Source of the DNA: Agrobacterium larrymoorei
GTDB lineage: Bacteria; Pseudomonadota; Alphaproteobacteria; Rhizobiales; Rhizobiaceae
Direction of reading: 5' to 3'
Length of the DNA: 64,000 bases
Assembly: GCF_030819275.1 (NCBI RefSeq)
Contig: NZ_JAUTBL010000002.1
Location: 2,420,501 to 2,484,500 of the forward strand
Numbering within the stretch: position 1 is the first letter of the stretch; every line of letters starts with the position of its first letter. The notes under the pieces are model-generated. The model was not told where the DNA came from. It saw only the letters and a program-made list of their open reading frames with translations, and did no database searches. A program made the translations under genes and the position numbers. Positions 1 to 64,000 of this stretch are shown here, piece by piece.

Positions 1-62
1 GGACGCCCGCAGACGGGGCATATCTTGGACGGCAGTTCGGATTTCTTGCGCTGTTTCGGCAT
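1..62 (-). CDS. DUF2256 family protein, 5' end only
   Basis: The window opens inside a small gene read on the minus strand. The 20 complete codons visible give MPKQRKKSELPSKICPVCGR, which matches the start of DUF2256 proteins: a lysine-rich head, then a C-P-V-C-G-R-P zinc-knuckle half. The rest of the gene, including the second cysteine pair expected in the family, lies outside the window. DUF2256 proteins are short (about 50-60 residues), of unknown function, and often sit near photolyase/cryptochrome genes; that neighbourhood cannot be checked here. The start is the ATG whose complement is at 60-62. Confidence 0.7.
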   Translation of the reverse strand, partial: MPKQRKKSELPSKICPVCGR

Positions 63-227
63 TGAAGCGCCTCTGATCCTTCTCCAGCTTACGGCAACGA
101 CCGCGTTCCAGATCTTGCGACGACCAAATCACACGGTCCATATAGGAATTCGGTATGATCAATACTTGACGGCAACCAATTATGCCCCATGACAGTCTTA
201 CAACCGGTCGATCATCTGGAAGACATC

Positions 228-800
228 ATGGCTTTTGAACAATTCGTCACCGATTACGGCATCGCGGCCGTATTGATTGGCTCCGGGGTCGAGGGAGAGA
301 CCGTGGCATTCCTGGGCGGCGTGCTTGCCCACAAAGGCATGTTTCCATACTGGCAGGTGGCCGTTGCCGCCGCGCTGGGCTCATTCCTGGCGGATCAAAT
401 TCTTTTTTATCTCGGGCGCTATGCCAGCGGCATCAACGCCGTCAAACGCCTGACCGCAAAACCCGCCATGACGCGGGTTACCTCATGGCTCGAAAAGCAC
501 CCAAACGCCTTTATCTTCTTTTTCCGCTTCGTCTACGGCATTCGCACGATCAGCCCGGTCGCAATCGGACTTTCTTCCATTTCGCCGCTTCGCTTCTTTG
601 CCATCAACCTGGTCTCCGCCGCCACCTGGGGCACTCTCATCACCGCCGTTGGCTATGGACTGGGGCAGGCAATCGAGACTCTGATCGGAAGGCTCGGGCT
701 TGGCCACCACATGGCCATCGCCATCATTCCTGCCCTTGCCGTCATCGCCGCCATCGCATTCGGTGCGCATCACTACTTGCGGTCCTCGGAGAAGACATAA
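228..800 (+). CDS. DedA family membrane protein
   Basis: A 190-residue integral inner-membrane protein of the DedA/SNARE-associated family. The order of segments is typical: an N-terminal re-entrant region (IGSGVEGETVAFLGG), a second hydrophobic segment with the D-Q-I-L-F-Y-L-G-R motif, the conserved F-F-F-R-F-V-Y-G-I-R-T motif, then two C-terminal transmembrane helices. DedA proteins are implicated in lipid-carrier (undecaprenyl phosphate) or phospholipid flipping; the substrate cannot be told here. The ATG at 228 is preferred over the upstream ATG at 189 because GGAAG lies at a good distance before it and homologues start near there. It appears to be the last host gene before the prophage. 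Confidence 0.85.
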   Translation: MAFEQFVTDYGIAAVLIGSGVEGETVAFLGGVLAHKGMFPYWQVAVAAALGSFLADQILFYLGRYASGINAVKRLTAKPAMTRVTSWLEKHPNAFIFFFRFVYGIRTISPVAIGLSSISPLRFFAINLVSAATWGTLITAVGYGLGQAIETLIGRLGLGHHMAIAIIPALAVIAAIAFGAHHYLRSSEKT

Positions 801-833
801 GCGGCCCGCGTCGGCGCGACGACGCGCAAAGGA

Positions 834-1460
834 TCATCGCGCAGGCAGTTCGGTCGCTCCTGTTTGCCGCCTTTGCTCGTCAATCTGGCGCTGCTGGTCT
901 TGGAAGCGTTGATCATATCCGGCAAAAGCGCGATCCAGTTCGGGCCGGGGAACCTGCGCATCGCGCAAATCCTTGATCTCGGCTTCCATACGGATCCTGT
1001 CTTCGGAGCTTCGCTGCTGACGCCACTCCATCTCCTGCCGCGTCACCATCCGCTCCGTCATCGCAATGATGCTCTGCTGTGTGGTGTCCGCCAGCTTCGC
1101 GACTGCCGTCTGCGCCAGCTCGGAGTTCTTCAGGATCGCGGAATCGAGCCGGCTCTGATCCTTGCTTAGCGTGCCATAGACGAAGGCGCTCAGCGCCGCC
1201 AAGATTGTGAAGGATACGCCGACCGCCGACCAGACGACCGGCCATTGCGTGCGGCTGCGCTCCGCAAGGCTGGCGGACAGGCCCGAGATCGACGTGCGCA
1301 TCTCATTGGCGATCGCCGACATGGTGTTTTCCACCTGCTTGAAACCGGAGCGCATCTCGGTTTCAAGATCGCTTTGCCGGCGCCCGAGATTGGTCACGCG
1401 CTCGCCGAGCTGCGCCGTGGCAGCATCGCTATAGGCGCGGTGGGCTTCGTGGTCATTCAT
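834..1460 (-). CDS. Phage membrane-anchored coiled-coil protein
   Basis: A 208-residue protein of unknown function and the last gene of the prophage late region. Residues 1-75 are charged and heptad-like (E, R, Q rich). One transmembrane helix follows (WPVVWSAVGVSFTILAALSA), and the C-terminal half is a long charged coiled coil ending in a Q/R-rich tail. ATG 1460 is chosen because AGGA stands 9 bases upstream; a longer reading upstream would overlap the outer spanin gene with an unlikely arginine-rich sequence. Its place just after the spanins suggests an accessory lysis or virion role, but no family is recognised. Confidence 0.6.
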   Translation of the reverse strand: MNDHEAHRAYSDAATAQLGERVTNLGRRQSDLETEMRSGFKQVENTMSAIANEMRTSISGLSASLAERSRTQWPVVWSAVGVSFTILAALSAFVYGTLSKDQSRLDSAILKNSELAQTAVAKLADTTQQSIIAMTERMVTRQEMEWRQQRSSEDRIRMEAEIKDLRDAQVPRPELDRAFAGYDQRFQDQQRQIDEQRRQTGATELPAR

Positions 1461-1474
1461 CTCTTCAAGTCCTG

Positions 1475-1816
1475 TCATTGCCTGATGCTTCGTTGCGCAG
1501 CTTGCGGCTTCGTCACGTCGAAGCGCGTCTTCACACCGTCGTAGAATGATGCGCAGCGCCCTATGCGCCTGTCGGTGAGATCGGCGGCAACCTCCCAACG
1601 CAACTGTGTATTGCGCGGCTTCTCGACCCCGTATTTCGGGATCACCCGCTCCATCGGCTGGCGGCATTCCTCAGGCAGATCCGGCAGGCGCACACCGGCA
1701 GCCATCCTGCCCTTCGCATCAGCGGCGGCAATCAGCCGCGCCTCTTTGCTGGCACAGCCAGAGACGGTCAGCATCGCTCCAGCGGTAATCGCCATCATCC
1801 ATTGTCTGATTGTCAT
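1475..1816 (-). CDS. Rz1-like outer-membrane spanin (lipoprotein)
   Basis: A 113-residue lipoprotein that starts inside the inner-spanin gene in another frame and runs past its end, the classic overlapping Rz/Rz1 arrangement. It begins MTIRQWMMAITAGAMLTVSG and the lipobox is VSGC, with the lipidated cysteine near residue 20. Outer spanins join inner spanins across the periplasm and fuse the two membranes in the last step of lysis. It is longer than lambda Rz1 and less proline-rich, so the call rests on the lipobox and the nested position more than on sequence similarity. Confidence 0.7.
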   Translation of the reverse strand: MTIRQWMMAITAGAMLTVSGCASKEARLIAAADAKGRMAAGVRLPDLPEECRQPMERVIPKYGVEKPRNTQLRWEVAADLTDRRIGRCASFYDGVKTRFDVTKPQAAQRSIRQ

Positions 1817-2102
1817 TGCGGATCGCCTCTTCGAGTTCAGCCTGGCGTTTCTGTTGCGTGAGAGCGTCGGCCACCGCGCGCTTCCGGTAATCCTCCAGCG
1901 CCTGTGCCGCCGCATTGCGCTGCCGCTCAAGCTCCGCCGCCCTGGCTTCGGCAGCAGTCTTTTCCGAAAGCAGCACATACCCTTTCAGCAGTGCCGCATC
2001 ATGCGAGGAAAGCCACAGCAGAAAGCCGCCGAAGACAAGCAAGACGGCGATGATGAGCGTTGCAATGCGCCCCAAAAGCGAAGTCGGGAAAAGCATACTC
2101 AT
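1719..2102 (-). CDS. Rz-like inner-membrane spanin
   Basis: A 127-residue protein with an N-terminal transmembrane segment (LIIAVLLVFGGFLLWL) followed by a long charged helix (AAEARAAELERQRN and onward), the usual layout of an inner spanin. Its ATG at 2102 overlaps the endolysin stop as ATGA, so translation is probably coupled. The outer-spanin gene starts within its 3' third in another frame. A GTG start at 2117 is possible but would overlap the endolysin more and lacks a better ribosome site. Confidence 0.78.
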   Translation of the reverse strand: MSMLFPTSLLGRIATLIIAVLLVFGGFLLWLSSHDAALLKGYVLLSEKTAAEARAAELERQRNAAAQALEDYRKRAVADALTQQKRQAELEEAIRNDNQTMDDGDYRWSDADRLWLCQQRGAADCRR

Positions 2103-2686
2103 AGGCCGCTCACACAAAGCTCGGCTTCACCGACACGCTGCGCGTCCCCCATCTCACGGCGATTGACGAGCCCGCGCACGATGCGCCCACCCGCCCGATT
2201 AAACGCCGTCTGCGCCTCACACGCCGCCCGCCACTGCCCAGCCTCAATCCGAGCCTTCGCCGTCGACCGGCACCAGGCCCCGACACCAAAATTATAGGAT
2301 CCCGAAATCATCGACGCGCGAACGCTGACAGGTGCAGCCGCAAGCTTCGGCGAACACTGCATGATCGGCTGATAATAATCATCATGCACGCGGCGCAAGA
2401 GCATATCGCGACACTGCGCCTTCGTCTTCGTCATGCCAGGGCCAATGCCCTGCGTCTCGCCATAACAAATGTCCCAGATCTTCGCGAACGGATCCCAATG
2501 GGACGTCAACACCAGCCCTTCCCAGGGAATGATGGCCTTCTCCACGGCCAAAATGACGGCAGGGTGCATCCTCCCGGCAACAGCGTAACGGTCATAAGCG
2601 GCATATCCACCGGCTGCGATCGCGGCTAAGACACCAGCAACGGCCGCCTTACCGCGCCTCGTCGGCGCGATCTTGTTTATCGGCAT
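2099..2686 (-). CDS. Phage lysozyme (GH24), probable SAR endolysin
   Basis: A 195-residue glycoside hydrolase family 24 lysozyme. The Ala/Gly-rich hydrophobic stretch at residues 14-34 (AAVAGVLAAIAAGGYAAYD) has the weak hydrophobicity of a signal-anchor-release segment, so it probably reaches the periplasm through Sec and needs the holin only for timing. The catalytic Glu is in W-E-G-L, followed by W-D-P and Y-G-E-T, matching the E-x8-D-x5-T style active site of T4/P21 lysozymes. The gene overlaps the holin upstream by 38 bases and the inner spanin downstream by ATGA. A decayed second copy of its 5' end lies at 4465-4533. Confidence 0.88.
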   Translation of the reverse strand: MPINKIAPTRRGKAAVAGVLAAIAAGGYAAYDRYAVAGRMHPAVILAVEKAIIPWEGLVLTSHWDPFAKIWDICYGETQGIGPGMTKTKAQCRDMLLRRVHDDYYQPIMQCSPKLAAAPVSVRASMISGSYNFGVGAWCRSTAKARIEAGQWRAACEAQTAFNRAGGRIVRGLVNRREMGDAQRVGEAELCVSGL

Positions 2687-2870
2687 CGATTATTCCTTTC
2701 TGGACGAGTATTCGGGAAATAAAGGCCGCGCAGGTCGCGGCTCCGGAGAGGGCGGCGAACAGGCCGCGAGGGATATCGAGATAGCCGTCGATGAGGGGGA
2801 GAGCGACTTCCAGACCAGAAAACAGACCGGCGAGCACGATCCATCGAATGGACCAGGCGCGCTTCAGCAC
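2649..2870 (-). CDS. Holin-like protein, copy 1 (5' end frameshifted)
   Basis: A 73-residue protein with two transmembrane segments (IVLAGLFSGLEVALPLI and LFAALSGAATCAAFISRIL) and a charged tail, strongly similar to the 81-residue holin at 4496-4741. The DNA aligns with that copy up to its start codon, but this copy has 23 bases where the other has 24 before the shared GTG-CTG-AAG. The original start (near 2887-2893) now reads into a TGA. Translation can begin only at the internal GTG at 2870, which has a poor ribosome site. It may be a weakly expressed or dead holin. The call is from topology, position and paralogy. Confidence 0.6.
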   Translation of the reverse strand: MLKRAWSIRWIVLAGLFSGLEVALPLIDGYLDIPRGLFAALSGAATCAAFISRILVQKGIIDADKQDRADEAR

Positions 2871-3179
2871 CTGCCACAGTGCGTCATGAGCACGTGAGAA
2901 GCTTACATATTTCGCGTTATGTCTTGATACGATAACTATCGACTACTGATTGAGTCCAATAGCGTGTTGTAGCTTACACGATCACATATTGGCCGGATAA
3001 TAGGCATAGGCGAGCGCGTGAGACGTCAACAAACCCAGCTTCGGGAATCAGGCAGAAGGAACTTTCTTAACTTAATGCCAAGCTGATCAGGTGGGAATGA
3101 GTTTTCTTTATATTAGAAAATAATGAATTATAGGAGGTGAATCCGCATACCCGCATATAGAACGAGAGGAATAGCAACG
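2871..3179. other. AT-rich intergenic region upstream of a 58-aa gene
   Basis: About 300 AT-rich bases between the diverging holin copy 1 and the plus-strand gene at 3180. Bases 2871-2893 hold the frameshifted old 5' end of the holin. A perfect AGGAGGT is at 3132-3138 (plus strand) followed by a 7-codon frame starting GTG and ending TAG at about 3159, which could be a leader peptide or chance. No RNA gene or strong promoter was identified. Confidence 0.4.
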
Positions 3180-3356
3180 ATGCGCAACTTCATAACGTGG
3201 CTCCGATATGTTTTAGACGTTGAGAAACCCTATTACGATTACGACACGGACTGGTACGCATATGACAAGAATTGGAAAGGAGTATCTACCTGTCAAAAGA
3301 TCGCCATTTTGACTAGCGCATCTATTTTTGGATTGGCCTTGGTACTCTCCAGTTGA
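3180..3356 (+). CDS. Small membrane protein (58 aa), prophage cargo
   Basis: A short gene not obvious by length alone: ATG at 3180, TGA at 3354-3356, with GAGAGGA upstream as ribosome site. The first half is tyrosine- and aspartate-rich (PYYDYDTDWYAYDKNW); the second half is one hydrophobic segment (IAILTSASIFGLALVLSS) reaching the C-terminus. It lies about 100 bases upstream of the glycosyltransferase on the same strand and shares its AT-rich composition, so the two were probably acquired together. The function is unknown; small membrane partners of phage glycosyltransferases are a possible analogy only. Confidence 0.5.
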   Translation: MRNFITWLRYVLDVEKPYYDYDTDWYAYDKNWKGVSTCQKIAILTSASIFGLALVLSS

Positions 3357-3461
3357 AGATTGCAGCTGTGAAAGAAAATATGGAAATTTGTGGTAGCGGA
3401 GGTTATGGAGTGCCTTTAGAGTTATAGAATCCCGGCCGTGTCAGCTGTTAATGGAGTTAAT

Positions 3462-4253
3462 ATGGACAACCGCGGAACAGCTGCAGTCACTATGGTTGTG
3501 ACGTCTTGTAATCGCTTCGATTTGCTGGAGAGGACGCTTTCGTCCTTTACTGCCCACAACGATTACCCGATCAGGCGGCTTATCCTGATCGAGGACTCGG
3601 GCAATCTCGCGGTAAAAACCGTTGCTGATAAATTCCCAGAACTCAACATCGAAGTAATTATAAATTCGCCAAGCTTGGGACAATATGCCTCAATTGATAA
3701 GGCATATTCTATGGTAGACACTGAGTTTATTTTCCACTGCGAAGATGACTGGGAGTTTTCCCAGCCGGATGTTATTCGGAACTCGGTTTTGCTTATGGAG
3801 GCTGACCCCTCTATAGCTCTCGTGTGGCCGAGGAGTGATGCAGGCGCTCCTCCGTGGCTGAAAAAACGCCCGTACCAAGAACTCAATGGTGTGTCGATGA
3901 GACCAATCGACCCGAAAGCGCACCATGTATGGGGAAACTTTACCTTCAATCCCGGGCTACGCAGACTTTCGCATTATAAGATGATGCCGGGAGGATACTC
4001 GGCAATGGGTGAAGCACGCACTAGCATCTATCTTAAACGGCAAGGTTATCGCGCTGTCGTTCTCGCTAACGGCGGCGTTCGGCATATCGGCGGAGAAGGT
4101 AGATCGACCGGCAGTGCGTTTGCGACTATCGCTACAGGCAAGAAGACATCGAAGCTGTCTGGCAGAATTTCGCGCGCTCGGTTATCTCTTAGACGCAGGT
4201 TATCGCACATGATGTGGAGGCTTTCGTTGTTCTTTGCGTCAGAAAAATCGTAA
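3462..4253 (+). CDS. Family 2 glycosyltransferase (prophage cargo)
   Basis: A 263-residue GT-A fold glycosyltransferase. The N-terminus has the nucleotide-sugar fold (VTMVVTSCNRFDLLERTLSS) and the metal-binding acidic motif appears as HCEDDWEF about 90 residues in. There is no transmembrane segment, so it is probably cytoplasmic or peripheral. It is oriented against the surrounding phage genes, is more AT-rich than they are, and sits between two copies of the holin gene. Lipopolysaccharide modification by the lysogen (serotype conversion, blocking related phages) is a reasonable inference but not shown. ATG 3462 is chosen for its GGAG at 5-6 bases; a GTG at 3438 is possible. Confidence 0.75.
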   Translation: MDNRGTAAVTMVVTSCNRFDLLERTLSSFTAHNDYPIRRLILIEDSGNLAVKTVADKFPELNIEVIINSPSLGQYASIDKAYSMVDTEFIFHCEDDWEFSQPDVIRNSVLLMEADPSIALVWPRSDAGAPPWLKKRPYQELNGVSMRPIDPKAHHVWGNFTFNPGLRRLSHYKMMPGGYSAMGEARTSIYLKRQGYRAVVLANGGVRHIGGEGRSTGSAFATIATGKKTSKLSGRISRARLSLRRRLSHMMWRLSLFFASEKS

Positions 4254-4464
4254 TAACCGGAACGATCTGCGTATAAGCTAGATACTACCACGACCCAGAA
4301 CATTTCAAATCGGGAAGATCGACAACAGCGTCGGGCTGCACCGCATCTATAAGGTCTGCCTCGACAGCGCGTCATTATTATGCTTGATCGCATCAAGAGT
4401 GCCGTTCCTCGATCTGCTCAGGGATCACCTTGATTCGCCTATAGACTGCCTCGATCTCCACTAG
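4254..4464. other. Region with broken coding traces downstream of the glycosyltransferase
   Basis: No intact gene. On the minus strand short open stretches read like protein but are interrupted, for example VEIEAVYRRIKVIPEQIEER, then a stop, then DAIKHNNDALSRQ, then another frame with DLIDAVQPDAVVDLPDLK. This could be a decayed late gene left by the lysis-module duplication. The evidence is only the protein-like look of the fragments. Confidence 0.25.
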
Positions 4465-4533
4465 TCAATTTTTATGCAGTTCAGCGATGGCAGACTTACC
4501 GCGCTTCGTTGTCGCGATCTTGTATATCAAAAT
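4465..4533 (-). pseudogene. Remnant of the 5' end of a second endolysin gene
   Basis: Directly after and overlapping holin copy 2, the minus strand reads ILIYKIATTKRGKSAIAE and then stops (TGA complement at 4465-4467). This aligns with the start of the intact endolysin, MPINKIAPTRRGKAAVAG, including the same overlap with the holin end. The start codon is ATT instead of ATG and similarity ends after about 18 codons. It is best read as the truncated edge of a duplicated holin-endolysin segment. Confidence 0.6.
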
Positions 4534-4741
4534 CAGTTGAACCTTTCTGAACGAGGATTCGGGAGATGAAGGCGGCACATGTTGCGAAACCCGAGAGCGC
4601 GGCAAGCAGACCACGAGGAATATCGACATTGCCATCAATAATGGGGAGGAAGACTTCGAGCCCCGAGAGAACACCGGCGAGCACGATCCACCGGACGGAC
4701 CAGGCGCGCTTCAGCACCTCTTGCCAATTTGTGATGAGCAT
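4496..4741 (-). CDS. Holin-like protein, copy 2 (intact)
   Basis: An 81-residue protein starting MLITNWQEVLKRAW, with two transmembrane helices (IVLAGVLSGLEVFLPII and LLAALSGFATCAAFISRIL) and a short charged C-terminal tail, as in small class II holins. AAAGGA precedes the ATG at 4741. It is the full-length version of the protein at 2649-2870 and directly follows the tail-fibre genes, where a lysis module would start. Since it lacks a following endolysin, it may serve the endolysin at 2099-2686 across the inserted glycosyltransferase. Confidence 0.65.
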   Translation of the reverse strand: MLITNWQEVLKRAWSVRWIVLAGVLSGLEVFLPIIDGNVDIPRGLLAALSGFATCAAFISRILVQKGSTDFDIQDRDNEAR

Positions 4742-4761
4742 TGATTTTTCCTTTGGAGCGG

Positions 4762-5379
4762 CTACGGCCAGTAGGAGGGGTTCGTGGCGTAATCTGCGGG
4801 AATCTGAGGAAGCGCTTTCAGGGCGAAATACGATGCAAAAAGAGGCTGGCGCCATGTGGCGGCGGCATCAAGGACACGCCACCATTCCGAAGCGGTTACG
4901 AAAGTCGGGCCGGTATCAGTCTTGATTCCGATCTTCCGGTTTGGCTCACCCATATTTATAGCAGCTTGCGCAAGAGGCGTTACCTCCTGCATCCATCTGT
5001 TCATATCGGAGGGCGCGGTTCCGAAGTGGTGGGTTCCGCGTTCATCCTCAAAGGTCCAATCGAAGCCAGACGACAGGCGGCGATCAAGCTCAGCGGTGAG
5101 CAGTTCAGCCGCTGGCGCAGCTTCAAGCCACTTTTGGCCGTTCCATATCTGCCGGCCATCTAGGGGTGCGGTAGGCACTTCAATGCCGATTTGAAAATCT
5201 ACCGGCATCTCTTCATCGAGTCCGTCGAAGGAGCCAAGATAGTTTCCGTTCGCGTCCACATAGAAACGCTGGGCTGTCGTCACCTCTACGGCGTTGGCGA
5301 ATTCTTCGGGCCTCCCGCGATCAGCGTCGTCGTATCCGTCGAGGTAATTTCCGTTCACGTCAACATAGAATCTTTTCAT
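4762..5379 (-). CDS. Tail-fibre-associated protein, DUF4376-like
   Basis: A 205-residue protein whose N-terminus repeats a short unit twice, RFYVDVNGNYLDGYD and RFYVDANGNYLGSFD, residues 3-17 and 38-52. The rest (DRRLSSGFDWTFEDERGTHH, then DMNRWMQEVTPLAQAAINMG) resembles the DUF4376 domain found next to phage tail fibres. Its ATG overlaps the fibre gene stop as TAATG, so the two are translationally coupled. Likely roles are fibre assembly or a fibre-tip component. The repeated unit may be a small receptor-contact or folding motif. Confidence 0.6.
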   Translation of the reverse strand: MKRFYVDVNGNYLDGYDDADRGRPEEFANAVEVTTAQRFYVDANGNYLGSFDGLDEEMPVDFQIGIEVPTAPLDGRQIWNGQKWLEAAPAAELLTAELDRRLSSGFDWTFEDERGTHHFGTAPSDMNRWMQEVTPLAQAAINMGEPNRKIGIKTDTGPTFVTASEWWRVLDAAATWRQPLFASYFALKALPQIPADYATNPSYWP

Positions 5380-6689
5380 TAGGGCCTCCCGATCACAATG
5401 ATATCAAAGTTGCCAGGGCCAAATCTCCCTACTCCCCCGCCGCCTTTACTAACATAGGGAATACCATCGGAGCCAAAATTCACCCTAATGTTTGTTGCGT
5501 CCACGTTGACAGTGTAACCTTGCCCTTGAGCATAGTTCTCGTCGCGCGCTGCTGTGTTTGCTGGCATAGGAAGCCTGTCGCCCACAGCGTAACCGCCGAA
5601 GGCTACTTTACAGACGAAGATTACAATCACTTCCTTTGGAATATAAGGCTTGCCGTGAGCAACGACAACGACAGAGCTACCCGCCCACGTTTGCTGGGTG
5701 CTTACGAACCCCCGGAGAGCTTCACTTATGCCTGCACCAAACTCGGTTGCCATGTAGGCGGAAAAGCTCACGTCGCCTGTAGAGGGATAAATTGCGGCGT
5801 TGCCTCCGCTAACTTCTACACGCAGGGAACCGCCAGAGATATTGACATAGCCAGCTGGACCGAACGTGTAGCGATTACCATCCCAACCAAAAAATTGGTT
5901 ACCACCTGCCCAACCTAAAAAGCCAGTCCCGTCACTTCTGTTTAGCTGAACGTCCCCGTTGGATTGGAGCTTCGAGTAACTCCCATGGGTTCCCGGCCCG
6001 AAAAGCACATCCCCTGTCAAAATGCCGCCGACCTTTTCAAGAAAGCCCTGCGAGACCGTTTGATAAATCCCATAGGCTTTACGGTACCAGTGAAACGCTG
6101 AGAAAAGCCCACCCGCCACAGGGACGTTTTCAGCCTCGCCTGCCCAGCGACTTGCCAGCGCCGCCGATCCCGATGCATTTAAAGCGCTACTGGCCGCCGC
6201 GGTAGCGAACCCGGCAGACTCATCGCGGCTCTGTTTCGCACCCTGCGCAAACCCCTGCGCCGCCGCAATCTGCGTCATCGAAGGCTTTTCCTGGCCGGGT
6301 TCGACAGTCAGCGATCGTTCCGTCGCCTCCTTCACCGACTGGATCTGCATCACCATCTGGTCCAGACGGCGCTCTACCACTTCGGGATAATAGGCTCCCT
6401 GGTTTTCGAGCGAGGTCTCCTGCGTCAACGGCAGCCGGCGGACCAACGTCAGGGTCTGGCCGGTGAGAAGCGGTGTTGCCTTGACGACGTCGCCGCCAGT
6501 CTCGCTGCCGACGCCCGTCACGCTGTAGTCGCCATTGTCGAGAGAAAGATCGGACACGTCGCCCGATGCCAAAATCAGCACGGCGCGGATATGCCTGGCA
6601 TCGAGAATTTTGAAACTGTAAGGAAAAGTCTTCGTCGTGCCGTTGCCGTAGAACGGCCCGGCTACGCTGACTTCGCTTGAAACCGTCAT
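5379..6689 (-). CDS. Tail fibre protein with T7-type N-terminal domain
   Basis: A 436-residue fibre. Residues 1-150 match the T7 gp17 N-terminal domain that binds the tail: a GPFYGNGTTKTFPYSFKILD opening, then LTLVRRLPLTQETSLENQG and RRLDQMVMQIQSVKEATER. Alanine-rich coiled coil follows (about 155-205), then a glycine/aromatic-rich beta region and a C-terminal domain ending GRFGPGNFDIIVIGRP. The N-terminus fixes it as the receptor-binding fibre of a podovirus tail; the receptor is unknown. GGAG lies before the ATG, just downstream of a terminator hairpin. Confidence 0.85.
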   Translation of the reverse strand: MTVSSEVSVAGPFYGNGTTKTFPYSFKILDARHIRAVLILASGDVSDLSLDNGDYSVTGVGSETGGDVVKATPLLTGQTLTLVRRLPLTQETSLENQGAYYPEVVERRLDQMVMQIQSVKEATERSLTVEPGQEKPSMTQIAAAQGFAQGAKQSRDESAGFATAAASSALNASGSAALASRWAGEAENVPVAGGLFSAFHWYRKAYGIYQTVSQGFLEKVGGILTGDVLFGPGTHGSYSKLQSNGDVQLNRSDGTGFLGWAGGNQFFGWDGNRYTFGPAGYVNISGGSLRVEVSGGNAAIYPSTGDVSFSAYMATEFGAGISEALRGFVSTQQTWAGSSVVVVAHGKPYIPKEVIVIFVCKVAFGGYAVGDRLPMPANTAARDENYAQGQGYTVNVDATNIRVNFGSDGIPYVSKGGGGVGRFGPGNFDIIVIGRP

Positions 6690-6701
6690 TGTTCACTCCA
6701 T

Positions 6702-6724
6702 AAAAAAGCGCCGGAAGGGCGCTT
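6702..6724 (-). terminator. Terminator upstream of the tail-fibre gene
   Basis: On the minus strand a 7-bp stem (AAGCGCC paired with GGCGCTT) with a 5-base loop is followed by a run of six T. It ends transcripts from the ejection-protein genes before the fibre gene. The fibre ribosome site begins right after the T run, so the fibre gene needs read-through or its own start. The rest of the gap to 6983 holds nothing recognisable. Confidence 0.65.
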
Positions 6725-6983
6725 GTCAGTGTGGGTTTTGTGGGGCATAAAATTGGATAGATTCGCCCAATATCGCTGCGGCGTAGGGAGTACCGGATCT
6801 CCGCCATCGTTTCGGACGTCGGGATTGGTGGTTCTGGCAAGGCCAGGGCAACCAGTCGTGGCGGTCGCTCCGCGACAGCATCGGCTAGAAAATCAGAATC
6901 TGTTTTCAGAAAACCCCGATGCGGAAATCCGACGAGTTAAACGTCGCTTGACATTCTAAACCACACGAGTGGCTCTATCGAAA

Positions 6984-9185
6984 TCAATCTCGAAGAGGGA
7001 CTTCAGGTCGATAAGGCTGGCTTTGTGCCGCACCACCGGCCGCCGCAGCAGATGACACGGTCGGAACTGTGTCAAAAGCACTGTTCGGATCAGCCTCAAC
7101 GTCGACGTCGCCAAGGCCCGCAGCCTGAACCAACAACTCGCGAGAAATCCCCAGCACCATGGCAAGCGCAGCCAATCCATCACCCGCCACCGCATCTGCG
7201 CGAGACAATCTGCTGGGGGCTGCGAACGCGTCGTTCCACGTCGCCGTGAAGACATTGAAATTCTGCTCGGCTATTGGCTCTAACCCGGTGCCTCGTTCGC
7301 TGTGCGCGCCGAAGAAAAGCCCTGCCAGTTCGCCGATAGACCCTCCATCCGAGAACTTATCAGGAGCCGCAGTGATCACCTGAGCGACCACCGCCGGAAT
7401 AGCAACCCCTGCCAGATAGACGGCAAAAAGACGCGGCGCGCCTCCATAACCGTAGCTCTGCATGATCGGCTGAAGATTACCGCCCGAAAGATCAGCCTGG
7501 CTGTTGAAATAACTGTAAAACAGCGTGAACAGGCGGGCAAAAGTAGAGCCGTTCTCTCCCCAGTGGTTCTCCTTATCATCGCGCCTGACAACAAGAGCGT
7601 CCGCCTTCGCCACAGCCTCTCTATGCAGGATGCCCTCAGCGATTGCCTGGTCATACGCCGCGTGCCAGAGAACCAGATCTAAAACATCCCCGGTCCCCTT
7701 CAGCAAAATCTCGCCATAGAGAACGCTTTTCTCAGCGATCAATCCGAGATCACCCGGCTTGGCGATCGCGCGCCGAATACACGCCTCCATATCCCGGCTG
7801 CTCCGCTTCATCCGCGAGTTCATCACGAGGGATAGCCTTGCCACCTCCTCGCGCATGGCCGCCCCTTCGCCCTGATTGGCAAAGCGAATTATCGCAGCTT
7901 CCAGCCGGTTCATGGAAATCTGGCCCAAGACAGAGGATGTCTCCCACGTCGATGCAGTAGCGCTAACGATGTCGAGCATCATATTGCGAACGCCCGCACG
8001 TCCACGGATCGCCCGCATGACATAAGACAGCCCCCGCCCCTCCGCCGTCGTCGGCTGCACCTCAGCCACCGGTTGCCGCACCATGCGCAGCCAAGGCACG
8101 ATTACCTTGTCCATCATGTCGGGCGAGACCTCGTCCAGCGCCAGCGAAAATTCCGGCCTGTTAACGATCCGCCCTATCTGCTGTATGACAGGCTCGATAT
8201 GGATAAACCGCAAAAGCTGATCCATATGCGCCGGAAGCATCGAACACTCCAGCACCAGCGCCCGCGCGTCATTCTCTTTCCCCTGCGCTGTGAAGGCAGG
8301 GGCAACCGTCGGAAACATCTCCGCCGGGTTCCTCCCTTCCTGATTAGCAATGCCGAAGCCCCGTTCAAACACAGCCGGCACGAAGCCGCCGGCATAAGTG
8401 CCAAACGGCGTCTTGAGGGCGGCAGGCATCACCTCTCTGAAGGAGAAGCCGCAGATCTTGCGGTGCGCCTCCTGCCCTTTTTGCTTCAGCCTCTCCATCA
8501 CATCCCAGATGGCCTGCGCCGCATCATAATCGGCTTTGGTCAAAATGCCTTCGCGCCACATCCGCGCGATAAAATGCTCCCATCCGGCCTGCCACCCGCG
8601 CCCGGCCAGAAGCTTGCGTTGATTGCTGTCATTGCCGGTGTGCAGAAGCGCATGGAACAGCTGCCCCTTGTTCTCGAATGTAAATCCAAGCTCCGGAGCA
8701 CCGATCGCCGGCCCCAGCAGTTCCGCAGTGCGCGGCTCGATAATGGCGTGAAGCGAACGAAGATAAGCGGCCTTTTCTTCTTCATAATGCTCAAATGCCT
8801 GCCGCACCGGCGCGACGATAAGGCGAGAACAAATCCCTGCCTCGCCCCCATCCATATCCTGTGCCCAAAGCTCAACCGGCCGCTGCGCCGCCTCAAGAGA
8901 AAGCGGCATAACGGCCCCCACCCCAAGCGCCGTCAGTCTGCGTCGCAAGTCCGCGTTCTGGCTCTCGCTACGCTGCTCCACAGCCGCCAGAACCAAGCCA
9001 AGAACAGTGTCCAGATCCTGCCACTCGCCATCGATCTGGATACGCCTCGCGCTCCGGCCAACTTCCGTCACATTGTCGATCGCATCGTGAACGGCATCGA
9101 ATTCCGCAACCGTCAGATCGCCAAATACCTTTGCATCGGCACGGTTATAAACCTCAGTTGCCTGTGAAAGCGCATTATAGGACAA
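6984..9185 (-). CDS. Large phage internal virion/ejection protein (733 aa)
   Basis: A 733-residue protein, mostly helical, with no enzymatic motif recognised. It follows and overlaps by 11 bases the 493-residue polyvalent-type protein, so the two are co-translated. A hydrophobic stretch lies near residues 600-625 (LFAVYLAGVAIPAVVAQVI), which could insert into a membrane during DNA ejection. The C-terminus is Ala/Gln/Pro-rich. Position after the tail and internal-virion genes of a T7-type podovirus argues for an ejected core protein, like T7 gp16 in role though not visibly in sequence. Confidence 0.5.
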   Translation of the reverse strand: MSYNALSQATEVYNRADAKVFGDLTVAEFDAVHDAIDNVTEVGRSARRIQIDGEWQDLDTVLGLVLAAVEQRSESQNADLRRRLTALGVGAVMPLSLEAAQRPVELWAQDMDGGEAGICSRLIVAPVRQAFEHYEEEKAAYLRSLHAIIEPRTAELLGPAIGAPELGFTFENKGQLFHALLHTGNDSNQRKLLAGRGWQAGWEHFIARMWREGILTKADYDAAQAIWDVMERLKQKGQEAHRKICGFSFREVMPAALKTPFGTYAGGFVPAVFERGFGIANQEGRNPAEMFPTVAPAFTAQGKENDARALVLECSMLPAHMDQLLRFIHIEPVIQQIGRIVNRPEFSLALDEVSPDMMDKVIVPWLRMVRQPVAEVQPTTAEGRGLSYVMRAIRGRAGVRNMMLDIVSATASTWETSSVLGQISMNRLEAAIIRFANQGEGAAMREEVARLSLVMNSRMKRSSRDMEACIRRAIAKPGDLGLIAEKSVLYGEILLKGTGDVLDLVLWHAAYDQAIAEGILHREAVAKADALVVRRDDKENHWGENGSTFARLFTLFYSYFNSQADLSGGNLQPIMQSYGYGGAPRLFAVYLAGVAIPAVVAQVITAAPDKFSDGGSIGELAGLFFGAHSERGTGLEPIAEQNFNVFTATWNDAFAAPSRLSRADAVAGDGLAALAMVLGISRELLVQAAGLGDVDVEADPNSAFDTVPTVSSAAAAGGAAQSQPYRPEVPLRD

Positions 9186-10656
9186 GTTCGTCCTCCTTCA
9201 TTTGCTCAAGCCAGCCGCCCATATCAAAACGGGCAGGCTTGCTCGCCAAACCAAATTCAGCGGCCAGCGCACGCACCGCCCCGCGGTTTTCCGCCTCTGC
9301 ATCCATTGCCCACTCATCATCCGTCGCATCCAGCGTCGCCATGCGGTCAATCAGGGCCTCAAGTTCGTCAGCCTTGGCAGAGGCCGCCATATAGAAATGG
9401 CAGGCCATCAGCTGTCGCCGCTTCGCCTCCATCGCTTCTTTGAGATCGTCCTTGGCAAAGGCGCTGGCCGCCTCACCGGCCGTCTTGCGCTCTGCCGCAA
9501 GGTGGCGATCGGAATCCGTCGCACTGGACACTTTCAGCGCGCTGAACAGCCGGTGGACATTCCCCTCCACCTCCTGATGCGTCATCGCCTCGCCGCCCGA
9601 AAGCTTGCTCAGCGCATTCAGCTCCGCCAGCAGAAACGCCCGGCGCTTGTCCCCATGCAGCGCCTTCAGCGCCTCTTCTTCCAACCGGCCGTCAAGCAAA
9701 AGATCGCCGTGACGCTCAACCATCGTCCGCTCGGTCAGAAGCTCGATGGCAAGTTCGATTGGCCGCGCCCGCACCAGCGCCTGCAGAAACGCCCAACCAC
9801 TGTCAAACCCATACATGCCAGCAGCAATATCGGGGTGAATGCCGTCACGTCCGGCAAAGGCATTGGCGTGGTCCAGCTCGTCCTCGCTCGCATCCGTAAC
9901 GGGAGAAAGCGGCTTCAACCCAAATTCCCGCTCCAGAACGGCCCGGTCGAGCTTGATCCGCCCCACCGGCTTGCCCTCAAAATCCATGCCGAAGCGCAAT
10001 GCCTGAATCGCCTGGTAGATCGGCACGGCCTGCAAGGTCCGCGTCGAGATCTCCTTCACCGTCTCGCGCTCCTTGCGATACCAGTCCTGGCGCGCGAGAA
10101 AGATCGGCTTCATTACCTGACGCCGCAGTTTTTGATGCGCCTCGTCGTCTGCCTCTTCATGAAGCCGACGCAAACGCCGGTGCTCATCAGCAGAAAGCCG
10201 CGCCGTCTTCCCACCCTTGAACAACATGCCCGCAGACATGTCGTCGCGCGCCTCTTCGATTGCCGCATGTGTTGCCAGCATCCGCAAAAGCACGTCGCGA
10301 ATGTCGGGCGAAAGCGAAAGGTCAAGACCGCGCAGCGCCCCATAGACATGCAGAAGCCACTCGGCGAAATGCTCGAAAACAGTGCGAAGAGCCACTGAAG
10401 GCGCCTTACCCTCCAGCAGATACACCTCGAAGGCTTGGGCAAAATGCGCGTGAATCGCGCTTTCGTCAGCACCAGAAACCTCCCGTCCCCAGTCGCGCAG
10501 GGTCTCACCCATCTCACGCACATCGGCATCTGTCCGGCCAATTTCAGGAAGCGTTTCCAGAAAATACCGGCTCGTCCCACTAAGAAAAGCGGAAAGCTCA
10601 GCACTCTCAAAAAGCCGAATGAGGGATGGGGTTTCATCGGGTTGAACAGCGTCCAT
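9175..10656 (-). CDS. Polyvalent-type virion protein with inactive zincin-like domain
   Basis: A 493-residue protein. Residues 12-140 follow the pattern common in large phage polyvalent proteins: LFESAELSAFL, then FLETL, then a short FAQAFEVYLLEGKAPS stretch, then FAEWLLHVYGALRG and SPDIRDVLLRMLATHAAIEE. In active relatives the first part carries an HESxH-like metal site and a following HE; here these read SGTSRYF and AHF, so a metallopeptidase activity is unlikely. The rest is charged and helical. Together with its neighbours on both sides it looks like one long ejected polyprotein split into separate genes. Confidence 0.5.
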   Translation of the reverse strand: MDAVQPDETPSLIRLFESAELSAFLSGTSRYFLETLPEIGRTDADVREMGETLRDWGREVSGADESAIHAHFAQAFEVYLLEGKAPSVALRTVFEHFAEWLLHVYGALRGLDLSLSPDIRDVLLRMLATHAAIEEARDDMSAGMLFKGGKTARLSADEHRRLRRLHEEADDEAHQKLRRQVMKPIFLARQDWYRKERETVKEISTRTLQAVPIYQAIQALRFGMDFEGKPVGRIKLDRAVLEREFGLKPLSPVTDASEDELDHANAFAGRDGIHPDIAAGMYGFDSGWAFLQALVRARPIELAIELLTERTMVERHGDLLLDGRLEEEALKALHGDKRRAFLLAELNALSKLSGGEAMTHQEVEGNVHRLFSALKVSSATDSDRHLAAERKTAGEAASAFAKDDLKEAMEAKRRQLMACHFYMAASAKADELEALIDRMATLDATDDEWAMDAEAENRGAVRALAAEFGLASKPARFDMGGWLEQMKEDELVL

Positions 10657-10673
10657 CGAATCCCTCCTTGGAT

Positions 10674-12905
10674 TTATCGTCCGTTACGGTTCAGCGTTTT
10701 TCGACGGTCTGACCAGGGTGTGTCTGTCGGGACTGCGGGGCCTTGCCTGTTGAAGATCCCAGGGGACGGACTGGGCGATTCAAGCCGGCCAGCAGGTGCG
10801 GTGGATGACTGCAGCATTGCCTTGAACCTTTCCGTGGCGATGTCGCCATTGGAAGCCGTCCGTGGCGGTATCGAGACCGGAGAAGCCCCAGACCGATCAA
10901 TCCTCGACGACGTATCATTCCCGCCGGCAGCGGGAACGGTAGCACCGGAGCTGTTCGTACCACCCTGCCCATCGGCCGGCGCGACAGCAGCTTGCCCCGA
11001 AGCCCCATTGACCGCAGGAGGCTGCTTTTGGTTACCCGAGGAAGCGCCGACAGGCGGATTGTCTCGCGAATAGTCTTCACGCGTTTGACCGGTCTTGGCA
11101 GATCTCACGCCGCGCGTTGCATCCAGCGCCACAGCCTGAGACTGCGCCGGAGTGACGCTTGAAGCCTGCTGACGCTGGATGTCCTGCTGACGTTCCTGTT
11201 CAGAAATAATTTTGTTTTTTTCCTGGGCAATCCGCGCTGCCTCTAATTCACCATTGGTTTGGGTAGAAGGCTCGCTGTGCTTTAACTTCAAGTCTCGGAT
11301 TTCAGCAGGGGTCTTGGCCGTTGGATCGAAGCGCCCGTAGTCGTGAAACAAGGGTGCAATCTCGGTCCCTGCAATATCTGTCGTGTAGGTACTCGTGCGT
11401 ACTCCGACGTCGCCACCCGTTACCCGGGCAACGTCAACCTGCGCTTTTCCAATACCCGGCAGGTTTTCAAGTTGTACCTTGCCCTCGCCTGCCAGCCTTC
11501 GATTAAGCGCATCGAAGGGGCTAACGGGTATGTAGATTGTCTCCATAGGGCTGCCTCGTGTGATGGCATCAACGTGGTCCCTATATGTAATGGGGCTCCG
11601 AGCACGTAGCTTTGATTCTGAAGCCCGCTGCCCGATATCTTCAATCATGGTACTTGATCTTACTGGCTTCGGCACCTCATCGGCACCGTCCGGGAGACCG
11701 AAGAGTTTCTTGGTACTCTCTCCAAGAGCGTGCTGACCGGCACCGGTGAAAAATGCTTCCACTGTTCCGTCTGTTAGCGATCGCTGAGGGTCGGAGAGGT
11801 TTTGCGCTATAAAGTTTTCCCCTACCTTTTTTAGAGCTTCCTTTGTTCCCTCCCCGACCACCTCAGGGAGTAACTCCCCCGCTCGCTTACCCAGTATCTT
11901 TTCTAAAAAAGCGAATTTTAGTTTTTTATCGCCCGGAATAAAATCGAGGACTTCCAGTACAACACCTCCAATGGCTGCCTTGCTCTGGTCATTTTCATTC
12001 CCACCGCGCTCTCTCTCGTCTCTAGTTTGTTCTCCAGCACTCTTGAGCGTGTTGATAACCTTCGCACCTTTAGGCCCAACTAGCCTATTGATTATGGCCT
12101 CAAAAGCCACTTCGCCGATCACGTCACCGACCTTTTGGCCAATGCCATCTTTCAGACCCGGATAGGCGGGGAAAAGTTCGTCGCCGAAATCCTGTACGTG
12201 TTCACCAGCGAACTGCAAATTGTTTGACGCCCATTCGATACCGCCCACAGGATCGTTTTCCGCTTCTAGACGACGCGTGCGGAAAAACTCGTATACTTGG
12301 TCTTCGGTCTGATAGCCGGAGAGTACATTGGAGAGAACGTACTGTGCCCAAGTGTCCTTGATCTGCCCTTGCTTCGGGATGTCAGCGCGCAACTTCGCGA
12401 CATCCTCTGGCGACAAGCTCTTGGCTCGTGCAATTCGGACCACAATCTCCGGTGGCACCCATACAGGCGGATGCATCAACTGCCCCGCCCCCTCCAGTAC
12501 CGCTCCAACCTGGGAGATTACTTTACCGATAGGCCTTTTGACGGATTCACCCAGATTACCGACAGTGTACTCAAGCCAAGTGAGATTTTCGACATCGTCC
12601 CACGCAAGTCTGATATTGTCCGAATTCTTAAGCCACTGTGCAGTACGGGGCGAACCTTTGAGCATCGCTTGGTTGTGCGAACGTTGCAGCCACTCTAGCA
12701 GCATGTCACGACTGGCGGCTGCTACGTCGGCACTGATCCCGAAGGCGTTGCCAAGCTTCATGTCGTTCGCGAAAACATCCGGATTGACCTGTTGGGCATT
12801 GTTCAGGATGAGGTTAGTAGTATTGCCGACAGAATCTCGCTGGTATCGTTTCCATTCTAGGTACTCGTTAGGTGTTGGCATTGGTGCTCCATTAGGTGCG
12901 CTCAA
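10674..12905 (-). CDS. Large phage internal virion/ejection protein (743 aa)
   Basis: A 743-residue protein that starts MSAPNGAPMPTPNEYLEWKR. Residues 1-400 are helical with glycine-rich segments. Residues about 445-520 (METIYIPVSPFDALNRRLAG and the following beta-rich stretch) resemble a recurrent domain of phage polyvalent proteins. Residues 550-740 are low-complexity, rich in Q, S, G, P and N, and probably disordered. It ends 18 bases before the next gene. It most likely travels in the capsid and is ejected with DNA; no catalytic motif is seen. Confidence 0.5.
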   Translation of the reverse strand: MSAPNGAPMPTPNEYLEWKRYQRDSVGNTTNLILNNAQQVNPDVFANDMKLGNAFGISADVAAASRDMLLEWLQRSHNQAMLKGSPRTAQWLKNSDNIRLAWDDVENLTWLEYTVGNLGESVKRPIGKVISQVGAVLEGAGQLMHPPVWVPPEIVVRIARAKSLSPEDVAKLRADIPKQGQIKDTWAQYVLSNVLSGYQTEDQVYEFFRTRRLEAENDPVGGIEWASNNLQFAGEHVQDFGDELFPAYPGLKDGIGQKVGDVIGEVAFEAIINRLVGPKGAKVINTLKSAGEQTRDERERGGNENDQSKAAIGGVVLEVLDFIPGDKKLKFAFLEKILGKRAGELLPEVVGEGTKEALKKVGENFIAQNLSDPQRSLTDGTVEAFFTGAGQHALGESTKKLFGLPDGADEVPKPVRSSTMIEDIGQRASESKLRARSPITYRDHVDAITRGSPMETIYIPVSPFDALNRRLAGEGKVQLENLPGIGKAQVDVARVTGGDVGVRTSTYTTDIAGTEIAPLFHDYGRFDPTAKTPAEIRDLKLKHSEPSTQTNGELEAARIAQEKNKIISEQERQQDIQRQQASSVTPAQSQAVALDATRGVRSAKTGQTREDYSRDNPPVGASSGNQKQPPAVNGASGQAAVAPADGQGGTNSSGATVPAAGGNDTSSRIDRSGASPVSIPPRTASNGDIATERFKAMLQSSTAPAGRLESPSPSPGIFNRQGPAVPTDTPWSDRRKTLNRNGR

Positions 12906-13096
12906 TCGCTGCCAGCAAGCATCGCTTCAAATTGATTAGGAAGAACTTGATCAAATCCGCGATTTTTCTTGTTCTCTGTCTGTTCATCTCACCAGCTGTA
13001 TTTTAGTATCGCTGGGTGTCGAGTCGATTGTCGGCAGTATCTTGAGCCTCGGTTATGTTGAGGCTTTCCAATCATTCGTTTGGGGAACGGGGAAAC

Positions 13097-13432
13097 ATGC
13101 ATTTCAAGAAAATCACCTTCATCACACTCCTTTGCTCAGCCCTAGCGGGTTGCGGGATGACGTTGCCACTGAAGGGGCAGACAGCAAGCGGCGCCGAAAC
13201 TTTCTCCGGAAAGGCAACTGGATATGTGGACGGGGCAGGCACCATAGAATTGACCAGCAGCAAAGGCAGGAAATGCACTGGCACATTTGTCTACGTTACC
13301 AAGCGTAACGGAGAAGGAACCTTCACCTGCCAGGACGGCAAGAGTGGAGACTTCAAGTTTGTTTCCACCGGCTTGCGCGGTACCGGGTCAGGAACAATCG
13401 CTGGTGAACTGTTTACTTTCACCTTTGGATAG
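13097..13432 (+). CDS. Small lipoprotein, prophage cargo
   Basis: A 111-residue lipoprotein on the strand opposite the surrounding phage genes. It begins MHFKKITFITLLCSALAGCG, with lipobox LAGC. The mature part is small, polar and probably beta-rich (KGRKCTGTFVYVTKRNGEGT, then TGLRGTGSGTIAGELFTFTFG). The ATG at 13097 is preferred to 13055 because it starts a proper signal sequence. A lone reversed lipoprotein gene in a late operon is a typical lysogenic-conversion gene; superinfection exclusion at the cell surface is one known role for such genes but is only inference. Confidence 0.65.
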   Translation: MHFKKITFITLLCSALAGCGMTLPLKGQTASGAETFSGKATGYVDGAGTIELTSSKGRKCTGTFVYVTKRNGEGTFTCQDGKSGDFKFVSTGLRGTGSGTIAGELFTFTFG

Positions 13433-13567
13433 CTATCTGCGGTTAAAAAGAAATGGTGTGTCCAGCTGAATGCATATCAGCCGGATACCCGCGTCGAGAT
13501 CAGGAGCGATCACTCCATCGTTGCGCTGCCACCGATCCTGAGCTTGTGACCAAAGGACATAGAACGG

Positions 13568-16045
13568 CTATCGCGAAACGAACTTGATGTACTCCCTGAC
13601 GATTTCCTCCTCCGTGGGCTCTGGAGGTCTAACGGACCCACTCGAAGGCATCCTCTCATAGCGGAGTTGGGAACGAATCGTTTCGCGCACGTCGTGTGGG
13701 ATGTCGTCGAAGGCAACACTTATTTCAAAGGTGGAATCTGCTTTTCGTCTATTGGCCTCAAACAAAAAATGTCCGTTGTCATTGTGGGTAAACCATCCAA
13801 AACCAGACTTCGTCGTGATGACTATTGGTACCAACAAGTGACTGATGATTTTGTCCATCTCGACGTAATCAGGTCTTCTACCATTGTTCTGGCTGCGAAA
13901 TTCCTGAATCCTTACCTGCAATTCCTGTTGGAAAAAGAGGATCCTCTCCTGCATTTCCCTACGGGCTTCGGCTTGCATATCTCTCGTCCCGCGGCGGGAA
14001 ACGGCATCGATTGTTAATCCCGCTGCACTGAGTGCCTGCTTCGCCTGTTCATTGGCTTCCTTAAAAATGGTACCATCACGTTCAGCCTGGGCGTCATCGG
14101 CGAGAATGGCGTTTTTACGGTCCTGTAGCTCCTTCCAACTGCTGCGAGAAAGGCGGTTGATAAAATCCGGACTGGTCAGATCTAGCTTCGCGAAAGCCAC
14201 GGGCTCAAGGCGGGAATAGGTCGACAGCTTACTGTAAAGCACAGGATCGGTCTTGAGTTCGTCTGCCTTAGCTTCATACTCCATTAAAGCTGAAAGCTTG
14301 GGTTCCCCTATAGCAATCTTCAGTTCCACCGGAATCTGCGATAAGGGCGTCCCGTTCTGCATAAGCGTCCATATCCGGTCAGACGCTTTCTTGGCCTCCG
14401 CAATTTCGGCTTGCGATGCGCTGCTTATTTCCTCCGCTAGATGCCTCTGAGACGCTGCTCTCAGGTCCGCATCTGCGATCTGGTTGATACGACTGATAGC
14501 TTCCGCCTCGGAGATCATGGAAGTGCGCGCAGCAACCCCGTCGTAGGCCGAAACAATCACGCTACCTTCACGCCCAAACAGTGCCGGATCCGTGGATACG
14601 CCCAGAGAAAACAGAAAGCGCAGATGATACTTCTCCGCATTCTCGTGAAGCCAGTCGAGAACCTGAGCCGGAGCCTGATCCAGCGGCCGCCCCTCATAGG
14701 TCAACTGGATGCTGCGCCCACTGGAAACGGAAGACGCTGAGGCAACAGAGGCGCGTGATTTCGGGTCTACAAAGCTCACCCCCAGTCCCTTGCGAATGTT
14801 CTCTGGCGCATCCTCGATTAAGGCCTTGGTGTTTTCGGCAAGGGCGTTGTCAAGCGGAAGCGCGTCGCCGGGGAGATCGGGCTTTGCCGAGATTGAAACG
14901 AGAAACGCTTTCGCCCGCGTTGGTCCGCCGCGTTGCGGTTCTTCCTCCGCGGCACCGTTCACGCCACCTGTGGATGTCTGAGCGGGCTGAGCCTTCGCAT
15001 CCCCGACCCCGTCAAGGTTGCTGCTATTCCTGTCCGTTCCGACAACCGTATCCTTGTCGACATCAGCGGTTGGATTCTGAGCGGCATTGACACCGCCTCG
15101 CGTGCCAGCATCCTTACCAGCACCAGTCTCAGCCTTGCTGGACGGGGTCTTATCCACAGCGCCCGTCACAAGATCGTCAGTCGCGCCGGGGGGTGTCCGT
15201 TTCTCCGAAACGATCTCCAGGGCAATCTGTTTGCCCTTCTCATCGATGGCCAAGGGCCTGATCTTGGTCTCCAGGTCCGCCCGCGCCTTCGGGTCCACCT
15301 GGGCACTGTTGGCCTTCAGATACTCCATCGCCGCGGTCGCCCCACCAGGCTTTCCGGCCATCGTCATGGCTACCCCGGTGTGAAGTCCCGTTATGAAGTC
15401 CATGGCCTTGGCCACGATCACCTCCGGCGCCCAGCCGTTCAACTTACCGAGATTGTGGATTTCGGTGACGCCGGACGCCACTGCGGAAGTGATCTGCTCG
15501 GGCTTGTTGTACCCGGCGATCGCCTGGTCCTTGGCAAGAGAAAGCCTGCCTTCAGCGGCCTTGCCAACCCACTCCTTCTGTCCCTGCGCCTTGTGCTTGA
15601 TGGCGGCTTCCAGGCTGGTCGTCACCACAGGAGCAACCATCGCCTCATATCGTCCCGCCGCCAGCGGGTCTTTCGGTTCAAAGGTCTTTTGAAGCTTGGC
15701 AAGCGCGTCTTCATAGCCGGGATAGCCTTCGACAGCGCCTTGGCCGCTTGTGTTGAGATAGCCGTTTTCGCCGTGTTCCAACGCAAGCTTTGCCCGCTCG
15801 AAGGCGGTCTTGCTGTCCTTGGCGGTGGTGTCGGCCTGAAGGTCGCGCAGCTTGCTGGCAACCTCGGCCATCTTGCCAAGCCCCTCGCCAAGAGACTGCA
15901 TGCCCTTGCCGACCTGCGCACCAAAATCATTCTCCGTCGCCTTCACCGTCAGTGGCTGCTGGAGGATCGGCCGCTGCGCAACGCTTCCCTGATAAACAGG
16001 CACGGCGGCCTGGCGAAAATATTGTTTGACCGGAACCTCAGCCAT
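13568..16045 (-). CDS. Large internal virion protein (825 aa)
   Basis: An 825-residue protein starting MAEVPVKQYFRQAAVP. Residues 1-270 form an Ala-rich helical domain (GMQSLGEGLGKMAEVASKLR) typical of T7-type core/ejection proteins. Residues about 300-400 are a low-complexity linker rich in D, T, G and N. The C-terminal 400 residues are helical with a final beta-rich part. ATG 16045 is chosen because GGAG stands 6 bases before it, right after a terminator hairpin. No lytic transglycosylase motif was found, so it should not be called an enzyme. Confidence 0.6.
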   Translation of the reverse strand: MAEVPVKQYFRQAAVPVYQGSVAQRPILQQPLTVKATENDFGAQVGKGMQSLGEGLGKMAEVASKLRDLQADTTAKDSKTAFERAKLALEHGENGYLNTSGQGAVEGYPGYEDALAKLQKTFEPKDPLAAGRYEAMVAPVVTTSLEAAIKHKAQGQKEWVGKAAEGRLSLAKDQAIAGYNKPEQITSAVASGVTEIHNLGKLNGWAPEVIVAKAMDFITGLHTGVAMTMAGKPGGATAAMEYLKANSAQVDPKARADLETKIRPLAIDEKGKQIALEIVSEKRTPPGATDDLVTGAVDKTPSSKAETGAGKDAGTRGGVNAAQNPTADVDKDTVVGTDRNSSNLDGVGDAKAQPAQTSTGGVNGAAEEEPQRGGPTRAKAFLVSISAKPDLPGDALPLDNALAENTKALIEDAPENIRKGLGVSFVDPKSRASVASASSVSSGRSIQLTYEGRPLDQAPAQVLDWLHENAEKYHLRFLFSLGVSTDPALFGREGSVIVSAYDGVAARTSMISEAEAISRINQIADADLRAASQRHLAEEISSASQAEIAEAKKASDRIWTLMQNGTPLSQIPVELKIAIGEPKLSALMEYEAKADELKTDPVLYSKLSTYSRLEPVAFAKLDLTSPDFINRLSRSSWKELQDRKNAILADDAQAERDGTIFKEANEQAKQALSAAGLTIDAVSRRGTRDMQAEARREMQERILFFQQELQVRIQEFRSQNNGRRPDYVEMDKIISHLLVPIVITTKSGFGWFTHNDNGHFLFEANRRKADSTFEISVAFDDIPHDVRETIRSQLRYERMPSSGSVRPPEPTEEEIVREYIKFVSR

Positions 16046-16051
16046 GGCGCA

Positions 16052-16082
16052 CTCCATAAAAAAGGCGCCCCGAAGAACGCCT
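16052..16082 (-). terminator. Terminator upstream of the 825-aa virion protein gene
   Basis: On the minus strand AGGCG pairs with CGCCT around a 10-base loop and is followed by T6. The layout (hairpin, T run, ATGGAGTG, start codon) is nearly identical to that upstream of the tail fibre at 6702-6724, so this seems to be a repeated regulatory arrangement in the late region. Confidence 0.5.
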
Positions 16083-16187
16083 GGTAACATCTGATCTCGT
16101 GATTTTGTCAGAGCAGGTCGCAACCAATGGCCGAGCCCTCACCCGCGGCGGTTCTGCGCATTCTCACCTGTGAGAACACACGCCTAA

Positions 16188-16286
16188 GCATGTCGCGCAA
16201 AAGTGGTCACCGGTTTTGCGATAACGACATGCGACAAAACAAAGATCTAAAGCGTATGAGCGAATCTGAAAGATCGCGACACGCTT
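16188..16286. repeat. Rhizobial intergenic palindromic repeat
   Basis: Two back-to-back palindromes: CATGTCG-cgCAAAA paired with TTTTGcgataa-CGACATG (16189-16231), then AAAGCGT...GATC...ACGCTTT (about 16250-16286). This composite is a common short repeat of Rhizobiaceae chromosomes. A degraded relative is at 51925-52010. It lies between the diverging virion gene and the first secreted-protein paralog. Confidence 0.65.
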
Positions 16287-16302
16287 TAGCTCGAAGAAAC
16301 GA

Positions 16303-16332
16303 CTCGACAGCCTTTTCAACTCCTGCGCAAAT
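16303..16332 (+). repeat. Conserved upstream box, copy 1
   Basis: A ~30-base sequence starting ctcgacagccttttcaac and ending tgcgcaaat, about 45 bases upstream of the first secreted-protein paralog. It recurs at 17859-17890 and 18723-18755 at a similar distance from the next paralog. It may be part of the promoter or simply the edge of the duplicated unit. Confidence 0.6.
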
Positions 16333-16376
16333 ATCCAGGTCTCAATCCCATCCCGAACTCGAACAGCAGGCCGCAT

Positions 16377-16985
16377 ATGAAACTGGCAATCACCGCCCTT
16401 CTTCTGGCCTGCATGCCTTTTGCAGCTTCAGCAGAGGACGCCCCCTCGAAGGATACCATCCTGTGGGGCACATTCGGTGAATGGAAAGTTTTTGTGGACA
16501 CTTCCGCTGGCAATGCCTGTTACGTGGGTCGTGTGTACGACGCGAGCGTCGTGCTACGATTTGGCCGCTACAGAAGACAGGGCGACTCCGGCCTGTACAT
16601 GTCGGTCAATAATCCAAAGTGGAAATCGCTCAAGAATGAGCAAGAGTATCCCGTCGACGTTCAGTTTGGCGATAATGATACTTGGTCCGGAAACGCGTTG
16701 GCGGTCGTGGAGGACGACAATATAACGCGCTCGCTCGTGGTCTCCGGTGCAGATGAAAAGTTCCTCGAAGAATTCGAGACAAGCGACACAGCCAAAGTTT
16801 ACTATGATGACAAGGAGATCGCCAACCTGTCGCTAAAGGGCGTCGCCAAGGCCGTGAGCGAAATGAATGCCTGCCAGAAGAAGACCGACGAGGTTTTGAA
16901 GAAACTAAACCCGAAGCCTGAAGAGGCTGACCCTTTCGCCAAAAAATCTCCTGTCGGAGCAGCGGACCGTCCGCTCGAGCTGTAA
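16377..16985 (+). CDS. Secreted paralog 1 of 5 (WGxFGxW / Cys-pair / DPFAK)
   Basis: A 202-residue protein with a clear signal peptide (MKLAITALLLACMPFAASA, cut before EDAP), so it is periplasmic or exported. The mature part has a WGTFGEWKVF motif, an N-terminal cysteine (NACYVGRVY), a central NNPKWKSLK motif, a predicted beta-rich body, and a second cysteine near the C-terminus (EMNACQKK), which could form a disulfide with the first. The tail carries ADPFAKK. The same framework is seen in many alphaproteobacterial hypothetical secreted proteins. It is the first of five tandem paralogs and ends in TAATG, overlapping paralog 2. No function is known. Confidence 0.75.
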   Translation: MKLAITALLLACMPFAASAEDAPSKDTILWGTFGEWKVFVDTSAGNACYVGRVYDASVVLRFGRYRRQGDSGLYMSVNNPKWKSLKNEQEYPVDVQFGDNDTWSGNALAVVEDDNITRSLVVSGADEKFLEEFETSDTAKVYYDDKEIANLSLKGVAKAVSEMNACQKKTDEVLKKLNPKPEEADPFAKKSPVGAADRPLEL

Positions 16986-17797
16986 TGGCGATGGACTGCG
17001 CCACCGTTGAGGACAAGTGGCAGCTTTCGAACTCGATGATAGAAGCAATGCAGACTAGGCAGACAAATGCCGCCACCAATGAGAAACCAGTGATTTTTCA
17101 ATCGATATTGTCTGAGAAAGCGGTTTTGCTCAGAACCGCGCAAACAGCCTTTGCACTCGCATTCCTCGCATGCTTGCCAACCACCACACGTGCAGAGACC
17201 GAATTGTGGGGACAGGTCGGTGAATGGTCCGTTTTCAATGACCGTCGAGCGACGCACGGTTGCTCGATGTACAGGTCGTTTGGCACAGACGCCTCCATCA
17301 CTCTCGGCGTCTTACCTCTGGAAGAAGCGCGAGGCGTTTACTTCTCGGTCACCCACAACAAATGGACTGTACTTAAACCCAGCAGGAACCTCGATGTGCG
17401 TCTTCAGTTCGGTTCATCGGCGCCCATAAAGGCGAAAGCCGATTTCATGGACGATAGCCACATGCTATTTATTGTGGTGCCGCAGGATACTCAACTTTTC
17501 GAAGAGTTCGCAAAGAATAAGGTGCTTCACGTCAAACCTGTGAGCGGAGCGGCCATTGCATTGAAGTTCGATCGCGCTGCCGAGGCGATTTCTGCAATGC
17601 TTGACTGCTTGGCAATGGTTACAGAAGACCTTAAAAGCTCGCCGGAAGAGTTTGGTAATCCATTCGCCAAGACGCCAGAGACTGAGACACCGGATGATCC
17701 ATTCGCCAAGCCTCCAGCGGAGAGCACCACGGAGGATCCTTTTGCCAAGCCGCCGGCAACAAGGGCAACGGATGACCCATTCGCGCCCAAACCATGA
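16985..17797 (+). CDS. Secreted paralog 2 of 5, with DPFAK repeats
   Basis: The most diverged member, up to 270 residues. The ATG at 16985 overlaps the stop of paralog 1 (TAATG), but that start gives an odd N-terminus of about 50 residues before the hydrophobic signal (TAQTAFALAFLACLP, cut near TRA-ETE). A later start at 17036, 17048 or a TTG at 17108 would give a normal signal peptide. WGQVGEWSVF, a cysteine (THGCSMY) and a C-terminal cysteine (AMLDCLAM) are kept. The tail has four units of about 12-13 residues: NPFAK, DDPFAK, EDPFAK, DDPFA. Confidence 0.68.
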   Translation: MAMDCATVEDKWQLSNSMIEAMQTRQTNAATNEKPVIFQSILSEKAVLLRTAQTAFALAFLACLPTTTRAETELWGQVGEWSVFNDRRATHGCSMYRSFGTDASITLGVLPLEEARGVYFSVTHNKWTVLKPSRNLDVRLQFGSSAPIKAKADFMDDSHMLFIVVPQDTQLFEEFAKNKVLHVKPVSGAAIALKFDRAAEAISAMLDCLAMVTEDLKSSPEEFGNPFAKTPETETPDDPFAKPPAESTTEDPFAKPPATRATDDPFAPKP

Positions 17798-17858
17798 ACC
17801 AGCTTAGCGTCAATGGCGGCGGTGCACCGAGCACGATCTCACCGACACGGCGAAACGC

Positions 17859-17890
17859 CTGGACAGACATTTCAACCTGTGCGCAAATGA
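17859..17890 (+). repeat. Conserved upstream box, copy 2
   Basis: A ~32-base sequence (ctggacagacatttcaacct ... gcgcaaatga) matching the boxes at 16303 and 18723. It ends about 37 bases before the start of paralog 3. Confidence 0.6.
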
Positions 17891-17926
17891 ATGACCTTCA
17901 ACCTGGTTCTGATCAACAAGTCCCGC

Positions 17927-18532
17927 ATGAAACAGACAATTGCCGCTTTTCTTGTCGTCCTCGCGCCATTTGTTGCTGTCGCAGAGGACGCGCCCCCGAA
18001 AGACTCCACCGTCTGGGGCACCTTCGGTGGATGGCACGTCTTTATGGACCCTACCCGCGGAAATGCTTGTTACGTGGCCCGCATCTACGGTGAAGGCGTC
18101 GTAATGCGATTTGGACGCTTTCGTCAAAAGGACGGCTCTGGCCTGTACTTGTCCGTCAATAACCCAAGGTGGAAATCTCTGAAGGATGATGAGAGATATG
18201 CCTTGGAAGTTCAGCTTGGCGATCATGGAATCTGGAAGACGAACGCATGGGCAACAGTGGAAGATGATTTCCAGCGCAGGCTCTTGATCGCCACAGATAA
18301 TGAGATGTTCCTCGAACACTTCCAGACCAGCGACACCGCCACGATCTCCTACGAAGGCAGACAGATCGCTAACCTCTCCTTGACAGGCGTCGCCAAGGCA
18401 GTAACCGAGATGAACGCCTGCCAGCAAAAGACCGACGAGATTTTGAACGCCCGAGAACCGAAGTCCAGGGAGGCCGATCCCTTTGCCAGGGCCCCCTCCT
18501 TAGAACCATCAGGCGATCCCCGTAAACTGTAA
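17927..18532 (+). CDS. Secreted paralog 3 of 5
   Basis: A 201-residue protein very close to paralog 1. It has signal peptide MKQTIAAFLVVLAPFVAVA, then WGTFGGWHVF, NACYVARIYG, NNPRWKSLKD, and EMNACQQKTD before an ADPFARAP tail. ATG 17927 is chosen over 17891 by analogy with the MKQ/MKL starts of the other members. Paralogs 1 and 3 are clearly the most recent duplicates, sharing motifs from the signal cleavage site to the tail. Confidence 0.75.
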   Translation: MKQTIAAFLVVLAPFVAVAEDAPPKDSTVWGTFGGWHVFMDPTRGNACYVARIYGEGVVMRFGRFRQKDGSGLYLSVNNPRWKSLKDDERYALEVQLGDHGIWKTNAWATVEDDFQRRLLIATDNEMFLEHFQTSDTATISYEGRQIANLSLTGVAKAVTEMNACQQKTDEILNAREPKSREADPFARAPSLEPSGDPRKL

Positions 18533-18722
18533 CACTTGCTGTCTTCGCCCTTATGTCGAGGTCTGATGCGCCTGCGGACGACCCCGGGGTCGGGAGGTCA
18601 GCCCCTCGACGCTGGCCTCAGCACAATCTGACCGGCCAAGTAGCCCGGTCAATATTGATCTAACGGACTAAAGCATCCTCTCTGCAACCCATCAGGCGCA
18701 CCCCGTTTCCAAAGCAAAACCA

Positions 18723-18755
18723 CTCGACAGACATCTCAACTCATGCGCAAATGAG
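18723..18755 (+). repeat. Conserved upstream box, copy 3
   Basis: A ~33-base sequence (ctcgacagacatctcaactc ... gcgcaaatgag), the third copy of the box, about 48 bases before paralog 4. The region 18533-18802 otherwise holds no gene. Confidence 0.6.
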
Positions 18756-18802
18756 CAAGTTTTGCCCCTAGTCTTGATGACCCTTACGAAGCAGGCCCTT
18801 AC

Positions 18803-19408
18803 ATGAAACAGGCAATCGCCGCCCTCCTCCTGGCCTGCATGCCTTTCGCCGCCGCCGCGCGAGACGCACCGGAGATAAAAGACCCAGTCCTTTGGGGCAA
18901 ATTCGGGACCTGGAGGGTTCAGATGCAACCGAACCTCGACAATACGTGTGTCGTCATGTCTGCGTTTGAAACCGGTCATGACCTGATGTTTTGGCGCTAT
19001 TTCAAAAAGGGAAAGCCAGGCTTTTTTCTCTCTGTTGGGAATGAAAAATGGAAATCGCTGGTCCACAAGAAAGTCTATTCCGTCAACTTCGAGTTCGATG
19101 AGGGCATCAACTGGGATGTAGAGACTACAGCCTACGTTCAAGGAACCAACCGTAGACTCATGATGAAATCGAGTTTGCAGGACTTTCTCGACGGGTTCAA
19201 GTCCAGCAAAGCCGTCAAGATGTTCTATGAGAAGAAGGAGATAGCCCACCTTTCCCTAAGTGGCGTCGAAGAGGCTATAGAAGAAATGGATGCCTGTCAG
19301 AAGACGACCGACGAATTCTTCAAAATCTCCAGAACAAAGCCCGACACGTCCGATCCCTTCGCCAGAAAATCTTCCACGCAAGCCTCGGACGACCCCTTTA
19401 AACCGTGA
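18803..19408 (+). CDS. Secreted paralog 4 of 5
   Basis: A 201-residue protein with signal peptide MKQAIAALLLACMPFAAAA. It keeps WGKFGTWRVQ, the first cysteine (NTCVVMSAF), GNEKWKSLVH, the second cysteine (EMDACQKTTD), and a tail with SDPFARK and DDPFKP. It has diverged in its middle from members 1 and 3 (for example a DLMFWRYFKKG stretch). The box at 18723 precedes it. Exported to the periplasm or beyond; role unknown. Confidence 0.75.
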   Translation: MKQAIAALLLACMPFAAAARDAPEIKDPVLWGKFGTWRVQMQPNLDNTCVVMSAFETGHDLMFWRYFKKGKPGFFLSVGNEKWKSLVHKKVYSVNFEFDEGINWDVETTAYVQGTNRRLMMKSSLQDFLDGFKSSKAVKMFYEKKEIAHLSLSGVEEAIEEMDACQKTTDEFFKISRTKPDTSDPFARKSSTQASDDPFKP

Positions 19409-19515
19409 TCGAGGTAACAGTAGCCTCGATGTGCAGTCGATAAGAGCGATGGTCGAACAGAGCTGTCACAACCGTATCCGGAACGATAACCATCCAGCAT
19501 GATCAGGCAAAAGAC

Positions 19516-20079
19516 ATGGATAGGCTCCTGAAACGCACCCTCCTCGCCGCATGCCTTCTCTACATGCCGTTCGGAGCCAATGCTGCTCCTGTTGAATGGG
19601 GAAACTTTGGTAACTGGTCGGTGGCCGTGGAGCCCGATCGCAATTTTGGCTGCTATGTGGCGCTTCGCTCCAAGGGCGATACGATCCTGCATTTTGGCAT
19701 GGACCTCGCTACGGAGTTTCCGAGGTTCTATCTTCTGTTGAGGAACGAGAAGTGGAAATCATTGGAAGACGAAAAGGTCTACCCGCTGCTTTTCACCTTC
19801 GATTCAAAGAAGCCCTTGGAGGTGGAAGCAATCGCATCGGTCAGCGAGACATCGCAGGATCTGGCAATCGGGAAACTGGGGGGCAAGTTCATCGTGGAAG
19901 CCCAGAAAAGCAGTCAGTTGCGTATCACCTACGCCGACAAGGAGGTTGCAAACCTTCCGCTTGAAGGTGCAGCCACGGCATTCTACGAAATGCGCGCCTG
20001 CCAGGACAAGACCGAAGAAACGCTTCGCAAAAGCCGAGATGAAGCAAAGCAGCAGGATCCCTTCGCCAAAAAACCATGA
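19516..20079 (+). CDS. Secreted paralog 5 of 5
   Basis: A 187-residue protein, the shortest member. The signal peptide is MDRLLKRTLLAACLLYMPFG with cleavage near ANA. Conserved parts are WGNFGNWSVA, the first cysteine (NFGCYVALRS), RNEKWKSLED, the second cysteine (EMRACQDKTE), and a single QDPFAKKP ending. No copy of the upstream box was found before it. It ends 39 bases from the converging end of the frameshifted gp14-like gene. Confidence 0.75.
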   Translation: MDRLLKRTLLAACLLYMPFGANAAPVEWGNFGNWSVAVEPDRNFGCYVALRSKGDTILHFGMDLATEFPRFYLLLRNEKWKSLEDEKVYPLLFTFDSKKPLEVEAIASVSETSQDLAIGKLGGKFIVEAQKSSQLRITYADKEVANLPLEGAATAFYEMRACQDKTEETLRKSRDEAKQQDPFAKKP

Positions 20080-20117
20080 CGGTTGGACGCGTTAGCGAAT
20101 CCCGATGCCGAAAAAAC

Positions 20118-20637
20118 TCACGTCCCCGATTTCGCCTTGAACAACGGACTATCGCCAAACGTCTTGCTCGCTCCGGTCAGCAGCGTGCCAATCGCTTTCA
20201 GGTTACCGCCCTTGCGGGTGTTCTTGGCGTTTGCCCGCGCAAGGCTGGCCTCCGCCCGGCCATTAGCCGCCGCCACGTCGAAGTCATAGGCCTCGTTTGC
20301 GGCGTTGCGGCGAATGGTCAGCGCGTCGATCTCGCCAAGCGTTGCAGTATCGACCAACAGATCGAGCGGGGAGCCGAATGTCAGGTCCACGCCATTGGCG
20401 GCCATGGCTGCCCTTTGCTGGCCGGTAATCTGCGCCGTCTCCTGGCGCTTCTTCTGCTCTTCCAGCTTGCCGCGGTCCAGTGCGTCACGCGCCCGCCTCT
20501 CGAGAAAGCCGCACATTCATGTCGGTGACTTTCGCGTTATATTCGGATGCGGCGGCACTTGCCTCCGCCTCCTGTTTTGCGCCGGCCGCACCAATCACGG
20601 TCGAGGCGGCGCCAAGGATCAGACCAAAATCACACAT
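20118..20637 (-). pseudogene. gp14-like internal virion protein, one-base frameshift
   Basis: The start codon (complement of 20635-20637) follows the gp13-like stop by 3 bases and opens MCDFGLILGAASTVIGAAGA ... EYNAKVTDMNVRLS, the usual N-terminus of T7 gp14-type proteins. The frame then hits TGA at 20485-20487. A frame one base away continues as ERRARDALDRGKLEEQKKRQ ... RRNAANEAYDFDVAAANGRA to 20118. The junction is the CTCGAG at about 20499-20504, where one extra base explains the break. A full product would be about 172 residues. Either the prophage is defective in this core protein or the base is a sequencing error. Confidence 0.7.
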
Positions 20638-20640
20638 GCC

Positions 20641-21099
20641 TCAAGCCTTCATCTCAAAAATACGAAAAGGGCGCTGCTCATAGCCAAAGGGCTGCGGATC
20701 GGAGAGCGTGAAGCCCAGCCATTGCAGCCACCGTTTGGAAACCACATTCCGGTCATCGACCACATTCTGCAGCAGCGTGTAGCGCTGCCGCATCTCGGCC
20801 ACCCAGTGGAGAGAGCCACGCAGAAAGTCGCGCGCATGCCGCTCCAGCGCATCGGTGCCCAGCAGCCACGGCGCACCGGTCCGGGTCAGAATATTCGTCG
20901 TGCCGCAGCCGAACATCAGCTCCGGCACATCGTCAAACAACACGGTATGGGCAAAGTCGGACCGCTCAAGCGAGTGCAAAAGCGCAGAGGCCGGTCCGCG
21001 TCCCACGGCGGCGAACACCTCCTCGCGGTCGGCCTCACGCATCCGCGGCGCAATCACATCCACATGGTCGATGCTGGCCTCGATCACCCGAACTGTCAC
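20641..21099 (-). CDS. gp13-like internal virion protein A (DUF2833-like)
   Basis: A 152-residue protein resembling T7 gp13/DUF2833, which has a GNAT-like fold: DVIAPRMREADREEVFAAVG at the start, then VLFDDVPELMFGCGTTNIL, APWLLGT, and NVVSKRWLQWLGFTLSDPQP at the end. In T7 gp13 is needed for correct core assembly. Acetyltransferase activity should not be assumed. The ATG overlaps the nozzle gene stop by four bases (ATGA), and the gp14-like gene follows at 3 bases. Confidence 0.78.
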   Translation of the reverse strand: MTVRVIEASIDHVDVIAPRMREADREEVFAAVGRGPASALLHSLERSDFAHTVLFDDVPELMFGCGTTNILTRTGAPWLLGTDALERHARDFLRGSLHWVAEMRQRYTLLQNVVDDRNVVSKRWLQWLGFTLSDPQPFGYEQRPFRIFEMKA

Positions 21100-23711
21100 G
21101 CTGCCACCCTGAGATCCGGCATGATGGCCAGAACGGTCATCGGCAGCGGATCGAACTGCTTGATGATCATCGTCCCGCCCTTCGTCCAGTCCGCCGTCGG
21201 CGTCAGTTCCACATCGCCGGTCGCAAGGCGGATCGCCTCGCTCCAGTTCTCGAACTCACGCTGCTTCAGCTCCACCAGCGCATCCTCGGCAGGCCCGGCC
21301 CAGATGCCGCGGGTCTTTTCCACTCGCAGCGTGATATTGGCGATTGCCTTGTTTCTGGCCTGCACCGTGCCAAGCTCACCCACATTGCCGAGATCGATAT
21401 CGAGCGTCCTCAACTCCGCTTCGTAAGGCAGGCCCACATGCACCTTGGAAGCGGCAATCGGCAGCGTCACCGTGCCATTCGTCACCATCAGGTCGCGCAC
21501 CACATTGCCATCCGCCAGCGCAACCAGCGTCTTGCCTTCGAGGTGGTGAAGCCCGCGCATCGTCTTCGTGGCTGAACCCTCATAGGAAAGCCCGCTATCG
21601 ACGAAGAACGCATCTTCGGACACCGCAAAGAGGCGCGAATGCATGCGCTCGATGTAACGCTGCGACTTGCCATCCACCGTCCGGCGAATGACGAAATAGA
21701 CCGCGTCCTCGTCGCCCTCGGCCACCACATTCACCGCCTCGAACTGACCGTCCGTCTCATGCCGCGTCCAGGCCCATACCTCATGCTCGCGCATATAGGT
21801 CAGGCTCACGCATTGCCCATTGTCCAGCACCACCCAGACGATCGAATAGGGCGACTGCGCAAAGGCCCAGGAGACCACCTGCCGACCTTCGAACAGATGG
21901 CGCGACATGATCGTCAGATCCTTGCCGGTGAAGTTGTCGTTGGAAAATTCATAGGAATAATCGCGAATGACCCCGCCCCGCGCCAGCGCAAACAGCATCA
22001 CATCGCCCACCGCAATCGGCTGCAACCAGGATGAGCCACGGTTGCTCTGCTTCTTCACCACCATATTGGTCGGCGTCATGATCTCTTCGCCACTGCCGGC
22101 CACGTTGAATTCATTCGCCGTGGTGAAGACCGCCATGCCGCGAGACTCGCTGATCGCCCGGATCTGGTTCTTCTCCTTGGAACGGATGCGCAGCGTGATG
22201 GCATCGCTCGCCTTCACCGGCGAGGCCGCGCCGAAGTTCTCATAGTTCGCAGACTGCCCGAGCCACAGACCTGCCGGCACATTTGCCGTGCCGCCCATGG
22301 CAAGGCGCTGCTCGTAGAAATTCACGCAGGCCGGATAATTCCCAACACTGTTGAAAGGATTGTTGCCCTCCTGCGGACCGCTCGCCAGATCCGGCGTGAT
22401 ATTCTCATCGGTAAAGCTCGTCGTCTCGGTCTTGCCGATATAGCCATAACGGCCATTGTCCAACCGATAGACCGCATAGCTTCCGGCCCCTGGCGTCGCC
22501 GTCCAGAACAGCAGATTGCGGTTGCCGCGATAGACCATGTCGTTGCGCAGCGTCGCAGGCTCGGATGGCAGGCTTTCTTCCCCCGTCTCATCGGAGATGG
22601 CCGCCACCACATATTTCATCTCCTTACCGTAGACGATCGCCCCCGTCACGCCCGTTGGCACCGGCGGTGCGCCGCTCGCGGAGGCTGAGGGGATGGCCGT
22701 TCCATCCCCTTGATACTGCGTCTGGTCGATCTCAATTTCCGTAACCGGCGTTTCGGCCAGAATGCCGGTACTGCCATCGGAACGATAGATGCGATAAAGG
22801 GCAGCGCCCGTGGAAGCATTCCAGGTCAGTCGCACCCGGCGCCCGTCCTCATTCTCATATTGAACGCCAACGGTCACGGCAGCCGACGCCGCGCTTTCCG
22901 CCCCTGACGCACTGATCGCGGAGATACGATATCCGATATTGGCGACATTACCGGTTTTCCGTTTGAAATAGACTGTGCCCTTCACCCCCGTAGGCTTGGC
23001 AATCTGCGGCACGAATGTCAGCGACGAGAACATCCAGTTGGCATCGCCGAGCCGTGAAAGCTTCATCGGCGGATGCGCCTGGTGCGTCAGATACATCACG
23101 TCGTTTTCCTGGGCGAAAACCACGCGCCGCAACTCGTCCGCCGTATAGGGCGATGCAATCTCGTAGACGCGCCGCGCTGTGCCGCCACCCGCATAGGCCG
23201 GCATCCCAAGCGTGGAGACCGCCACCCCCAGCAGATCTTCCAGCTGATACGTATTGGTCGTCACATTGCGGATGATGAAATTGCGGTTGTTCAGCGCGCT
23301 CATGCCCGAGAGTCCGGCAATGAAGACCTCATCACCATCGGCAAAACCATGCGCTGCGCACGTCACCACACCCTTTGCCGCAACCGAAACGCCGGTAATC
23401 CCCTTTGCCGCTTCCAGCACCGGACTTCCGGCGCGGTAGATACGCATCTTCAGGTGAGAAAATTCCAGATTGTAGGTCTGGTCCGTCTCCGCATCGAAGA
23501 TGAAGGGCAGGAGAATGGCAAAGCCGGAGCCTCGCGTCCGGCCGACAAATTCCAGCCCGCTGCGGTTGGAGGCCCCGCCATGCGGATGAATGAAAATGTT
23601 CTTCGCCACCTTCAGCCCGGACCGGTATTTTTCCACATCGACCCGCGCCCACAGCGCCGGGCTCAACTCGCCGGAGGTAAAGGCCGGCTGCATCACACGC
23701 AAAATCGCCAT
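21096..23711 (-). CDS. Tail tubular protein B-like (nozzle) protein
   Basis: An 871-residue structural protein that begins MAILRVMQPAFTSGELSPAL and has the HPHGGASNRSGLEFVGRTRG stretch typical of podovirus nozzle/tail tubular B proteins. Residues about 240-440 read as two fibronectin-type III-like repeats (VGYRISAISASG- and KYVVAAISDETGE-like strands). The C-terminal half is beta-rich. It would form the distal tail tube, attaching fibres to the tubular A ring. The order tubular A, tubular B, gp13-like, gp14-like is as expected for a T7-type tail. Confidence 0.75.
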   Translation of the reverse strand: MAILRVMQPAFTSGELSPALWARVDVEKYRSGLKVAKNIFIHPHGGASNRSGLEFVGRTRGSGFAILLPFIFDAETDQTYNLEFSHLKMRIYRAGSPVLEAAKGITGVSVAAKGVVTCAAHGFADGDEVFIAGLSGMSALNNRNFIIRNVTTNTYQLEDLLGVAVSTLGMPAYAGGGTARRVYEIASPYTADELRRVVFAQENDVMYLTHQAHPPMKLSRLGDANWMFSSLTFVPQIAKPTGVKGTVYFKRKTGNVANIGYRISAISASGAESAASAAVTVGVQYENEDGRRVRLTWNASTGAALYRIYRSDGSTGILAETPVTEIEIDQTQYQGDGTAIPSASASGAPPVPTGVTGAIVYGKEMKYVVAAISDETGEESLPSEPATLRNDMVYRGNRNLLFWTATPGAGSYAVYRLDNGRYGYIGKTETTSFTDENITPDLASGPQEGNNPFNSVGNYPACVNFYEQRLAMGGTANVPAGLWLGQSANYENFGAASPVKASDAITLRIRSKEKNQIRAISESRGMAVFTTANEFNVAGSGEEIMTPTNMVVKKQSNRGSSWLQPIAVGDVMLFALARGGVIRDYSYEFSNDNFTGKDLTIMSRHLFEGRQVVSWAFAQSPYSIVWVVLDNGQCVSLTYMREHEVWAWTRHETDGQFEAVNVVAEGDEDAVYFVIRRTVDGKSQRYIERMHSRLFAVSEDAFFVDSGLSYEGSATKTMRGLHHLEGKTLVALADGNVVRDLMVTNGTVTLPIAASKVHVGLPYEAELRTLDIDLGNVGELGTVQARNKAIANITLRVEKTRGIWAGPAEDALVELKQREFENWSEAIRLATGDVELTPTADWTKGGTMIIKQFDPLPMTVLAIMPDLRVAA

Positions 23712-23715
23712 GGTC

Positions 23716-24297
23716 TCAGCCTCGTGCCGTCATCAGCGTGGAACTGTCGGTCCAGCTCGATCGATTTTCATCCGCATCCGCCTCCTTCGCCGCCTCGAAA
23801 GACGAGGCCGCAATCTGGTAGGCATCCTTGCGGGTGGACTGGTCGGAGGTCAGTGGAATGGCGATCTTGGCCGACAGCGCCCAGCTCAGCGCCTCTTCAA
23901 AAAGCGGCGGATAGCGCGCCGGATCGTCGAACTGCCGCACGAATTCCAGCTTCGCTGGAGACTGATCGCAAAAGATCAGCCCTTCGGTGGCATGATAGGC
24001 CACATCGTCACTGTCTCCCGGCAGCAGCACCGCTGGTACGATGCGCAGCGGCTTCAAACAATTTTGCGGCCGCGCATAGGCGTGGCGCCAGCGCTCAGGG
24101 CGCGGATTGGCCACCTCCGCCAGATCGACCATGGTCTTGGCAAATTCCCATTCATAGGATTGCAGCAACCGGTCGCGCGTCAACGCGTAGTGAAGCTTGC
24201 AGGTGCGCGCCTCGGTCGAGGGCTCGTCTATGTCGGAAATGGTCTTCTTGCCGATATTGGACAGCGCAATGTTGCAGATGCTGGTAACGGATGACAT
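23716..24297 (-). CDS. Tail tubular protein A-like (gp11-type) adaptor
   Basis: A 193-residue protein starting MSSVTSICNIALSNIGKKTI, with the conserved E-A-R-T-C-K-L-H-Y and R-D-R-L-L-Q-S-Y-E-W-E-F-A segments of T7 gp11-type proteins. It joins the portal to the nozzle. ATG 24297 is used because family members start with this motif and a terminator hairpin sits just upstream; a reading from 24351 would run through the hairpin. Confidence 0.8.
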   Translation of the reverse strand: MSSVTSICNIALSNIGKKTISDIDEPSTEARTCKLHYALTRDRLLQSYEWEFAKTMVDLAEVANPRPERWRHAYARPQNCLKPLRIVPAVLLPGDSDDVAYHATEGLIFCDQSPAKLEFVRQFDDPARYPPLFEEALSWALSAKIAIPLTSDQSTRKDAYQIAASSFEAAKEADADENRSSWTDSSTLMTARG

Positions 24298-24306
24298 TCG
24301 CTTCTC

Positions 24307-24342
24307 CAAAATAGAAAACCCGGCTCTGGATTGAGCCGGGTT
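24307..24342 (-). terminator. Terminator after the head genes
   Basis: A 10-bp perfect stem (AACCCGGCTC with GAGCCGGGTT), 6-base loop, then TTCTATTTT on the minus strand. It separates the head genes from the tail tubular A gene and would lower expression of tail genes relative to capsid genes. Confidence 0.75.
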
Positions 24343-24369
24343 CGGCGTCATAAGTTTGATCGATAGGGA

Positions 24370-24819
24370 TCAACCCTGGCTCGCCTTATCCTCAAGCGCG
24401 GCGATAATCTCCGCCTTGGTCGAAGGCGTCGCCTCGCCCAGAAGCTTGCGCGCCGCCGCCTTGAAGGTCATGAACTCGACGCCCGGATCGCTCGCCATCT
24501 TCACCACATCCGCTGCGGTCTTCTCGGCAGAAGCAACCGGCGCATTGCGCGTCAGCCGCTCGATTTCGGCATTCTTCTCGGCGATCTCCGCCCGAAGAGC
24601 CTCGATCTCGGCATTGTCGACATGGGCGGTGCCCATCCCCTGGCGCTGATCCTCCGCACGCTTGCGTGCTGCCACCTGCAGTGCCAGTGCCTCTTCCGGC
24701 GAAATCTCGCTCATCCAGAAGGGCGAGAAATGCGCCTCGGTCGCGATCTCGAAAACCGCGCCCTCGTCACGAAAATGCCCGTAGACACCGGCCCGGGTCG
24801 CCATCACGGTCTTAGTCAT
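24370..24819 (-). CDS. Phage head-region protein with coiled coil (149 aa)
   Basis: A 149-residue protein of unknown function starting MTKTVMATRAGVYGHFRDEG. Residues about 70-95 are a coiled coil (EIEALRAEIAEKNAEIERL). The C-terminus (FKAAARKLLGEATPSTKAEI) has the look of a small helix-extension-helix, SAP-like fold. It overlaps the cement-protein gene by 8 bases. ATG 24819 is preferred to 24849. A role as a minor head or head-tail joining protein is inferred from position. Confidence 0.5.
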   Translation of the reverse strand: MTKTVMATRAGVYGHFRDEGAVFEIATEAHFSPFWMSEISPEEALALQVAARKRAEDQRQGMGTAHVDNAEIEALRAEIAEKNAEIERLTRNAPVASAEKTAADVVKMASDPGVEFMTFKAAARKLLGEATPSTKAEIIAALEDKASQG

Positions 24820-25255
24820 AATTATTGACCTCCGAGGCGGCCACCACACCGGCGGTGATCTTGCCCGCCGTCAGCGGGCCTGTCGCAACCGTATAGGCGA
24901 GGCGGGCAAAGCGCTCATCCGCACCGCGTGGAAAGAACTCCAGCGGAAACACGTAACCAGCCACAAGCGACGCCTTGGGGATCGCGCCGGATGTCCATGC
25001 GACGCGGGGCGAGGAGAACGCCTCATTGTCGTCGGTCTGGAGATCGACGGTCAGCGTCGCCGCACCGGAGGCAAGCGCCGTCTCCACCATCTGCAGGCGA
25101 AGATCGACCTTCTTGCCACGGCCAAGATCCTTGCGGATTGCGGCAGCGGCACCCACGGGTTTGCCCGATGCGCCGAAGTCGATGACATTGGTGGATACGG
25201 TCGAGGCGGTGATCGCCTGCGCATCCGAGAAAAGATTCTGTGCGTCAAAAATCAT
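24812..25255 (-). CDS. Bbp16-type capsid cement protein
   Basis: A 147-residue protein that opens MIFDAQNLFSDAQAITASTV and has the VGAAAAIRKDLGRGKKVDLR and LAYTVATGPLTAGKITAGVV stretches typical of the Bbp16 cement family, first seen in Bordetella phage BPP-1, where it decorates and stabilises the capsid as a beta-rich clamp. It lies directly after the capsid gene as expected. Confidence 0.8.
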   Translation of the reverse strand: MIFDAQNLFSDAQAITASTVSTNVIDFGASGKPVGAAAAIRKDLGRGKKVDLRLQMVETALASGAATLTVDLQTDDNEAFSSPRVAWTSGAIPKASLVAGYVFPLEFFPRGADERFARLAYTVATGPLTAGKITAGVVAASEVNNYD

Positions 25256-25281
25256 GGAGTGTCACCTGTTCCAGACCGTCC

Positions 25282-26277
25282 TCAGACGATCTGCCCTTCT
25301 GTTTCGAGAATATTGTCGTCGCGGCGGATCGGCACGCCGAGGAAGGAGACGATCGGCTTGCCCTGGCTCTGGTCGAGCGTCAGGTTCACATTGGTGCGGT
25401 TCATTGCCTGCTTGTGCAGGAAGGTCTGCACCGTCTTGCTGGCATAGATCACCGTCTTGCCGTTCGGCTGGTTCGGGTTCTGCAATGCGTAGTAGCCGTC
25501 GATCATCAGGTTGATGAGATCGGCGCCGCCAGCCGTGGGATTGGCGCGCAGGTCGGAAACGTCGATATTGGCGATACGCGCCACGCCGCGCCAGTCGCGC
25601 ACGGAAAGGCCGATATCCTGCTGGAACTTCTCGCGGTACACATCGTAGAGAGAGCCGTCCGGCAGTTCCTTGGTGGTCTTGCCCTTGTCGTCGCGCTGCA
25701 GACCGGCCTTCGATCCTTCCGGATAAAGCAGGTGAACGGAATCCTCACCCCAGGTTACGAACCAGATGGAGGTGTTGTCCGACCCCGTGCCGCCGGCATC
25801 GACGATCTGGCGGCCATTGGCGGCGGATTTGGCGTTGAAGCGGGCATGCAGGCCGGTAAAGCGCTCCGGGTTCACGTCGATATCGCCATAATAGACGGTG
25901 GAGCCCAGCATGTTCGCCATGCCCGCAATATGGGCCTTGGCTTCGTTCAGACGAAACCGCGCCGGGTTCTTGGCGATCTCCACCAGCTTGGCGTCGACTT
26001 CCGACCAGTCTTCCAGCATGCCGGTCGCGTCCTTCACCTGCGCCGTCGTGCCCTTGGTCGGCAGAACGCCCTTGTAGAGCTTGCGCCAGGTGGGAACGGG
26101 AAGGCCGGTGCGCACCGTCGTCAGATGCGACGAGCCCATGTTGCATTCGAAGATCGGCGCGTCTTCATACATCGCGTTGAACTGCACCAGCATGTCGATG
26201 ATGGTGGAAATGTCGTCGCCCCAGCCCTGCTTCTTCAGGTCGGAAAGCGTGGGATACATATTGCCGATAGTGGCCAT
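25282..26277 (-). CDS. Major capsid protein (Bbp17-like)
   Basis: A 331-residue HK97-fold major capsid protein of the BPP-1 type. Recognisable parts are the N-terminal MATIGNMYPTLSDLKKQGWG, the FECNMGSSHLTTVRTGLPVP and NPERFTGLHARFNAKSAANG segments, the QDIGLSVRDWRGVARIANID stretch, and the C-terminal TVIYASKTVQTFLHKQAMNR. It lies between the scaffold and the cement genes. It indicates the head belongs to the BPP-1 lineage while the tail is T7-like. Confidence 0.85.
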   Translation of the reverse strand: MATIGNMYPTLSDLKKQGWGDDISTIIDMLVQFNAMYEDAPIFECNMGSSHLTTVRTGLPVPTWRKLYKGVLPTKGTTAQVKDATGMLEDWSEVDAKLVEIAKNPARFRLNEAKAHIAGMANMLGSTVYYGDIDVNPERFTGLHARFNAKSAANGRQIVDAGGTGSDNTSIWFVTWGEDSVHLLYPEGSKAGLQRDDKGKTTKELPDGSLYDVYREKFQQDIGLSVRDWRGVARIANIDVSDLRANPTAGGADLINLMIDGYYALQNPNQPNGKTVIYASKTVQTFLHKQAMNRTNVNLTLDQSQGKPIVSFLGVPIRRDDNILETEGQIV

Positions 26278-26280
26278 GTG

Positions 26281-26991
26281 TTAACCTCGTGTCGTTGATG
26301 TTGTCGCTCCGTACATCGCCTGCTCGGGCGAGGTCGGAGGGGCTGCTGCGGTTTCCGACGATGCGGGCTTGTCATCACTGAGAGCGTTGCCGACACGGGC
26401 CAATAGCCGGAAAAGTCCGGGATGGTTGCCAATCCCGATTTCGACGAGATCGCGGCGGAGAGCATCGTCTCCGAACGTCGCGATCACGCGGTTTGCGTTG
26501 TTGAGGCTGGTCGCAAGGTTGTCGCCGCCAAAGTCCCGGTCGGCGCGGATTTCCTGCTGCCAGTCGGAGGTGATCTTCTGGTGGCGCTCGCTCAGCGCGT
26601 CATATTCAAGCTTGCGCTGCTCAGCGATCACCCCGGCCAGACGGCTCGCCTGACCATTCGTCAGGCCAAGCTCCTTCATCACCGGGGATGCGCGCTCCAA
26701 CAGCGCCCGGTCGAGTTCAATGCCGCCATCGAGCTTGATGTCGTATTCGCCATTTTCAGGCACCAGATCGGCAAGGTCGCCCGGCTCGGAGGCAGGCTTA
26801 TCGCCTTCCCCTTCGCCACCCTCTCGACCCGCTCCATTCTGGCCGGCGACAAGCGGCTCCGCCGCCCCGTTCAGAAGCGGCGCATCGGCGCTCTCATTGG
26901 CATTGGCATCGCCGCCACTGTCCGGGCTCACACCCCAATCCGTATGGCCTTCCGGCGCAAAGGCGGCGTTATTCATCCACTGTCTCAGCAT
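26281..26991 (-). CDS. Head scaffolding protein
   Basis: A 236-residue acidic protein. Residues 1-75 are low-complexity, rich in G, E, A and D. The middle has a LDRALLERASPVMKELGLTN-type helical segment and a long helix (LAGVIAEQRKLEYDALSERH). The C-terminal region (DFGGDNLATSLNNANRVIAT) is typical of podovirus scaffolds, which fill the procapsid and leave before packaging. It is placed immediately upstream of the capsid gene with 3 bases between them. Confidence 0.72.
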   Translation of the reverse strand: MLRQWMNNAAFAPEGHTDWGVSPDSGGDANANESADAPLLNGAAEPLVAGQNGAGREGGEGEGDKPASEPGDLADLVPENGEYDIKLDGGIELDRALLERASPVMKELGLTNGQASRLAGVIAEQRKLEYDALSERHQKITSDWQQEIRADRDFGGDNLATSLNNANRVIATFGDDALRRDLVEIGIGNHPGLFRLLARVGNALSDDKPASSETAAAPPTSPEQAMYGATTSTTRG

Positions 26992-27265
26992 GCTCTTCCC
27001 TCTTGCGCTTTTCCGCGCGTCTGTGGGCCTCGATCATCATCTCGGCATAGGCGGTGGGTTTGATCTGGTTCAGCTGGTCGATGATGGTGACGCCGATGAT
27101 CCGGCGACCGATGTGAATGCCGGTCTCGCCATTCACCACATGCGGCGCGCCGTAGACGTTGCACTGGCAAAGCACCCACCAGAGAAATTCGCGCGCACGC
27201 GGCTCCGCCAGCACGAACTCGGTTGCGAGATCGAGCGCCTGTTCCTGCATTGTTTTGGCTGTCAT
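26969..27265 (-). CDS. Bbp19-like small phage protein
   Basis: A 98-residue protein with the FLWWVLCQCNVYGAPH core and a charged C-terminal helix (EMMIEAHRRAEKRKREEH), consistent with the Bbp19-type domain that sits between portal and scaffold in BPP-1-like phages. It overlaps the portal stop by four bases and the scaffold start by 23, so it is part of a tightly coupled unit. Function unknown. Confidence 0.6.
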   Translation of the reverse strand: MTAKTMQEQALDLATEFVLAEPRAREFLWWVLCQCNVYGAPHVVNGETGIHIGRRIIGVTIIDQLNQIKPTAYAEMMIEAHRRAEKRKREEHAETVDE

Positions 27266-28977
27266 CCGGCAATCCCAAGCTTGCGCAGCAGTTCCACCGG
27301 CCCGCCATTATCGTCGGTGGCGGAAAGCGCCTGTGCCGCCTGGGCACCGTCTCGCAGTGCAGGCGCCAGCTTGGCGGCGGCTTCCGTCGCCTGCGCCGCC
27401 TGTTGCTGTTGCGCCCGCTCATCGCGGATCGCCTTCACCTTGTCGTCGGAGCGCACGATGGTGGAAACCACACCGATCGCATCGCCATATTCGTCGATCG
27501 CCTGGTCCACATCGAGCTTGTCCACCGCATCCGGACGAGCCCCGGCAAGATTGCCGACGAAACTCACCATCCGCTCGATAGAGCCGGTCGAAACCGCAAG
27601 CTGCGCCTGGTAGAGCGTCGAGATATTGTCGACATTCAGCTCCTCGCCCTGCAGATCCTGCGGCGCGTCCGGAAGCTCATTGTCATCGTCCAGCTGGTAG
27701 AACACCCAGTCGGCCAGCGGCTGGATCAACTCGTGATGCTGGCGTTCCACCGTCGGCCCCAGCTGCTGAAGCTGTTCTTCCTTGCGCTGCGTCAACTCGA
27801 ACTGGTTACGCGGCTGAACCCCTTCCATGGTGCTGATCGCCATGAAGAGATCGGCATAAAAGGCGCGGTCCACCCGACGCTTCGCCTCATCGATGTCGGC
27901 GGCGAGATCCCCCAGCGGCACATTCACCTCGAAAGCGCGGCGATAGGCGGCCGTGCCGACACTCTGCTCGTCCACGAAGGTCACGGTACCGGGGAGCGAC
28001 GAATTGCGCTTGTTGCGAAGCGAGGTCGGCGCCACCAGCGGCGGGCGCACCTGGTGCTCGATGCCCATGCCCTTCCAGCGCTGCTCGGTCTGCAACATCT
28101 TCACATCCGGCAGCGCGTCCATGCCGGGGCATGTGGCGGCATAGACATCCTCGCCCACCACATCCCAGCGCGGCGCAATCAGCGGATTGCGGTCGAAACC
28201 GCTCACCTCCAGCATCCTGTCGCGATCCTGGCCGGCTTCCCAATAGTTGGACATGAAGGGCTTGTTGGCCTTGGTGGGACGGTTTGCGTCCCGCGCGGAA
28301 CGCGGCTCGATGGCGTTGAACACCTCCACCACCTCATCGTAATTGCCCCGGTCCCACAGGTTCTTGATGGTGGAGGAGACGTTTGACCAGTCCATATCGC
28401 GGGAGTTGGGCTTTGCCACCCAGCGCCCGACAATCTGCTCCACCGTCATCCACACGCGGCGATAGCAGGTATCGACCCGCATGCCATACTGGCTCTGCGC
28501 CAGCCAATATTGCCCGACAGGCGGCAAGATGCCGTGCAGGCGGCGCCCGGCGCGCGTCAGGATCAGGCAGAACTGCCCGAACAAAAGCTCGTCGCCATAA
28601 CCGGAATGAAGACAATTATATATATTCGAGACCGCCAGCCGCTCGCGCGCCCGGCGCGTTGCCTCATAGAGATAGTCTTTGACAGGCCCAAACTCGCGCA
28701 GATCCTTGTCGGTAATGCTGTAGCGCATCCAGGGCCGTGTGGGAGACGTCAGCCCCGCCTGCATGCCCGATTGCGCCACGCGATGCGCAAGCTTCGGTGA
28801 ATTGTCGATGATCTTCTTGTTGCCGTTGATCCCCTTCGGGTCACGGGCATCCCCCTTGCGGTAACGGCCGGGAACGATGAAATCGTTCAGCTCCTGCCAC
28901 TGCGCCTCATAGGGGTTGCGCTCCTTCTGCAACGCCTTCAGGCGCCGCTCATGCCGTTCGCGGATCGTATCGGCCAT
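27262..28977 (-). CDS. Portal (head-tail connector) protein
   Basis: A 571-residue portal of the T7 gp8/Bbp type, the dodecameric DNA gate. Landmarks are RHERRLKALQKERNPYEAQW and FIVPGRYRKGD near the start, a SGMQAGLTSPTRPWMRY motif, NVPLGDLAADIDEAKRRVDR in the stem region, and a Q/A-rich C-terminal helix (RAQQQQAAQATEAAAKLAPA). ATG 28977 is used; earlier codons give a tryptophan- and arginine-rich run unlike the family. Confidence 0.85.
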   Translation of the reverse strand: MADTIRERHERRLKALQKERNPYEAQWQELNDFIVPGRYRKGDARDPKGINGNKKIIDNSPKLAHRVAQSGMQAGLTSPTRPWMRYSITDKDLREFGPVKDYLYEATRRARERLAVSNIYNCLHSGYGDELLFGQFCLILTRAGRRLHGILPPVGQYWLAQSQYGMRVDTCYRRVWMTVEQIVGRWVAKPNSRDMDWSNVSSTIKNLWDRGNYDEVVEVFNAIEPRSARDANRPTKANKPFMSNYWEAGQDRDRMLEVSGFDRNPLIAPRWDVVGEDVYAATCPGMDALPDVKMLQTEQRWKGMGIEHQVRPPLVAPTSLRNKRNSSLPGTVTFVDEQSVGTAAYRRAFEVNVPLGDLAADIDEAKRRVDRAFYADLFMAISTMEGVQPRNQFELTQRKEEQLQQLGPTVERQHHELIQPLADWVFYQLDDDNELPDAPQDLQGEELNVDNISTLYQAQLAVSTGSIERMVSFVGNLAGARPDAVDKLDVDQAIDEYGDAIGVVSTIVRSDDKVKAIRDERAQQQQAAQATEAAAKLAPALRDGAQAAQALSATDDNGGPVELLRKLGIAG

Positions 28978-28978
28978 A

Positions 28979-29194
28979 TCAGCCTCCCAACAGGTTTTTC
29001 TTGCCGCTGCTATCCAGCGCACCCACACCCTGAACCCCGGTCAGCATGGTCGATGTCGCAGCCCGCAACCGATCCCGCACCCGCCGCCCGGCACCATTCA
29101 CCGTCTGGCTATCCGGCTCGCGCTGCGCCGCATACTCGATCGGCAACTTCGGATCCTCCGGCTTCGCCACCTTGGGAGACTTGAAAACACACAT
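28979..29194 (-). CDS. Small conserved phage protein next to portal
   Basis: A 71-residue protein (MCVFKSPKVAKPEDPKLP ... TGVQGVGALDSSGKKNLLGG). The MCxFxSPKxP opening and the KKxLLGG ending are a recurrent pair in small proteins encoded just before podovirus portals. One base separates it from the portal gene. Its role is unknown; a minor head component or assembly factor is possible. Confidence 0.6.
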   Translation of the reverse strand: MCVFKSPKVAKPEDPKLPIEYAAQREPDSQTVNGAGRRVRDRLRAATSTMLTGVQGVGALDSSGKKNLLGG

Positions 29195-29300
29195 CGCAAA
29201 ACCTCGAATTGAAGACAGACAGAGCCAGCCCGCCTTGCGGGCCGTTCGGCTTAAATTTCATGGAAACAATCACTTAGGGCAGAGCACTCACCCCACCCCA

Positions 29301-29388
29301 CGTCATCCTCGGGCTCAACCCGAGGATTTACCGTCGCGCCAACAGACACAACGGGGATGGATGCTCGGGTCAGGCCCGAGCATGACGG
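29301..29388. repeat. Palindromic repeat, CGTCATCCTCGGG family
   Basis: CGTCATCCTCGGGCTCAACC...CGAGG is followed, about 35 bases on, by the outward arm ATGCTCGGGTCAGGCCCGAG-CATGACGG. Related copies are at 29441-29600, 31751-31838 and 40606-40729. This is a dispersed chromosomal repeat type in Rhizobiaceae and does not encode protein. Confidence 0.7.
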
Positions 29389-29440
29389 AGGAAGACGAGA
29401 CAACGGAGCAAACAAGCCGACAGCGCAACACACCTCAACG

Positions 29441-29600
29441 TCAGCCGTCACACCCCAACCTCACCCCGGGCGTCATCCTCGGGCTCGACCCGAGGACCCA
29501 CCGCCACCCCAACAGCGCGACACGCCTCAGCGTCAACCGGCACACGCCAACCTCACCCCGGGCGTCATCCTCGGGCTTGACCCGAGGACCCACCACCGCC
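29441..29600. repeat. Tandem duplication (92-bp period) of the palindromic repeat
   Basis: The sequence cgtcatcctcgggctcgacc followed by cgagga occurs at 29471 and again, with one change, at 29563, within two nearly identical ~92-bp units that both contain ccaacctcaccccgggcg just upstream. Only two units are seen, and each contains its own inverted repeat. Confidence 0.7.
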
Positions 29601-29702
29601 CCAACAGACGCGACGTGAACGGATGCACGGGACAGGCCCACTGGTGTCCGGTCTAAGCGGAGAAACGCCGTTTTGGCTCTTTCGGTAGCTCGCCGAGAGG
29701 TG

Positions 29703-29859
29703 CCCCCCCTGTCCTGCCGGGCATCTACCCCTTGAAGCGGGGGAGATCAAACTGTTGCAACGTCCTGCCCCAAACTGCACGCAGATGTCACACGCGAAGA
29801 GCGCCTCTTGCCGATCTCCCCCCTTGAGGGGGAGATGTCCGGCAGGACAGAGGGGGGGG
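29703..29859. repeat. MITE-like inverted-repeat element, copy 1
   Basis: About 157 bp with long terminal inverted repeats: cccccctgtcctgccgggca...cccttgaagcgggggagatc at the left, gatctccccccttgaggggg...agatgtccggcaggacagag at the right. A second copy lies at 61218-61403 between pgm and glgX. There is no coding capacity. It resembles non-autonomous palindromic elements of rhizobial chromosomes. Bases 29195-29973 as a whole hold only these repeats. Confidence 0.7.
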
Positions 29860-29973
29860 TAAGCCGCAGATCCAGAACGTAAAAGTGTGTCTTTACCCGA
29901 GGAGCGATGCCTTGCAACAGACGCTAGGTAAACTCAACCGAGACCGCGCCGGACACCATTGCCCAAACACCCC

Positions 29974-31485
29974 TCATCCAAACGGATTATACCCATCCCC
30001 ATCACCACCATACCCGGTCTCCCGGCTATGATTATACCGCTCATCCCCCCGCCCCTTAGGCACGACAGGCCGGGCAAAGGTCAGTCCAAGCGCATCCGCA
30101 CGGTTAGGCGAAGGAAGCCCCCGCGCCTTCATGTCTTCCTTGCTCTCGATCTGCAGCTTGCCATCCACGCGGGCCACAAGCTCAGGCCCGATCAGGTCGT
30201 GATAGAGAATGTCGTCGCGCGCATCGAGCGCACCGCCCTGTTTGAGCCAGTCGCGCATGCCCTTCCACATTTCGGCACGCTTGTTGAGACAGCCGCGGTC
30301 GATGCTCTTTTCGGCAAAGCTGACGAGCTGCCATGTGCGCCCCAGCGTCACGCCGGCGGAATAGATGCCGGTGCCATGACCAAGATCGATGAACACCGCA
30401 TCGGCCTGCAATTCATCCTCGAAGCGCGCCACATGGTTTGCCACCAGAATGTCGTTGTCGTTCTTCGGCATGGTCATCAAAAGCCGGGCATAGAGCCCCT
30501 GGCGTAGATAGATCACCAGCTCGTCGTCGCCGGTCCAGGCCGGATCGACGCCGATGATCTTCGGCGCGAAATCATATTGCTCCTTGCGCAGATGCACCTT
30601 CTGGGCGGCATCCACATCCTCGGTGGAAATGAACTGCTTTGCCGATGTCGATGGAAACATGCCGCGCACTCGCACTTTGACGAAATCGCTGTCCTCGCCG
30701 TAATCGCTGACCCATTCGGCAAGTTTCTTCTTGTTGGTACCGGGCACCGTGCGGCTGTCGATCTGCCGCCTGATCCAGCGCCGGCGATGCCGGCGGAAAC
30801 ACTCGCGAAACCGCCCGGTATTCTGCGTCGGATTGCCGAACACGATCCAGATGATGATGGTGTTTTCGTCGGTCAGCGCGCCTTCGGCCACTTCCCAGAC
30901 ACTGTCGGTAATCTTCGACGCCTCATCGAACATCAGCACGATGATCCGGTCCTTGTTGTGCAGACCGGCAAAAGCCTCGGTATTGTTGGCAGACCAGGCG
31001 ACGAAATCAAGCCGCCACAGATCGGCATGTCCCCGATCGCGCGACTTGATCGACATGGCCTGCGTCTCGAACCAGTGGCTGGTGATCGAGGAGCGGAACC
31101 ATTTGCCCACTTCCGGCGATGTCTTGGTGCGCAGCTGCGTCTCGGTATTGGCCGTCACCACGATCTTGCAATCGGCAAAACAGGACATCGCCCAATTGGC
31201 CATCATCCCCATCTGCGCCGATTTGCCGATCCCGTGTCCGCTCGCCACCGCAATCTGCAAAGGCTGGTAGCGGTTCTCGCTGTTCAGATGCTGACGGATC
31301 TCATCATTGATATCCGCCTGCCAATCCCGCGGCCCCGCAATCCCGTCAAGCTCGCCCTCACCCCAATCCCAGGCAAACCGCGCCCAGGCCTGTGGATCAT
31401 ACTGAAACCGCGCCGCCGCCTCGATAATCTCCGCATCGAGATCGGCATCCACACGGCCCTTGCTCGCCTGCTTGGCATTGCCCAT
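29974..31485 (-). CDS. Terminase large subunit
   Basis: A 503-residue packaging ATPase-nuclease. The Walker A is SGHGIGKS (residues 82-89) and the Walker B with catalytic Glu is IIVLMFDEAS (D187, E188). The coupling motif is in VFGNPTQNTGRF. The RNase H-like nuclease starts at GVDPAWTGDD (D314), with FIDLGHGTG providing a further acid. All expected residues are present, so the protein looks functional. It is separated from the small subunit by about 540 bp of repeat-bearing DNA. Confidence 0.9.
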   Translation of the reverse strand: MGNAKQASKGRVDADLDAEIIEAAARFQYDPQAWARFAWDWGEGELDGIAGPRDWQADINDEIRQHLNSENRYQPLQIAVASGHGIGKSAQMGMMANWAMSCFADCKIVVTANTETQLRTKTSPEVGKWFRSSITSHWFETQAMSIKSRDRGHADLWRLDFVAWSANNTEAFAGLHNKDRIIVLMFDEASKITDSVWEVAEGALTDENTIIIWIVFGNPTQNTGRFRECFRRHRRRWIRRQIDSRTVPGTNKKKLAEWVSDYGEDSDFVKVRVRGMFPSTSAKQFISTEDVDAAQKVHLRKEQYDFAPKIIGVDPAWTGDDELVIYLRQGLYARLLMTMPKNDNDILVANHVARFEDELQADAVFIDLGHGTGIYSAGVTLGRTWQLVSFAEKSIDRGCLNKRAEMWKGMRDWLKQGGALDARDDILYHDLIGPELVARVDGKLQIESKEDMKARGLPSPNRADALGLTFARPVVPKGRGDERYNHSRETGYGGDGDGYNPFG

Positions 31486-31750
31486 GAACGATCTCCCGGC
31501 AAAGCCTGCACTGTCTGGAATTGGATGTCACACGCGGCGCGCACTCGCCCGATTGAAGCAGGTCGCGATCTTTCCGATCACACGGCGCAAATAATCCGCG
31601 ACAACATCGCATAGATTCAAAAAGGCAAAGCGTCCTTTGTGCGTCCAATAGGACGCCCGGCGGTTTAACTGGATACACAGTCATTCAGCCGGACACTCTG
31701 TCACTTATCACTTCCGCACGACGTTGCGATGAGGTCAAACCTCTCCCCTC

Positions 31751-31838
31751 CGTCATCCTCGGGCTCGACCCGAGGATCCATCAGCCGCACTCTTCAGCGC
31801 GTGAAAAGATGGATCCTCGCCTCAAGGGCGAGGATGAC
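31751..31838. repeat. Palindromic repeat between terminase genes
   Basis: CGTCATCCTCGGGCTCGACC-CGAGGATCCAT at 31751, matched by ATGGATCCTCGCCTCAAGGG-CGAGGATGAC ending at 31838. Same family as 29301 and 40606. The remainder of 31486-32026 shows no gene, terminator or RNA; it separates two genes that are normally adjacent. Confidence 0.7.
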
Positions 31839-32026
31839 TCCGAGAGGTTTTCCGCCTTCGACCAAAGGCGTGTTCTCAACTGTCGTTCCAAGACCCTATC
31901 CAAGGTCACGAGGCCAGAAAGTCAAAAAGCGTCGTGCAACGGAGCCACAGACAAAGCACCTCGACGCAGACGCCACCCGCCGACACCCCGACCGACCGGC
32001 ACCGTCAACCGCAGCAACAAAACCCG

Positions 32027-32581
32027 TCAGTCCAAAACCCGCGCCTTGGCCCGTGCCAACCGCTCGGCGAGCGACCCGCTAACCTCAACCTCGACCTTCT
32101 CCCGAAACGCCTGCACATCGATATGCTTGCCGATCAGCTCCAGCCGCTTGATCCGGTCGCTGAGCTTCACCTGCGACACCCGTCCGATCGCCTCACGACT
32201 CTCGCCACGCCCTTCGAACAGTTCCTTGACCTCAACCGCCGCCACCAGCCCCTGCCGCCAGATCAACGGCCACTGATCGACCGGCTTCAACCCGCCATTC
32301 TCATCATAAAGATCGGCAATGTCCGCCACCGCCTCTTCGGCCAGCCGCGACAGCAACCAGTCGGCGTGGATTTGCGTGCGTTCGGAACGCTCTCGCTTGG
32401 CCTGCTCCACTGCTTCCATCACCTGAACCTTCTTCAGAAGTATTGATCCGAGCACTTTCGCCGTCTTGCAACTATACCCCGCCCGGATCGCGGCTTGGCT
32501 GGCGTTCAGATCGACCAGATACTCCTCGACGAAGAGGCGCTGCCTCGGATTCAATGGCCGTGGTGTTTTCATGGGGGTCAT
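32027..32581 (-). CDS. Terminase small subunit
   Basis: A 184-residue DNA-recognition subunit of the Terminase_2 type. The N-terminal helix-turn-helix is clear: LNPRQRLFVEEYLVDLNASQ, AAIRAGYS, then TAKVLGSILLKKVQVMEAVE. It is followed by a long helical middle (DRIKRLELIGKHIDVQAF) and a charged C-terminus. It would bind the packaging site and recruit the large subunit. The start MTPMKTPRPL is followed by a usual opening. Confidence 0.85.
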   Translation of the reverse strand: MTPMKTPRPLNPRQRLFVEEYLVDLNASQAAIRAGYSCKTAKVLGSILLKKVQVMEAVEQAKRERSERTQIHADWLLSRLAEEAVADIADLYDENGGLKPVDQWPLIWRQGLVAAVEVKELFEGRGESREAIGRVSQVKLSDRIKRLELIGKHIDVQAFREKVEVEVSGSLAERLARAKARVLD

Positions 32582-33102
32582 TCCGTGCCAGCGGTCTACT
32601 GCGTTGTGTATCGAGGCCTAGATTTTCAGGCCGTGCCGCAGAAGCAACCTGAGCAACACACCGGCAACGCTGAGCTAACTGGCTAAAAAGCAAGATCGAA
32701 AACGAAAGCAGGAGCAAAGAGGCTTCGCGGCAAAAGCCGCCTATCGATACACGTGGCCCATAAACGCAAAAAGCGACCCGAAGGCCGCTTCCAAATACAA
32801 TTCTTCGAATATGAAGACATGTCACTTATCGCTGTTTCGGGTAGAAAAGTCAAACGATAAAATCTTCGAAACGCAAAAATAGTCTAAAACCCTGAAACAT
32901 ATATTTTAAAATCTACTGATCCAAAGGACGATTTGTATATAGAATCCGCTTTGACGGCTGGTGCGACATTCATCGTCAGTAGCGACTGACATTTCGAGCA
33001 TCCCGCCGTCCAGGCGTTCGGCATATCGATGATCAGAGCCGGAGATTTCGTGGCGGAATTGACGAGAAGAAGACAATCAACATGAGCACCTATCCTCTCA
33101 GA
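32582..33102. other. Non-coding, AT-rich region between terS and the Fic gene
   Basis: About 520 bp with no supported gene on either strand. The part 32820-33000 is notably AT-rich compared with the phage genes. It may hold the late promoter for the terminase/head operon (minus strand), but no convincing -35/-10 pair could be picked out by eye. Confidence 0.4.
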
Positions 33103-33151
33103 TTTTGACCTTTGCTATTGCTGCCTCTGCTAGCGGTAGCAAAGGTCAAAA
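33103..33151. terminator. Strong hairpin downstream of the Fic gene
   Basis: A perfect 15-bp inverted repeat: TTTTGACCTTTGCTA at 33103-33117 and TAGCAAAGGTCAAAA at 33137-33151, with a 19-base loop. It lies 9 bases past the Fic stop. Because the arms begin and end in T4/A4 it could act as a terminator in either direction; it could also be a protein-binding palindrome. Confidence 0.5.
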
Positions 33152-33159
33152 GCAGACCA

Positions 33160-34296
33160 TTAGTCACGAACGATCCGCAAAAGCGGCTCGAAACTGTAGA
33201 GCGCTGGCCGTCGACCGGCAGCAGGCTCGAGAGTCCGTATCAGCCCGCGTTCGGACAAGATGCGCGTGAACCGGTGAGCGGAGGGTCCAGGAATTCCGGA
33301 TTTTTTTGTAAAAACGTTATTCCTGAAAACCGGACGCGAAAAAAGGAAGTCCAGAGCCGCTGTGCTCCACTGCGATGTCAGGAGTTGCGGAAACTCTTTT
33401 TTCAGTTCTTCGTAAAGGTCGCGAATCCGTTCGGCTGTTGCCAGGTTTTTTTGCGCTTGGGATTCCAGGGCTTCAAGAAAGAAAATGATCCACTCGGTCC
33501 AAGCCCCCGACTTGGACACGTCACGCATAAGATCGATATATTCATCGCGGCGATCTTCAAAATAGCTACTGATATAGAAGTGCGGCGCGGAGATCGCTCC
33601 GGCTTTCCAAAGCATGAGGGTGATCAACATCCGCCCAATTCTGCCATTGCCGTCCTTGAATGGATGCAGGGCTTCGAACTCTAGATGAGCGACTGCCGTC
33701 TTGATGAGAATCTGCCAGTCATCCGAATCGATGAAAGCGAAAAGACGATCCATGCCGTCTTGAAGTTGTTCGGGTCGCATTGGCACGAAATGGACCTTAC
33801 GGCGCATTCGATCTGCCAGATAATTTTGCTCCGTCTTATACTCGCCTGGGGATAGATGCGCACCGCGACCGAAACCAAGGAGAACGCGATGCGCGCTTTT
33901 TACGAGAAAGCCGGACAGTGGCGCTCCCTGCTCCATACTGCGTTGAGCGGCAGATAGCGCGCGAGTGTATAAAAAGACCTCGATCGCTTCATTACGATAG
34001 TGACCACCCGTCTCGTCACCACTTTCCTCCTGATCGGCTTCATATCGCAACACTTCGTCGAGCGTACTGACCGTGCCTTCCATACGTGAAGACACAACGG
34101 CTTCTTGATTTCTCAAGGGCGCCAGCAGAATCTCGCTATTATGCATGCTCTTGAGCATTTGATCGTAGCGCGCCAGAGCAGCGGATGCCGATGCCACCGG
34201 CGTAATGAGTCTGCCAGCATCTATGTACCGCGGTGGAAACTGATCATAGTGATATTCGACCGCTTCAGAGAGGTCCAAGCCTGGGCGCAGCGCCAT
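33160..34296 (-). CDS. Fic family protein (AMPylase-type), class II
   Basis: A 378-residue Fic protein. The active-site loop is HPFKDGNGRIGR (residues 211-222), matching HxFx(D/E)GNGRxxR in full, so transfer of AMP (or another nucleotide) to a protein target is expected. SSRMEG (69-74) matches the inhibitory (S/T)xxxE(G/N) motif, placed N-terminally as in class II, so the enzyme should be auto-inhibited. The C-terminal ~80 residues (STAALDFLFSRPVF ... HRFTRILSERGLIRTLE) form a winged-helix-like domain. It stands alone between terS and the early operon; no separate antitoxin gene is seen. Probably prophage cargo, possibly defence or host control. Confidence 0.88.
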   Translation of the reverse strand: MALRPGLDLSEAVEYHYDQFPPRYIDAGRLITPVASASAALARYDQMLKSMHNSEILLAPLRNQEAVVSSRMEGTVSTLDEVLRYEADQEESGDETGGHYRNEAIEVFLYTRALSAAQRSMEQGAPLSGFLVKSAHRVLLGFGRGAHLSPGEYKTEQNYLADRMRRKVHFVPMRPEQLQDGMDRLFAFIDSDDWQILIKTAVAHLEFEALHPFKDGNGRIGRMLITLMLWKAGAISAPHFYISSYFEDRRDEYIDLMRDVSKSGAWTEWIIFFLEALESQAQKNLATAERIRDLYEELKKEFPQLLTSQWSTAALDFLFSRPVFRNNVFTKKSGIPGPSAHRFTRILSERGLIRTLEPAAGRRPALYSFEPLLRIVRD

Positions 34297-34360
34297 TTTG
34301 ATGTCCGAGTTTCAGAATTTTTGACATACGAGCGACAATGTCATGCCTGATCACGGAGGC

Positions 34361-34396
34361 GTTGTCTATCAAGAATCGTTATTTTTGATAGACAAC
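34361..34396. promoter_or_regulatory. Inverted repeat upstream of the Fic gene
   Basis: GTTGTCTATCAA (34361-34372) and TTGATAGACAAC (34385-34396) are perfect 12-bp arms with a 12-base spacer, about 65-100 bases before the Fic start. Related half-sites (ttgatagtcaaa near 34455 and a gatttttcaaaa-like run near 34435) suggest an operator cluster. Confidence 0.5.
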
Positions 34397-34490
34397 GCGG
34401 CTTGATGTACATCTGGATCACTCAAACCCATTTGATTTTCAAAATACCGGATTATTGATAGTCAAATCCATTTGCGTATCACGCGTGCGA

Positions 34491-34506
34491 GACAAACCGG
34501 TTTGTC
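34491..34506. promoter_or_regulatory. Perfect 16-bp palindrome GACAAACCGGTTTGTC
   Basis: A perfect palindrome in the AT-rich gap (34297-34673) between the Fic gene and the early operon. Its symmetry and size fit a dimeric repressor site. It differs from the ACTAGT operators near the repressor gene, so it probably serves another regulator, perhaps the winged-helix domain of the Fic protein. Confidence 0.5.
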
Positions 34507-34673
34507 TTTTAAAAAGCGGCAATTTTGAAAATCAACCTCTTCTATGCACCGGATCGTTGTTCATTAGGCGTGGGAAGCCACTTGAAGCTCTGTAAAGGCT
34601 TCTCGCATAGCCCATAAAATTGGCGTGGCGAGGGCGGCGCGAACGCCGCCGCCTTCAAGGCTTTTCACCCCAC

Positions 34674-35234
34674 TCACACCCCAAAAAAACGCGCCAGCAC
34701 ATTACACACCACACGCAAATCCCCCAGCATATGGTGGTGCCGCTCGCCCTTGATCACGCAGAAATCCAGTGCCGCCCAAAGGTTCTGGCGAAGCTCGTTC
34801 TGTGCGGTCTGGATGGTCTTGCGGCAGCCGTCATAGCGGGCAATCACCGCCTTGCACCATTTCTCGTAATCCTCGCTGATCGTCTGGCTCGGCGTGCTGC
34901 GCTCGCTTCTGTCGCGTTCTCCATCCGGCGCCTTGATCGCCATCATGTAGGATTGGCGCAGTTCGAGAAACCGCACCGCGCCCTCATACTGGTCGTCGCT
35001 CAGACCATCGCGTTTGCCGAGCATGTTCAGCGTGCCGATATAGGTTGCGGCCCGTGGATCACGCGCTTCTTCGACCGTCACGCCCATGCGGCTTGCCCGC
35101 GCCTTCAGCGCCACGCTGTCTGCTGGCGCGTGGGCGCGGCCGGATCTTGAAATGCGCCCATTCGGCTCACGCGCCACATTGATCACCTTGCGCCGTCCGC
35201 GCTTCTGCTTCAGTTTTTCCGCCTTGCTGGTCAT
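34674..35234 (-). CDS. Early-operon phage protein (186 aa), unknown
   Basis: The last gene of the early operon. It starts MTSKAEKLKQKRGRRKVINV; the basic head could bind DNA. The middle (RDPRAATYIGTLNMLGKRDG and EGAVRFLELRQSYMMAIKAP) and the C-terminus (DGCRKTIQTAQNELRQNLWA, then KGERHHHMLGDLRVVCNVLA) are well ordered and helical. No family was recognised. By position it could be a late-gene regulator, but this is guesswork. ATG 35234 is chosen over 35306 because the upstream extension overlaps the 53-aa gene and is not protein-like. Confidence 0.5.
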   Translation of the reverse strand: MTSKAEKLKQKRGRRKVINVAREPNGRISRSGRAHAPADSVALKARASRMGVTVEEARDPRAATYIGTLNMLGKRDGLSDDQYEGAVRFLELRQSYMMAIKAPDGERDRSERSTPSQTISEDYEKWCKAVIARYDGCRKTIQTAQNELRQNLWAALDFCVIKGERHHHMLGDLRVVCNVLARFFGV

Positions 35235-35256
35235 GCTGCTGGTCCTTTTTCCGTTG

Positions 35257-35418
35257 TTAATTGCGCGCCAGAATGCGCTTGATGTCGTCCATGCAGGCCG
35301 ATGCACCGCGGCCTTGCTGATACTGGTCGAGAATGCGGTGGATCGCCGTTTCCCGCGTCTTGCGTTCCGATGCCGCCGCCTTTGCCTGGTGGATCGCTTC
35401 TGGAATTGTGCCGGTCAC
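35257..35418 (-). CDS. Small early-operon protein (53 aa)
   Basis: A short gene starting GTG at 35418, overlapping the stop of the DnaA-like gene as GTGA, and ending TAA at 35257. It reads VTGTIPEAIHQAKAAASERK and ends YQQGRGASACMDDIKRILARN-like, all helical. The four-base overlap and the lack of any better frame support it. Function unknown. Confidence 0.55.
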   Translation of the reverse strand: MTGTIPEAIHQAKAAASERKTRETAIHRILDQYQQGRGASACMDDIKRILARN

Positions 35419-35759
35419 GCCCCGCCCTCCAGAGCTTGTGCCTTCGCCTTGCGGTAGAGATGCAAAATGGAGGTGTGGTCGCGGCGCATGAAGCGGGCGA
35501 TCTGCGGGTAGGTCTTGCCCAGCGCATCGCGAAAATGCACCACCATCTCCATCCGGATTCTCACCAGCCAGCGGGCGCGCACATCGCTGCGCACCAGATG
35601 CAGCGTCGCCTCCGGGTGCTTCTCGAGAAGGTGACGCGCCGCATCCGCCATGCTGTCGCGCGCGCGGTATTCGAGCGGGCTGACAAGCCGCATGAAGCCG
35701 TCCACCCGATTAGTCTGGATCAGGGTCATGGTCAGTTCGGTTTGCGGGTAGGTGCTCAT
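35415..35759 (-). CDS. DnaA domain IV-like DNA-binding protein
   Basis: A 114-residue protein. Its C-terminus (FRDALGKTYPQIARFMRRDH, then TSILHLYRKAKA) matches the DnaA-box-binding helix-turn-helix of DnaA, including the R-D-H-T-S/T signature. The ATPase domain is absent and the N-terminal 60 residues (RDSMADAARHLLEKHPEATL) are unrelated to DnaA domain III. Such stand-alone DnaA-C proteins in prophages may recognise DnaA-box-like sites at the phage origin or in promoters. It overlaps both neighbours by four bases. Confidence 0.72.
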   Translation of the reverse strand: MSTYPQTELTMTLIQTNRVDGFMRLVSPLEYRARDSMADAARHLLEKHPEATLHLVRSDVRARWLVRIRMEMVVHFRDALGKTYPQIARFMRRDHTSILHLYRKAKAQALEGGA

Positions 35760-36394
35760 CGTCTGTCGTCCTTGCCGATGCGGGTCTTTGAAATCTTCGA
35801 TGGGTGCTGCGGCGCCTTCTTCATCGCATCCAGCGTCGCCTGAACCTGCGGGTCGAGAGATCCATGCAGGAAGCCAACCCTCGCCGGGGCCCCTGCCCTC
35901 GCTTGCGCTACGATCGCTCGCACCCGCGCCTTCACCGCCGGATCAGCCCGCTCGATGGCAATCATCGCTCGCCTTTTCTCATCCGCCGCACGGTCGAACA
36001 GCCGCGAGGCTTCAATGCGCAGCGCATAGCGTTCGGCATGAAAAGGCGCGATGATGGCTCTGGCCTGCTTGCCGAACTCCGCACAGGTCGGCACGAACTG
36101 GCCGGTGTGGTTGGCAATCCGCCCGGCAATGAAATCATTGGCCGCCTCGCACACTGCCCATTCCGGCAGATCGGCGCAGACCCCGCGAAACTCGCGGCCA
36201 AACGCCGCCACATCCACGCCCGGCTGCGGGCGAAACTGGCCGATCAGCCGAAGCGCCGTATCGCGGATAGTCTCCGACGAACCGGGCGCAAGCAGCCGGT
36301 CGATCTCCTGCACCCGCAGGGCAATCTGCCGCGCACGCTCACGATACCGCTCCGGCAGCCGGTCGAACTGGTCCTTGGCAATGAGGTCAAACAT
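35756..36394 (-). CDS. Early-operon phage protein (212 aa), replication-associated by position
   Basis: A 212-residue protein without a clear family. It starts MFDLIAKDQFDRLPERYRER; the central part (EFRGVCADLPEWAVCEAAND, then HTGQFVPTCAEFGKQARAII) is a conserved-looking helical block, and the C-terminus is basic (KISKTRIGKDDRR). It lies between the DUF1376 protein and the DnaA-like protein, overlapping both, so a role in replication initiation or helicase loading is plausible by context only. Confidence 0.5.
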   Translation of the reverse strand: MFDLIAKDQFDRLPERYRERARQIALRVQEIDRLLAPGSSETIRDTALRLIGQFRPQPGVDVAAFGREFRGVCADLPEWAVCEAANDFIAGRIANHTGQFVPTCAEFGKQARAIIAPFHAERYALRIEASRLFDRAADEKRRAMIAIERADPAVKARVRAIVAQARAGAPARVGFLHGSLDPQVQATLDAMKKAPQHPSKISKTRIGKDDRR

Positions 36395-36878
36395 CCTGAA
36401 ACGCCTCCATCAACAAATCGCGGGATGATTTTTTCGGCGCGCGAGCGCTCTTGGAAAAATCGCCAGATTTTTCTTCTATGCGTGTGACTCTGGAAGCAGA
36501 GCCTTCGCTGTGCTTTGGCAATGCCTTCGCATCGCTGTTTTTCTCAGCCTTCCAGCGGGTTACGGCGCTATCTCTGGCTTTCGCCTTGCGCTCCATGGCC
36601 TTTTCGCGCTCGATCCGCAGCCGCTTCTGCACCCATTTCTTCCGCCGCTTGTCGAGCTTCCAGAACGCCATCACCACCGGCTTCATCGCCCGCCACTTGG
36701 CCGGTGAAACCTTGGCCTGCAGCGCCAGCAACTCGTCGTCATCGGCGAGCGAACAATCGGGTGAACGCCACGCCTGGAAGAGCAGCAGCAGATAGGCGCC
36801 ATGCTGCTCTGTGGTCAGATGCACCGTGTCGGCGAGATACGCGTCGGTCCAGAACGGCATGAAAGGCAGATTAGCCAT
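36387..36878 (-). CDS. DUF1376 family phage protein
   Basis: A 163-residue protein with the DUF1376 hallmark: MANLPFMPFWTDAYLADTVH followed by TTEQHGAYLLLLFQAWRSPD. These proteins are common in phage early regions, often next to replication genes, and resemble the N-terminal part of replication initiators. A basic helix (KLDKRRKKWVQKRLRIEREK) and a flexible lysine/serine-rich tail follow. ATG 36878 is the family-like start; ATG 36884 is two codons upstream. It overlaps the preceding gene. Confidence 0.75.
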   Translation of the reverse strand: MANLPFMPFWTDAYLADTVHLTTEQHGAYLLLLFQAWRSPDCSLADDDELLALQAKVSPAKWRAMKPVVMAFWKLDKRRKKWVQKRLRIEREKAMERKAKARDSAVTRWKAEKNSDAKALPKHSEGSASRVTRIEEKSGDFSKSARAPKKSSRDLLMEAFQDV

Positions 36879-37077
36879 TGGCATTCTCCGCGCGCATCGG
36901 CGGCGTGCCCCAGGCATCTTTGCCGGGATGATACTTGATCACCGCCACATTCGCCGCCCGGCTCTCTTCGCGAAGCCGCGCCAGCTCGTTGTAAACATCC
37001 GCTTCGGAGCGCCCCAGAATGTAGGCGATCTCGGCTGTGTCATAGCCGGAGCGAAAAAGTGTCAGTGCCTTGCTCAT
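36871..37077 (-). CDS. Small helix-turn-helix protein (68 aa)
   Basis: A 68-residue protein starting MSKALTLFRSGYDTAEIAYI. The stretch SGYDTAEIAYILGRSEADVY has the shape of a helix-turn-helix (recognition helix after ILGRS), followed by a charged tail. It could regulate the early operon. The start at 37077 follows the terminal TGA of a possible upstream frame as ATGA. Confidence 0.5.
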   Translation of the reverse strand: MSKALTLFRSGYDTAEIAYILGRSEADVYNELARLREESRAANVAVIKYHPGKDAWGTPPMRAENANG

Positions 37078-37171
37078 GCGTGTTCCCGCTTCCTCGCCAT
37101 CAGGCGGCAAAGTTCGCCTGCCGCCTGAACCGAAGGCGCAGACGTGAGGCTTGGTCTTGGCAATGGTGAGT

Positions 37172-37402
37172 TCCGCCGCGCTTCAAAGCGCGGTCGAGAG
37201 CTGTGAGGCCGAAAGCTCAGCGCTTCCGTCCAGGGTTGTATCCCGACAAGCACGTCCAACCGTCCCCTTGGGACGGCAAAGGCTTCAAGGAAAGGTGGGT
37301 TGGGCTGACGGCCCGGGGAGGACAAGCCGTCAGCCCGTTTTTGATCGCCAGGGAGGAGGAGCGATCAAAATCTTCGATCCGGCGGCAGAACCGCCGAAAC
37401 CT
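37172..37402 (+). ncRNA. Hairpin-rich region, candidate structured RNA
   Basis: This stretch breaks the otherwise overlapping early operon and contains a series of perfect hairpins: CCGCGCTTcaAAGCGCGG (37172-37189), CCGTCCCcttGGGACGG (37260-37276), GGGCTGACGGC...GCCGTCAGCCC followed by GTTTTTG (about 37302-37342, terminator-like on the plus strand), TTTTGATCGC...GCGATCAAAA (37341-37370) and GGCGGcagaaCCGCC. The strand is uncertain; plus is given because of the T run. The competing reading is a minus-strand protein frame 37074-37325 with a TTG start that would overlap the next gene as ATGA. Confidence 0.3.
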
Positions 37403-37433
37403 AGAAGTCAGTCATGCGGCGACCCATCGACCG

Positions 37434-37568
37434 TCAGGCCGCCCGTCGCTCGCCATTGATGTGGTCCACCTCGCAACGAAGCTCGGCCTCGAAGGCCTCG
37501 AGGTCGAAGCTTGCATCCTCATCGTCATCCGCCGGTACGGCCTGCATATTGCTGTTGCCTCTGGTCAT
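37434..37568 (-). CDS. Small acidic early protein (44 aa)
   Basis: A short gene whose ATG at 37568 overlaps the stop of the 76-aa gene as ATGA. It reads MTRGNSNMQAVPADDDEDAS then FDLEAFEAELRCEVDHINGE, an acidic protein with one predicted helix. Small acidic phage early proteins often inhibit host proteins by DNA mimicry, but nothing specific is shown here. Confidence 0.5.
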   Translation of the reverse strand: MTRGNSNMQAVPADDDEDASFDLEAFEAELRCEVDHINGERRAA

Positions 37569-37795
37569 AGCCGCGCTGCCTCCTCGATTGTCAGCAGTTC
37601 GGAAACCGGGCGGGCAAAGGTCACGGTGATCTTGATCAGCGTGTTCCAGTCCGGCCCGCGCTCGATCAGATCGTGAAGCTCGTCCAGTTCCTCGATCGCG
37701 TGCTCGACATCGACGATACCGGCCCGGCTTCGATACTCGGCCACCGCCTTCCAGCGCGCCACGCCCAAGCCGGGCTTTTCCAGAACGTCAGTCAT
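37565..37795 (-). CDS. Early-operon phage protein (76 aa)
   Basis: A 76-residue protein of unknown function (MTDVLEKPGLGVARWKAVAE ... IVDVEHAIEELDELHDLIER ... SELLTIEEAARL). It is helical and acidic in the middle. It overlaps the zinc-ribbon gene upstream (ATGACTGA) and the 44-aa gene downstream (ATGA), so it is part of a coupled set. Confidence 0.55.
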   Translation of the reverse strand: MTDVLEKPGLGVARWKAVAEYRSRAGIVDVEHAIEELDELHDLIERGPDWNTLIKITVTFARPVSELLTIEEAARL

Positions 37796-37967
37796 CCTTC
37801 TTTCCTTCCCGGATCTCGACCGGCGTCACCGCTCCGCAAGCGTCGCAGAACCGCTCGATCTGGTGTTCGATAGACAGCGGACGCCTGCATTCGCGGCAGC
37901 CGATATAGCTTGTCTGAAACGCGGCGCGGCGCGCCTGCGAAGATGCTTCGATACGGACAGAACTCAT
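37788..37967 (-). CDS. Zinc-ribbon early protein (59 aa)
   Basis: A short gene beginning MSSVRIEASSQARRAAFQTS. Two CxxC pairs, GCRECRRP and FCDACGAV, 17 residues apart, form a zinc ribbon; a short charged tail (EIREGKKDD) follows. The ATG at 37967 overlaps the stop of the first early gene as ATGA. Small zinc-ribbon phage proteins can bind host RNA polymerase or nucleic acids; the target is unknown. Confidence 0.6.
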   Translation of the reverse strand: MSSVRIEASSQARRAAFQTSYIGCRECRRPLSIEHQIERFCDACGAVTPVEIREGKKDD

Positions 37968-38302
37968 GCGAAGAGATCCTCCTTCAAAGTAAAAGCCCGC
38001 CTTTGCCCCGCCCCGATGCCGGGAGCGGCCAGCGCGGCAAAGGACACATCGGTCCTCCGCTCCGCTGCCTGCCGCTCACCAAAGACATCGGGGCGCAGGT
38101 CCAGACGAGGGACAAACCCATCCCCCGCCATTCGCAAGACAAACGCCGTCTCAACCGCAACCGCTTGTGCCGCGCCAACCTGCCCGGCCTCGGATTGCCG
38201 CCAGGAAACGGGCTGCTCGAAGCAACCCCTTGCCCCTGCAAGCCTGGCCCGAAAGCCACCGGCCTCAGCGGCCCATTCGGTGTGATGACGAAATCTATCC
38301 AT
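37964..38302 (-). CDS. First gene of the early operon (112 aa), unknown
   Basis: A 112-residue protein (MDRFRHHTEWAAEAGGFRAR ... AALAAPGIGAGQRRAFTLKE-DLFA). The start is only 7 bases from the predicted -10 TAGTTT of the early promoter, so the transcript may be leaderless; a later start would also be possible. Another minus-strand frame (37984-38337) is open here too, but lacks the ATGA overlap with the next gene. No family was recognised. Confidence 0.45.
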   Translation of the reverse strand: MDRFRHHTEWAAEAGGFRARLAGARGCFEQPVSWRQSEAGQVGAAQAVAVETAFVLRMAGDGFVPRLDLRPDVFGERQAAERRTDVSFAALAAPGIGAGQRRAFTLKEDLFA

Positions 38303-38350
38303 ACAAGAAAACTAGTAAAAATTCTGACGTCCGTCAACTAGTTTCCTTGT
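38303..38350. promoter_or_regulatory. Early promoter and paired repressor operators
   Basis: Two inverted copies of one 16-bp motif: ACAAGAAAACTAGTAA (38303-38318) and CAACTAGTTTCCTTGT (38335-38350). Each includes the palindrome ACTAGT. On the minus strand TTGACG and TAGTTT, 17 bases apart, make a good early promoter whose -35 and -10 lie inside the two operators. The same DNA lies 37 bases upstream of the repressor start, so both directions can be controlled by the repressor. Confidence 0.72.
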
Positions 38351-38386
38351 GTGCTTTTCCACAAGCGTTCTGGTAGAAACTAAGCC

Positions 38387-38986
38387 ATGGGAATTATTGG
38401 CGAAAATCTGAAATCGATCAGGAAGATCAAAAATCTTTCGCAGGCGAAAGTTGCGGAACTGTCGGGCGTGAGCCAGCAGCTCATCTCGCAGCTCGAGACC
38501 GGCTTGACTGAAAAGACCACTGAACTTCCCGCCCTTGCCCAGGCCCTCGGCGTCGGCATCCATGAGCTCGACCCATCCTACACGCCGGATGCGGAGGGCG
38601 TTCCCACCCTGATCGTGCCCTATCTCGCCTGGGTCAGCGCTGGCGCCATGATCCGCGACGATATTGCCGATGAAGCCCTCGGCCTCATCCGCGTGGCGGA
38701 TTTACCGGCCTCGGGGGACTGGATTGCCTTGAAAGTCAGTGGTGATTCCATGGACAGGATCTCCCCGCCCGACTCCATCATCTTCGTCGATCGCAACGAT
38801 CGCAACCTCGTTCCCAATGGCTGCTACGTCATCTCGGACGTGGAAGGCAACGCCACCTATAAGCGCTATCGCTCCGGCCCCATGCGCTTCGAGCCCGTCT
38901 CCACCAACCCGCAGCATGAACCGATCTTCCCGGACAACGACCCCATCATCGTCGGCCGCGTCCGCCGCTCGATCATCAATATGTAA
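38387..38986 (+). CDS. CI-like phage repressor (HTH-XRE + S24 peptidase)
   Basis: A 199-residue repressor. Residues 6-60 are an XRE-type helix-turn-helix (LKSIRKIKNLSQAKVAELSG, then SQQLISQLETG). Residues about 80-190 are a LexA/S24 peptidase with the catalytic serine in SGDSMD (S121), lysine in ATYKRY (K159), and the Ala-Gly cleavage site in VSAGAM (85-86). RecA-stimulated self-cleavage on DNA damage would induce the prophage. It diverges from the early operon across the operator pair. All key residues are present. Confidence 0.9.
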   Translation: MGIIGENLKSIRKIKNLSQAKVAELSGVSQQLISQLETGLTEKTTELPALAQALGVGIHELDPSYTPDAEGVPTLIVPYLAWVSAGAMIRDDIADEALGLIRVADLPASGDWIALKVSGDSMDRISPPDSIIFVDRNDRNLVPNGCYVISDVEGNATYKRYRSGPMRFEPVSTNPQHEPIFPDNDPIIVGRVRRSIINM

Positions 38987-39098
38987 CCCAAGCGGGCAAA
39001 CGCTCTCCCCGCCCAAGCCGGTCAGCTTCGCCACTTGACAGCCGCGACCCACCACAGCCAGCCTAGCGGTAAAACTGATTCTCCATTTGTTCTCATTG

Positions 39099-39132
39099 TT
39101 ACTAGTTTTCTTGTTGACCGTTATACTAGTAT
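39099..39132 (+). promoter_or_regulatory. Third repressor operator and palindrome upstream of the 122-aa gene
   Basis: TTACTAGTTTTCTTGT (39099-39114) is identical to the minus-strand reading of the operator at 38303-38318, and is followed by TTGACC (39114-39119) and the palindrome ATACTAGTAT (39123-39132). This is a promoter-like segment likely bound by the CI-like repressor, placed about 100 bases upstream of the gene at 39228. Confidence 0.6.
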
Positions 39133-39227
39133 CATAGTAGAAATCGATCTGCGCTCGGGCACGCAATTGACGACCCAAACGGAGTAACCCGGCCCCGGGA
39201 AGGCAGCGAAGACGAGGATAATCTCCC

Positions 39228-39596
39228 ATGGCCGTGCCTGACGACATCATCGGAAAAGACGAAATGCTGCTGATCGTCACCCGCTGGCGCGATGGCGATA
39301 CGGTTCTTCTGGAAATGCCGGTGCGCGTCTACAAGGCGCAGGAGATCCAGGCTCTGATCGACGAGACCACCTCCGAAAACTGCACGGTGATCGGCGTCGA
39401 TCTCTATGACGTCACGGCCAAAAAGGGCATGTCCATCGCCGACGATTTCGACATCCGCCCTTTTGCCGAACGCGAGGAAGACCGCAAGGAACAGGATGCG
39501 CGGCACGAGATGGCAGAGCAACGCCGCCTGCGGCACGGCACCGGCCTTTACAACACCCTGAACCACACCCAGCAGGGCATCCAGTCGCGGGCATAG
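39228..39596 (+). CDS. Repressor-controlled phage protein (122 aa), unknown
   Basis: A 122-residue protein (MAVPDDIIGKDEMLLIVTRW ... EIQALIDETTSENCTVIGVD). The first 80 residues are likely alpha/beta; the last 45 are charged and helical (FAEREEDRKEQDARHEMAEQ). It is the only phage gene to the right of the repressor and has its own copy of the operator. No family is recognised; in this place one often finds an excision, anti-repressor or lysogeny gene. Confidence 0.5.
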   Translation: MAVPDDIIGKDEMLLIVTRWRDGDTVLLEMPVRVYKAQEIQALIDETTSENCTVIGVDLYDVTAKKGMSIADDFDIRPFAEREEDRKEQDARHEMAEQRRLRHGTGLYNTLNHTQQGIQSRA

Positions 39597-39652
39597 GCAG
39601 GCTTACCAAGCACGGGCCAACATCCCCGCGACACAGACACTCTCGCGGAAGC

Positions 39653-39687
39653 GAGCCAGGAGCCAGGAGCCAGGAGCCAGGAGCCAG
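39653..39687 (+). repeat. Five tandem copies of GAGCCAG
   Basis: A perfect 7-bp direct repeat in five copies, within the 200-bp gap between the last phage gene and the host outer-membrane gene. It is a simple slippage-prone tract. A 14-bp palindrome, CGCTATCGATAGCG, follows at 39764-39777. One of these may mark the right edge of the prophage, but no matching attachment repeat was found near 800-834. Confidence 0.7.
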
Positions 39688-39801
39688 GATGTCGCGCTCC
39701 GGGTCGCAGCCGCGCAAGATGTCCCGATTGTTGCTCCGAGGCTACAGCATTTCGCCGCCAATACGCTATCGATAGCGGCATTAAAGCCCAGGATACTTCC
39801 C

Positions 39802-40470
39802 ATGAAAACCACTGTCTTTGCCGCCGCCGCTTTTGTTCTTGCCGCAACCTCCGCAATTGCTGCGGACGCTGTCTCGGACGTTCCCGCAGCACCGGTGGCG
39901 ATTGAAAAACCGGCCTTTTCCTGGACCGGCTTTGACGCGGGTATTCAGGTTGGATATGGCTGGAACAAGCAGGACATCCTCGGCATCGCACCGTCGGGCA
40001 CGGTGAGTGCCGATTTCAACACCGGCATGGCGGGCGGCTTCGCAGGCTATAACTACCAGTTCTCCAACAACTGGGTCGCAGGCATCGAAGGTGATTTCGA
40101 AGGCAATTGGGGCGATGGCAAGCTCACGGTTCTCGCGCCGGATTTCTATCAATATGGATTTGATTGGCAGGGTTCGGTCCGCGCCAAGGTCGGTTATGCG
40201 GTTGACCGGGCGATGGTTTACGGCACGGCAGGCTGGGCGATCGGTCGCGGCTATATGACGGTCCCGGGTGCTGGCACCGAAAAGGAAACCTTCAACGGCT
40301 TCACCGTCGGCGCTGGCGTCGATTACGCCTTCACCGACATGATCTTCGGCCGCGTCGAATATCGCTACACCAATTTCGGCGACCAGAATTACGACTACAA
40401 CGCCGGCCCGCTGCTGAACTCCGATATCGACCAACACGGCGTCCGCCTCGGCCTCGGCGTAAAGTTCTAA
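39802..40470 (+). CDS. Outer membrane beta-barrel protein (Omp25/31-like)
   Basis: A 222-residue outer-membrane protein with signal peptide MKTTVFAAAAFVLAATSAIA. The mature part has the family opening (FSWTGFDAGIQVGYGWNKQD), GYNYQFSNNWVAGIEGDFEG, and SVRAKVGYAVDRAMVYGTAG, and the terminal strand ends in F (HGVRLGLGVKF), as required for barrel insertion. It is an eight-stranded barrel of the Omp25/31/RopB group. AGGA precedes the ATG. It could serve as a phage receptor, though there is no evidence here. Confidence 0.85.
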   Translation: MKTTVFAAAAFVLAATSAIAADAVSDVPAAPVAIEKPAFSWTGFDAGIQVGYGWNKQDILGIAPSGTVSADFNTGMAGGFAGYNYQFSNNWVAGIEGDFEGNWGDGKLTVLAPDFYQYGFDWQGSVRAKVGYAVDRAMVYGTAGWAIGRGYMTVPGAGTEKETFNGFTVGAGVDYAFTDMIFGRVEYRYTNFGDQNYDYNAGPLLNSDIDQHGVRLGLGVKF

Positions 40471-40605
40471 GCCATATCGTTATTCACGATGCGGGCCGGG
40501 TAACGGGCGCTCTCGGTGGAACCGCGGCACGCCAGAAGACGCGACAAAATCTGGGCCTCATCTACGAGCTGGCCTATTGCGCGTCGTCTCTGCCCCACCC
40601 ACTAC

Positions 40606-40729
40606 CGTCATCCTCGGGCTTGACCCGAGGATCCACCTTTTCAAAGGCTTAATCGCAATCCGGCGCTACTCCACCCGCACGACGGGCTCTCAAGGAAATG
40701 GATTCTCGGCTCAGGGCCGAGAATGACGG
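40606..40729. repeat. Palindromic repeat, CGTCATCCTCGGG family
   Basis: CGTCATCCTCGGGCTTGACC-CGAGGATCCA at 40606 and the outward arm ATGGATTCTCGGCTCAGGGC-CGAGAATGACGG ending at 40729, about 60 bases apart. It is the host-side copy of the element also seen at 29301, 29441 and 31751 inside the prophage. Confidence 0.7.
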
Positions 40730-40748
40730 AGGAGAGTATGACGCCCTC

Positions 40749-41138
40749 TCACCCCTTCACCGGCCGTGGGTTCCCCGCATCATCCACCGCCACCATGATG
40801 AACACGGCCTCCGTCACCTTGTCGCGGGATTGCTGCGAATAGTGGCGCGTCCAGGCTTCGATCTTCAGCGTGATCGATGTGCGACCCACCTTCTCGATGC
40901 GGGTATAGACGCACAGCGTATCGCCGATCTTCACCGGCTTCTTGAAGACGATCTCGTTGACGGCAACCGTCACGGTGCGACCGCCCGCCACGTCATTGGC
41001 GCGTACGAAGGCGGCAAGGTCCATCTGCGACATCACCCAGCCGCCGAAAATATCCCCGGCAGGGTTGGCGTCGGCCGGCATGGCCAGCGTGCGCAGGGTC
41101 AGTTCCATATCGGGGGGCGGTTGGTTGTTCATCAGCAT
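40749..41138 (-). CDS. Acyl-CoA thioesterase, YciA-like hot-dog fold
   Basis: A 129-residue hot-dog thioesterase. The family signature is complete: MPADANPAGDIFGGWVMSQM with the catalytic Asp in GDIFGGW, then AVNEIVFKKPVKIGDTLCVY and IEAWTRHY. YciA enzymes hydrolyse medium/long-chain acyl-CoA in the cytoplasm. AAGAGG lies before two close ATGs (41138 and 41132); either could be the start. Confidence 0.85.
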   Translation of the reverse strand: MLMNNQPPPDMELTLRTLAMPADANPAGDIFGGWVMSQMDLAAFVRANDVAGGRTVTVAVNEIVFKKPVKIGDTLCVYTRIEKVGRTSITLKIEAWTRHYSQQSRDKVTEAVFIMVAVDDAGNPRPVKG

Positions 41139-41423
41139 AAACCTCTTGATCGCGCGCCTCCCGGTGTCGCGATAGCCTATTCGCCGACCATTGGAAAAGA
41201 GCGATTTCGTCTTGGCTGGTCTTCATTTCCAGCATGTCGCCCAAAATCAGGAAACGGCGTTCGAAGTCCGCCCACACCAACAATAATTCACATTAAAGAC
41301 AGTCAAAAACCAAAACACGACAATTTACCAAGCTTCGCTAAGGTTTCGTTAACTATAACGGCTCAGCTTCTTAATTCATTAGGTTAATTTCATATACTTC
41401 CAGATGCAGGGCGAGGCTCGAAA

Positions 41424-41630
41424 ATGGCATATGACTGGAGTGGGAATGACATCAAACAGAGGCATTACGACCGCCTGATCGTGGTCGCGTTGCTTGCCAT
41501 CGTGTCGATTGCGGTGACGGCACCTTTCATGCTTCGCTTCGAAACACAGACACCGAATGGAGGGCGGATCGAAACCCGCTCCCGGGTCGTCATGGAAGAT
41601 ATGCGCTCTATTCAGCTCGCGCGGTCGTAA
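41424..41630 (+). CDS. Small single-pass membrane protein (68 aa)
   Basis: A 68-residue protein (MAYDWSGNDIKQRHYDRLIV) with one transmembrane helix (LIVVALLAIVSIAVTAPFML) and a polar C-terminal tail facing the periplasm. Unknown function. Its 3' end overlaps the end of the converging ABC gene by 23 bases. Confidence 0.5.
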   Translation: MAYDWSGNDIKQRHYDRLIVVALLAIVSIAVTAPFMLRFETQTPNGGRIETRSRVVMEDMRSIQLARS

Positions 41631-43383
41631 CCAGATCGAGATGCAGAACGCGCGGTGACAGCACCTGCATCACCGCGTCCGAGCGGCCGATATAGACCAC
41701 GGCAGTATCCTTCATGCCGCTCAGCACCTCCACCAGCCGGTCGATGGTGTGCTTCTCCAGACCTTCCAGCAGGTCGTCGATGAACAGCCAGCGCGGCTTT
41801 AGCAGCAACGCATTGGCAACCCGGATACAGGCCTGTTCGTCGGAATCGAACTTCTGGTCCCAACGAATATTGTCGTTCATTCGGGGAATGATGTGGCCAA
41901 GGCCGCAGGCTTCCATGGCGGCCAGAAACTCTTCTTCCGTGAACTTCTGCGGCGCACGCGGATAGGAGAGAATTTCGCGCAATGGCGCCGCCGGCATATA
42001 GCCGTGCTGGGCAATGAACAGCGTCTCCTCGCGCGGCGGCATGGTGATCTTGCCGCTTCCCCAAGGCCAGAGCCCGGCAATCGCCGCAAAGAACAGCCGC
42101 CGGTTCACGCCATGTTCTGCGTCGATCATCACCCTCTCGCCAACGGTGATCTCGACAGGGGCCTCACGCAGCTTGAAACTGCGCGTCATGTCCTTGCCCC
42201 CGGCTTCCGGGCTGATTTCCACGGATGACAGCCGCACGATCTCGGTTGCGGAGCGATCGAGCTCGATGGCGTTCTCGTGCCGCTCGATGCTGTCCATCTG
42301 AATCAGCGCATTGCGGAAGATCGACACGCGTTGCAGCGTCGCCTTCCAGCTGGCGATCGGGCCGAAATTTTCGATATACCAGCGCAGCGCCGTATTCACC
42401 TGGTTGAAGGCGCCCACCGCCATCATCAGCCCGCCGAAGGTCAGGTTGCCGGAGAAGTAAACCGGCGCCGCAATCAGGATCGGCGCGACGATGGCAAGCC
42501 AGCCGTAACCGGCAGACACCCAGGTCAGATGCGTCAGCCCCATGGCGAGCCCGCGAATCACGGCAAGCACCGCGTCGATATCCTGACGGATGCGGTGACG
42601 CTCGTTCTTCTCGCCGCGCGAGAGGGTGATGGCCGTCAGATTTTCGCTCGCCCGCATCAATGAGAAGCGCAGCTCCGCTTCTTTGGAATAGCGCTCGGCG
42701 TTGAGCGGCACCAGCCGGTAGCCGACAATGTTGGAAAGCAGCGAGGCCGATCCCGCATAGAGAAGTGCCGCCCAAACCATATAGCCCGGAATCGCCACCA
42801 TCTTGCCGCCGATCTCGATGGCAAAGCCGGCCGATAGCCCCCAGAGAACGCCAATGAAGCTGACGAGAATAATGGTGGCGTTGACGAGACCGATGGCAAG
42901 TGCCGTGCTGCTTTCGGCCAGGTTGCGCACATCCTCATGCAGGCGCTGATCGGGGTTGATGGAAATGGTACCGAAGCTTGCAAGCTTGGCGGCGCGGCCG
43001 GGCTTCAGCCACTGCTCCACCATGTCCTTGGCCAGCCCCTCGCGCATGCTCAGCGCCGTCATCTGGTTCAGCCATGTCTGGAAGACGTTGAGAAGCAGCA
43101 GGCACCCGGCAATGATGGTGAAGACTTCCAACTGATGGAGGAAGGCACCGAGATCGCGCCGCTCGAGCGAATTATAAAAGGGCGCGTTCCATTCGTTCAG
43201 CCTCACCTGGCCATAGGCTGTGACAAGGATAATGGTCAGCAGGCCGCAGGCCAGAAGGATCAGCCGTCCTCGCACCGGAGATGTCCAGAAGGCGCTGCCC
43301 ATCATCCGCATCTGCGCTCTGAAATTGAGATCGAAGCGCGCGTAAGCAGCCATCTCCTCCGGAGAATTTCCTTGCGTTTTCAA
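41608..43383 (-). CDS. SbmA/BacA-like ABC transporter with degenerate ATPase domain
   Basis: A 591-residue half-transporter. Residues 1-350 are an SbmA/BacA-type membrane domain with six helices and the characteristic NEWNAPFYNSLERRDLGAFL stretch. The ATPase half is damaged in sequence: where Walker A should be it reads MIDAEHGVNRRLFF, without GxxxxGK(S/T); the signature is FDSDEQ instead of LSxGEQ; Walker B is WLFIDDLLEGL with D in place of the catalytic E. The GLWPWGSG motif after Walker A remains. It may work without ATP, as SbmA/BacA do by proton coupling, or have lost transport. Confidence 0.8.
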   Translation of the reverse strand: MKTQGNSPEEMAAYARFDLNFRAQMRMMGSAFWTSPVRGRLILLACGLLTIILVTAYGQVRLNEWNAPFYNSLERRDLGAFLHQLEVFTIIAGCLLLLNVFQTWLNQMTALSMREGLAKDMVEQWLKPGRAAKLASFGTISINPDQRLHEDVRNLAESSTALAIGLVNATIILVSFIGVLWGLSAGFAIEIGGKMVAIPGYMVWAALLYAGSASLLSNIVGYRLVPLNAERYSKEAELRFSLMRASENLTAITLSRGEKNERHRIRQDIDAVLAVIRGLAMGLTHLTWVSAGYGWLAIVAPILIAAPVYFSGNLTFGGLMMAVGAFNQVNTALRWYIENFGPIASWKATLQRVSIFRNALIQMDSIERHENAIELDRSATEIVRLSSVEISPEAGGKDMTRSFKLREAPVEITVGERVMIDAEHGVNRRLFFAAIAGLWPWGSGKITMPPREETLFIAQHGYMPAAPLREILSYPRAPQKFTEEEFLAAMEACGLGHIIPRMNDNIRWDQKFDSDEQACIRVANALLLKPRWLFIDDLLEGLEKHTIDRLVEVLSGMKDTAVVYIGRSDAVMQVLSPRVLHLDLVTTARAE

Positions 43384-43642
43384 CTCATTGCCACTTTCTA
43401 AAATCGTAGAATCGCGCAGGCTGACAGAGATGAAGTCTCCGCCCTTGCGATGACAGCAATATCACTAAGCCGATACTTGTCCACATAACCCCACGGACAC
43501 CCCTGACGCGCCCTTTCAGATCCCGCGGCGACGAATGCGCGACAGCGCCGAAATGTTCCTTGCTTTATTCGCGTGCATTGCACAAAGTCGATGCAACAGA
43601 GGGGGCGGAACAATCCGCAAATGCCGGTAAATAAGGTTATAC

Positions 43643-46600
43643 ATGTCGATCAAGGCGAGCATCTATCATCTGACGCATTACAAATATGACCGGCCGGTCC
43701 GCCTTGGACCCCAGATTATCAGACTGAAACCGGCGCCGCATTCGCGCACCAAGGTCATCAGCCACTCGCTGAAGGTCACGCCCGCCAATCATTTCGTCAA
43801 TCTGCAGCAGGATCCCTACGGCAACTTCCAGGCCCGATTCGTCTTTCCCGATCCGGTCACCGAGTTCAAAATCGAGGTCGATCTCGTTGCGGATATGACG
43901 GTCTATAATCCCTTCGATTTCTTCGTCGAGGAAAGCGCCACCAAATGGCCTTTCGATTATCCGGACACGCTGAAGGACGATCTTTCGATCTACAGGACGC
44001 CGGAGGAAACGGGACCGCTGTTCGATGCGCTGATGGCCACCATCGACAAGACCCCGGGCCAGACGACGGTCGATATGGTGGTCGGCATCAATGCACGGCT
44101 GCAGCAGGAAATCGGCTATGTCATCCGCATGGAGCCGGGCGTGCAGACCCCGGAAGAAACGCTCGCTTCTGGAAAGGGCTCCTGCCGCGATACCAGCTGG
44201 CTGCTGGTCCAGGTGCTGCGCCGCCTTGGCCTTGCCGCGCGCTTCGTCTCCGGCTACCTCATCCAGCTGGCACCGGATCTGAAGGCGCTGGACGGTCCGT
44301 CCGGCACGGAGGTGGATTTCACCGATCTTCACGCCTGGGCGGAGGTCTATCTGCCGGGTGCCGGATGGGTCGGTTTCGATCCGACATCGGGGCTTCTGAC
44401 CGGCGAAAGCCATATTCCGTTGTCCGCGACACCGCATTATCGCAACGCAGCGCCTATTTCCGGCGGCTATTTCGGCCAGGCCAATACGGAATTCGCCTTC
44501 GACATGAAGGTCTCCCGTGTTGCCGAACATCCGCGCATCACCAAGCCCTTTTCGGATGAAAGCTGGGAGCAGCTGGATGCGCTGGGTGAGACGGTGGATC
44601 GGGTGCTGAAGGCGCAGGACGTGCGCCTCACCATGGGCGGCGAGCCGACTTTCGTCTCCATCGACGATTTCGAATCCGAAGAATGGAACACCGGTGCGGT
44701 TGGCCCCACCAAGCGGCAGAAGGCCGATATTCTAATTCGCAAGCTGCGTGAGCGCTTCGCCCCCAATGGCTTCCTGCATTACGGTCAGGGCAAGTGGTAT
44801 CCGGGCGAAAGCCTGCCGCGCTGGACCTTCTCGCTCTATTGGCGGAAAGATGGCAAGCCGGTCTGGCGCAATGCCGATCTGGTGGCCCAGGAAGGACATG
44901 ATACCGGCGTCAGCTCCCCGGATGCCAATCGGCTTCTCACCTCCATTGCCGGCCATCTTGGCATAGAGCCCGATCTGGTGTTGCCGGCCTATGAAGATCC
45001 GGCGGAATGGCTGATCAAGGAAGCCAACCTTCCCGACAATGTCGATCCGTCCAACTCCAAGCTCAAGGATCCGGAAGAGCGCAACCGCATCGCCCGCGTC
45101 TTCGAACGCGGCCTGACGGAACCGACCGGCTATATTCTGCCCGTCCAGGCATGGAACGCACAAAGCTCCGGTCAGAGGCGCTGGGTCAGCGAGCGGTGGA
45201 AGACACGGCGCGGCAAGATCTTCCTGGTGCCGGGCGATAGTGCCGTCGGTTACCGCCTGCCGCTTGGAACGCTCCCCTATATTCCGCCATCGGCCTTCCC
45301 TTATATTCACGAGGCAGATCCCTCCATCCCGCGCGGCCCGCTGCCGGATGCCTTGCCGCCTTCGGCCCATGCCCCATCGCCTTCGGCACGCAGTATGCCG
45401 GAAGCCTCGTTCCAGGAGGGCGATGCGCCCAATCCCGGCCGCAACGAGCAAGTGATCAGCGATATTGCCGGCACGGTGCGCACCGCGCTTTCCGTCGAAG
45501 CACGCGATGGCAGGCTCTGCGTCTTCATGCCGCCGGTCGAACGCATCGAGGATTATCTCGATCTCATCGCATCCGCCGAGGCTGCGGCCACCGATCTCGG
45601 CCTGCCCGTCCATATTGAAGGCTATGCGCCGCCGCATGACGAGCGGATGAACGTCATTCGCGTCGCCCCCGATCCTGGCGTCATCGAGGTCAATATCCAT
45701 CCGGCCGCAAGCTGGAAGGAATGCGTCGATATCACCACCGCTATCTATGAGGATGCCCGCCAGTCGCGGTTGGGCGCCGACAAGTTCATGATCGACGGTC
45801 GCCACACCGGCACCGGCGGCGGCAACCATGTGGTCGTCGGCGGGGCAAACCCCAATGACAGCCCGTTCCTGCGCCGTCCCGATCTGCTGAAGAGCCTCGT
45901 GCTGCATTGGCAGCGCCACCCCTCGCTCTCCTATCTCTTCTCCGGTCTCTTCATTGGCCCCACCAGCCAGGCGCCGCGTATCGACGAGGCGCGTCATGAC
46001 AGCATGTATGAGCTGGAAATCGCCATGGCGCAGGTGCCGGCTCCGGGCGAAGGCGCGCCCCCCTTGCCCTGGCTGGTCGATCGCCTGTTCCGCAATCTGC
46101 TCGTCGATGTCACCGGCAACACCCACCGCTCCGAAATTTGCATCGACAAGCTGTTCTCGCCGGATGGCCCGACGGGTCGCCTTGGTCTTGTGGAGTTCCG
46201 CGGCTTCGAAATGCCGCCGAATGCGCGTATGTCGCTTGCCCAGCAACTGCTGGTGCGCGCGCTGATCGCCCGCTTCTGGCAGAACCCGATCGGCGGCAAG
46301 TTCGTCCGTTGGGGCACGAGCCTTGCCGACCGCTTCATGCTGCCGCATTATGTCTGGGCGGATTTCCTCGATGTTCTGGCCGATCTTCGCCAGCACGGCT
46401 TCGATCTGAAACCGGAATGGTTTGCCGCCCAGCTTGAATTCCGCTTCCCCTTCTTCGGCGAGGTGGAATATGAGGGCTCGAAGCTTGAACTGCGCCAGGC
46501 GCTGGAGCCATGGCATGTGATGGGCGAACAGGGCGCCATTGGCGGCACGGTGCGCTATGTGGATTCCTCCGTCGAGCGCCTTCAGGTTCGCCTCGAAACG

Positions 46601-46993
46601 ACCAATCCCAGCCGCTATACCGTCTCCTGCAATGGCCGCGCCGTGCCGTTGAAACAAACGGAAACCTCCGGCGTCTCGGTCGCGGGCGTGCGCTTCAAGG
46701 CTTGGCAGCCAGCGGCTGGCCTGCATCCTGCCTTGCCGGTGAACACGCCTTTGACATTTGATATTTATGATACATGGTCGAACCGTTCGATCGGCGGCTG
46801 CATCTATCATGTTGCCCATCCGGGCGGGCGAAACTATGACACCTTTCCCGTCAATGGAAACGAGGCGGAAGCGCGGCGTCTTGCCCGTTTCGAGCCGTGG
46901 GGCCATACGGGCGGCCAGTTCACACTGTGGCCGGAAGCCGTGTCGCCGGAATTTCCGCTGACACTCGATCTGCGACGCCCGCAAGGAGTATAA
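43643..46993 (+). CDS. Transglutaminase-like protein with DUF2126 domain
   Basis: A 1116-residue protein. Residues 1-80 are a bacterial transglutaminase N-terminal domain ([20 protein letters not shown]). The papain-like core at about 170-260 has the triad Cys in GSCRDTSW (near 181), His in [10 protein letters not shown] (near 230) and Asp in GFDPTSG. From about 300 onward it is the DUF2126 domain ([39 protein letters not shown]). It leads a three-gene unit with the ATP-grasp/alpha-E gene, starting one base after its stop, and is thought to belong to a peptide- or amide-forming/cleaving system. Confidence 0.88.
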
Positions 46994-46994
46994 G

Positions 46995-49412
46995 GTGGCG
47001 AAGACACCGGCAACGGAACGCAAGACCGGAGAAACCGGCATGGGCTCCATGCTGGCTTATCGCGCGCTGCCGGATGTTGCCGATGAGATGCTCGACATAG
47101 ATGGACATATTCGTCCCGTCTGGCAGCCCTTCGTCAATGCGCTCTCGCGCATGGACGAGCGCGAGTTGCACGACCGCTTCTCGCGTACCGACCGTTATCT
47201 GCGCGATGCTGGCGTCTTCTACCGCGATTACAGCGCGCAAAGCGGCGGCGGCAGCAGCGAACGCAACTGGCCGATCTCTCATGTGCCGGTGCTGATCGAC
47301 GATGCTGAATGGCAGGTCGTCTCCAAGGGTCTGATCCAGCGCGCCAATCTTCTCGAAGCCGTGGTCGCCGATATCTATGGCGAAGGCCGCCTGGTGCAGC
47401 AGGGATACGTGCCGCCAGCGCTGATTGCCTCCAACCCGGAGTTTCTGCGCCCCATGGTGGGCGTCAAACCCGCGAGCGGCCATTACCTGCACTTCTGCTC
47501 CTTCGAGATCGGACGCGGGCCGGATGGCAACTGGTGGGTTCTGGCAGACCGTGCGCAGGCTCCCTCCGGCGCGGGCTTCGCACTGGAAAACCGCGTGGCG
47601 ACCACGCGTGCCTTTTCCGATATCTATGCCGAGGCACATGTCCATCGCCTCGCCTCCTTCTTCGGCGCGTTTCGCGATACGTTGCAATCGCACCGGCAGC
47701 ATGTGGATGACCGCATCGCGGTCCTGACGCCTGGCCCTGCCAGCGAAACCTATTTCGAACATGCCTATATCGCCCGCTATCTCGGCTTCATGCTGCTGGA
47801 AGGCGAAGACCTGACGGTCGTCAATAACCGCGTCATGGTGCGCACCGTTGCCGGTCTCAAACCCGTCGGCGTCTTGTGGCGGCGTCTCGATGCGTCCTAT
47901 GCCGATCCGCTGGAACTCGACCAGAACTCCCATATCGGCACGCCCGGCATGGTGCAGGCGCTGCGCGCCGGTTCGCTCAACATGGTCAATGCGCTCGGCA
48001 GCGGCATTCTCGAAACCCGCGCTCTGCTCGCCTTCATGCCCGCCATCTGTCGCCATATCCTTGGCGAAGATCTTGCCATGCCATCGATCGCCACATGGTG
48101 GTGCGGTCAGCCGACCGAGCGTGAGCAGGTGGCCCGCAATATAGAGCGCATGGTCATCGGCCCTGCCTATTCTCGCCTGCCCTTCTTCGACGATAACGGC
48201 CAATCTGTGCTCGGCTCCACCTTGCGCGAAACCGCCAAGGATTCGATCAGCGACTGGTTGGCAACCGACGGCCACAAGCTCGTCGGTCAGGAAGTCGTAA
48301 CACTGTCCACCACACCCGCTTTCGTCGACGGCAAGCTCGTGCCACGGCCCATGAGCCTTCGCGTCTTCGTCGCCAGAACCCAGGATGGCTGGCAGGTGAT
48401 GCCGGGCGGCTTTGCCCGCATCGGTCGCAGCAACGATGTCGCCGCCATCGCCATGCAGGCTGGCGGCCGCGCGGCCGACGTCTGGATCGTCAGCGACAAG
48501 CCGGTGGAGCGCACCACGCTTCTGCCGCCGGAGGAAAACTTCATCCGCAATATGCCGGGCAGCTTGCCAAGCCGTGCGGCTGATAATCTCTTCTGGCTTG
48601 GCCGTTATATCGAGCGGTCCGAAGGGGCGCTGCGGATCCTGCGCGCCTGGCATGCACGTTATGCCGAATCCGCCGATCCGAAGCAGCCGCTGCTCGCCCA
48701 TGTCACAGACTATCTGGAAACCGTCGATATCGACGTGGAAGAGGCCATCCCTTCCAGCCTGATCGCCAATATCAACAGCTCCATCTATTCCGCCAGCAAC
48801 ATTCGCGACCGTTTCTCGCCGGATGGCTGGCTGGCGCTGAACGATCTGGCAAAGACCGCGCGCCGCTTCCAGAGCAAGATTCATGCAGGTGATGACGCCA
48901 CCCATGCCATGACCATTCTGTTGCGCAAGGTCGCGGGCTTTGCCGGTCTGGTGCATGAAAACATGTATCGCTTCACCGGCTGGCGCTTCCTGGCCATCGG
49001 CCGCTATCTGGAGCGTGGCCTGCATATGACGCGGCTCCTGGCCCATATGGGCGGGCCCGACGCGCCGGATGGCTCCTTCGACATGCTGCTCGAAATCGGC
49101 GACAGCGTCATGACCCACCGCCGCCGTTACAATGTGAATACCGCCGCACTGACCGTCATGGATCTTCTGGCGCTCGATCCGCTCAACCCGCGCTCCATCC
49201 TCTTCCAGCTGAATGAAATCCGTGCCGAGGTGGAGCAATTGCCCAACGCCTTCGTCAACGGCCAGATGTCGCCTTTCTACCGGGAGGCGATGCGCATTCA
49301 TTCCACCCTGGCGGTCATGACCTCGGAAAATCTCTCCGGCGATGTCTTCCGCCAGTTGGAGAAGGATCTCGAACGGCTTTCCGATATTCTCGCGCAAACC
49401 TATCTCGGATAG
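46995..49412 (+). CDS. Circularly permuted ATP-grasp plus alpha-E domain protein
   Basis: An 805-residue fusion. Residues about 60-480 are a circularly permuted ATP-grasp domain (GVKPASGHYLHFCSFEIGRG, LADRAQAPSGAGFALENR). Residues about 500-800 are the helical alpha-E domain (LPSRAADNLFWLGRYIERSE). ATP-grasp enzymes of this type probably form amide bonds in a peptide-like product; the alpha-E domain is always found with such genes. GTG start at 46995 with GGAG upstream. It lies between two transglutaminase-like genes, the order conserved in many proteobacteria. Confidence 0.86.
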   Translation: MAKTPATERKTGETGMGSMLAYRALPDVADEMLDIDGHIRPVWQPFVNALSRMDERELHDRFSRTDRYLRDAGVFYRDYSAQSGGGSSERNWPISHVPVLIDDAEWQVVSKGLIQRANLLEAVVADIYGEGRLVQQGYVPPALIASNPEFLRPMVGVKPASGHYLHFCSFEIGRGPDGNWWVLADRAQAPSGAGFALENRVATTRAFSDIYAEAHVHRLASFFGAFRDTLQSHRQHVDDRIAVLTPGPASETYFEHAYIARYLGFMLLEGEDLTVVNNRVMVRTVAGLKPVGVLWRRLDASYADPLELDQNSHIGTPGMVQALRAGSLNMVNALGSGILETRALLAFMPAICRHILGEDLAMPSIATWWCGQPTEREQVARNIERMVIGPAYSRLPFFDDNGQSVLGSTLRETAKDSISDWLATDGHKLVGQEVVTLSTTPAFVDGKLVPRPMSLRVFVARTQDGWQVMPGGFARIGRSNDVAAIAMQAGGRAADVWIVSDKPVERTTLLPPEENFIRNMPGSLPSRAADNLFWLGRYIERSEGALRILRAWHARYAESADPKQPLLAHVTDYLETVDIDVEEAIPSSLIANINSSIYSASNIRDRFSPDGWLALNDLAKTARRFQSKIHAGDDATHAMTILLRKVAGFAGLVHENMYRFTGWRFLAIGRYLERGLHMTRLLAHMGGPDAPDGSFDMLLEIGDSVMTHRRRYNVNTAALTVMDLLALDPLNPRSILFQLNEIRAEVEQLPNAFVNGQMSPFYREAMRIHSTLAVMTSENLSGDVFRQLEKDLERLSDILAQTYLG

Positions 49413-49415
49413 TCG

Positions 49416-50294
49416 ATGCTTTACGATCTCTCGCTGCATATGGGCTATCTCTACGACACGCTGGCGTCCGGCGCGCGCCACATCATCCGTGTCACCCCAC
49501 TCTCGATTCCAGACAGACAGAGGCTCGTCGCCTCCGCTCTCACCGTCTCGCCGGTGCCCGAAGAGCGCACCGTCTTCAACGATTTCTTTCACCAGAGCGC
49601 CACCTCGATCTATCTCAGAGCTCCGCATGACAAGCTCGACATCCGCATGCAGGCCCGTGTTCAGGTGGATAGCCCGTCGCTGACGGCCGATCTCTCCCCG
49701 CAACTCGATAAGCTCCAGGCCGAGCTTTCCAGCATCAACTCGCTCGACCCGCAGGCCCCCCACCATCTGGCAGGGGCAAGTCCGCGTATCGGTGAAGATG
49801 CGGCGATTGCGGCCTATGCCCGCGAGACGGCAAAGCCCGGCATGACGGTGCGCGAAATTGCCTTCGCGCTGTGCAAGCGCATCTACAAGGATTTCAAATA
49901 TGATGGCGAAGCCACGACGGTGGATACGACACCGGGCCAGGCCTTCAAGCTGAAGCGCGGGGTCTGCCAGGATTTCTCCCACATCATGATTTCGGCACTG
50001 CGCAGCCTCGGCATTCCGGCCGGCTATGTCAGCGGCTTCCTGCGCACCATTCCCCCGCCCGGCAAGGAGCGGCTGGAGGGCGCCGACGCCATGCATGCCT
50101 GGGTGCGCGTGTGGTGCGGCGAAGCGGACGGCTATATCGAGCTCGACCCCACCAACGACATCGTTGCCGGCGGTGACCACATCGTCGTCGCCTATGGCCG
50201 CGACTATGCCGATGTGGCGCCTGTCATCGGCGTGTTGAAGAGCTACGGCAACCAGAAGATCACGCAAGCGGTCGACGTCGTTCCGGTCAGTTGA
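49416..50294 (+). CDS. Transglutaminase family protein
   Basis: A 292-residue protein with an N-terminal transglutaminase_N domain and a papain-like core. The catalytic Cys is in GVCQDFSHIMISALRSLGIP, His in AMHAWVRVW and Asp in ELDPTNDI. It starts 3 bases after the ATP-grasp/alpha-E gene. As in related operons, it may process or cleave the peptide made by the ATP-grasp partner. No signal peptide is seen, so it acts in the cytoplasm. Confidence 0.88.
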   Translation: MLYDLSLHMGYLYDTLASGARHIIRVTPLSIPDRQRLVASALTVSPVPEERTVFNDFFHQSATSIYLRAPHDKLDIRMQARVQVDSPSLTADLSPQLDKLQAELSSINSLDPQAPHHLAGASPRIGEDAAIAAYARETAKPGMTVREIAFALCKRIYKDFKYDGEATTVDTTPGQAFKLKRGVCQDFSHIMISALRSLGIPAGYVSGFLRTIPPPGKERLEGADAMHAWVRVWCGEADGYIELDPTNDIVAGGDHIVVAYGRDYADVAPVIGVLKSYGNQKITQAVDVVPVS

Positions 50295-50531
50295 TCGCCC
50301 TCATTATCTCCTTGTCGCGTCTTCTCGTTAAAGGGAAACGCTGCAAGCTCGGCGAGCAAGAGTTGCCCGCGACAGAAAAACTGCAAGCAAAAAGCGTCAA
50401 ACTCATAATTATTGTCGGATAAAATGCCTCTTTACTCAAACCATAGCGACTGAGTTAGGAAAGCATCAATAAAGCGGCAGTAAGGCTGTGCCTTTATAGA
50501 TCAAGGCGGTAGTCTGGGGGATGGCCGAACG

Positions 50532-51731
50532 ATGATTGCACGGGCATTTAAAACTTTACTCACCGACAAGCGCGGTAACTTCGCAATTCTGACAGCACTT
50601 GGCCTGCCGCTCCTCTTCGGTGCGGCCGGTGCCGGCATGGAGGCCACGCGCGTCATGCAGGTGAGAAACGACATGCAGACCGCGCTCGACAGCGCTACGC
50701 TTGCAGCAGCCACACATGCCCGTCTTGATGAAGGCAGCAAGTCCGACGCAGCCTATGCGGATGAGGTCAAAAAGTTCATCAAAGAACACATGGATGGCGA
50801 AGTCGACAAGGACGACAAGAAGGACAAGGCCGAAATTGAGGCGACTGCCAGCCGCAACGATACCAACAAGGGAACAAGCTTCAAGATTTCCGGCTCGGTC
50901 AGCCGTCAGGTGCCTCTCAATCCACTGATCGGCTTCATCGGTGTCGATACCATCACGATCTCCGTCAGCAGCACGGCCGAAAGCAGCTTCAGCAAGGGTG
51001 CTGCTCTCTCGCTTTATCTGGTCCTCGATCGCTCCGGCTCTATGTCCTTCGTAACGGATACGGTCGATAAGTCGATGAAGTACTGCGACAACTACACGGA
51101 AAAATCCTGGCCAAAAGTGGCTTCCACGACGCCCTGCTATGTCAAGAAGATGGCCTCGCTGAAGGCGGCCGTTTCCTATCTGGTAGACACGCTCAACAAG
51201 GCGGATCCGTCCTACAAAGAGAAAGCCCACCCGGAATCGGAACTCATCCGCACCGGCGCCGTAGCTTATAATTCGGAAACCTTCCCTGCTCAGAAGCTCG
51301 ACTGGGGCACCTCGGCCGCCAAGAATTATGTCGACGCCATTGCTACCGTGCCAAAGGGAGGCACCAACGCCTACCCGTCATTGACGATCGCCTTCGATGC
51401 TCTCAAGAGCGCCAATCCGAACGAGCGCTCGCAGCATGACAGCAAGGGTAACAAGATGTTTGAGCGCTATATCTTGTTGATGACCGATGGTGAAATGAGC
51501 AGCTCGACCATCGACGGACAGGTGCGTTCCATTTGCTCTTCGATCAAGGCCGATGGCATCAAGATCTTCACCGTGGCCTTCATGGCACCGGACAAGGGCA
51601 AATCGCTGCTGAAATATTGCGCCAGCAGCCCGGATAATTACTTCGAGCCGGATAATATGGAAGAGATCGTCTCAGCCTTCGGCGAGATCGCCCGCAAGGC
51701 CGCGAGTGTCCCCACCCGCCTGACGAACTGA
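50532..51731 (+). CDS. TadG-like pilus assembly protein with vWA domain
   Basis: A 399-residue protein. The N-terminus (FKTLLTDKRGNFAILTALGL, then GAAGAGMEATRVMQVRNDMQ and TALDSATLAAATHA) is the TadE/TadG-type pseudopilin-like segment inserted in the inner membrane. From about 165 it carries a von Willebrand A domain with a complete metal site: LVLDRSGSMS, and MTDGEM later. TadG proteins go with Flp pilus/tight-adherence systems, but no other tad genes are nearby. The 240-bp upstream gap shows nothing recognisable. Confidence 0.82.
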   Translation: MIARAFKTLLTDKRGNFAILTALGLPLLFGAAGAGMEATRVMQVRNDMQTALDSATLAAATHARLDEGSKSDAAYADEVKKFIKEHMDGEVDKDDKKDKAEIEATASRNDTNKGTSFKISGSVSRQVPLNPLIGFIGVDTITISVSSTAESSFSKGAALSLYLVLDRSGSMSFVTDTVDKSMKYCDNYTEKSWPKVASTTPCYVKKMASLKAAVSYLVDTLNKADPSYKEKAHPESELIRTGAVAYNSETFPAQKLDWGTSAAKNYVDAIATVPKGGTNAYPSLTIAFDALKSANPNERSQHDSKGNKMFERYILLMTDGEMSSSTIDGQVRSICSSIKADGIKIFTVAFMAPDKGKSLLKYCASSPDNYFEPDNMEEIVSAFGEIARKAASVPTRLTN

Positions 51732-51924
51732 CATCCGATCTACTCGATAAATTTGCGGAGCGCGTGGCGAAAGCTGCGCGCTTTTTGCCTTTTCCAAGAG
51801 CGTTTTTGCCACCGCTCTGGCCCCTTTCTGGGCAATCGCTTCTCTCGCAAAAAGGGCTGTTGCCACAGCCGCTTATCGATGCATAAACTGCAATCGAAGC
51901 AGTGCAGCATGTCGTGTAACCGCA

Positions 51925-52010
51925 GGGCAATTTGCGATCGCGACATGTGACAATGAAAGGATCGAAAGCGTGACGAACCGCTCCCAAGGATCGCAACGCG
52001 CTTTGATCGA
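51925..52010. repeat. Degraded rhizobial palindromic repeat upstream of glgP
   Basis: The stretch with gcaatttgcgatcgcgacat, then ggatcgaaagcgtgacgaac and ggatcgcaacgcgctttga, is a worn copy of the composite palindrome at 16188-16286. It lies in the 324-bp gap between the vWA gene and glgP. The remaining gap may contain the glg promoter, which could not be identified by eye. Confidence 0.45.
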
Positions 52011-52055
52011 CAGACGACATCAGGCCCTCTCCTCCCATCAAGGTGCTGACGACCC

Positions 52056-54518
52056 ATGATCAATAAACTCGCCACCAACGATCTTCCTCGCCCCGCCCCG
52101 CGCAGTTCCGAACCGGATGTGCTTGCCTCCGAAATCATCGAGCGCCTGACCTACCGCATCGGCAAGGATGTAAAGGTGGCAAAGCCACATGACTGGTTGA
52201 CGGCCACCATTCTCGTCGTTCGCGACCGCATCATCGACAAGTGGATGGAATCCACCCGCAAGGCTTATCAGAACGATTCCAAGCGGGTCTATTATCTGTC
52301 GCTGGAATTCCTCATCGGCCGGCTGATGCGCGACGCCATCTCCAATCTCGAACTCATGGAAGAAATCCGCCAGGCGCTGACCTCGCTTGGCGTCGAGTTC
52401 GACGTGATCGCCGCGTTGGAGCCGGATGCGGCCCTTGGCAATGGCGGCCTTGGCCGTCTCGCCGCCTGCTTCATGGAATCCATGGCCACTGTCGATATCG
52501 CCGCCTATGGCTATGGCATCCGTTATGTCCATGGCCTGTTCCGCCAGCAGATGGCCGATGGCTGGCAAGTGGAACTGCCAGAGACCTGGCTTGCCCATGG
52601 CAACCCCTGGGAATTCGAGCGGCGCGAAAGCGCCTACGAAATCGGCTTCGGTGGCTCGGTGGACACGATCGGTGGCTATGAAGAGCCGCAGCGCTTCCTC
52701 TGGAAGCCGGCCGAGCGCATGATTGCCATGGCCTATGATACGCCCGTGGTCGGCTGGCGCGGCACCCGCGTCAATACGCTGCGCCTCTGGTCGGCCCAGC
52801 CGATCGACCCGATCCTGCTCGACGCCTTCAATGCCGGCGACCACATCGGCGCGCTGCGCGAAAGCAACAAGGCCGAAGCACTGACCCGCGTCCTCTACCC
52901 GGCGGATGCCAACCCGGCCGGCCAGGAACTGCGCCTGCGCCAGGAATATTTCTTCTCGTCCGCCTCGCTTCAGGACATTCTGCGCCGCCACCTGCAGCAA
53001 TATCCGGATTTCACCAATCTACCGGACAAGGTCTCCATCCAGCTCAACGATACGCATCCGGCCATCTCCATCGCCGAGCTGATGCGCCTTCTATGCGACG
53101 TGCACGGCCTGGATTTCGAACAGGCCTGGACGATCACGCGCGGCACCTTCTCCTACACCAACCACACGCTTCTGCCCGAGGCGCTGGAAAGCTGGCCGGT
53201 GCCGCTGCTTGAGCGGCTTCTCCCGCGCCACATGCAGATCATCTACGCCATCAATGCCAATACCCTGATCTTCGCTCGCAAGGAAAAGAAGCTGACGGAC
53301 GGCCAGATCCGCTCGATTTCGCTGATCGACGAAGGCGGCGAGCGCCGGGTGCGCATGGGCAACCTCGCCTTTATCGGCTCGCACTCCATCAACGGCGTGT
53401 CGGCACTTCATACCGAGTTGATGAAGGAAACGGTCTTCTCCGACCTGCACATGCTGTTTCCAAGCCGCATCAACAACAAGACCAACGGCATTACCCCGCG
53501 CCGCTGGCTGATGCAGTGCAACCCTGGCCTGACAAGCCTGATCCGCGACGCCATCGGCGATGCTTTCATGGACGATGCCGAGAAACTTCTCGATCTCGAC
53601 CGTTTCGCCGAAGATTCCAGCTTCCGCGACAAGTTTGCCGAGATCAAGCGGCAGAACAAGGTGCGCCTTGCCAGCACCATCGCGCAGCGCATGGGCATCC
53701 GCGTCGACCCGTCCGCGCTCTTCGATATCCAGATCAAGCGCATTCACGAATATAAGCGCCAACTCCTCAATCTGATCGAGGCGGTCGCTCTATACGACCA
53801 AATTCGTTCTCATCCGGAACTCGATTGGGTTCCACGCGTTAAGTTCTTTGCCGGTAAGGCCGCGCCGAGTTATCACAACGCCAAGCTTATCATTAAGCTC
53901 GCCAACGATATCGCCCGCGTCATCAATAACGATCCGGCAGTGCGTGGGCTTCTGAAAGTGGTATTTGTTCCGAATTACAATGTTTCGCTGGCGGAAATCA
54001 TGGTTCCCGCGGCCGACCTCTCGGAGCAGATTTCCACCGCTGGCATGGAAGCATCCGGCACCGGCAACATGAAATTCGCACTCAATGGCGCGCTCACCAT
54101 TGGCACGCTCGACGGCGCCAATGTCGAGATGCTCGAGCATGTCGGCGAAGACAATATCGTCATCTTCGGCAAGACCGCCGACGAAGTCGCGAAAGCCCGG
54201 GCCGAAGGCCACAACCCCCGCGCCATCATCGAAAATTCGGTGGAACTGTCCCAGGCTGTATCATCGATCGCATCCGGTGTCTTCTCGCCGGATGATCGCT
54301 CGCGCTTCACAGGGCTGATGGACGGTCTCTACAACAATGACTGGTTCATGGTTGCCGCCGATTTCGATGCCTATGCGCAAGCCCAGCGCGATGTCGACAC
54401 CATCTGGAGCAACCCCTCCAGCTGGTATGAAAAAACCGTTCGCAATACTGCGCGCATGGGCTGGTTCTCATCCGACCGGACGATCCGCCAATACGCCACC
54501 GAAATCTGGAGAGCCTGA
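52056..54518 (+). CDS. glgP: Glycogen phosphorylase
   Basis: An 820-residue PLP enzyme that releases glucose 1-phosphate from glycogen ends. The family landmarks are all present: YYLSLEFLIGRLMRDAISNL, GNGGLGRLAACFMESMATVD, QLNDTHPAISIAELMRLL, TNGITPRRWL, and the PLP-lysine region EASGTGNMKFALNGALTIGT. Its length is normal. It heads the glycogen operon; its stop overlaps the glgB start (TGATG), so the two are translated together. Confidence 0.95.
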   Translation: MINKLATNDLPRPAPRSSEPDVLASEIIERLTYRIGKDVKVAKPHDWLTATILVVRDRIIDKWMESTRKAYQNDSKRVYYLSLEFLIGRLMRDAISNLELMEEIRQALTSLGVEFDVIAALEPDAALGNGGLGRLAACFMESMATVDIAAYGYGIRYVHGLFRQQMADGWQVELPETWLAHGNPWEFERRESAYEIGFGGSVDTIGGYEEPQRFLWKPAERMIAMAYDTPVVGWRGTRVNTLRLWSAQPIDPILLDAFNAGDHIGALRESNKAEALTRVLYPADANPAGQELRLRQEYFFSSASLQDILRRHLQQYPDFTNLPDKVSIQLNDTHPAISIAELMRLLCDVHGLDFEQAWTITRGTFSYTNHTLLPEALESWPVPLLERLLPRHMQIIYAINANTLIFARKEKKLTDGQIRSISLIDEGGERRVRMGNLAFIGSHSINGVSALHTELMKETVFSDLHMLFPSRINNKTNGITPRRWLMQCNPGLTSLIRDAIGDAFMDDAEKLLDLDRFAEDSSFRDKFAEIKRQNKVRLASTIAQRMGIRVDPSALFDIQIKRIHEYKRQLLNLIEAVALYDQIRSHPELDWVPRVKFFAGKAAPSYHNAKLIIKLANDIARVINNDPAVRGLLKVVFVPNYNVSLAEIMVPAADLSEQISTAGMEASGTGNMKFALNGALTIGTLDGANVEMLEHVGEDNIVIFGKTADEVAKARAEGHNPRAIIENSVELSQAVSSIASGVFSPDDRSRFTGLMDGLYNNDWFMVAADFDAYAQAQRDVDTIWSNPSSWYEKTVRNTARMGWFSSDRTIRQYATEIWRA

Positions 54519-56725
54519 TGAAAAAACCGCTCAATTCGGCCGAAGAAAAGACCTTCAATCCCATACCCACGGCCGAAATCGAGGCAATCAAGAGCGGTTT
54601 GCATTCCAATCCTTTTGCAGTGCTCGGCGTCCACCAGACGCCGGGCGGTCTTGTGGCGCGCTGCTTTATCCCAGGCGCCGAAGAAGTGACGGTGATGACT
54701 TTAGACGGAAACGTTGCAGGCGAATTGACCCGCGTCGACGCCGACGGCTTCTTCGAAGGTCCGATCACGATTTCCAAACGCCAGCCCGTGCGGTATCGCG
54801 CGCTTCGCGACGATGCCGAATGGGCCGTCACCGACCCCTATAGTTTCGGCCCGGTTCTGGGTCCGATGGACGATTATCTGGTGCGCGAAGGGTCGCATCT
54901 GCGCCTCTTCGACAAGATGGGCGCACATCCCCTGAAGCTTGAAGGCGTCGAGGGTTTCCATTTCGCCGTCTGGGCGCCGAATGCGCGCCGTGTTTCCGTC
55001 GTCGGCGATTTCAACAATTGGGATGGCCGCCGCCATGTCATGCGCTTTCGCAAGGACACCGGCATATGGGAAATCTTCGCACCGGATGTCTATGCCGGCT
55101 GCGCCTACAAATTCGAAATCATCGGCGCCCATGGCGAGCTTCTGCCGCTGAAGGCCGACCCTTATGCGCGCCGCGCCGAGCTTCGCCCGAAGAATGCCTC
55201 CGTCACCACGCCGGAACTTGTGCAGCAATGGGAAGACGAGGCGCACCGCAAGCATTGGGCCAGCATCGACCAGCGTCGCCAGCCGATCAGCATCTATGAG
55301 GTCCACGCGGCCTCCTGGCGCAAGCATCAGGACGGCTCCATGCTGACCTGGGACGAACTGGCCGCCCAGCTCATCCCCTATTGCGCCGACATGGGCTTCA
55401 CCCATATCGAATTCCTGCCCATCACCGAACACCCCTATGACCCCTCCTGGGGCTACCAGACGACCGGCCTTTATGCGCCGACCGCCCGCTTCGGTGAGCC
55501 GGAAGGCTTTGCCCGCTTCGTCAATGGCGCCCATAAGGTCGGCATCGGCGTCCTCCTCGACTGGGTGCCTGCCCACTTCCCTACGGACGAGCATGGCTTG
55601 AAATGGTTCGACGGCACCGCGCTCTATGAGCATGCCGATCCGCGCCAGGGCTTCCACCCGGATTGGAACACCGCGATCTACAATTTCGGTCGCGTCGAGG
55701 TCATGTCCTACCTCATCAACAACGCACTCTACTGGGCGGAGAAATTCCATCTCGACGGACTGCGCGTCGATGCGGTTGCCTCGATGCTCTATCTCGATTA
55801 TTCCCGCAAGGAAGGCGAGTGGATCCCCAACGAGTATGGCGGACGCGAGAACCTGGAATCGGTGCGCTTCCTGCAGAAGATGAACACGCTGGTCTATGGC
55901 AACCATCCGGGCGTCATGACCATCGCGGAAGAATCCACCTCCTGGCCAAAGGTCTCCCAGCCCGTGCATGAAGGCGGACTTGGCTTCGGCTTCAAGTGGA
56001 ACATGGGCTTCATGCACGACACGCTGAGCTATTTTGCTCGCGAACCCGTGCATCGCAAGTTCCACCATCAGGAACTGACCTTCGGTCTGCTCTATGCCTT
56101 CACCGAGAACTTCGTGCTGCCGATCTCGCATGACGAAGTGGTGCATGGCAAAGGCTCGATGATTGCCAAGATGCCGGGCGACGACTGGCAGAAATTCGCC
56201 AACCTTCGCGCCTATTACGCCTTCATGTGGGGCTATCCAGGCAAGAAGCTGTTGTTCATGGGCCAGGAATTTGCCCAGTGGAGCGAATGGAGCGAGAAGG
56301 TCTCGCTCGACTGGAACCTGCTGCAATATCACATGCATGAGGGCATGCGCCGCCTAGTGCGCGATCTCAACTTCACCTACCGCTCCAAGGCCGCTCTTCA
56401 TGCGCGCGACTGCGAGCCGGAAGGCTTCGAATGGCTGATGGCCGACGATCACGACAATTCCGTTCTGGCATGGCTGCGCCGTGCACCGGGCGAAAAGCCG
56501 GTGGCCGTCATCTCCAACCTGACGCCGGTCTATCGCGAGAATTTTTACGTGCCGCTTCCGGCTGCCGGACGCTGGCGCGAAATTCTCAACACCGATGCCG
56601 AAATCTATGGCGGCACCGGCAAGGGCAATGGCGGGCGTGTGCAGGCAGTGGATGCCGGTGGCAGCATCGGTGCGACGCTGACACTTCCGCCGCTCGCCGT
56701 CATCATGCTGGAATTAGAGAACTGA
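54518..56725 (+). CDS. glgB: 1,4-alpha-glucan branching enzyme
   Basis: A 735-residue GH13 branching enzyme that adds alpha-1,6 branches to glycogen. It has two N-terminal beta domains (residues 1-230; FAVWAPNARRVSVVGDFNNW), then the barrel with DWVPAHFPTD, the nucleophile region GLRVDAVASMLYLDYSRKEG, the catalytic Glu in MTIAEESTSWP and ISHDEVVHGKGSM. Length matches the long bacterial form. It overlaps glgP by one base and is followed by a 120-bp gap to glgC. Confidence 0.95.
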   Translation: MKKPLNSAEEKTFNPIPTAEIEAIKSGLHSNPFAVLGVHQTPGGLVARCFIPGAEEVTVMTLDGNVAGELTRVDADGFFEGPITISKRQPVRYRALRDDAEWAVTDPYSFGPVLGPMDDYLVREGSHLRLFDKMGAHPLKLEGVEGFHFAVWAPNARRVSVVGDFNNWDGRRHVMRFRKDTGIWEIFAPDVYAGCAYKFEIIGAHGELLPLKADPYARRAELRPKNASVTTPELVQQWEDEAHRKHWASIDQRRQPISIYEVHAASWRKHQDGSMLTWDELAAQLIPYCADMGFTHIEFLPITEHPYDPSWGYQTTGLYAPTARFGEPEGFARFVNGAHKVGIGVLLDWVPAHFPTDEHGLKWFDGTALYEHADPRQGFHPDWNTAIYNFGRVEVMSYLINNALYWAEKFHLDGLRVDAVASMLYLDYSRKEGEWIPNEYGGRENLESVRFLQKMNTLVYGNHPGVMTIAEESTSWPKVSQPVHEGGLGFGFKWNMGFMHDTLSYFAREPVHRKFHHQELTFGLLYAFTENFVLPISHDEVVHGKGSMIAKMPGDDWQKFANLRAYYAFMWGYPGKKLLFMGQEFAQWSEWSEKVSLDWNLLQYHMHEGMRRLVRDLNFTYRSKAALHARDCEPEGFEWLMADDHDNSVLAWLRRAPGEKPVAVISNLTPVYRENFYVPLPAAGRWREILNTDAEIYGGTGKGNGGRVQAVDAGGSIGATLTLPPLAVIMLELEN

Positions 56726-56845
56726 TTTCGCCTCCCGTCGCAGGGACGTGAGGCAGACGAGAATGAAGACGTGGTGGAAACCTTAGAAACTTCCTGCACG
56801 TGTAAGACACAGGGAACAGTGGTACTTTATGGGAGGACTCGAGCG

Positions 56846-58108
56846 ATGAGTGAAAAGAGAATTCAGCCTCTGGCACGTGATGCAATGGCTTACGTTCTCG
56901 CAGGCGGGCGCGGCAGCCGCCTGAAGGAACTGACCGACCGTCGGGCAAAGCCTGCGGTCTATTTCGGCGGCAAGGCGCGCATCATCGATTTCGCGCTCTC
57001 GAACGCGCTGAACTCCGGCATTCGCCGCATCGGTGTCGCCACGCAGTACAAGGCGCATTCGCTGATCCGCCACCTGCAGCGCGGCTGGGACTTCTTCCGT
57101 CCCGAGCGTAACGAAAGCTTCGATATCCTGCCCGCCTCCCAGCGCGTTTCGGAAACGCAATGGTATGAAGGCACCGCAGATGCCGTCTATCAGAACATCG
57201 ACATCATCGAGGGCCACAACCCCGAATATATGGTGATCCTCGCCGGCGACCATATCTACAAGATGGATTATGAATACATGCTCCAGCAGCATGTGGATTC
57301 CGGCGCGGATGTCACCATCGGCTGCCTGGAAGTCCCGCGCATGGAAGCGACCGGCTTCGGCGTCATGCATGTCAACGAGAAGGACGAGATCATCGCCTTC
57401 ATCGAAAAGCCCGCCGATCCTCCGGGCATTCCTGGCAATGAAGACTTTGCCCTTGCCTCCATGGGCATCTACGTCTTCCACACCAAGTTCCTGATGGAAT
57501 GCCTGCGCCGCGATGCCAGCGACCCCAATTCAAGCCGCGACTTCGGCAAGGACATCATTCCCTATATCGTCGAACACGGTAAGGCCGTCGCCCACCGCTT
57601 CGCCTCCTCCTGCGTCCGCTCCGATTTCGAACACGGGCCCTACTGGCGCGATGTCGGCACCATCGATGCCTATTGGCAGGCCAATATCGACCTCACAGAT
57701 ATCGTTCCGGATCTGGATATCTATGACAAGTCCTGGCCGATCTGGACCTATGCCGAGATCACGCCACCGGCGAAATTCGTCCATGACGATGAAAACCGCA
57801 GAGGTTCGGCGGTCTCCTCCGTGGTCTCGGGCGACTGCATCATCTCCGGTGCCTCGTTGAACCGAAGCCTGCTCTTTACCGGGGTGCGCGCAAATTCCTA
57901 TTCGCGCCTTGAGAATGCCGTCGTGTTGCCGAGTGTAAAGATCGGTCGTCACGCGCAGCTGAGCAACGTCGTCATCGACCACGGCGTCGTCATCCCGGAA
58001 GGGCTGATCGTCGGCGAAGACCCGGAACTCGATGCCAAGCGCTTCCGTCGCACGGACAACGGCATCTGCCTGATAACGCAATCGATGATCGACAAGCTGG
58101 ACCTGTGA
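56846..58108 (+). CDS. glgC: Glucose-1-phosphate adenylyltransferase
   Basis: A 420-residue ADP-glucose pyrophosphorylase, the committed step of glycogen synthesis. The start [20 protein letters not shown] is chosen over an in-frame codon at 56771 because GGGAGGA precedes it and family members begin here. The nucleotide site is [20 protein letters not shown]; the sugar site includes [10 protein letters not shown]. The C-terminal left-handed helix domain ([20 protein letters not shown]) carries allosteric control. The final TGA overlaps a GTG in front of glgA. Confidence 0.95.
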
Positions 58109-58113
58109 GCCTC

Positions 58114-59556
58114 ATGAATGTTCTTTCGGTCACATCCGAAATCTATCCGCTGATCAAAACCGGCGGTCTTGCAGATGTTTCCGGCGCGCTTCCCATCGCG
58201 CTGAAAGCATGCGGTGTGCACACCCGCTCGCTGATCCCCGGCTACCCAGCCGTTAAATCCACGGTCAAAGATGCCCATAAGGTCGGGGAATTTCCCGATC
58301 TTCTGGGCGAACATGCCGATATTCTGGCAGGCGAGCATGAAGGTCTGGACCTCCTGATCCTCGACATTCCCTCGCTCTACGACCGCCCCTCCGGGCCCTA
58401 TCTCGATTCCACCGGCAAGGATTTTGCCGACAACTGGAAGCGTTACGCCGCCCTTTCTCTTGCCGCTGCCAAAATCGCCGCAGGCAAGCTGCAGGGCTGG
58501 CAACCGGATCTCCTTCATGCACATGACTGGCAGGCCGCCATGGCACCGGTCTATATGCGCTATGCAGAGACACCGGAAATTCCAAGCCTGCTGACAATCC
58601 ATAATATTGCGTTCCAGGGTCAGTTCGGCGCCAATATCTTCTCCGAACTGCGCTTGCCCGCACACGCTTTCTCCACCGAGAGCATCGAATATTATAACGA
58701 TATCAGCTTCCTGAAGGGTGGCTTGCAGACAGCAACGGCGCTCAGCACCGTCAGCCCGTCCTATGCCGAGGAAATCCTGACCCCGGATTACGGCATGGGG
58801 CTCGATGGCGTGATCCGCAGCCGAGCCCATGTGCTGCATGGCATCGTCAATGGCATCGACGCCGAGGTTTGGGATCCGGCGATCGACCACCTGATCCAGG
58901 AAAATTACTCTGCCGCCAACCTCAAACTGCGCGCCATCAACAAGGCCGCCGTTGCCAACCACTTCCGCGTGGACCACGATAGCGGCCCGCTCTTCTGCGT
59001 CATCTCCCGCCTCACCTGGCAGAAGGGCATCGACCTGATTGCCGAAGTCGCCGATGACATCGTCGAGATGGGCGGTCGTCTGGTGGTGCTCGGTGCAGGC
59101 GAGATCGCGCTGGAAGGCGCACTGATGGCAGCGGCCACCCGCCATCCGGGACGCGTCGGCGTCGCCGTTGGCTATAATGAGCCGCTCTCGCACCTCATGC
59201 AGGCTGGATGCGACGCCATCATCATTCCCTCCCGCTTCGAGCCCTGCGGCCTGACCCAGCTTTATGCGCTGCGCTATGGCTGCATTCCCGTCGTGGCGCG
59301 CAACGGGGGCTTGAACGATACCGTGATCGATGCCAATCACGCTGCTGTTTCCGCGAAGGTCGCGACCGGCGTCCAGTTCTCGTCCGTCACCGAGGACGGG
59401 CTGCGCCAGGCGCTCCGCCGCACTATGCGATATTACCGAGACCCGAAACTGTGGACGCAACTGCAGAAGCAGGGGATGAAATCGGATGTTTCCTGGGAAA
59501 AGAGCGCAGGACTTTACGCCGCGCTTTACACCCAACTTACGTCGAAAGGCCATTGA
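58114..59556 (+). CDS. glgA: Glycogen synthase (ADP-glucose type)
   Basis: A 480-residue GT5 glycogen synthase. The start [20 protein letters not shown] has the ADP-glucose-binding KTGGL motif at 15-19, as in the Agrobacterium enzyme. A GTG at 58105, overlapping the glgC stop, would add three residues. The second domain has [10 protein letters not shown] and the C-terminal [18 protein letters not shown] motif. Length and motifs are complete. It ends directly before pgm (TGA then ATG). Confidence 0.95.
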
Positions 59557-61188
<1,632 letters not shown>

Positions 61189-61217
61189 TTGAGCGATCCG
61201 GTGGGCAAGGGCAGCAT

Positions 61218-61403
61218 ACCCCCCTCTGTCCTGCCGGACATCTCCCCCCTCAAGGGGGGAGATTGGCCAAAGGCAAGCTCCCGCCTCATATCGAGCTTGG
61301 TGAGTGAAGAAACCTTCTCACGGAGGTAGCGAGAAAAGCGAGCGGCCAACACCAACCCGATCTCCCCCCTTGAGGGGGAGATGTCCGGCAGGACAGAGGG
61401 GGG
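61218..61403. repeat. MITE-like inverted-repeat element, copy 2
   Basis: About 186 bp with long inverted ends: cccccctctgtcctgccgga...catctcccccctcaaggggg on the left and gatctcccccttgaggggga...gatgtccggcaggacagagg on the right. It is related to 29703-29859. It fills most of the pgm-glgX gap and its strong hairpin ends could stop or weaken transcription into glgX. Confidence 0.7.
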
Positions 61404-61490
61404 TCCTAAAGAATCAGCCCCGACGCAACTGCCCCACCAACAAGACCGCGGCGCAAGCCCCCACCCACAAACCACCAAAGGGACCAGCCC

Positions 61491-63449
61491 ATGCCAAACC
61501 AAGCCGCTTTCCCCCAAGGTGCAGTTCCCTCAACCGCAGGCACCGAGTTCTCCGTCTACTCCCAGCACGCCACCAAGCTCGAACTCTGCCTCTACGACGC
61601 AACCGGCAACACCGAAACCGCCCGCCTCCTCATGCAACGGGGCGAAGACGGCATCCACCGTCTCACCGTCCCACAGGCCACAATCGGCACCCGCTACGGC
61701 TACCGCGCCCACGGCACCTATACGCCGGATCAGGGCCTCTGGTTCGACCCGGCCAAGCTGCTGCTCGATCCTTACGCGACCACGATCGATCGTCCGTTCC
61801 AGAACCACAAAAGCCTCTTCACCTTCGGCGAAGACACCGCCACCGTCATGCCCAAGGCGGTCGTCTCCAACGACACGCCCGTCACGCCGGAACCGCCCCG
61901 CTTCACCCGCACCGGCCTCATCTACGAAGTCGCGGTCAAGCCCTTCACCATGCTGCATCCAGAGGTGCCGGAAGCGATCCGTGGCACGGTCGCAGCACTT
62001 GCCCATCCCGCCATCATTGCGCATCTGCAAAAGATCGGCGTCAGCGCCGTCGAACTCATGCCGATCACCGCCTGGATTGACGAGCGGCACCTACCGCCGC
62101 TCGGCCTCACCAATGGCTGGGGTTACAACCCCGTCGGCTTCATGGCGCTCGACCCACGGCTTTGCCCCGGCGGCATAGCGGAACTGCGTGATACGGTCGC
62201 CAAGCTGCACGAGGCAGGCATTGGCACCATCCTCGATCTCGTCTTCAACCATACCGGCGAGAGCGACCGCTTCGGCTCGACGCTGTCGCTGCGCGGGCTC
62301 GACAACCTGACCTATTATCGCCATCTGCCGAACGATCCCGGCACGCTGATCAACGACACCGGCACCGGCAACACGCTCGCCTGCGATCACCCACAGGTCC
62401 GCCATCTCGTCATCGAAACGCTCCGCCATTTCGTCATCCATGCGGGCATCGACGGCTTCCGCTTCGATCTCGCTCCCGTGCTTGGCCGCACGGCGCAGGG
62501 CTTCGATCCGCAAAGCGAAACCTTGCGCCAGATGCACGAGGACCCGCTTCTTGCCGATCGGATACTAATCGCCGAACCCTGGGATATCGGCCCCGGCGGC
62601 TACCAACTCGGCAACTTCCCCGCCTCCTTCCTTGAATGGAACGATCGCGCCCGCGACGATATCCGGCGTTATTGGCGAGGCGACGATCACACAATGGGGG
62701 CGCTTGCCGATGCGCTGGCCGGTTCCGCCCCGCTCTTTTCGCGCAATGGGCAAATGGAAACCCGCAGCGTTAACTTCATCGCCGCCCATGACGGCTTCAC
62801 GCTTTTCGATCTCGTCTCCCACGCCCACAAGCACAACGAGGCGAATGGCGAGGAGAACCGCGACGGCCACAACGACAACCACTCCTGGAACAACGGCGTC
62901 GAAGGCCTGACCGACGATGCCTCAGTCAACGCCGCCCGCGTCGCGGACATCAAGGCGCTGCTCGCCACCCTCTTCGTGACGCGCGGCACGGTGATGCTGA
63001 CGGCGGGTGATGAAGGCGGGCGCAGCCAGCGGGGCAACAACAATGCCTATGCCCAGGATAACGCGATCACCTGGGTGGATTGGGCAGCGCTCTCGCCGGA
63101 CCTGATTGATCACACTGCCTTTCTGGCGAAGCTTCGCCAGCGCTTCGCAGCCTTCAGCGAAAGCAGTTTCTTCTCGCCCGACAGCGGCGAGATCGAATGG
63201 CTGTCCCCCTTGGGCGACCCCATGCGCGATGAGGACTGGAACCGCGCCGATGCTACGACCTTCGCCATGGTGCTGAAGACGCTGGACAGAGAGACCGGCA
63301 AGACCGTGCGCCTCGCCACCCTCTTCAACCGCAGCCGCAGCGCCATCCCCTTCACCCTCAAGGGTGACGGCTGGAAGCCGCTCGGCGTTGATTTCGGCGT
63401 GCCCGCCTGGCTGCCGCCCCGCTCCGTCGTCTTCTATCTTGGTGATTGA
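61491..63449 (+). CDS. glgX: Glycogen debranching enzyme
   Basis: A 652-residue GH13 isoamylase-type enzyme that removes alpha-1,6 branches left by GlgP. It has an N-terminal carbohydrate-binding domain (AGTEFSVYSQHATKLELCLY), the barrel motifs LDLVFNHTGES and DGFRFDLAPVLGR (nucleophile Asp), the acid Glu in LIAEPWDIGPGGYQLGNFP, and NFIAAHDGFTLFDLVSHAHK. The NGEENRDGHNDNHSWNNGVE stretch is typical of GlgX. Intact and last in the glycogen cluster. Confidence 0.93.
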   Translation: MPNQAAFPQGAVPSTAGTEFSVYSQHATKLELCLYDATGNTETARLLMQRGEDGIHRLTVPQATIGTRYGYRAHGTYTPDQGLWFDPAKLLLDPYATTIDRPFQNHKSLFTFGEDTATVMPKAVVSNDTPVTPEPPRFTRTGLIYEVAVKPFTMLHPEVPEAIRGTVAALAHPAIIAHLQKIGVSAVELMPITAWIDERHLPPLGLTNGWGYNPVGFMALDPRLCPGGIAELRDTVAKLHEAGIGTILDLVFNHTGESDRFGSTLSLRGLDNLTYYRHLPNDPGTLINDTGTGNTLACDHPQVRHLVIETLRHFVIHAGIDGFRFDLAPVLGRTAQGFDPQSETLRQMHEDPLLADRILIAEPWDIGPGGYQLGNFPASFLEWNDRARDDIRRYWRGDDHTMGALADALAGSAPLFSRNGQMETRSVNFIAAHDGFTLFDLVSHAHKHNEANGEENRDGHNDNHSWNNGVEGLTDDASVNAARVADIKALLATLFVTRGTVMLTAGDEGGRSQRGNNNAYAQDNAITWVDWAALSPDLIDHTAFLAKLRQRFAAFSESSFFSPDSGEIEWLSPLGDPMRDEDWNRADATTFAMVLKTLDRETGKTVRLATLFNRSRSAIPFTLKGDGWKPLGVDFGVPAWLPPRSVVFYLGD

Positions 63450-63505
63450 TTGCCGCCTCAAGGCCGTCCTATAACGGAATTCGATTTTTAAAAGAAAGAG
63501 TTGCC

Positions 63506-63988
63506 GTGAAAGACGTATCGCTTGCTGAGGTAAAGGGTTTGGTCGGCACGGAAGTGGGCGTGTCGGACTGGATCACCGTCGACCAGGCCATGATCGATGC
63601 CTTTGCACGGGCAACGCTGGATGACCAGTTCATCCACACAGACCCGGAACGCGCCAAGGCCGAAAGCCCGTTCGGCGGCACGATTGCCCATGGCTTCCTG
63701 ACGCTCTCGCTGCTCTCTGCCATGAATTACAGTGCCCTGCCGAATATCCGCGAGCAGACCATGGGCATCAATTACGGCTTCGAGAAAATCACCTTCGTCT
63801 CGCCGGTCAAGAGCGGCGCGCGTGTGCGTGGGCGCTTCACCCTGGCCGAGGCCCGCTTTCGCGGCGGCGCCATGCTGATGATGACCTATGACGTGGCGGT
63901 CGAGATCGAAAACGAAAAGAAGCCTGCACTCACCGCCCGCTGGATCACCATCTCCCAGTTCGACCCGAAGGACAGGCCCGAAGACTGA
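63506..63988 (+). CDS. MaoC family (R)-hydratase-like protein
   Basis: A 160-residue hot-dog protein of the MaoC/NodN type. GTG 63506 (VKDVSLAEVKGLVGTEVGVS) is used because AAGAAAGAG precedes it; a reading from 63446 would overlap glgX. The hydratase motif is DDQFIHTDPERAKAESPFGG followed by TIAHGFLTLSLLS, giving the catalytic Asp and His. It probably hydrates enoyl-CoA or a related thioester. It is not functionally tied to glycogen. Confidence 0.85.
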   Translation: MKDVSLAEVKGLVGTEVGVSDWITVDQAMIDAFARATLDDQFIHTDPERAKAESPFGGTIAHGFLTLSLLSAMNYSALPNIREQTMGINYGFEKITFVSPVKSGARVRGRFTLAEARFRGGAMLMMTYDVAVEIENEKKPALTARWITISQFDPKDRPED

Positions 63989-64000
63989 GCAACGCGTTCA

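Follow-up and report, generated by a model that had tools for sequence, protein, structure and literature searches.

A reversed five-gene array of predicted IalB-fold proteins between virion genes of an Agrobacterium larrymoorei prophage

We analysed a 64,000-nucleotide stretch of the Agrobacterium larrymoorei genome (hereafter the window; G000:C2:2420501-2484500), which belongs to a 4.88-Mb assembly of two contigs. The window contains a prophage whose podovirus-type late genes lie on the minus strand around an array of five plus-strand genes, c1-c5, that spans 16377-20079. The features are as follows.

2099-2686: endolysin-type gene
10674-12905, minus: ej2, first of three phrog_9880-matching ORFs, highly variable
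13055-13432, plus: small gene forming a second cargo within the late operon; resembles a lipoprotein by eye
13568-16045, minus: ej1, presumed ejection protein (listed ORF to 16123; role suggested by position and size)
16305-16332, plus: upstream element of c1, promoter-like (genome-wide pattern search)
16377-16985, plus: c1, 202 aa, predicted to be secreted, with an IalB-like fold in a structure model
17090-17797, plus: c2, the most divergent paralog, its tail carrying the (N/D)PFA repeat four times
17861-17888, plus: upstream element of c3, with 3 mismatches (genome-wide pattern search)
17927-18532, plus: c3, sister of c1 in the tree and present in type A arrays only
18725-18752, plus: upstream element of c4 (genome-wide pattern search)
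18803-19408, plus: c4
19516-20079, plus: c5
20118-20516, minus: internal virion protein, bordering the insert on the side opposite ej1 (phrog_418, E 1.5e-30)
20641-21099, minus: internal virion protein
21096-23711 (gp12-like, phrog_376) and 23716-24351, minus: tail
25282-26277, minus: major head
27262-29028, minus: head-tail adaptor of portal size
29974-31485 and 32027-32581, minus: terminase
38387-38986: repressor-type gene

The initial annotation had described five consecutive plus-strand paralogs lying in reverse orientation between virion genes, and both points were confirmed. A search of the genome with c1 recovered the other four array genes at E-values of 7.5e-73 to 1.2e-15, the alignment of the five proteins contains 19 invariant columns, and the array is flanked by the minus-strand genes 20118-20516 and ej1. 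The count of five holds for the array itself, and a sixth, chromosomal copy is also present (C2:339167-339751). The listed ORFs are 16377-16985, 16985-17797, 17891-18532, 18803-19408 and 19516-20079. The second of these overlaps the stop codon of c1, and from our reading of the sequence the GTG at 17090 is more likely to be the start of c2 than position 16985; the ATG at 17927 is likewise a more likely start of c3 than 17891.

All five proteins carry a WGxxGxW motif, a DPFA tail and two cysteines, one placed early and the other late, in line with the motifs first proposed, but c2 departs from the others in reading WGQVGEW, KWTVL and SAMLDC. A wide family alignment of 101 sequences (91 of 146 protein ids plus 10 rows from the window and L013; another family set comprised 78 sequences) keeps both cysteines without exception, and C48 and C166 presumably form a disulfide. 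The DPF tail is typical of longer family members, being found in 32 of the 39 rows with 180 aa or more versus 1 of the 62 shorter rows (A5 alignment). The DPF(A) repeats, such as those at 17645-17797, fall in a low-confidence tail and are retained in distant relatives, P0016 and P0018-P0025 among them; they may represent a docking motif. As the initial annotation had stated, the five proteins appear to share a signal peptide: by eye, each N-terminus is hydrophobic and closes in a small-x-Ala site, and export of c1-c5 to the periplasm is predicted on this basis. Because a cysteine lies, again by eye, inside the hydrophobic stretch of c1, c2, c4 and c5 (LAAC in c5; none in c3), a lipoprotein signal is possible for some copies.

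None of c1-c5 reached the cut-off of any Pfam or NCBIfam model or matched a PHROG at E 0.01, and a weak match of c4 to DUF1176 (E 0.01) was below the cut-off and was rejected. The search of known exclusion/defence families with PADLOC yielded only two weak CARF-HEPN matches (E 0.0052 and 0.045), c1 had no match at E 0.01 among 50,697 records of isolated phages, and no RNA family was found at gathering score in 12800-21000. Structure prediction of the mature domains, which had been suggested at the outset, gave models of c1 and c2 whose predicted fold resembles that of IalB (invasion-associated locus B; Bartonella; PF06776, COG5342; PDB 3dtd). In a profile comparison that took 28 of the 32 IalB loci, the 101-row family profile matched the 28 IalB proteins with a probability of 83% over 131 columns, versus at most 0.45% for 20 column shuffles; three narrower family profiles gave 3.8-7.0%, and shuffles across the comparison gave at most 0.66%. 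TEAD entries headed the Foldseek PDB results and were taken as chance matches (E at least 0.037 and TM 0.21-0.25 in the best 50 rows). The flagellar motor protein MotY (2zf8; 8z5n includes it as a chain of the flagellar LPHT ring), one of the nearest known systems considered, was not among the best 50 rows for c1. The array proteins differ from IalB in having no PF06776 match (none for any of c1-c5 even at E ≤ 10), in the early and late positions of their cysteines, and in their DPFA tail and tandem arrangement in a prophage. The window genome contains three PF06776 genes, all located elsewhere than the array, and PF06776 was found in all 31 genomes sampled from the order. Among the papers listed by literature searches, none described a prophage-borne array of IalB genes.

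Family matches are carried by 31 of 394 Rhizobiaceae genomes, with six matches in the window genome and one or two in each of the other 30. In the genus sample, 5 of the 39 genomes match: G000 (6), G396 (6), G419 (2), G412 (1) and G417 (one, weak). A wider search collected 233 family proteins and, among the 120 listed, those whose source name can be read are called 'hypothetical protein'. Neighbourhoods of relatives were read by eye at 10 of the 20 loci fetched, together with L015 and L068, and hold mostly lone chromosomal genes among ordinary genes, which we take from their sequences to include those for Hsp33 and ApaG, LexA and cytidylate kinase; one relative adjoins an integrase. Scans of viral contigs for close relatives found the family in this phage clade only, except for one match near a contig end. 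This chromosomal setting and the rarity of the family on viral contigs favour a host-type envelope role. The initial annotation had regarded homologues that are mostly single chromosomal housekeeping genes of known function as evidence against its own reading; the relatives whose surroundings were read are indeed mostly single chromosomal genes, and none of those named carries a known function.

Upstream of the array genes we identified an element, CGACAG-N3-T-N2-CAACTC-N-TG-N-GCAAAT. With up to three mismatches, it occurs at four places in the 4.88-Mb genome (16305, 17861 and 18725 of the window and C2:339785), all of them before family genes, and the reversed control pattern has no match genome-wide. 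The element lies 33-50 bases ahead of the family start codons as placed here; the copy at C2:339785 stands before the lone chromosomal gene, and variant forms are found ahead of the chromosomal copies in G396 and G412. In our own reading, the element is promoter-like (TCGACA-17-GCAAAT with an extended TG). A generic consensus promoter scan returned three sigma-70-like sites where 3.8 are expected by chance, with no plus-strand site among them, and did not flag the element. The genes without the element, c1b (described below), c2 and c5, are placed behind c1, c1b or c4, which suggests the transcription units c1-c2, c3 and c4-c5.

Presence or absence of the array was scored at 69 loci of viral and genome contigs, with gp12 as the anchor. 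Some of these are one contig reached twice (L144 is G396:C21 and L143 is G419:C20), and many, including L094 and L108 (gp12 90-92%), do not extend far enough to reveal the site. The array, which the initial annotation had proposed to look for in other rhizobial prophages, is present at 10 of the 69 loci, each time flanked by the same pair of genes or truncated at a contig end (2 of the 10), and the gp12 of all ten is at least 91% identical to that of the window. In eight loci with gp12 of 54-80% (L089, L091, L093, L095, L096, L097, L099 and L102), the flanking genes are adjacent and the array is absent; this count covers loci with gp12 of 54% or more, and in some below that value (L107 and L146) the two genes are ~1.4 kb apart. 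The genus sample gave the same picture, with the array in all three genomes with gp12 of at least 92% and none at the site in all five with gp12 of 56-74%, where the flanking genes are adjacent. The GC content of the array genes is 50.8-54.6%, compared with 59.4-63.4% in the eight stretches measured (terminase, portal, head, tail-tube, internal-virion and the N-terminal part of ej1) and 56.4% in the tail fibre; low GC is also seen in the lipoprotein-like gene, the C-terminal part of ej1 and ej2. The array therefore shows two marks of a moron, namely presence/absence at one site among related phages and a base composition unlike that of the surrounding phage genes. A second, distant gp12-like gene (26%; G000:C2:1356438-1357820) possibly marks another prophage in the window genome.

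Two complete forms of the five-gene array were distinguished: type A, c1-c2-c3-c4-c5 (window and L007), and type B, c1-c1b-c2-c4-c5 (L008, L009, L010, L013 and L014). The arrays of L011 and L012 are cut by contig ends and include c3, and all genes are open in the seven complete arrays read. G419 has a two-gene form, whose first gene matches c1 of the window in its upstream and signal-peptide parts (87-100% in 50-base steps) and type B c4 in its mature part (86-100%), indicating a fusion left by a c1-to-c4 deletion. In the gene tree, orthologs cluster by array position and gene order is kept between phages, which indicates that most of the duplications are old; c3, a gene of type A arrays, is sister to c1 (support 95/78). 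The tree is compatible with a single origin of the array but does not show one, with two changes on the best tree and one change in 12% of 200 bootstrap trees.

The array genes are under purifying selection. The dN/dS filter printed 55 ortholog pairs (not every phage was entered for every gene), and the ratio is 0.09-0.49 in all 49 with at least 10 changes and a defined value, with c1 and c1b highest. Among the other six, five have fewer than 10 changes (0.86, 0.26, 0.14, zero and undefined) and one, a chromosomal pair, is saturated. Paralog pairs have dS of about 1 or more. The initial proposal that repeated duplication reflects selection for variety is not supported by these ratios, the kept order and the age of the duplications, and diversifying selection is rejected at the whole-gene level.

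The ejection-type genes beside the array are highly variable. No PHROG match was found for ej1 at E 0.001. Its first 480 residues are 87-95% identical between array phages of different class, whereas the C-terminal part (13568-14605, minus) falls into three allele classes, 33-58% identical between and 93-100% within classes: window and L092; L081, L087 and L144; and L083, L084, L086 and L143. The class border lies near residue 480, where GC falls from 60.6 to 52.0%. Variation in ej2 is not strictly tied to the ej1 class (L083 and L084 share a class, and their ej2 are 32% identical), and the ORF after ej2 (9175-10656) is 86-95% conserved where covered. Array type did not track the ejection alleles. 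Near-identical type B arrays are found alongside each of the three ej1 classes, and type A alongside two of them, and the type B arrays L013 and L009, which differ by one change in c1, carry different ej1 classes, indicating that the array and the ejection module recombine. The idea that hypervariable ejection genes are an array-specific sign is weakened because the array-less G410 and G412 differ as much (gp12 84%, ej1 36%); the close array-less pairs G410-G411 and L093-L102 show no such divergence.

Several further features were observed in this region. The slot between ej1 and ej2 holds the gene 13055-13432, 99% identical in L092, and another plus-strand ORF in L007 (5594-5920). L007 also contains a transposase-like ORF, presumably of IS110 type, between ej1 and the array (8956-9771, plus). 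A terminator-like hairpin lies on the late strand just before the ej1 ATG at 16045 (16063-16082, minus), in a scan that gave 7 sites against 9.1 by chance. The giant phage family phrog_9880 (2231 positions) is matched by three consecutive ORFs in the window (6984-12905, minus), as in the other array-bearing phages read, and by one ORF of 2161-2364 aa in the array-less L093, L209 and L210, so that the giant protein looks split in the array-bearing clade; it is at least 2039 aa, cut, in L089 and L091, consists of two ORFs in L211 and has no match in L207 and L208.

The empty sites, the upstream element and the low GC support the view, present in the initial annotation, of accessory secreted-looking paralogs with a logic of lysogenic conversion. 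Our leading explanation, held tentatively, is that the array is an accessory cassette of old, periplasm-bound IalB-fold paralogs that may convert the lysogen envelope and block DNA ejection by related superinfecting phages. The cassette runs counter to the two virion genes that flank it in the podovirus-type prophage, and the upstream elements would drive its transcription in the prophage state, independently of the late operon, as c1-c2, c3 and c4-c5. The paralogs would be exported to the periplasm and alter the envelope, where their folded domains could interfere with assembly of the ejection-protein conduit, and DNA ejection by related phages would be blocked. The analogy is with P22 SieA, which is reported to block DNA injection, with escape changes in the C-terminal regions of ejection proteins, and is proposed to hinder conduit assembly from the inner membrane (PMC10883804). 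In the same paper, SieA and HK97 gp15 are accessory prophage genes, as the array is, and are reported to act on DNA entry; however, they are single inner-membrane proteins (gp15 by prediction), in contrast to five secreted-looking, beta-rich paralogs with a putative exclusion role. Surface exclusion by the array, suggested by the initial annotation, is a hypothesis. The location of the cassette among ejection-type genes and the three C-terminal classes of ej1 behind a conserved N-terminus count in its favour, whereas the lack of matching between array and ej1 class and the variation of ejection proteins in array-less relatives count against it. Further points against the leading explanation are the absence of PHROG matches and of convincing PADLOC matches, the mostly chromosomal setting of the relatives, the low IalB probability from the narrower profiles and the promoter scan that gave no plus-strand site. 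A more elaborate version, in which a recombining array was captured from the host with its promoter and each paralog jams a different conduit allele of sibling podoviruses, driving allele switching of the ejection genes, is doubtful.

A serious competitor, although again one to which we give less than an even chance, is lysogenic conversion without exclusion, in which the lysogen benefits from an array that increases or varies an IalB-like function of the host periplasm, whether in cell-pole growth, in envelope integrity or in contacts with a eukaryotic host. The chromosomal relative has the same upstream element as the array, and other Rhizobiaceae hold relatives as one or two copies. In addition, Sinorhizobium meliloti RgsG is described as an IalB-domain protein in polar growth that is essential, periplasmic and located at the growing pole, with its molecular function reported as unknown (PMC7327166). 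Compared by description rather than by sequence, RgsG resembles the array in being periplasmic (by predicted export for the array), IalB-type and from Rhizobiales, but it is a single, essential, conserved gene and not a five-gene prophage array. This explanation leaves unaccounted for the five diverged copies among the ejection genes of one prophage clade, and three Pfam IalB genes already exist elsewhere in the window genome. Exclusion at the periplasmic conduit is provisionally placed first and the host envelope role next, an order that could reverse.

A lytic-cycle role of the array proteins, whether in the virion, in lysis or in release, with the reverse orientation being incidental, seems improbable: the array lies inside the late gene block and the viral fold matches of c1 include a protein of Sphingobium phage Lacusarx named IalB, but the genes run opposite to the late genes, have their own upstream elements and are missing from relatives with related virion genes. 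Neutral hitch-hiking of decaying host gene copies is very unlikely, since every gene is open in the seven complete arrays read and dN/dS is well below 1, even though gene content varies (two five-gene types and one two-gene form) and one gene is fused.

If the preferred explanation, exclusion at the periplasmic conduit, is true, a secreted, multi-copy class would be added to the known exclusion proteins. Five diverged IalB-fold genes under purifying selection in a phage would also provide a removable system for probing the role of IalB-type proteins, which are common across the order (31 of 31 genomes sampled carry PF06776).
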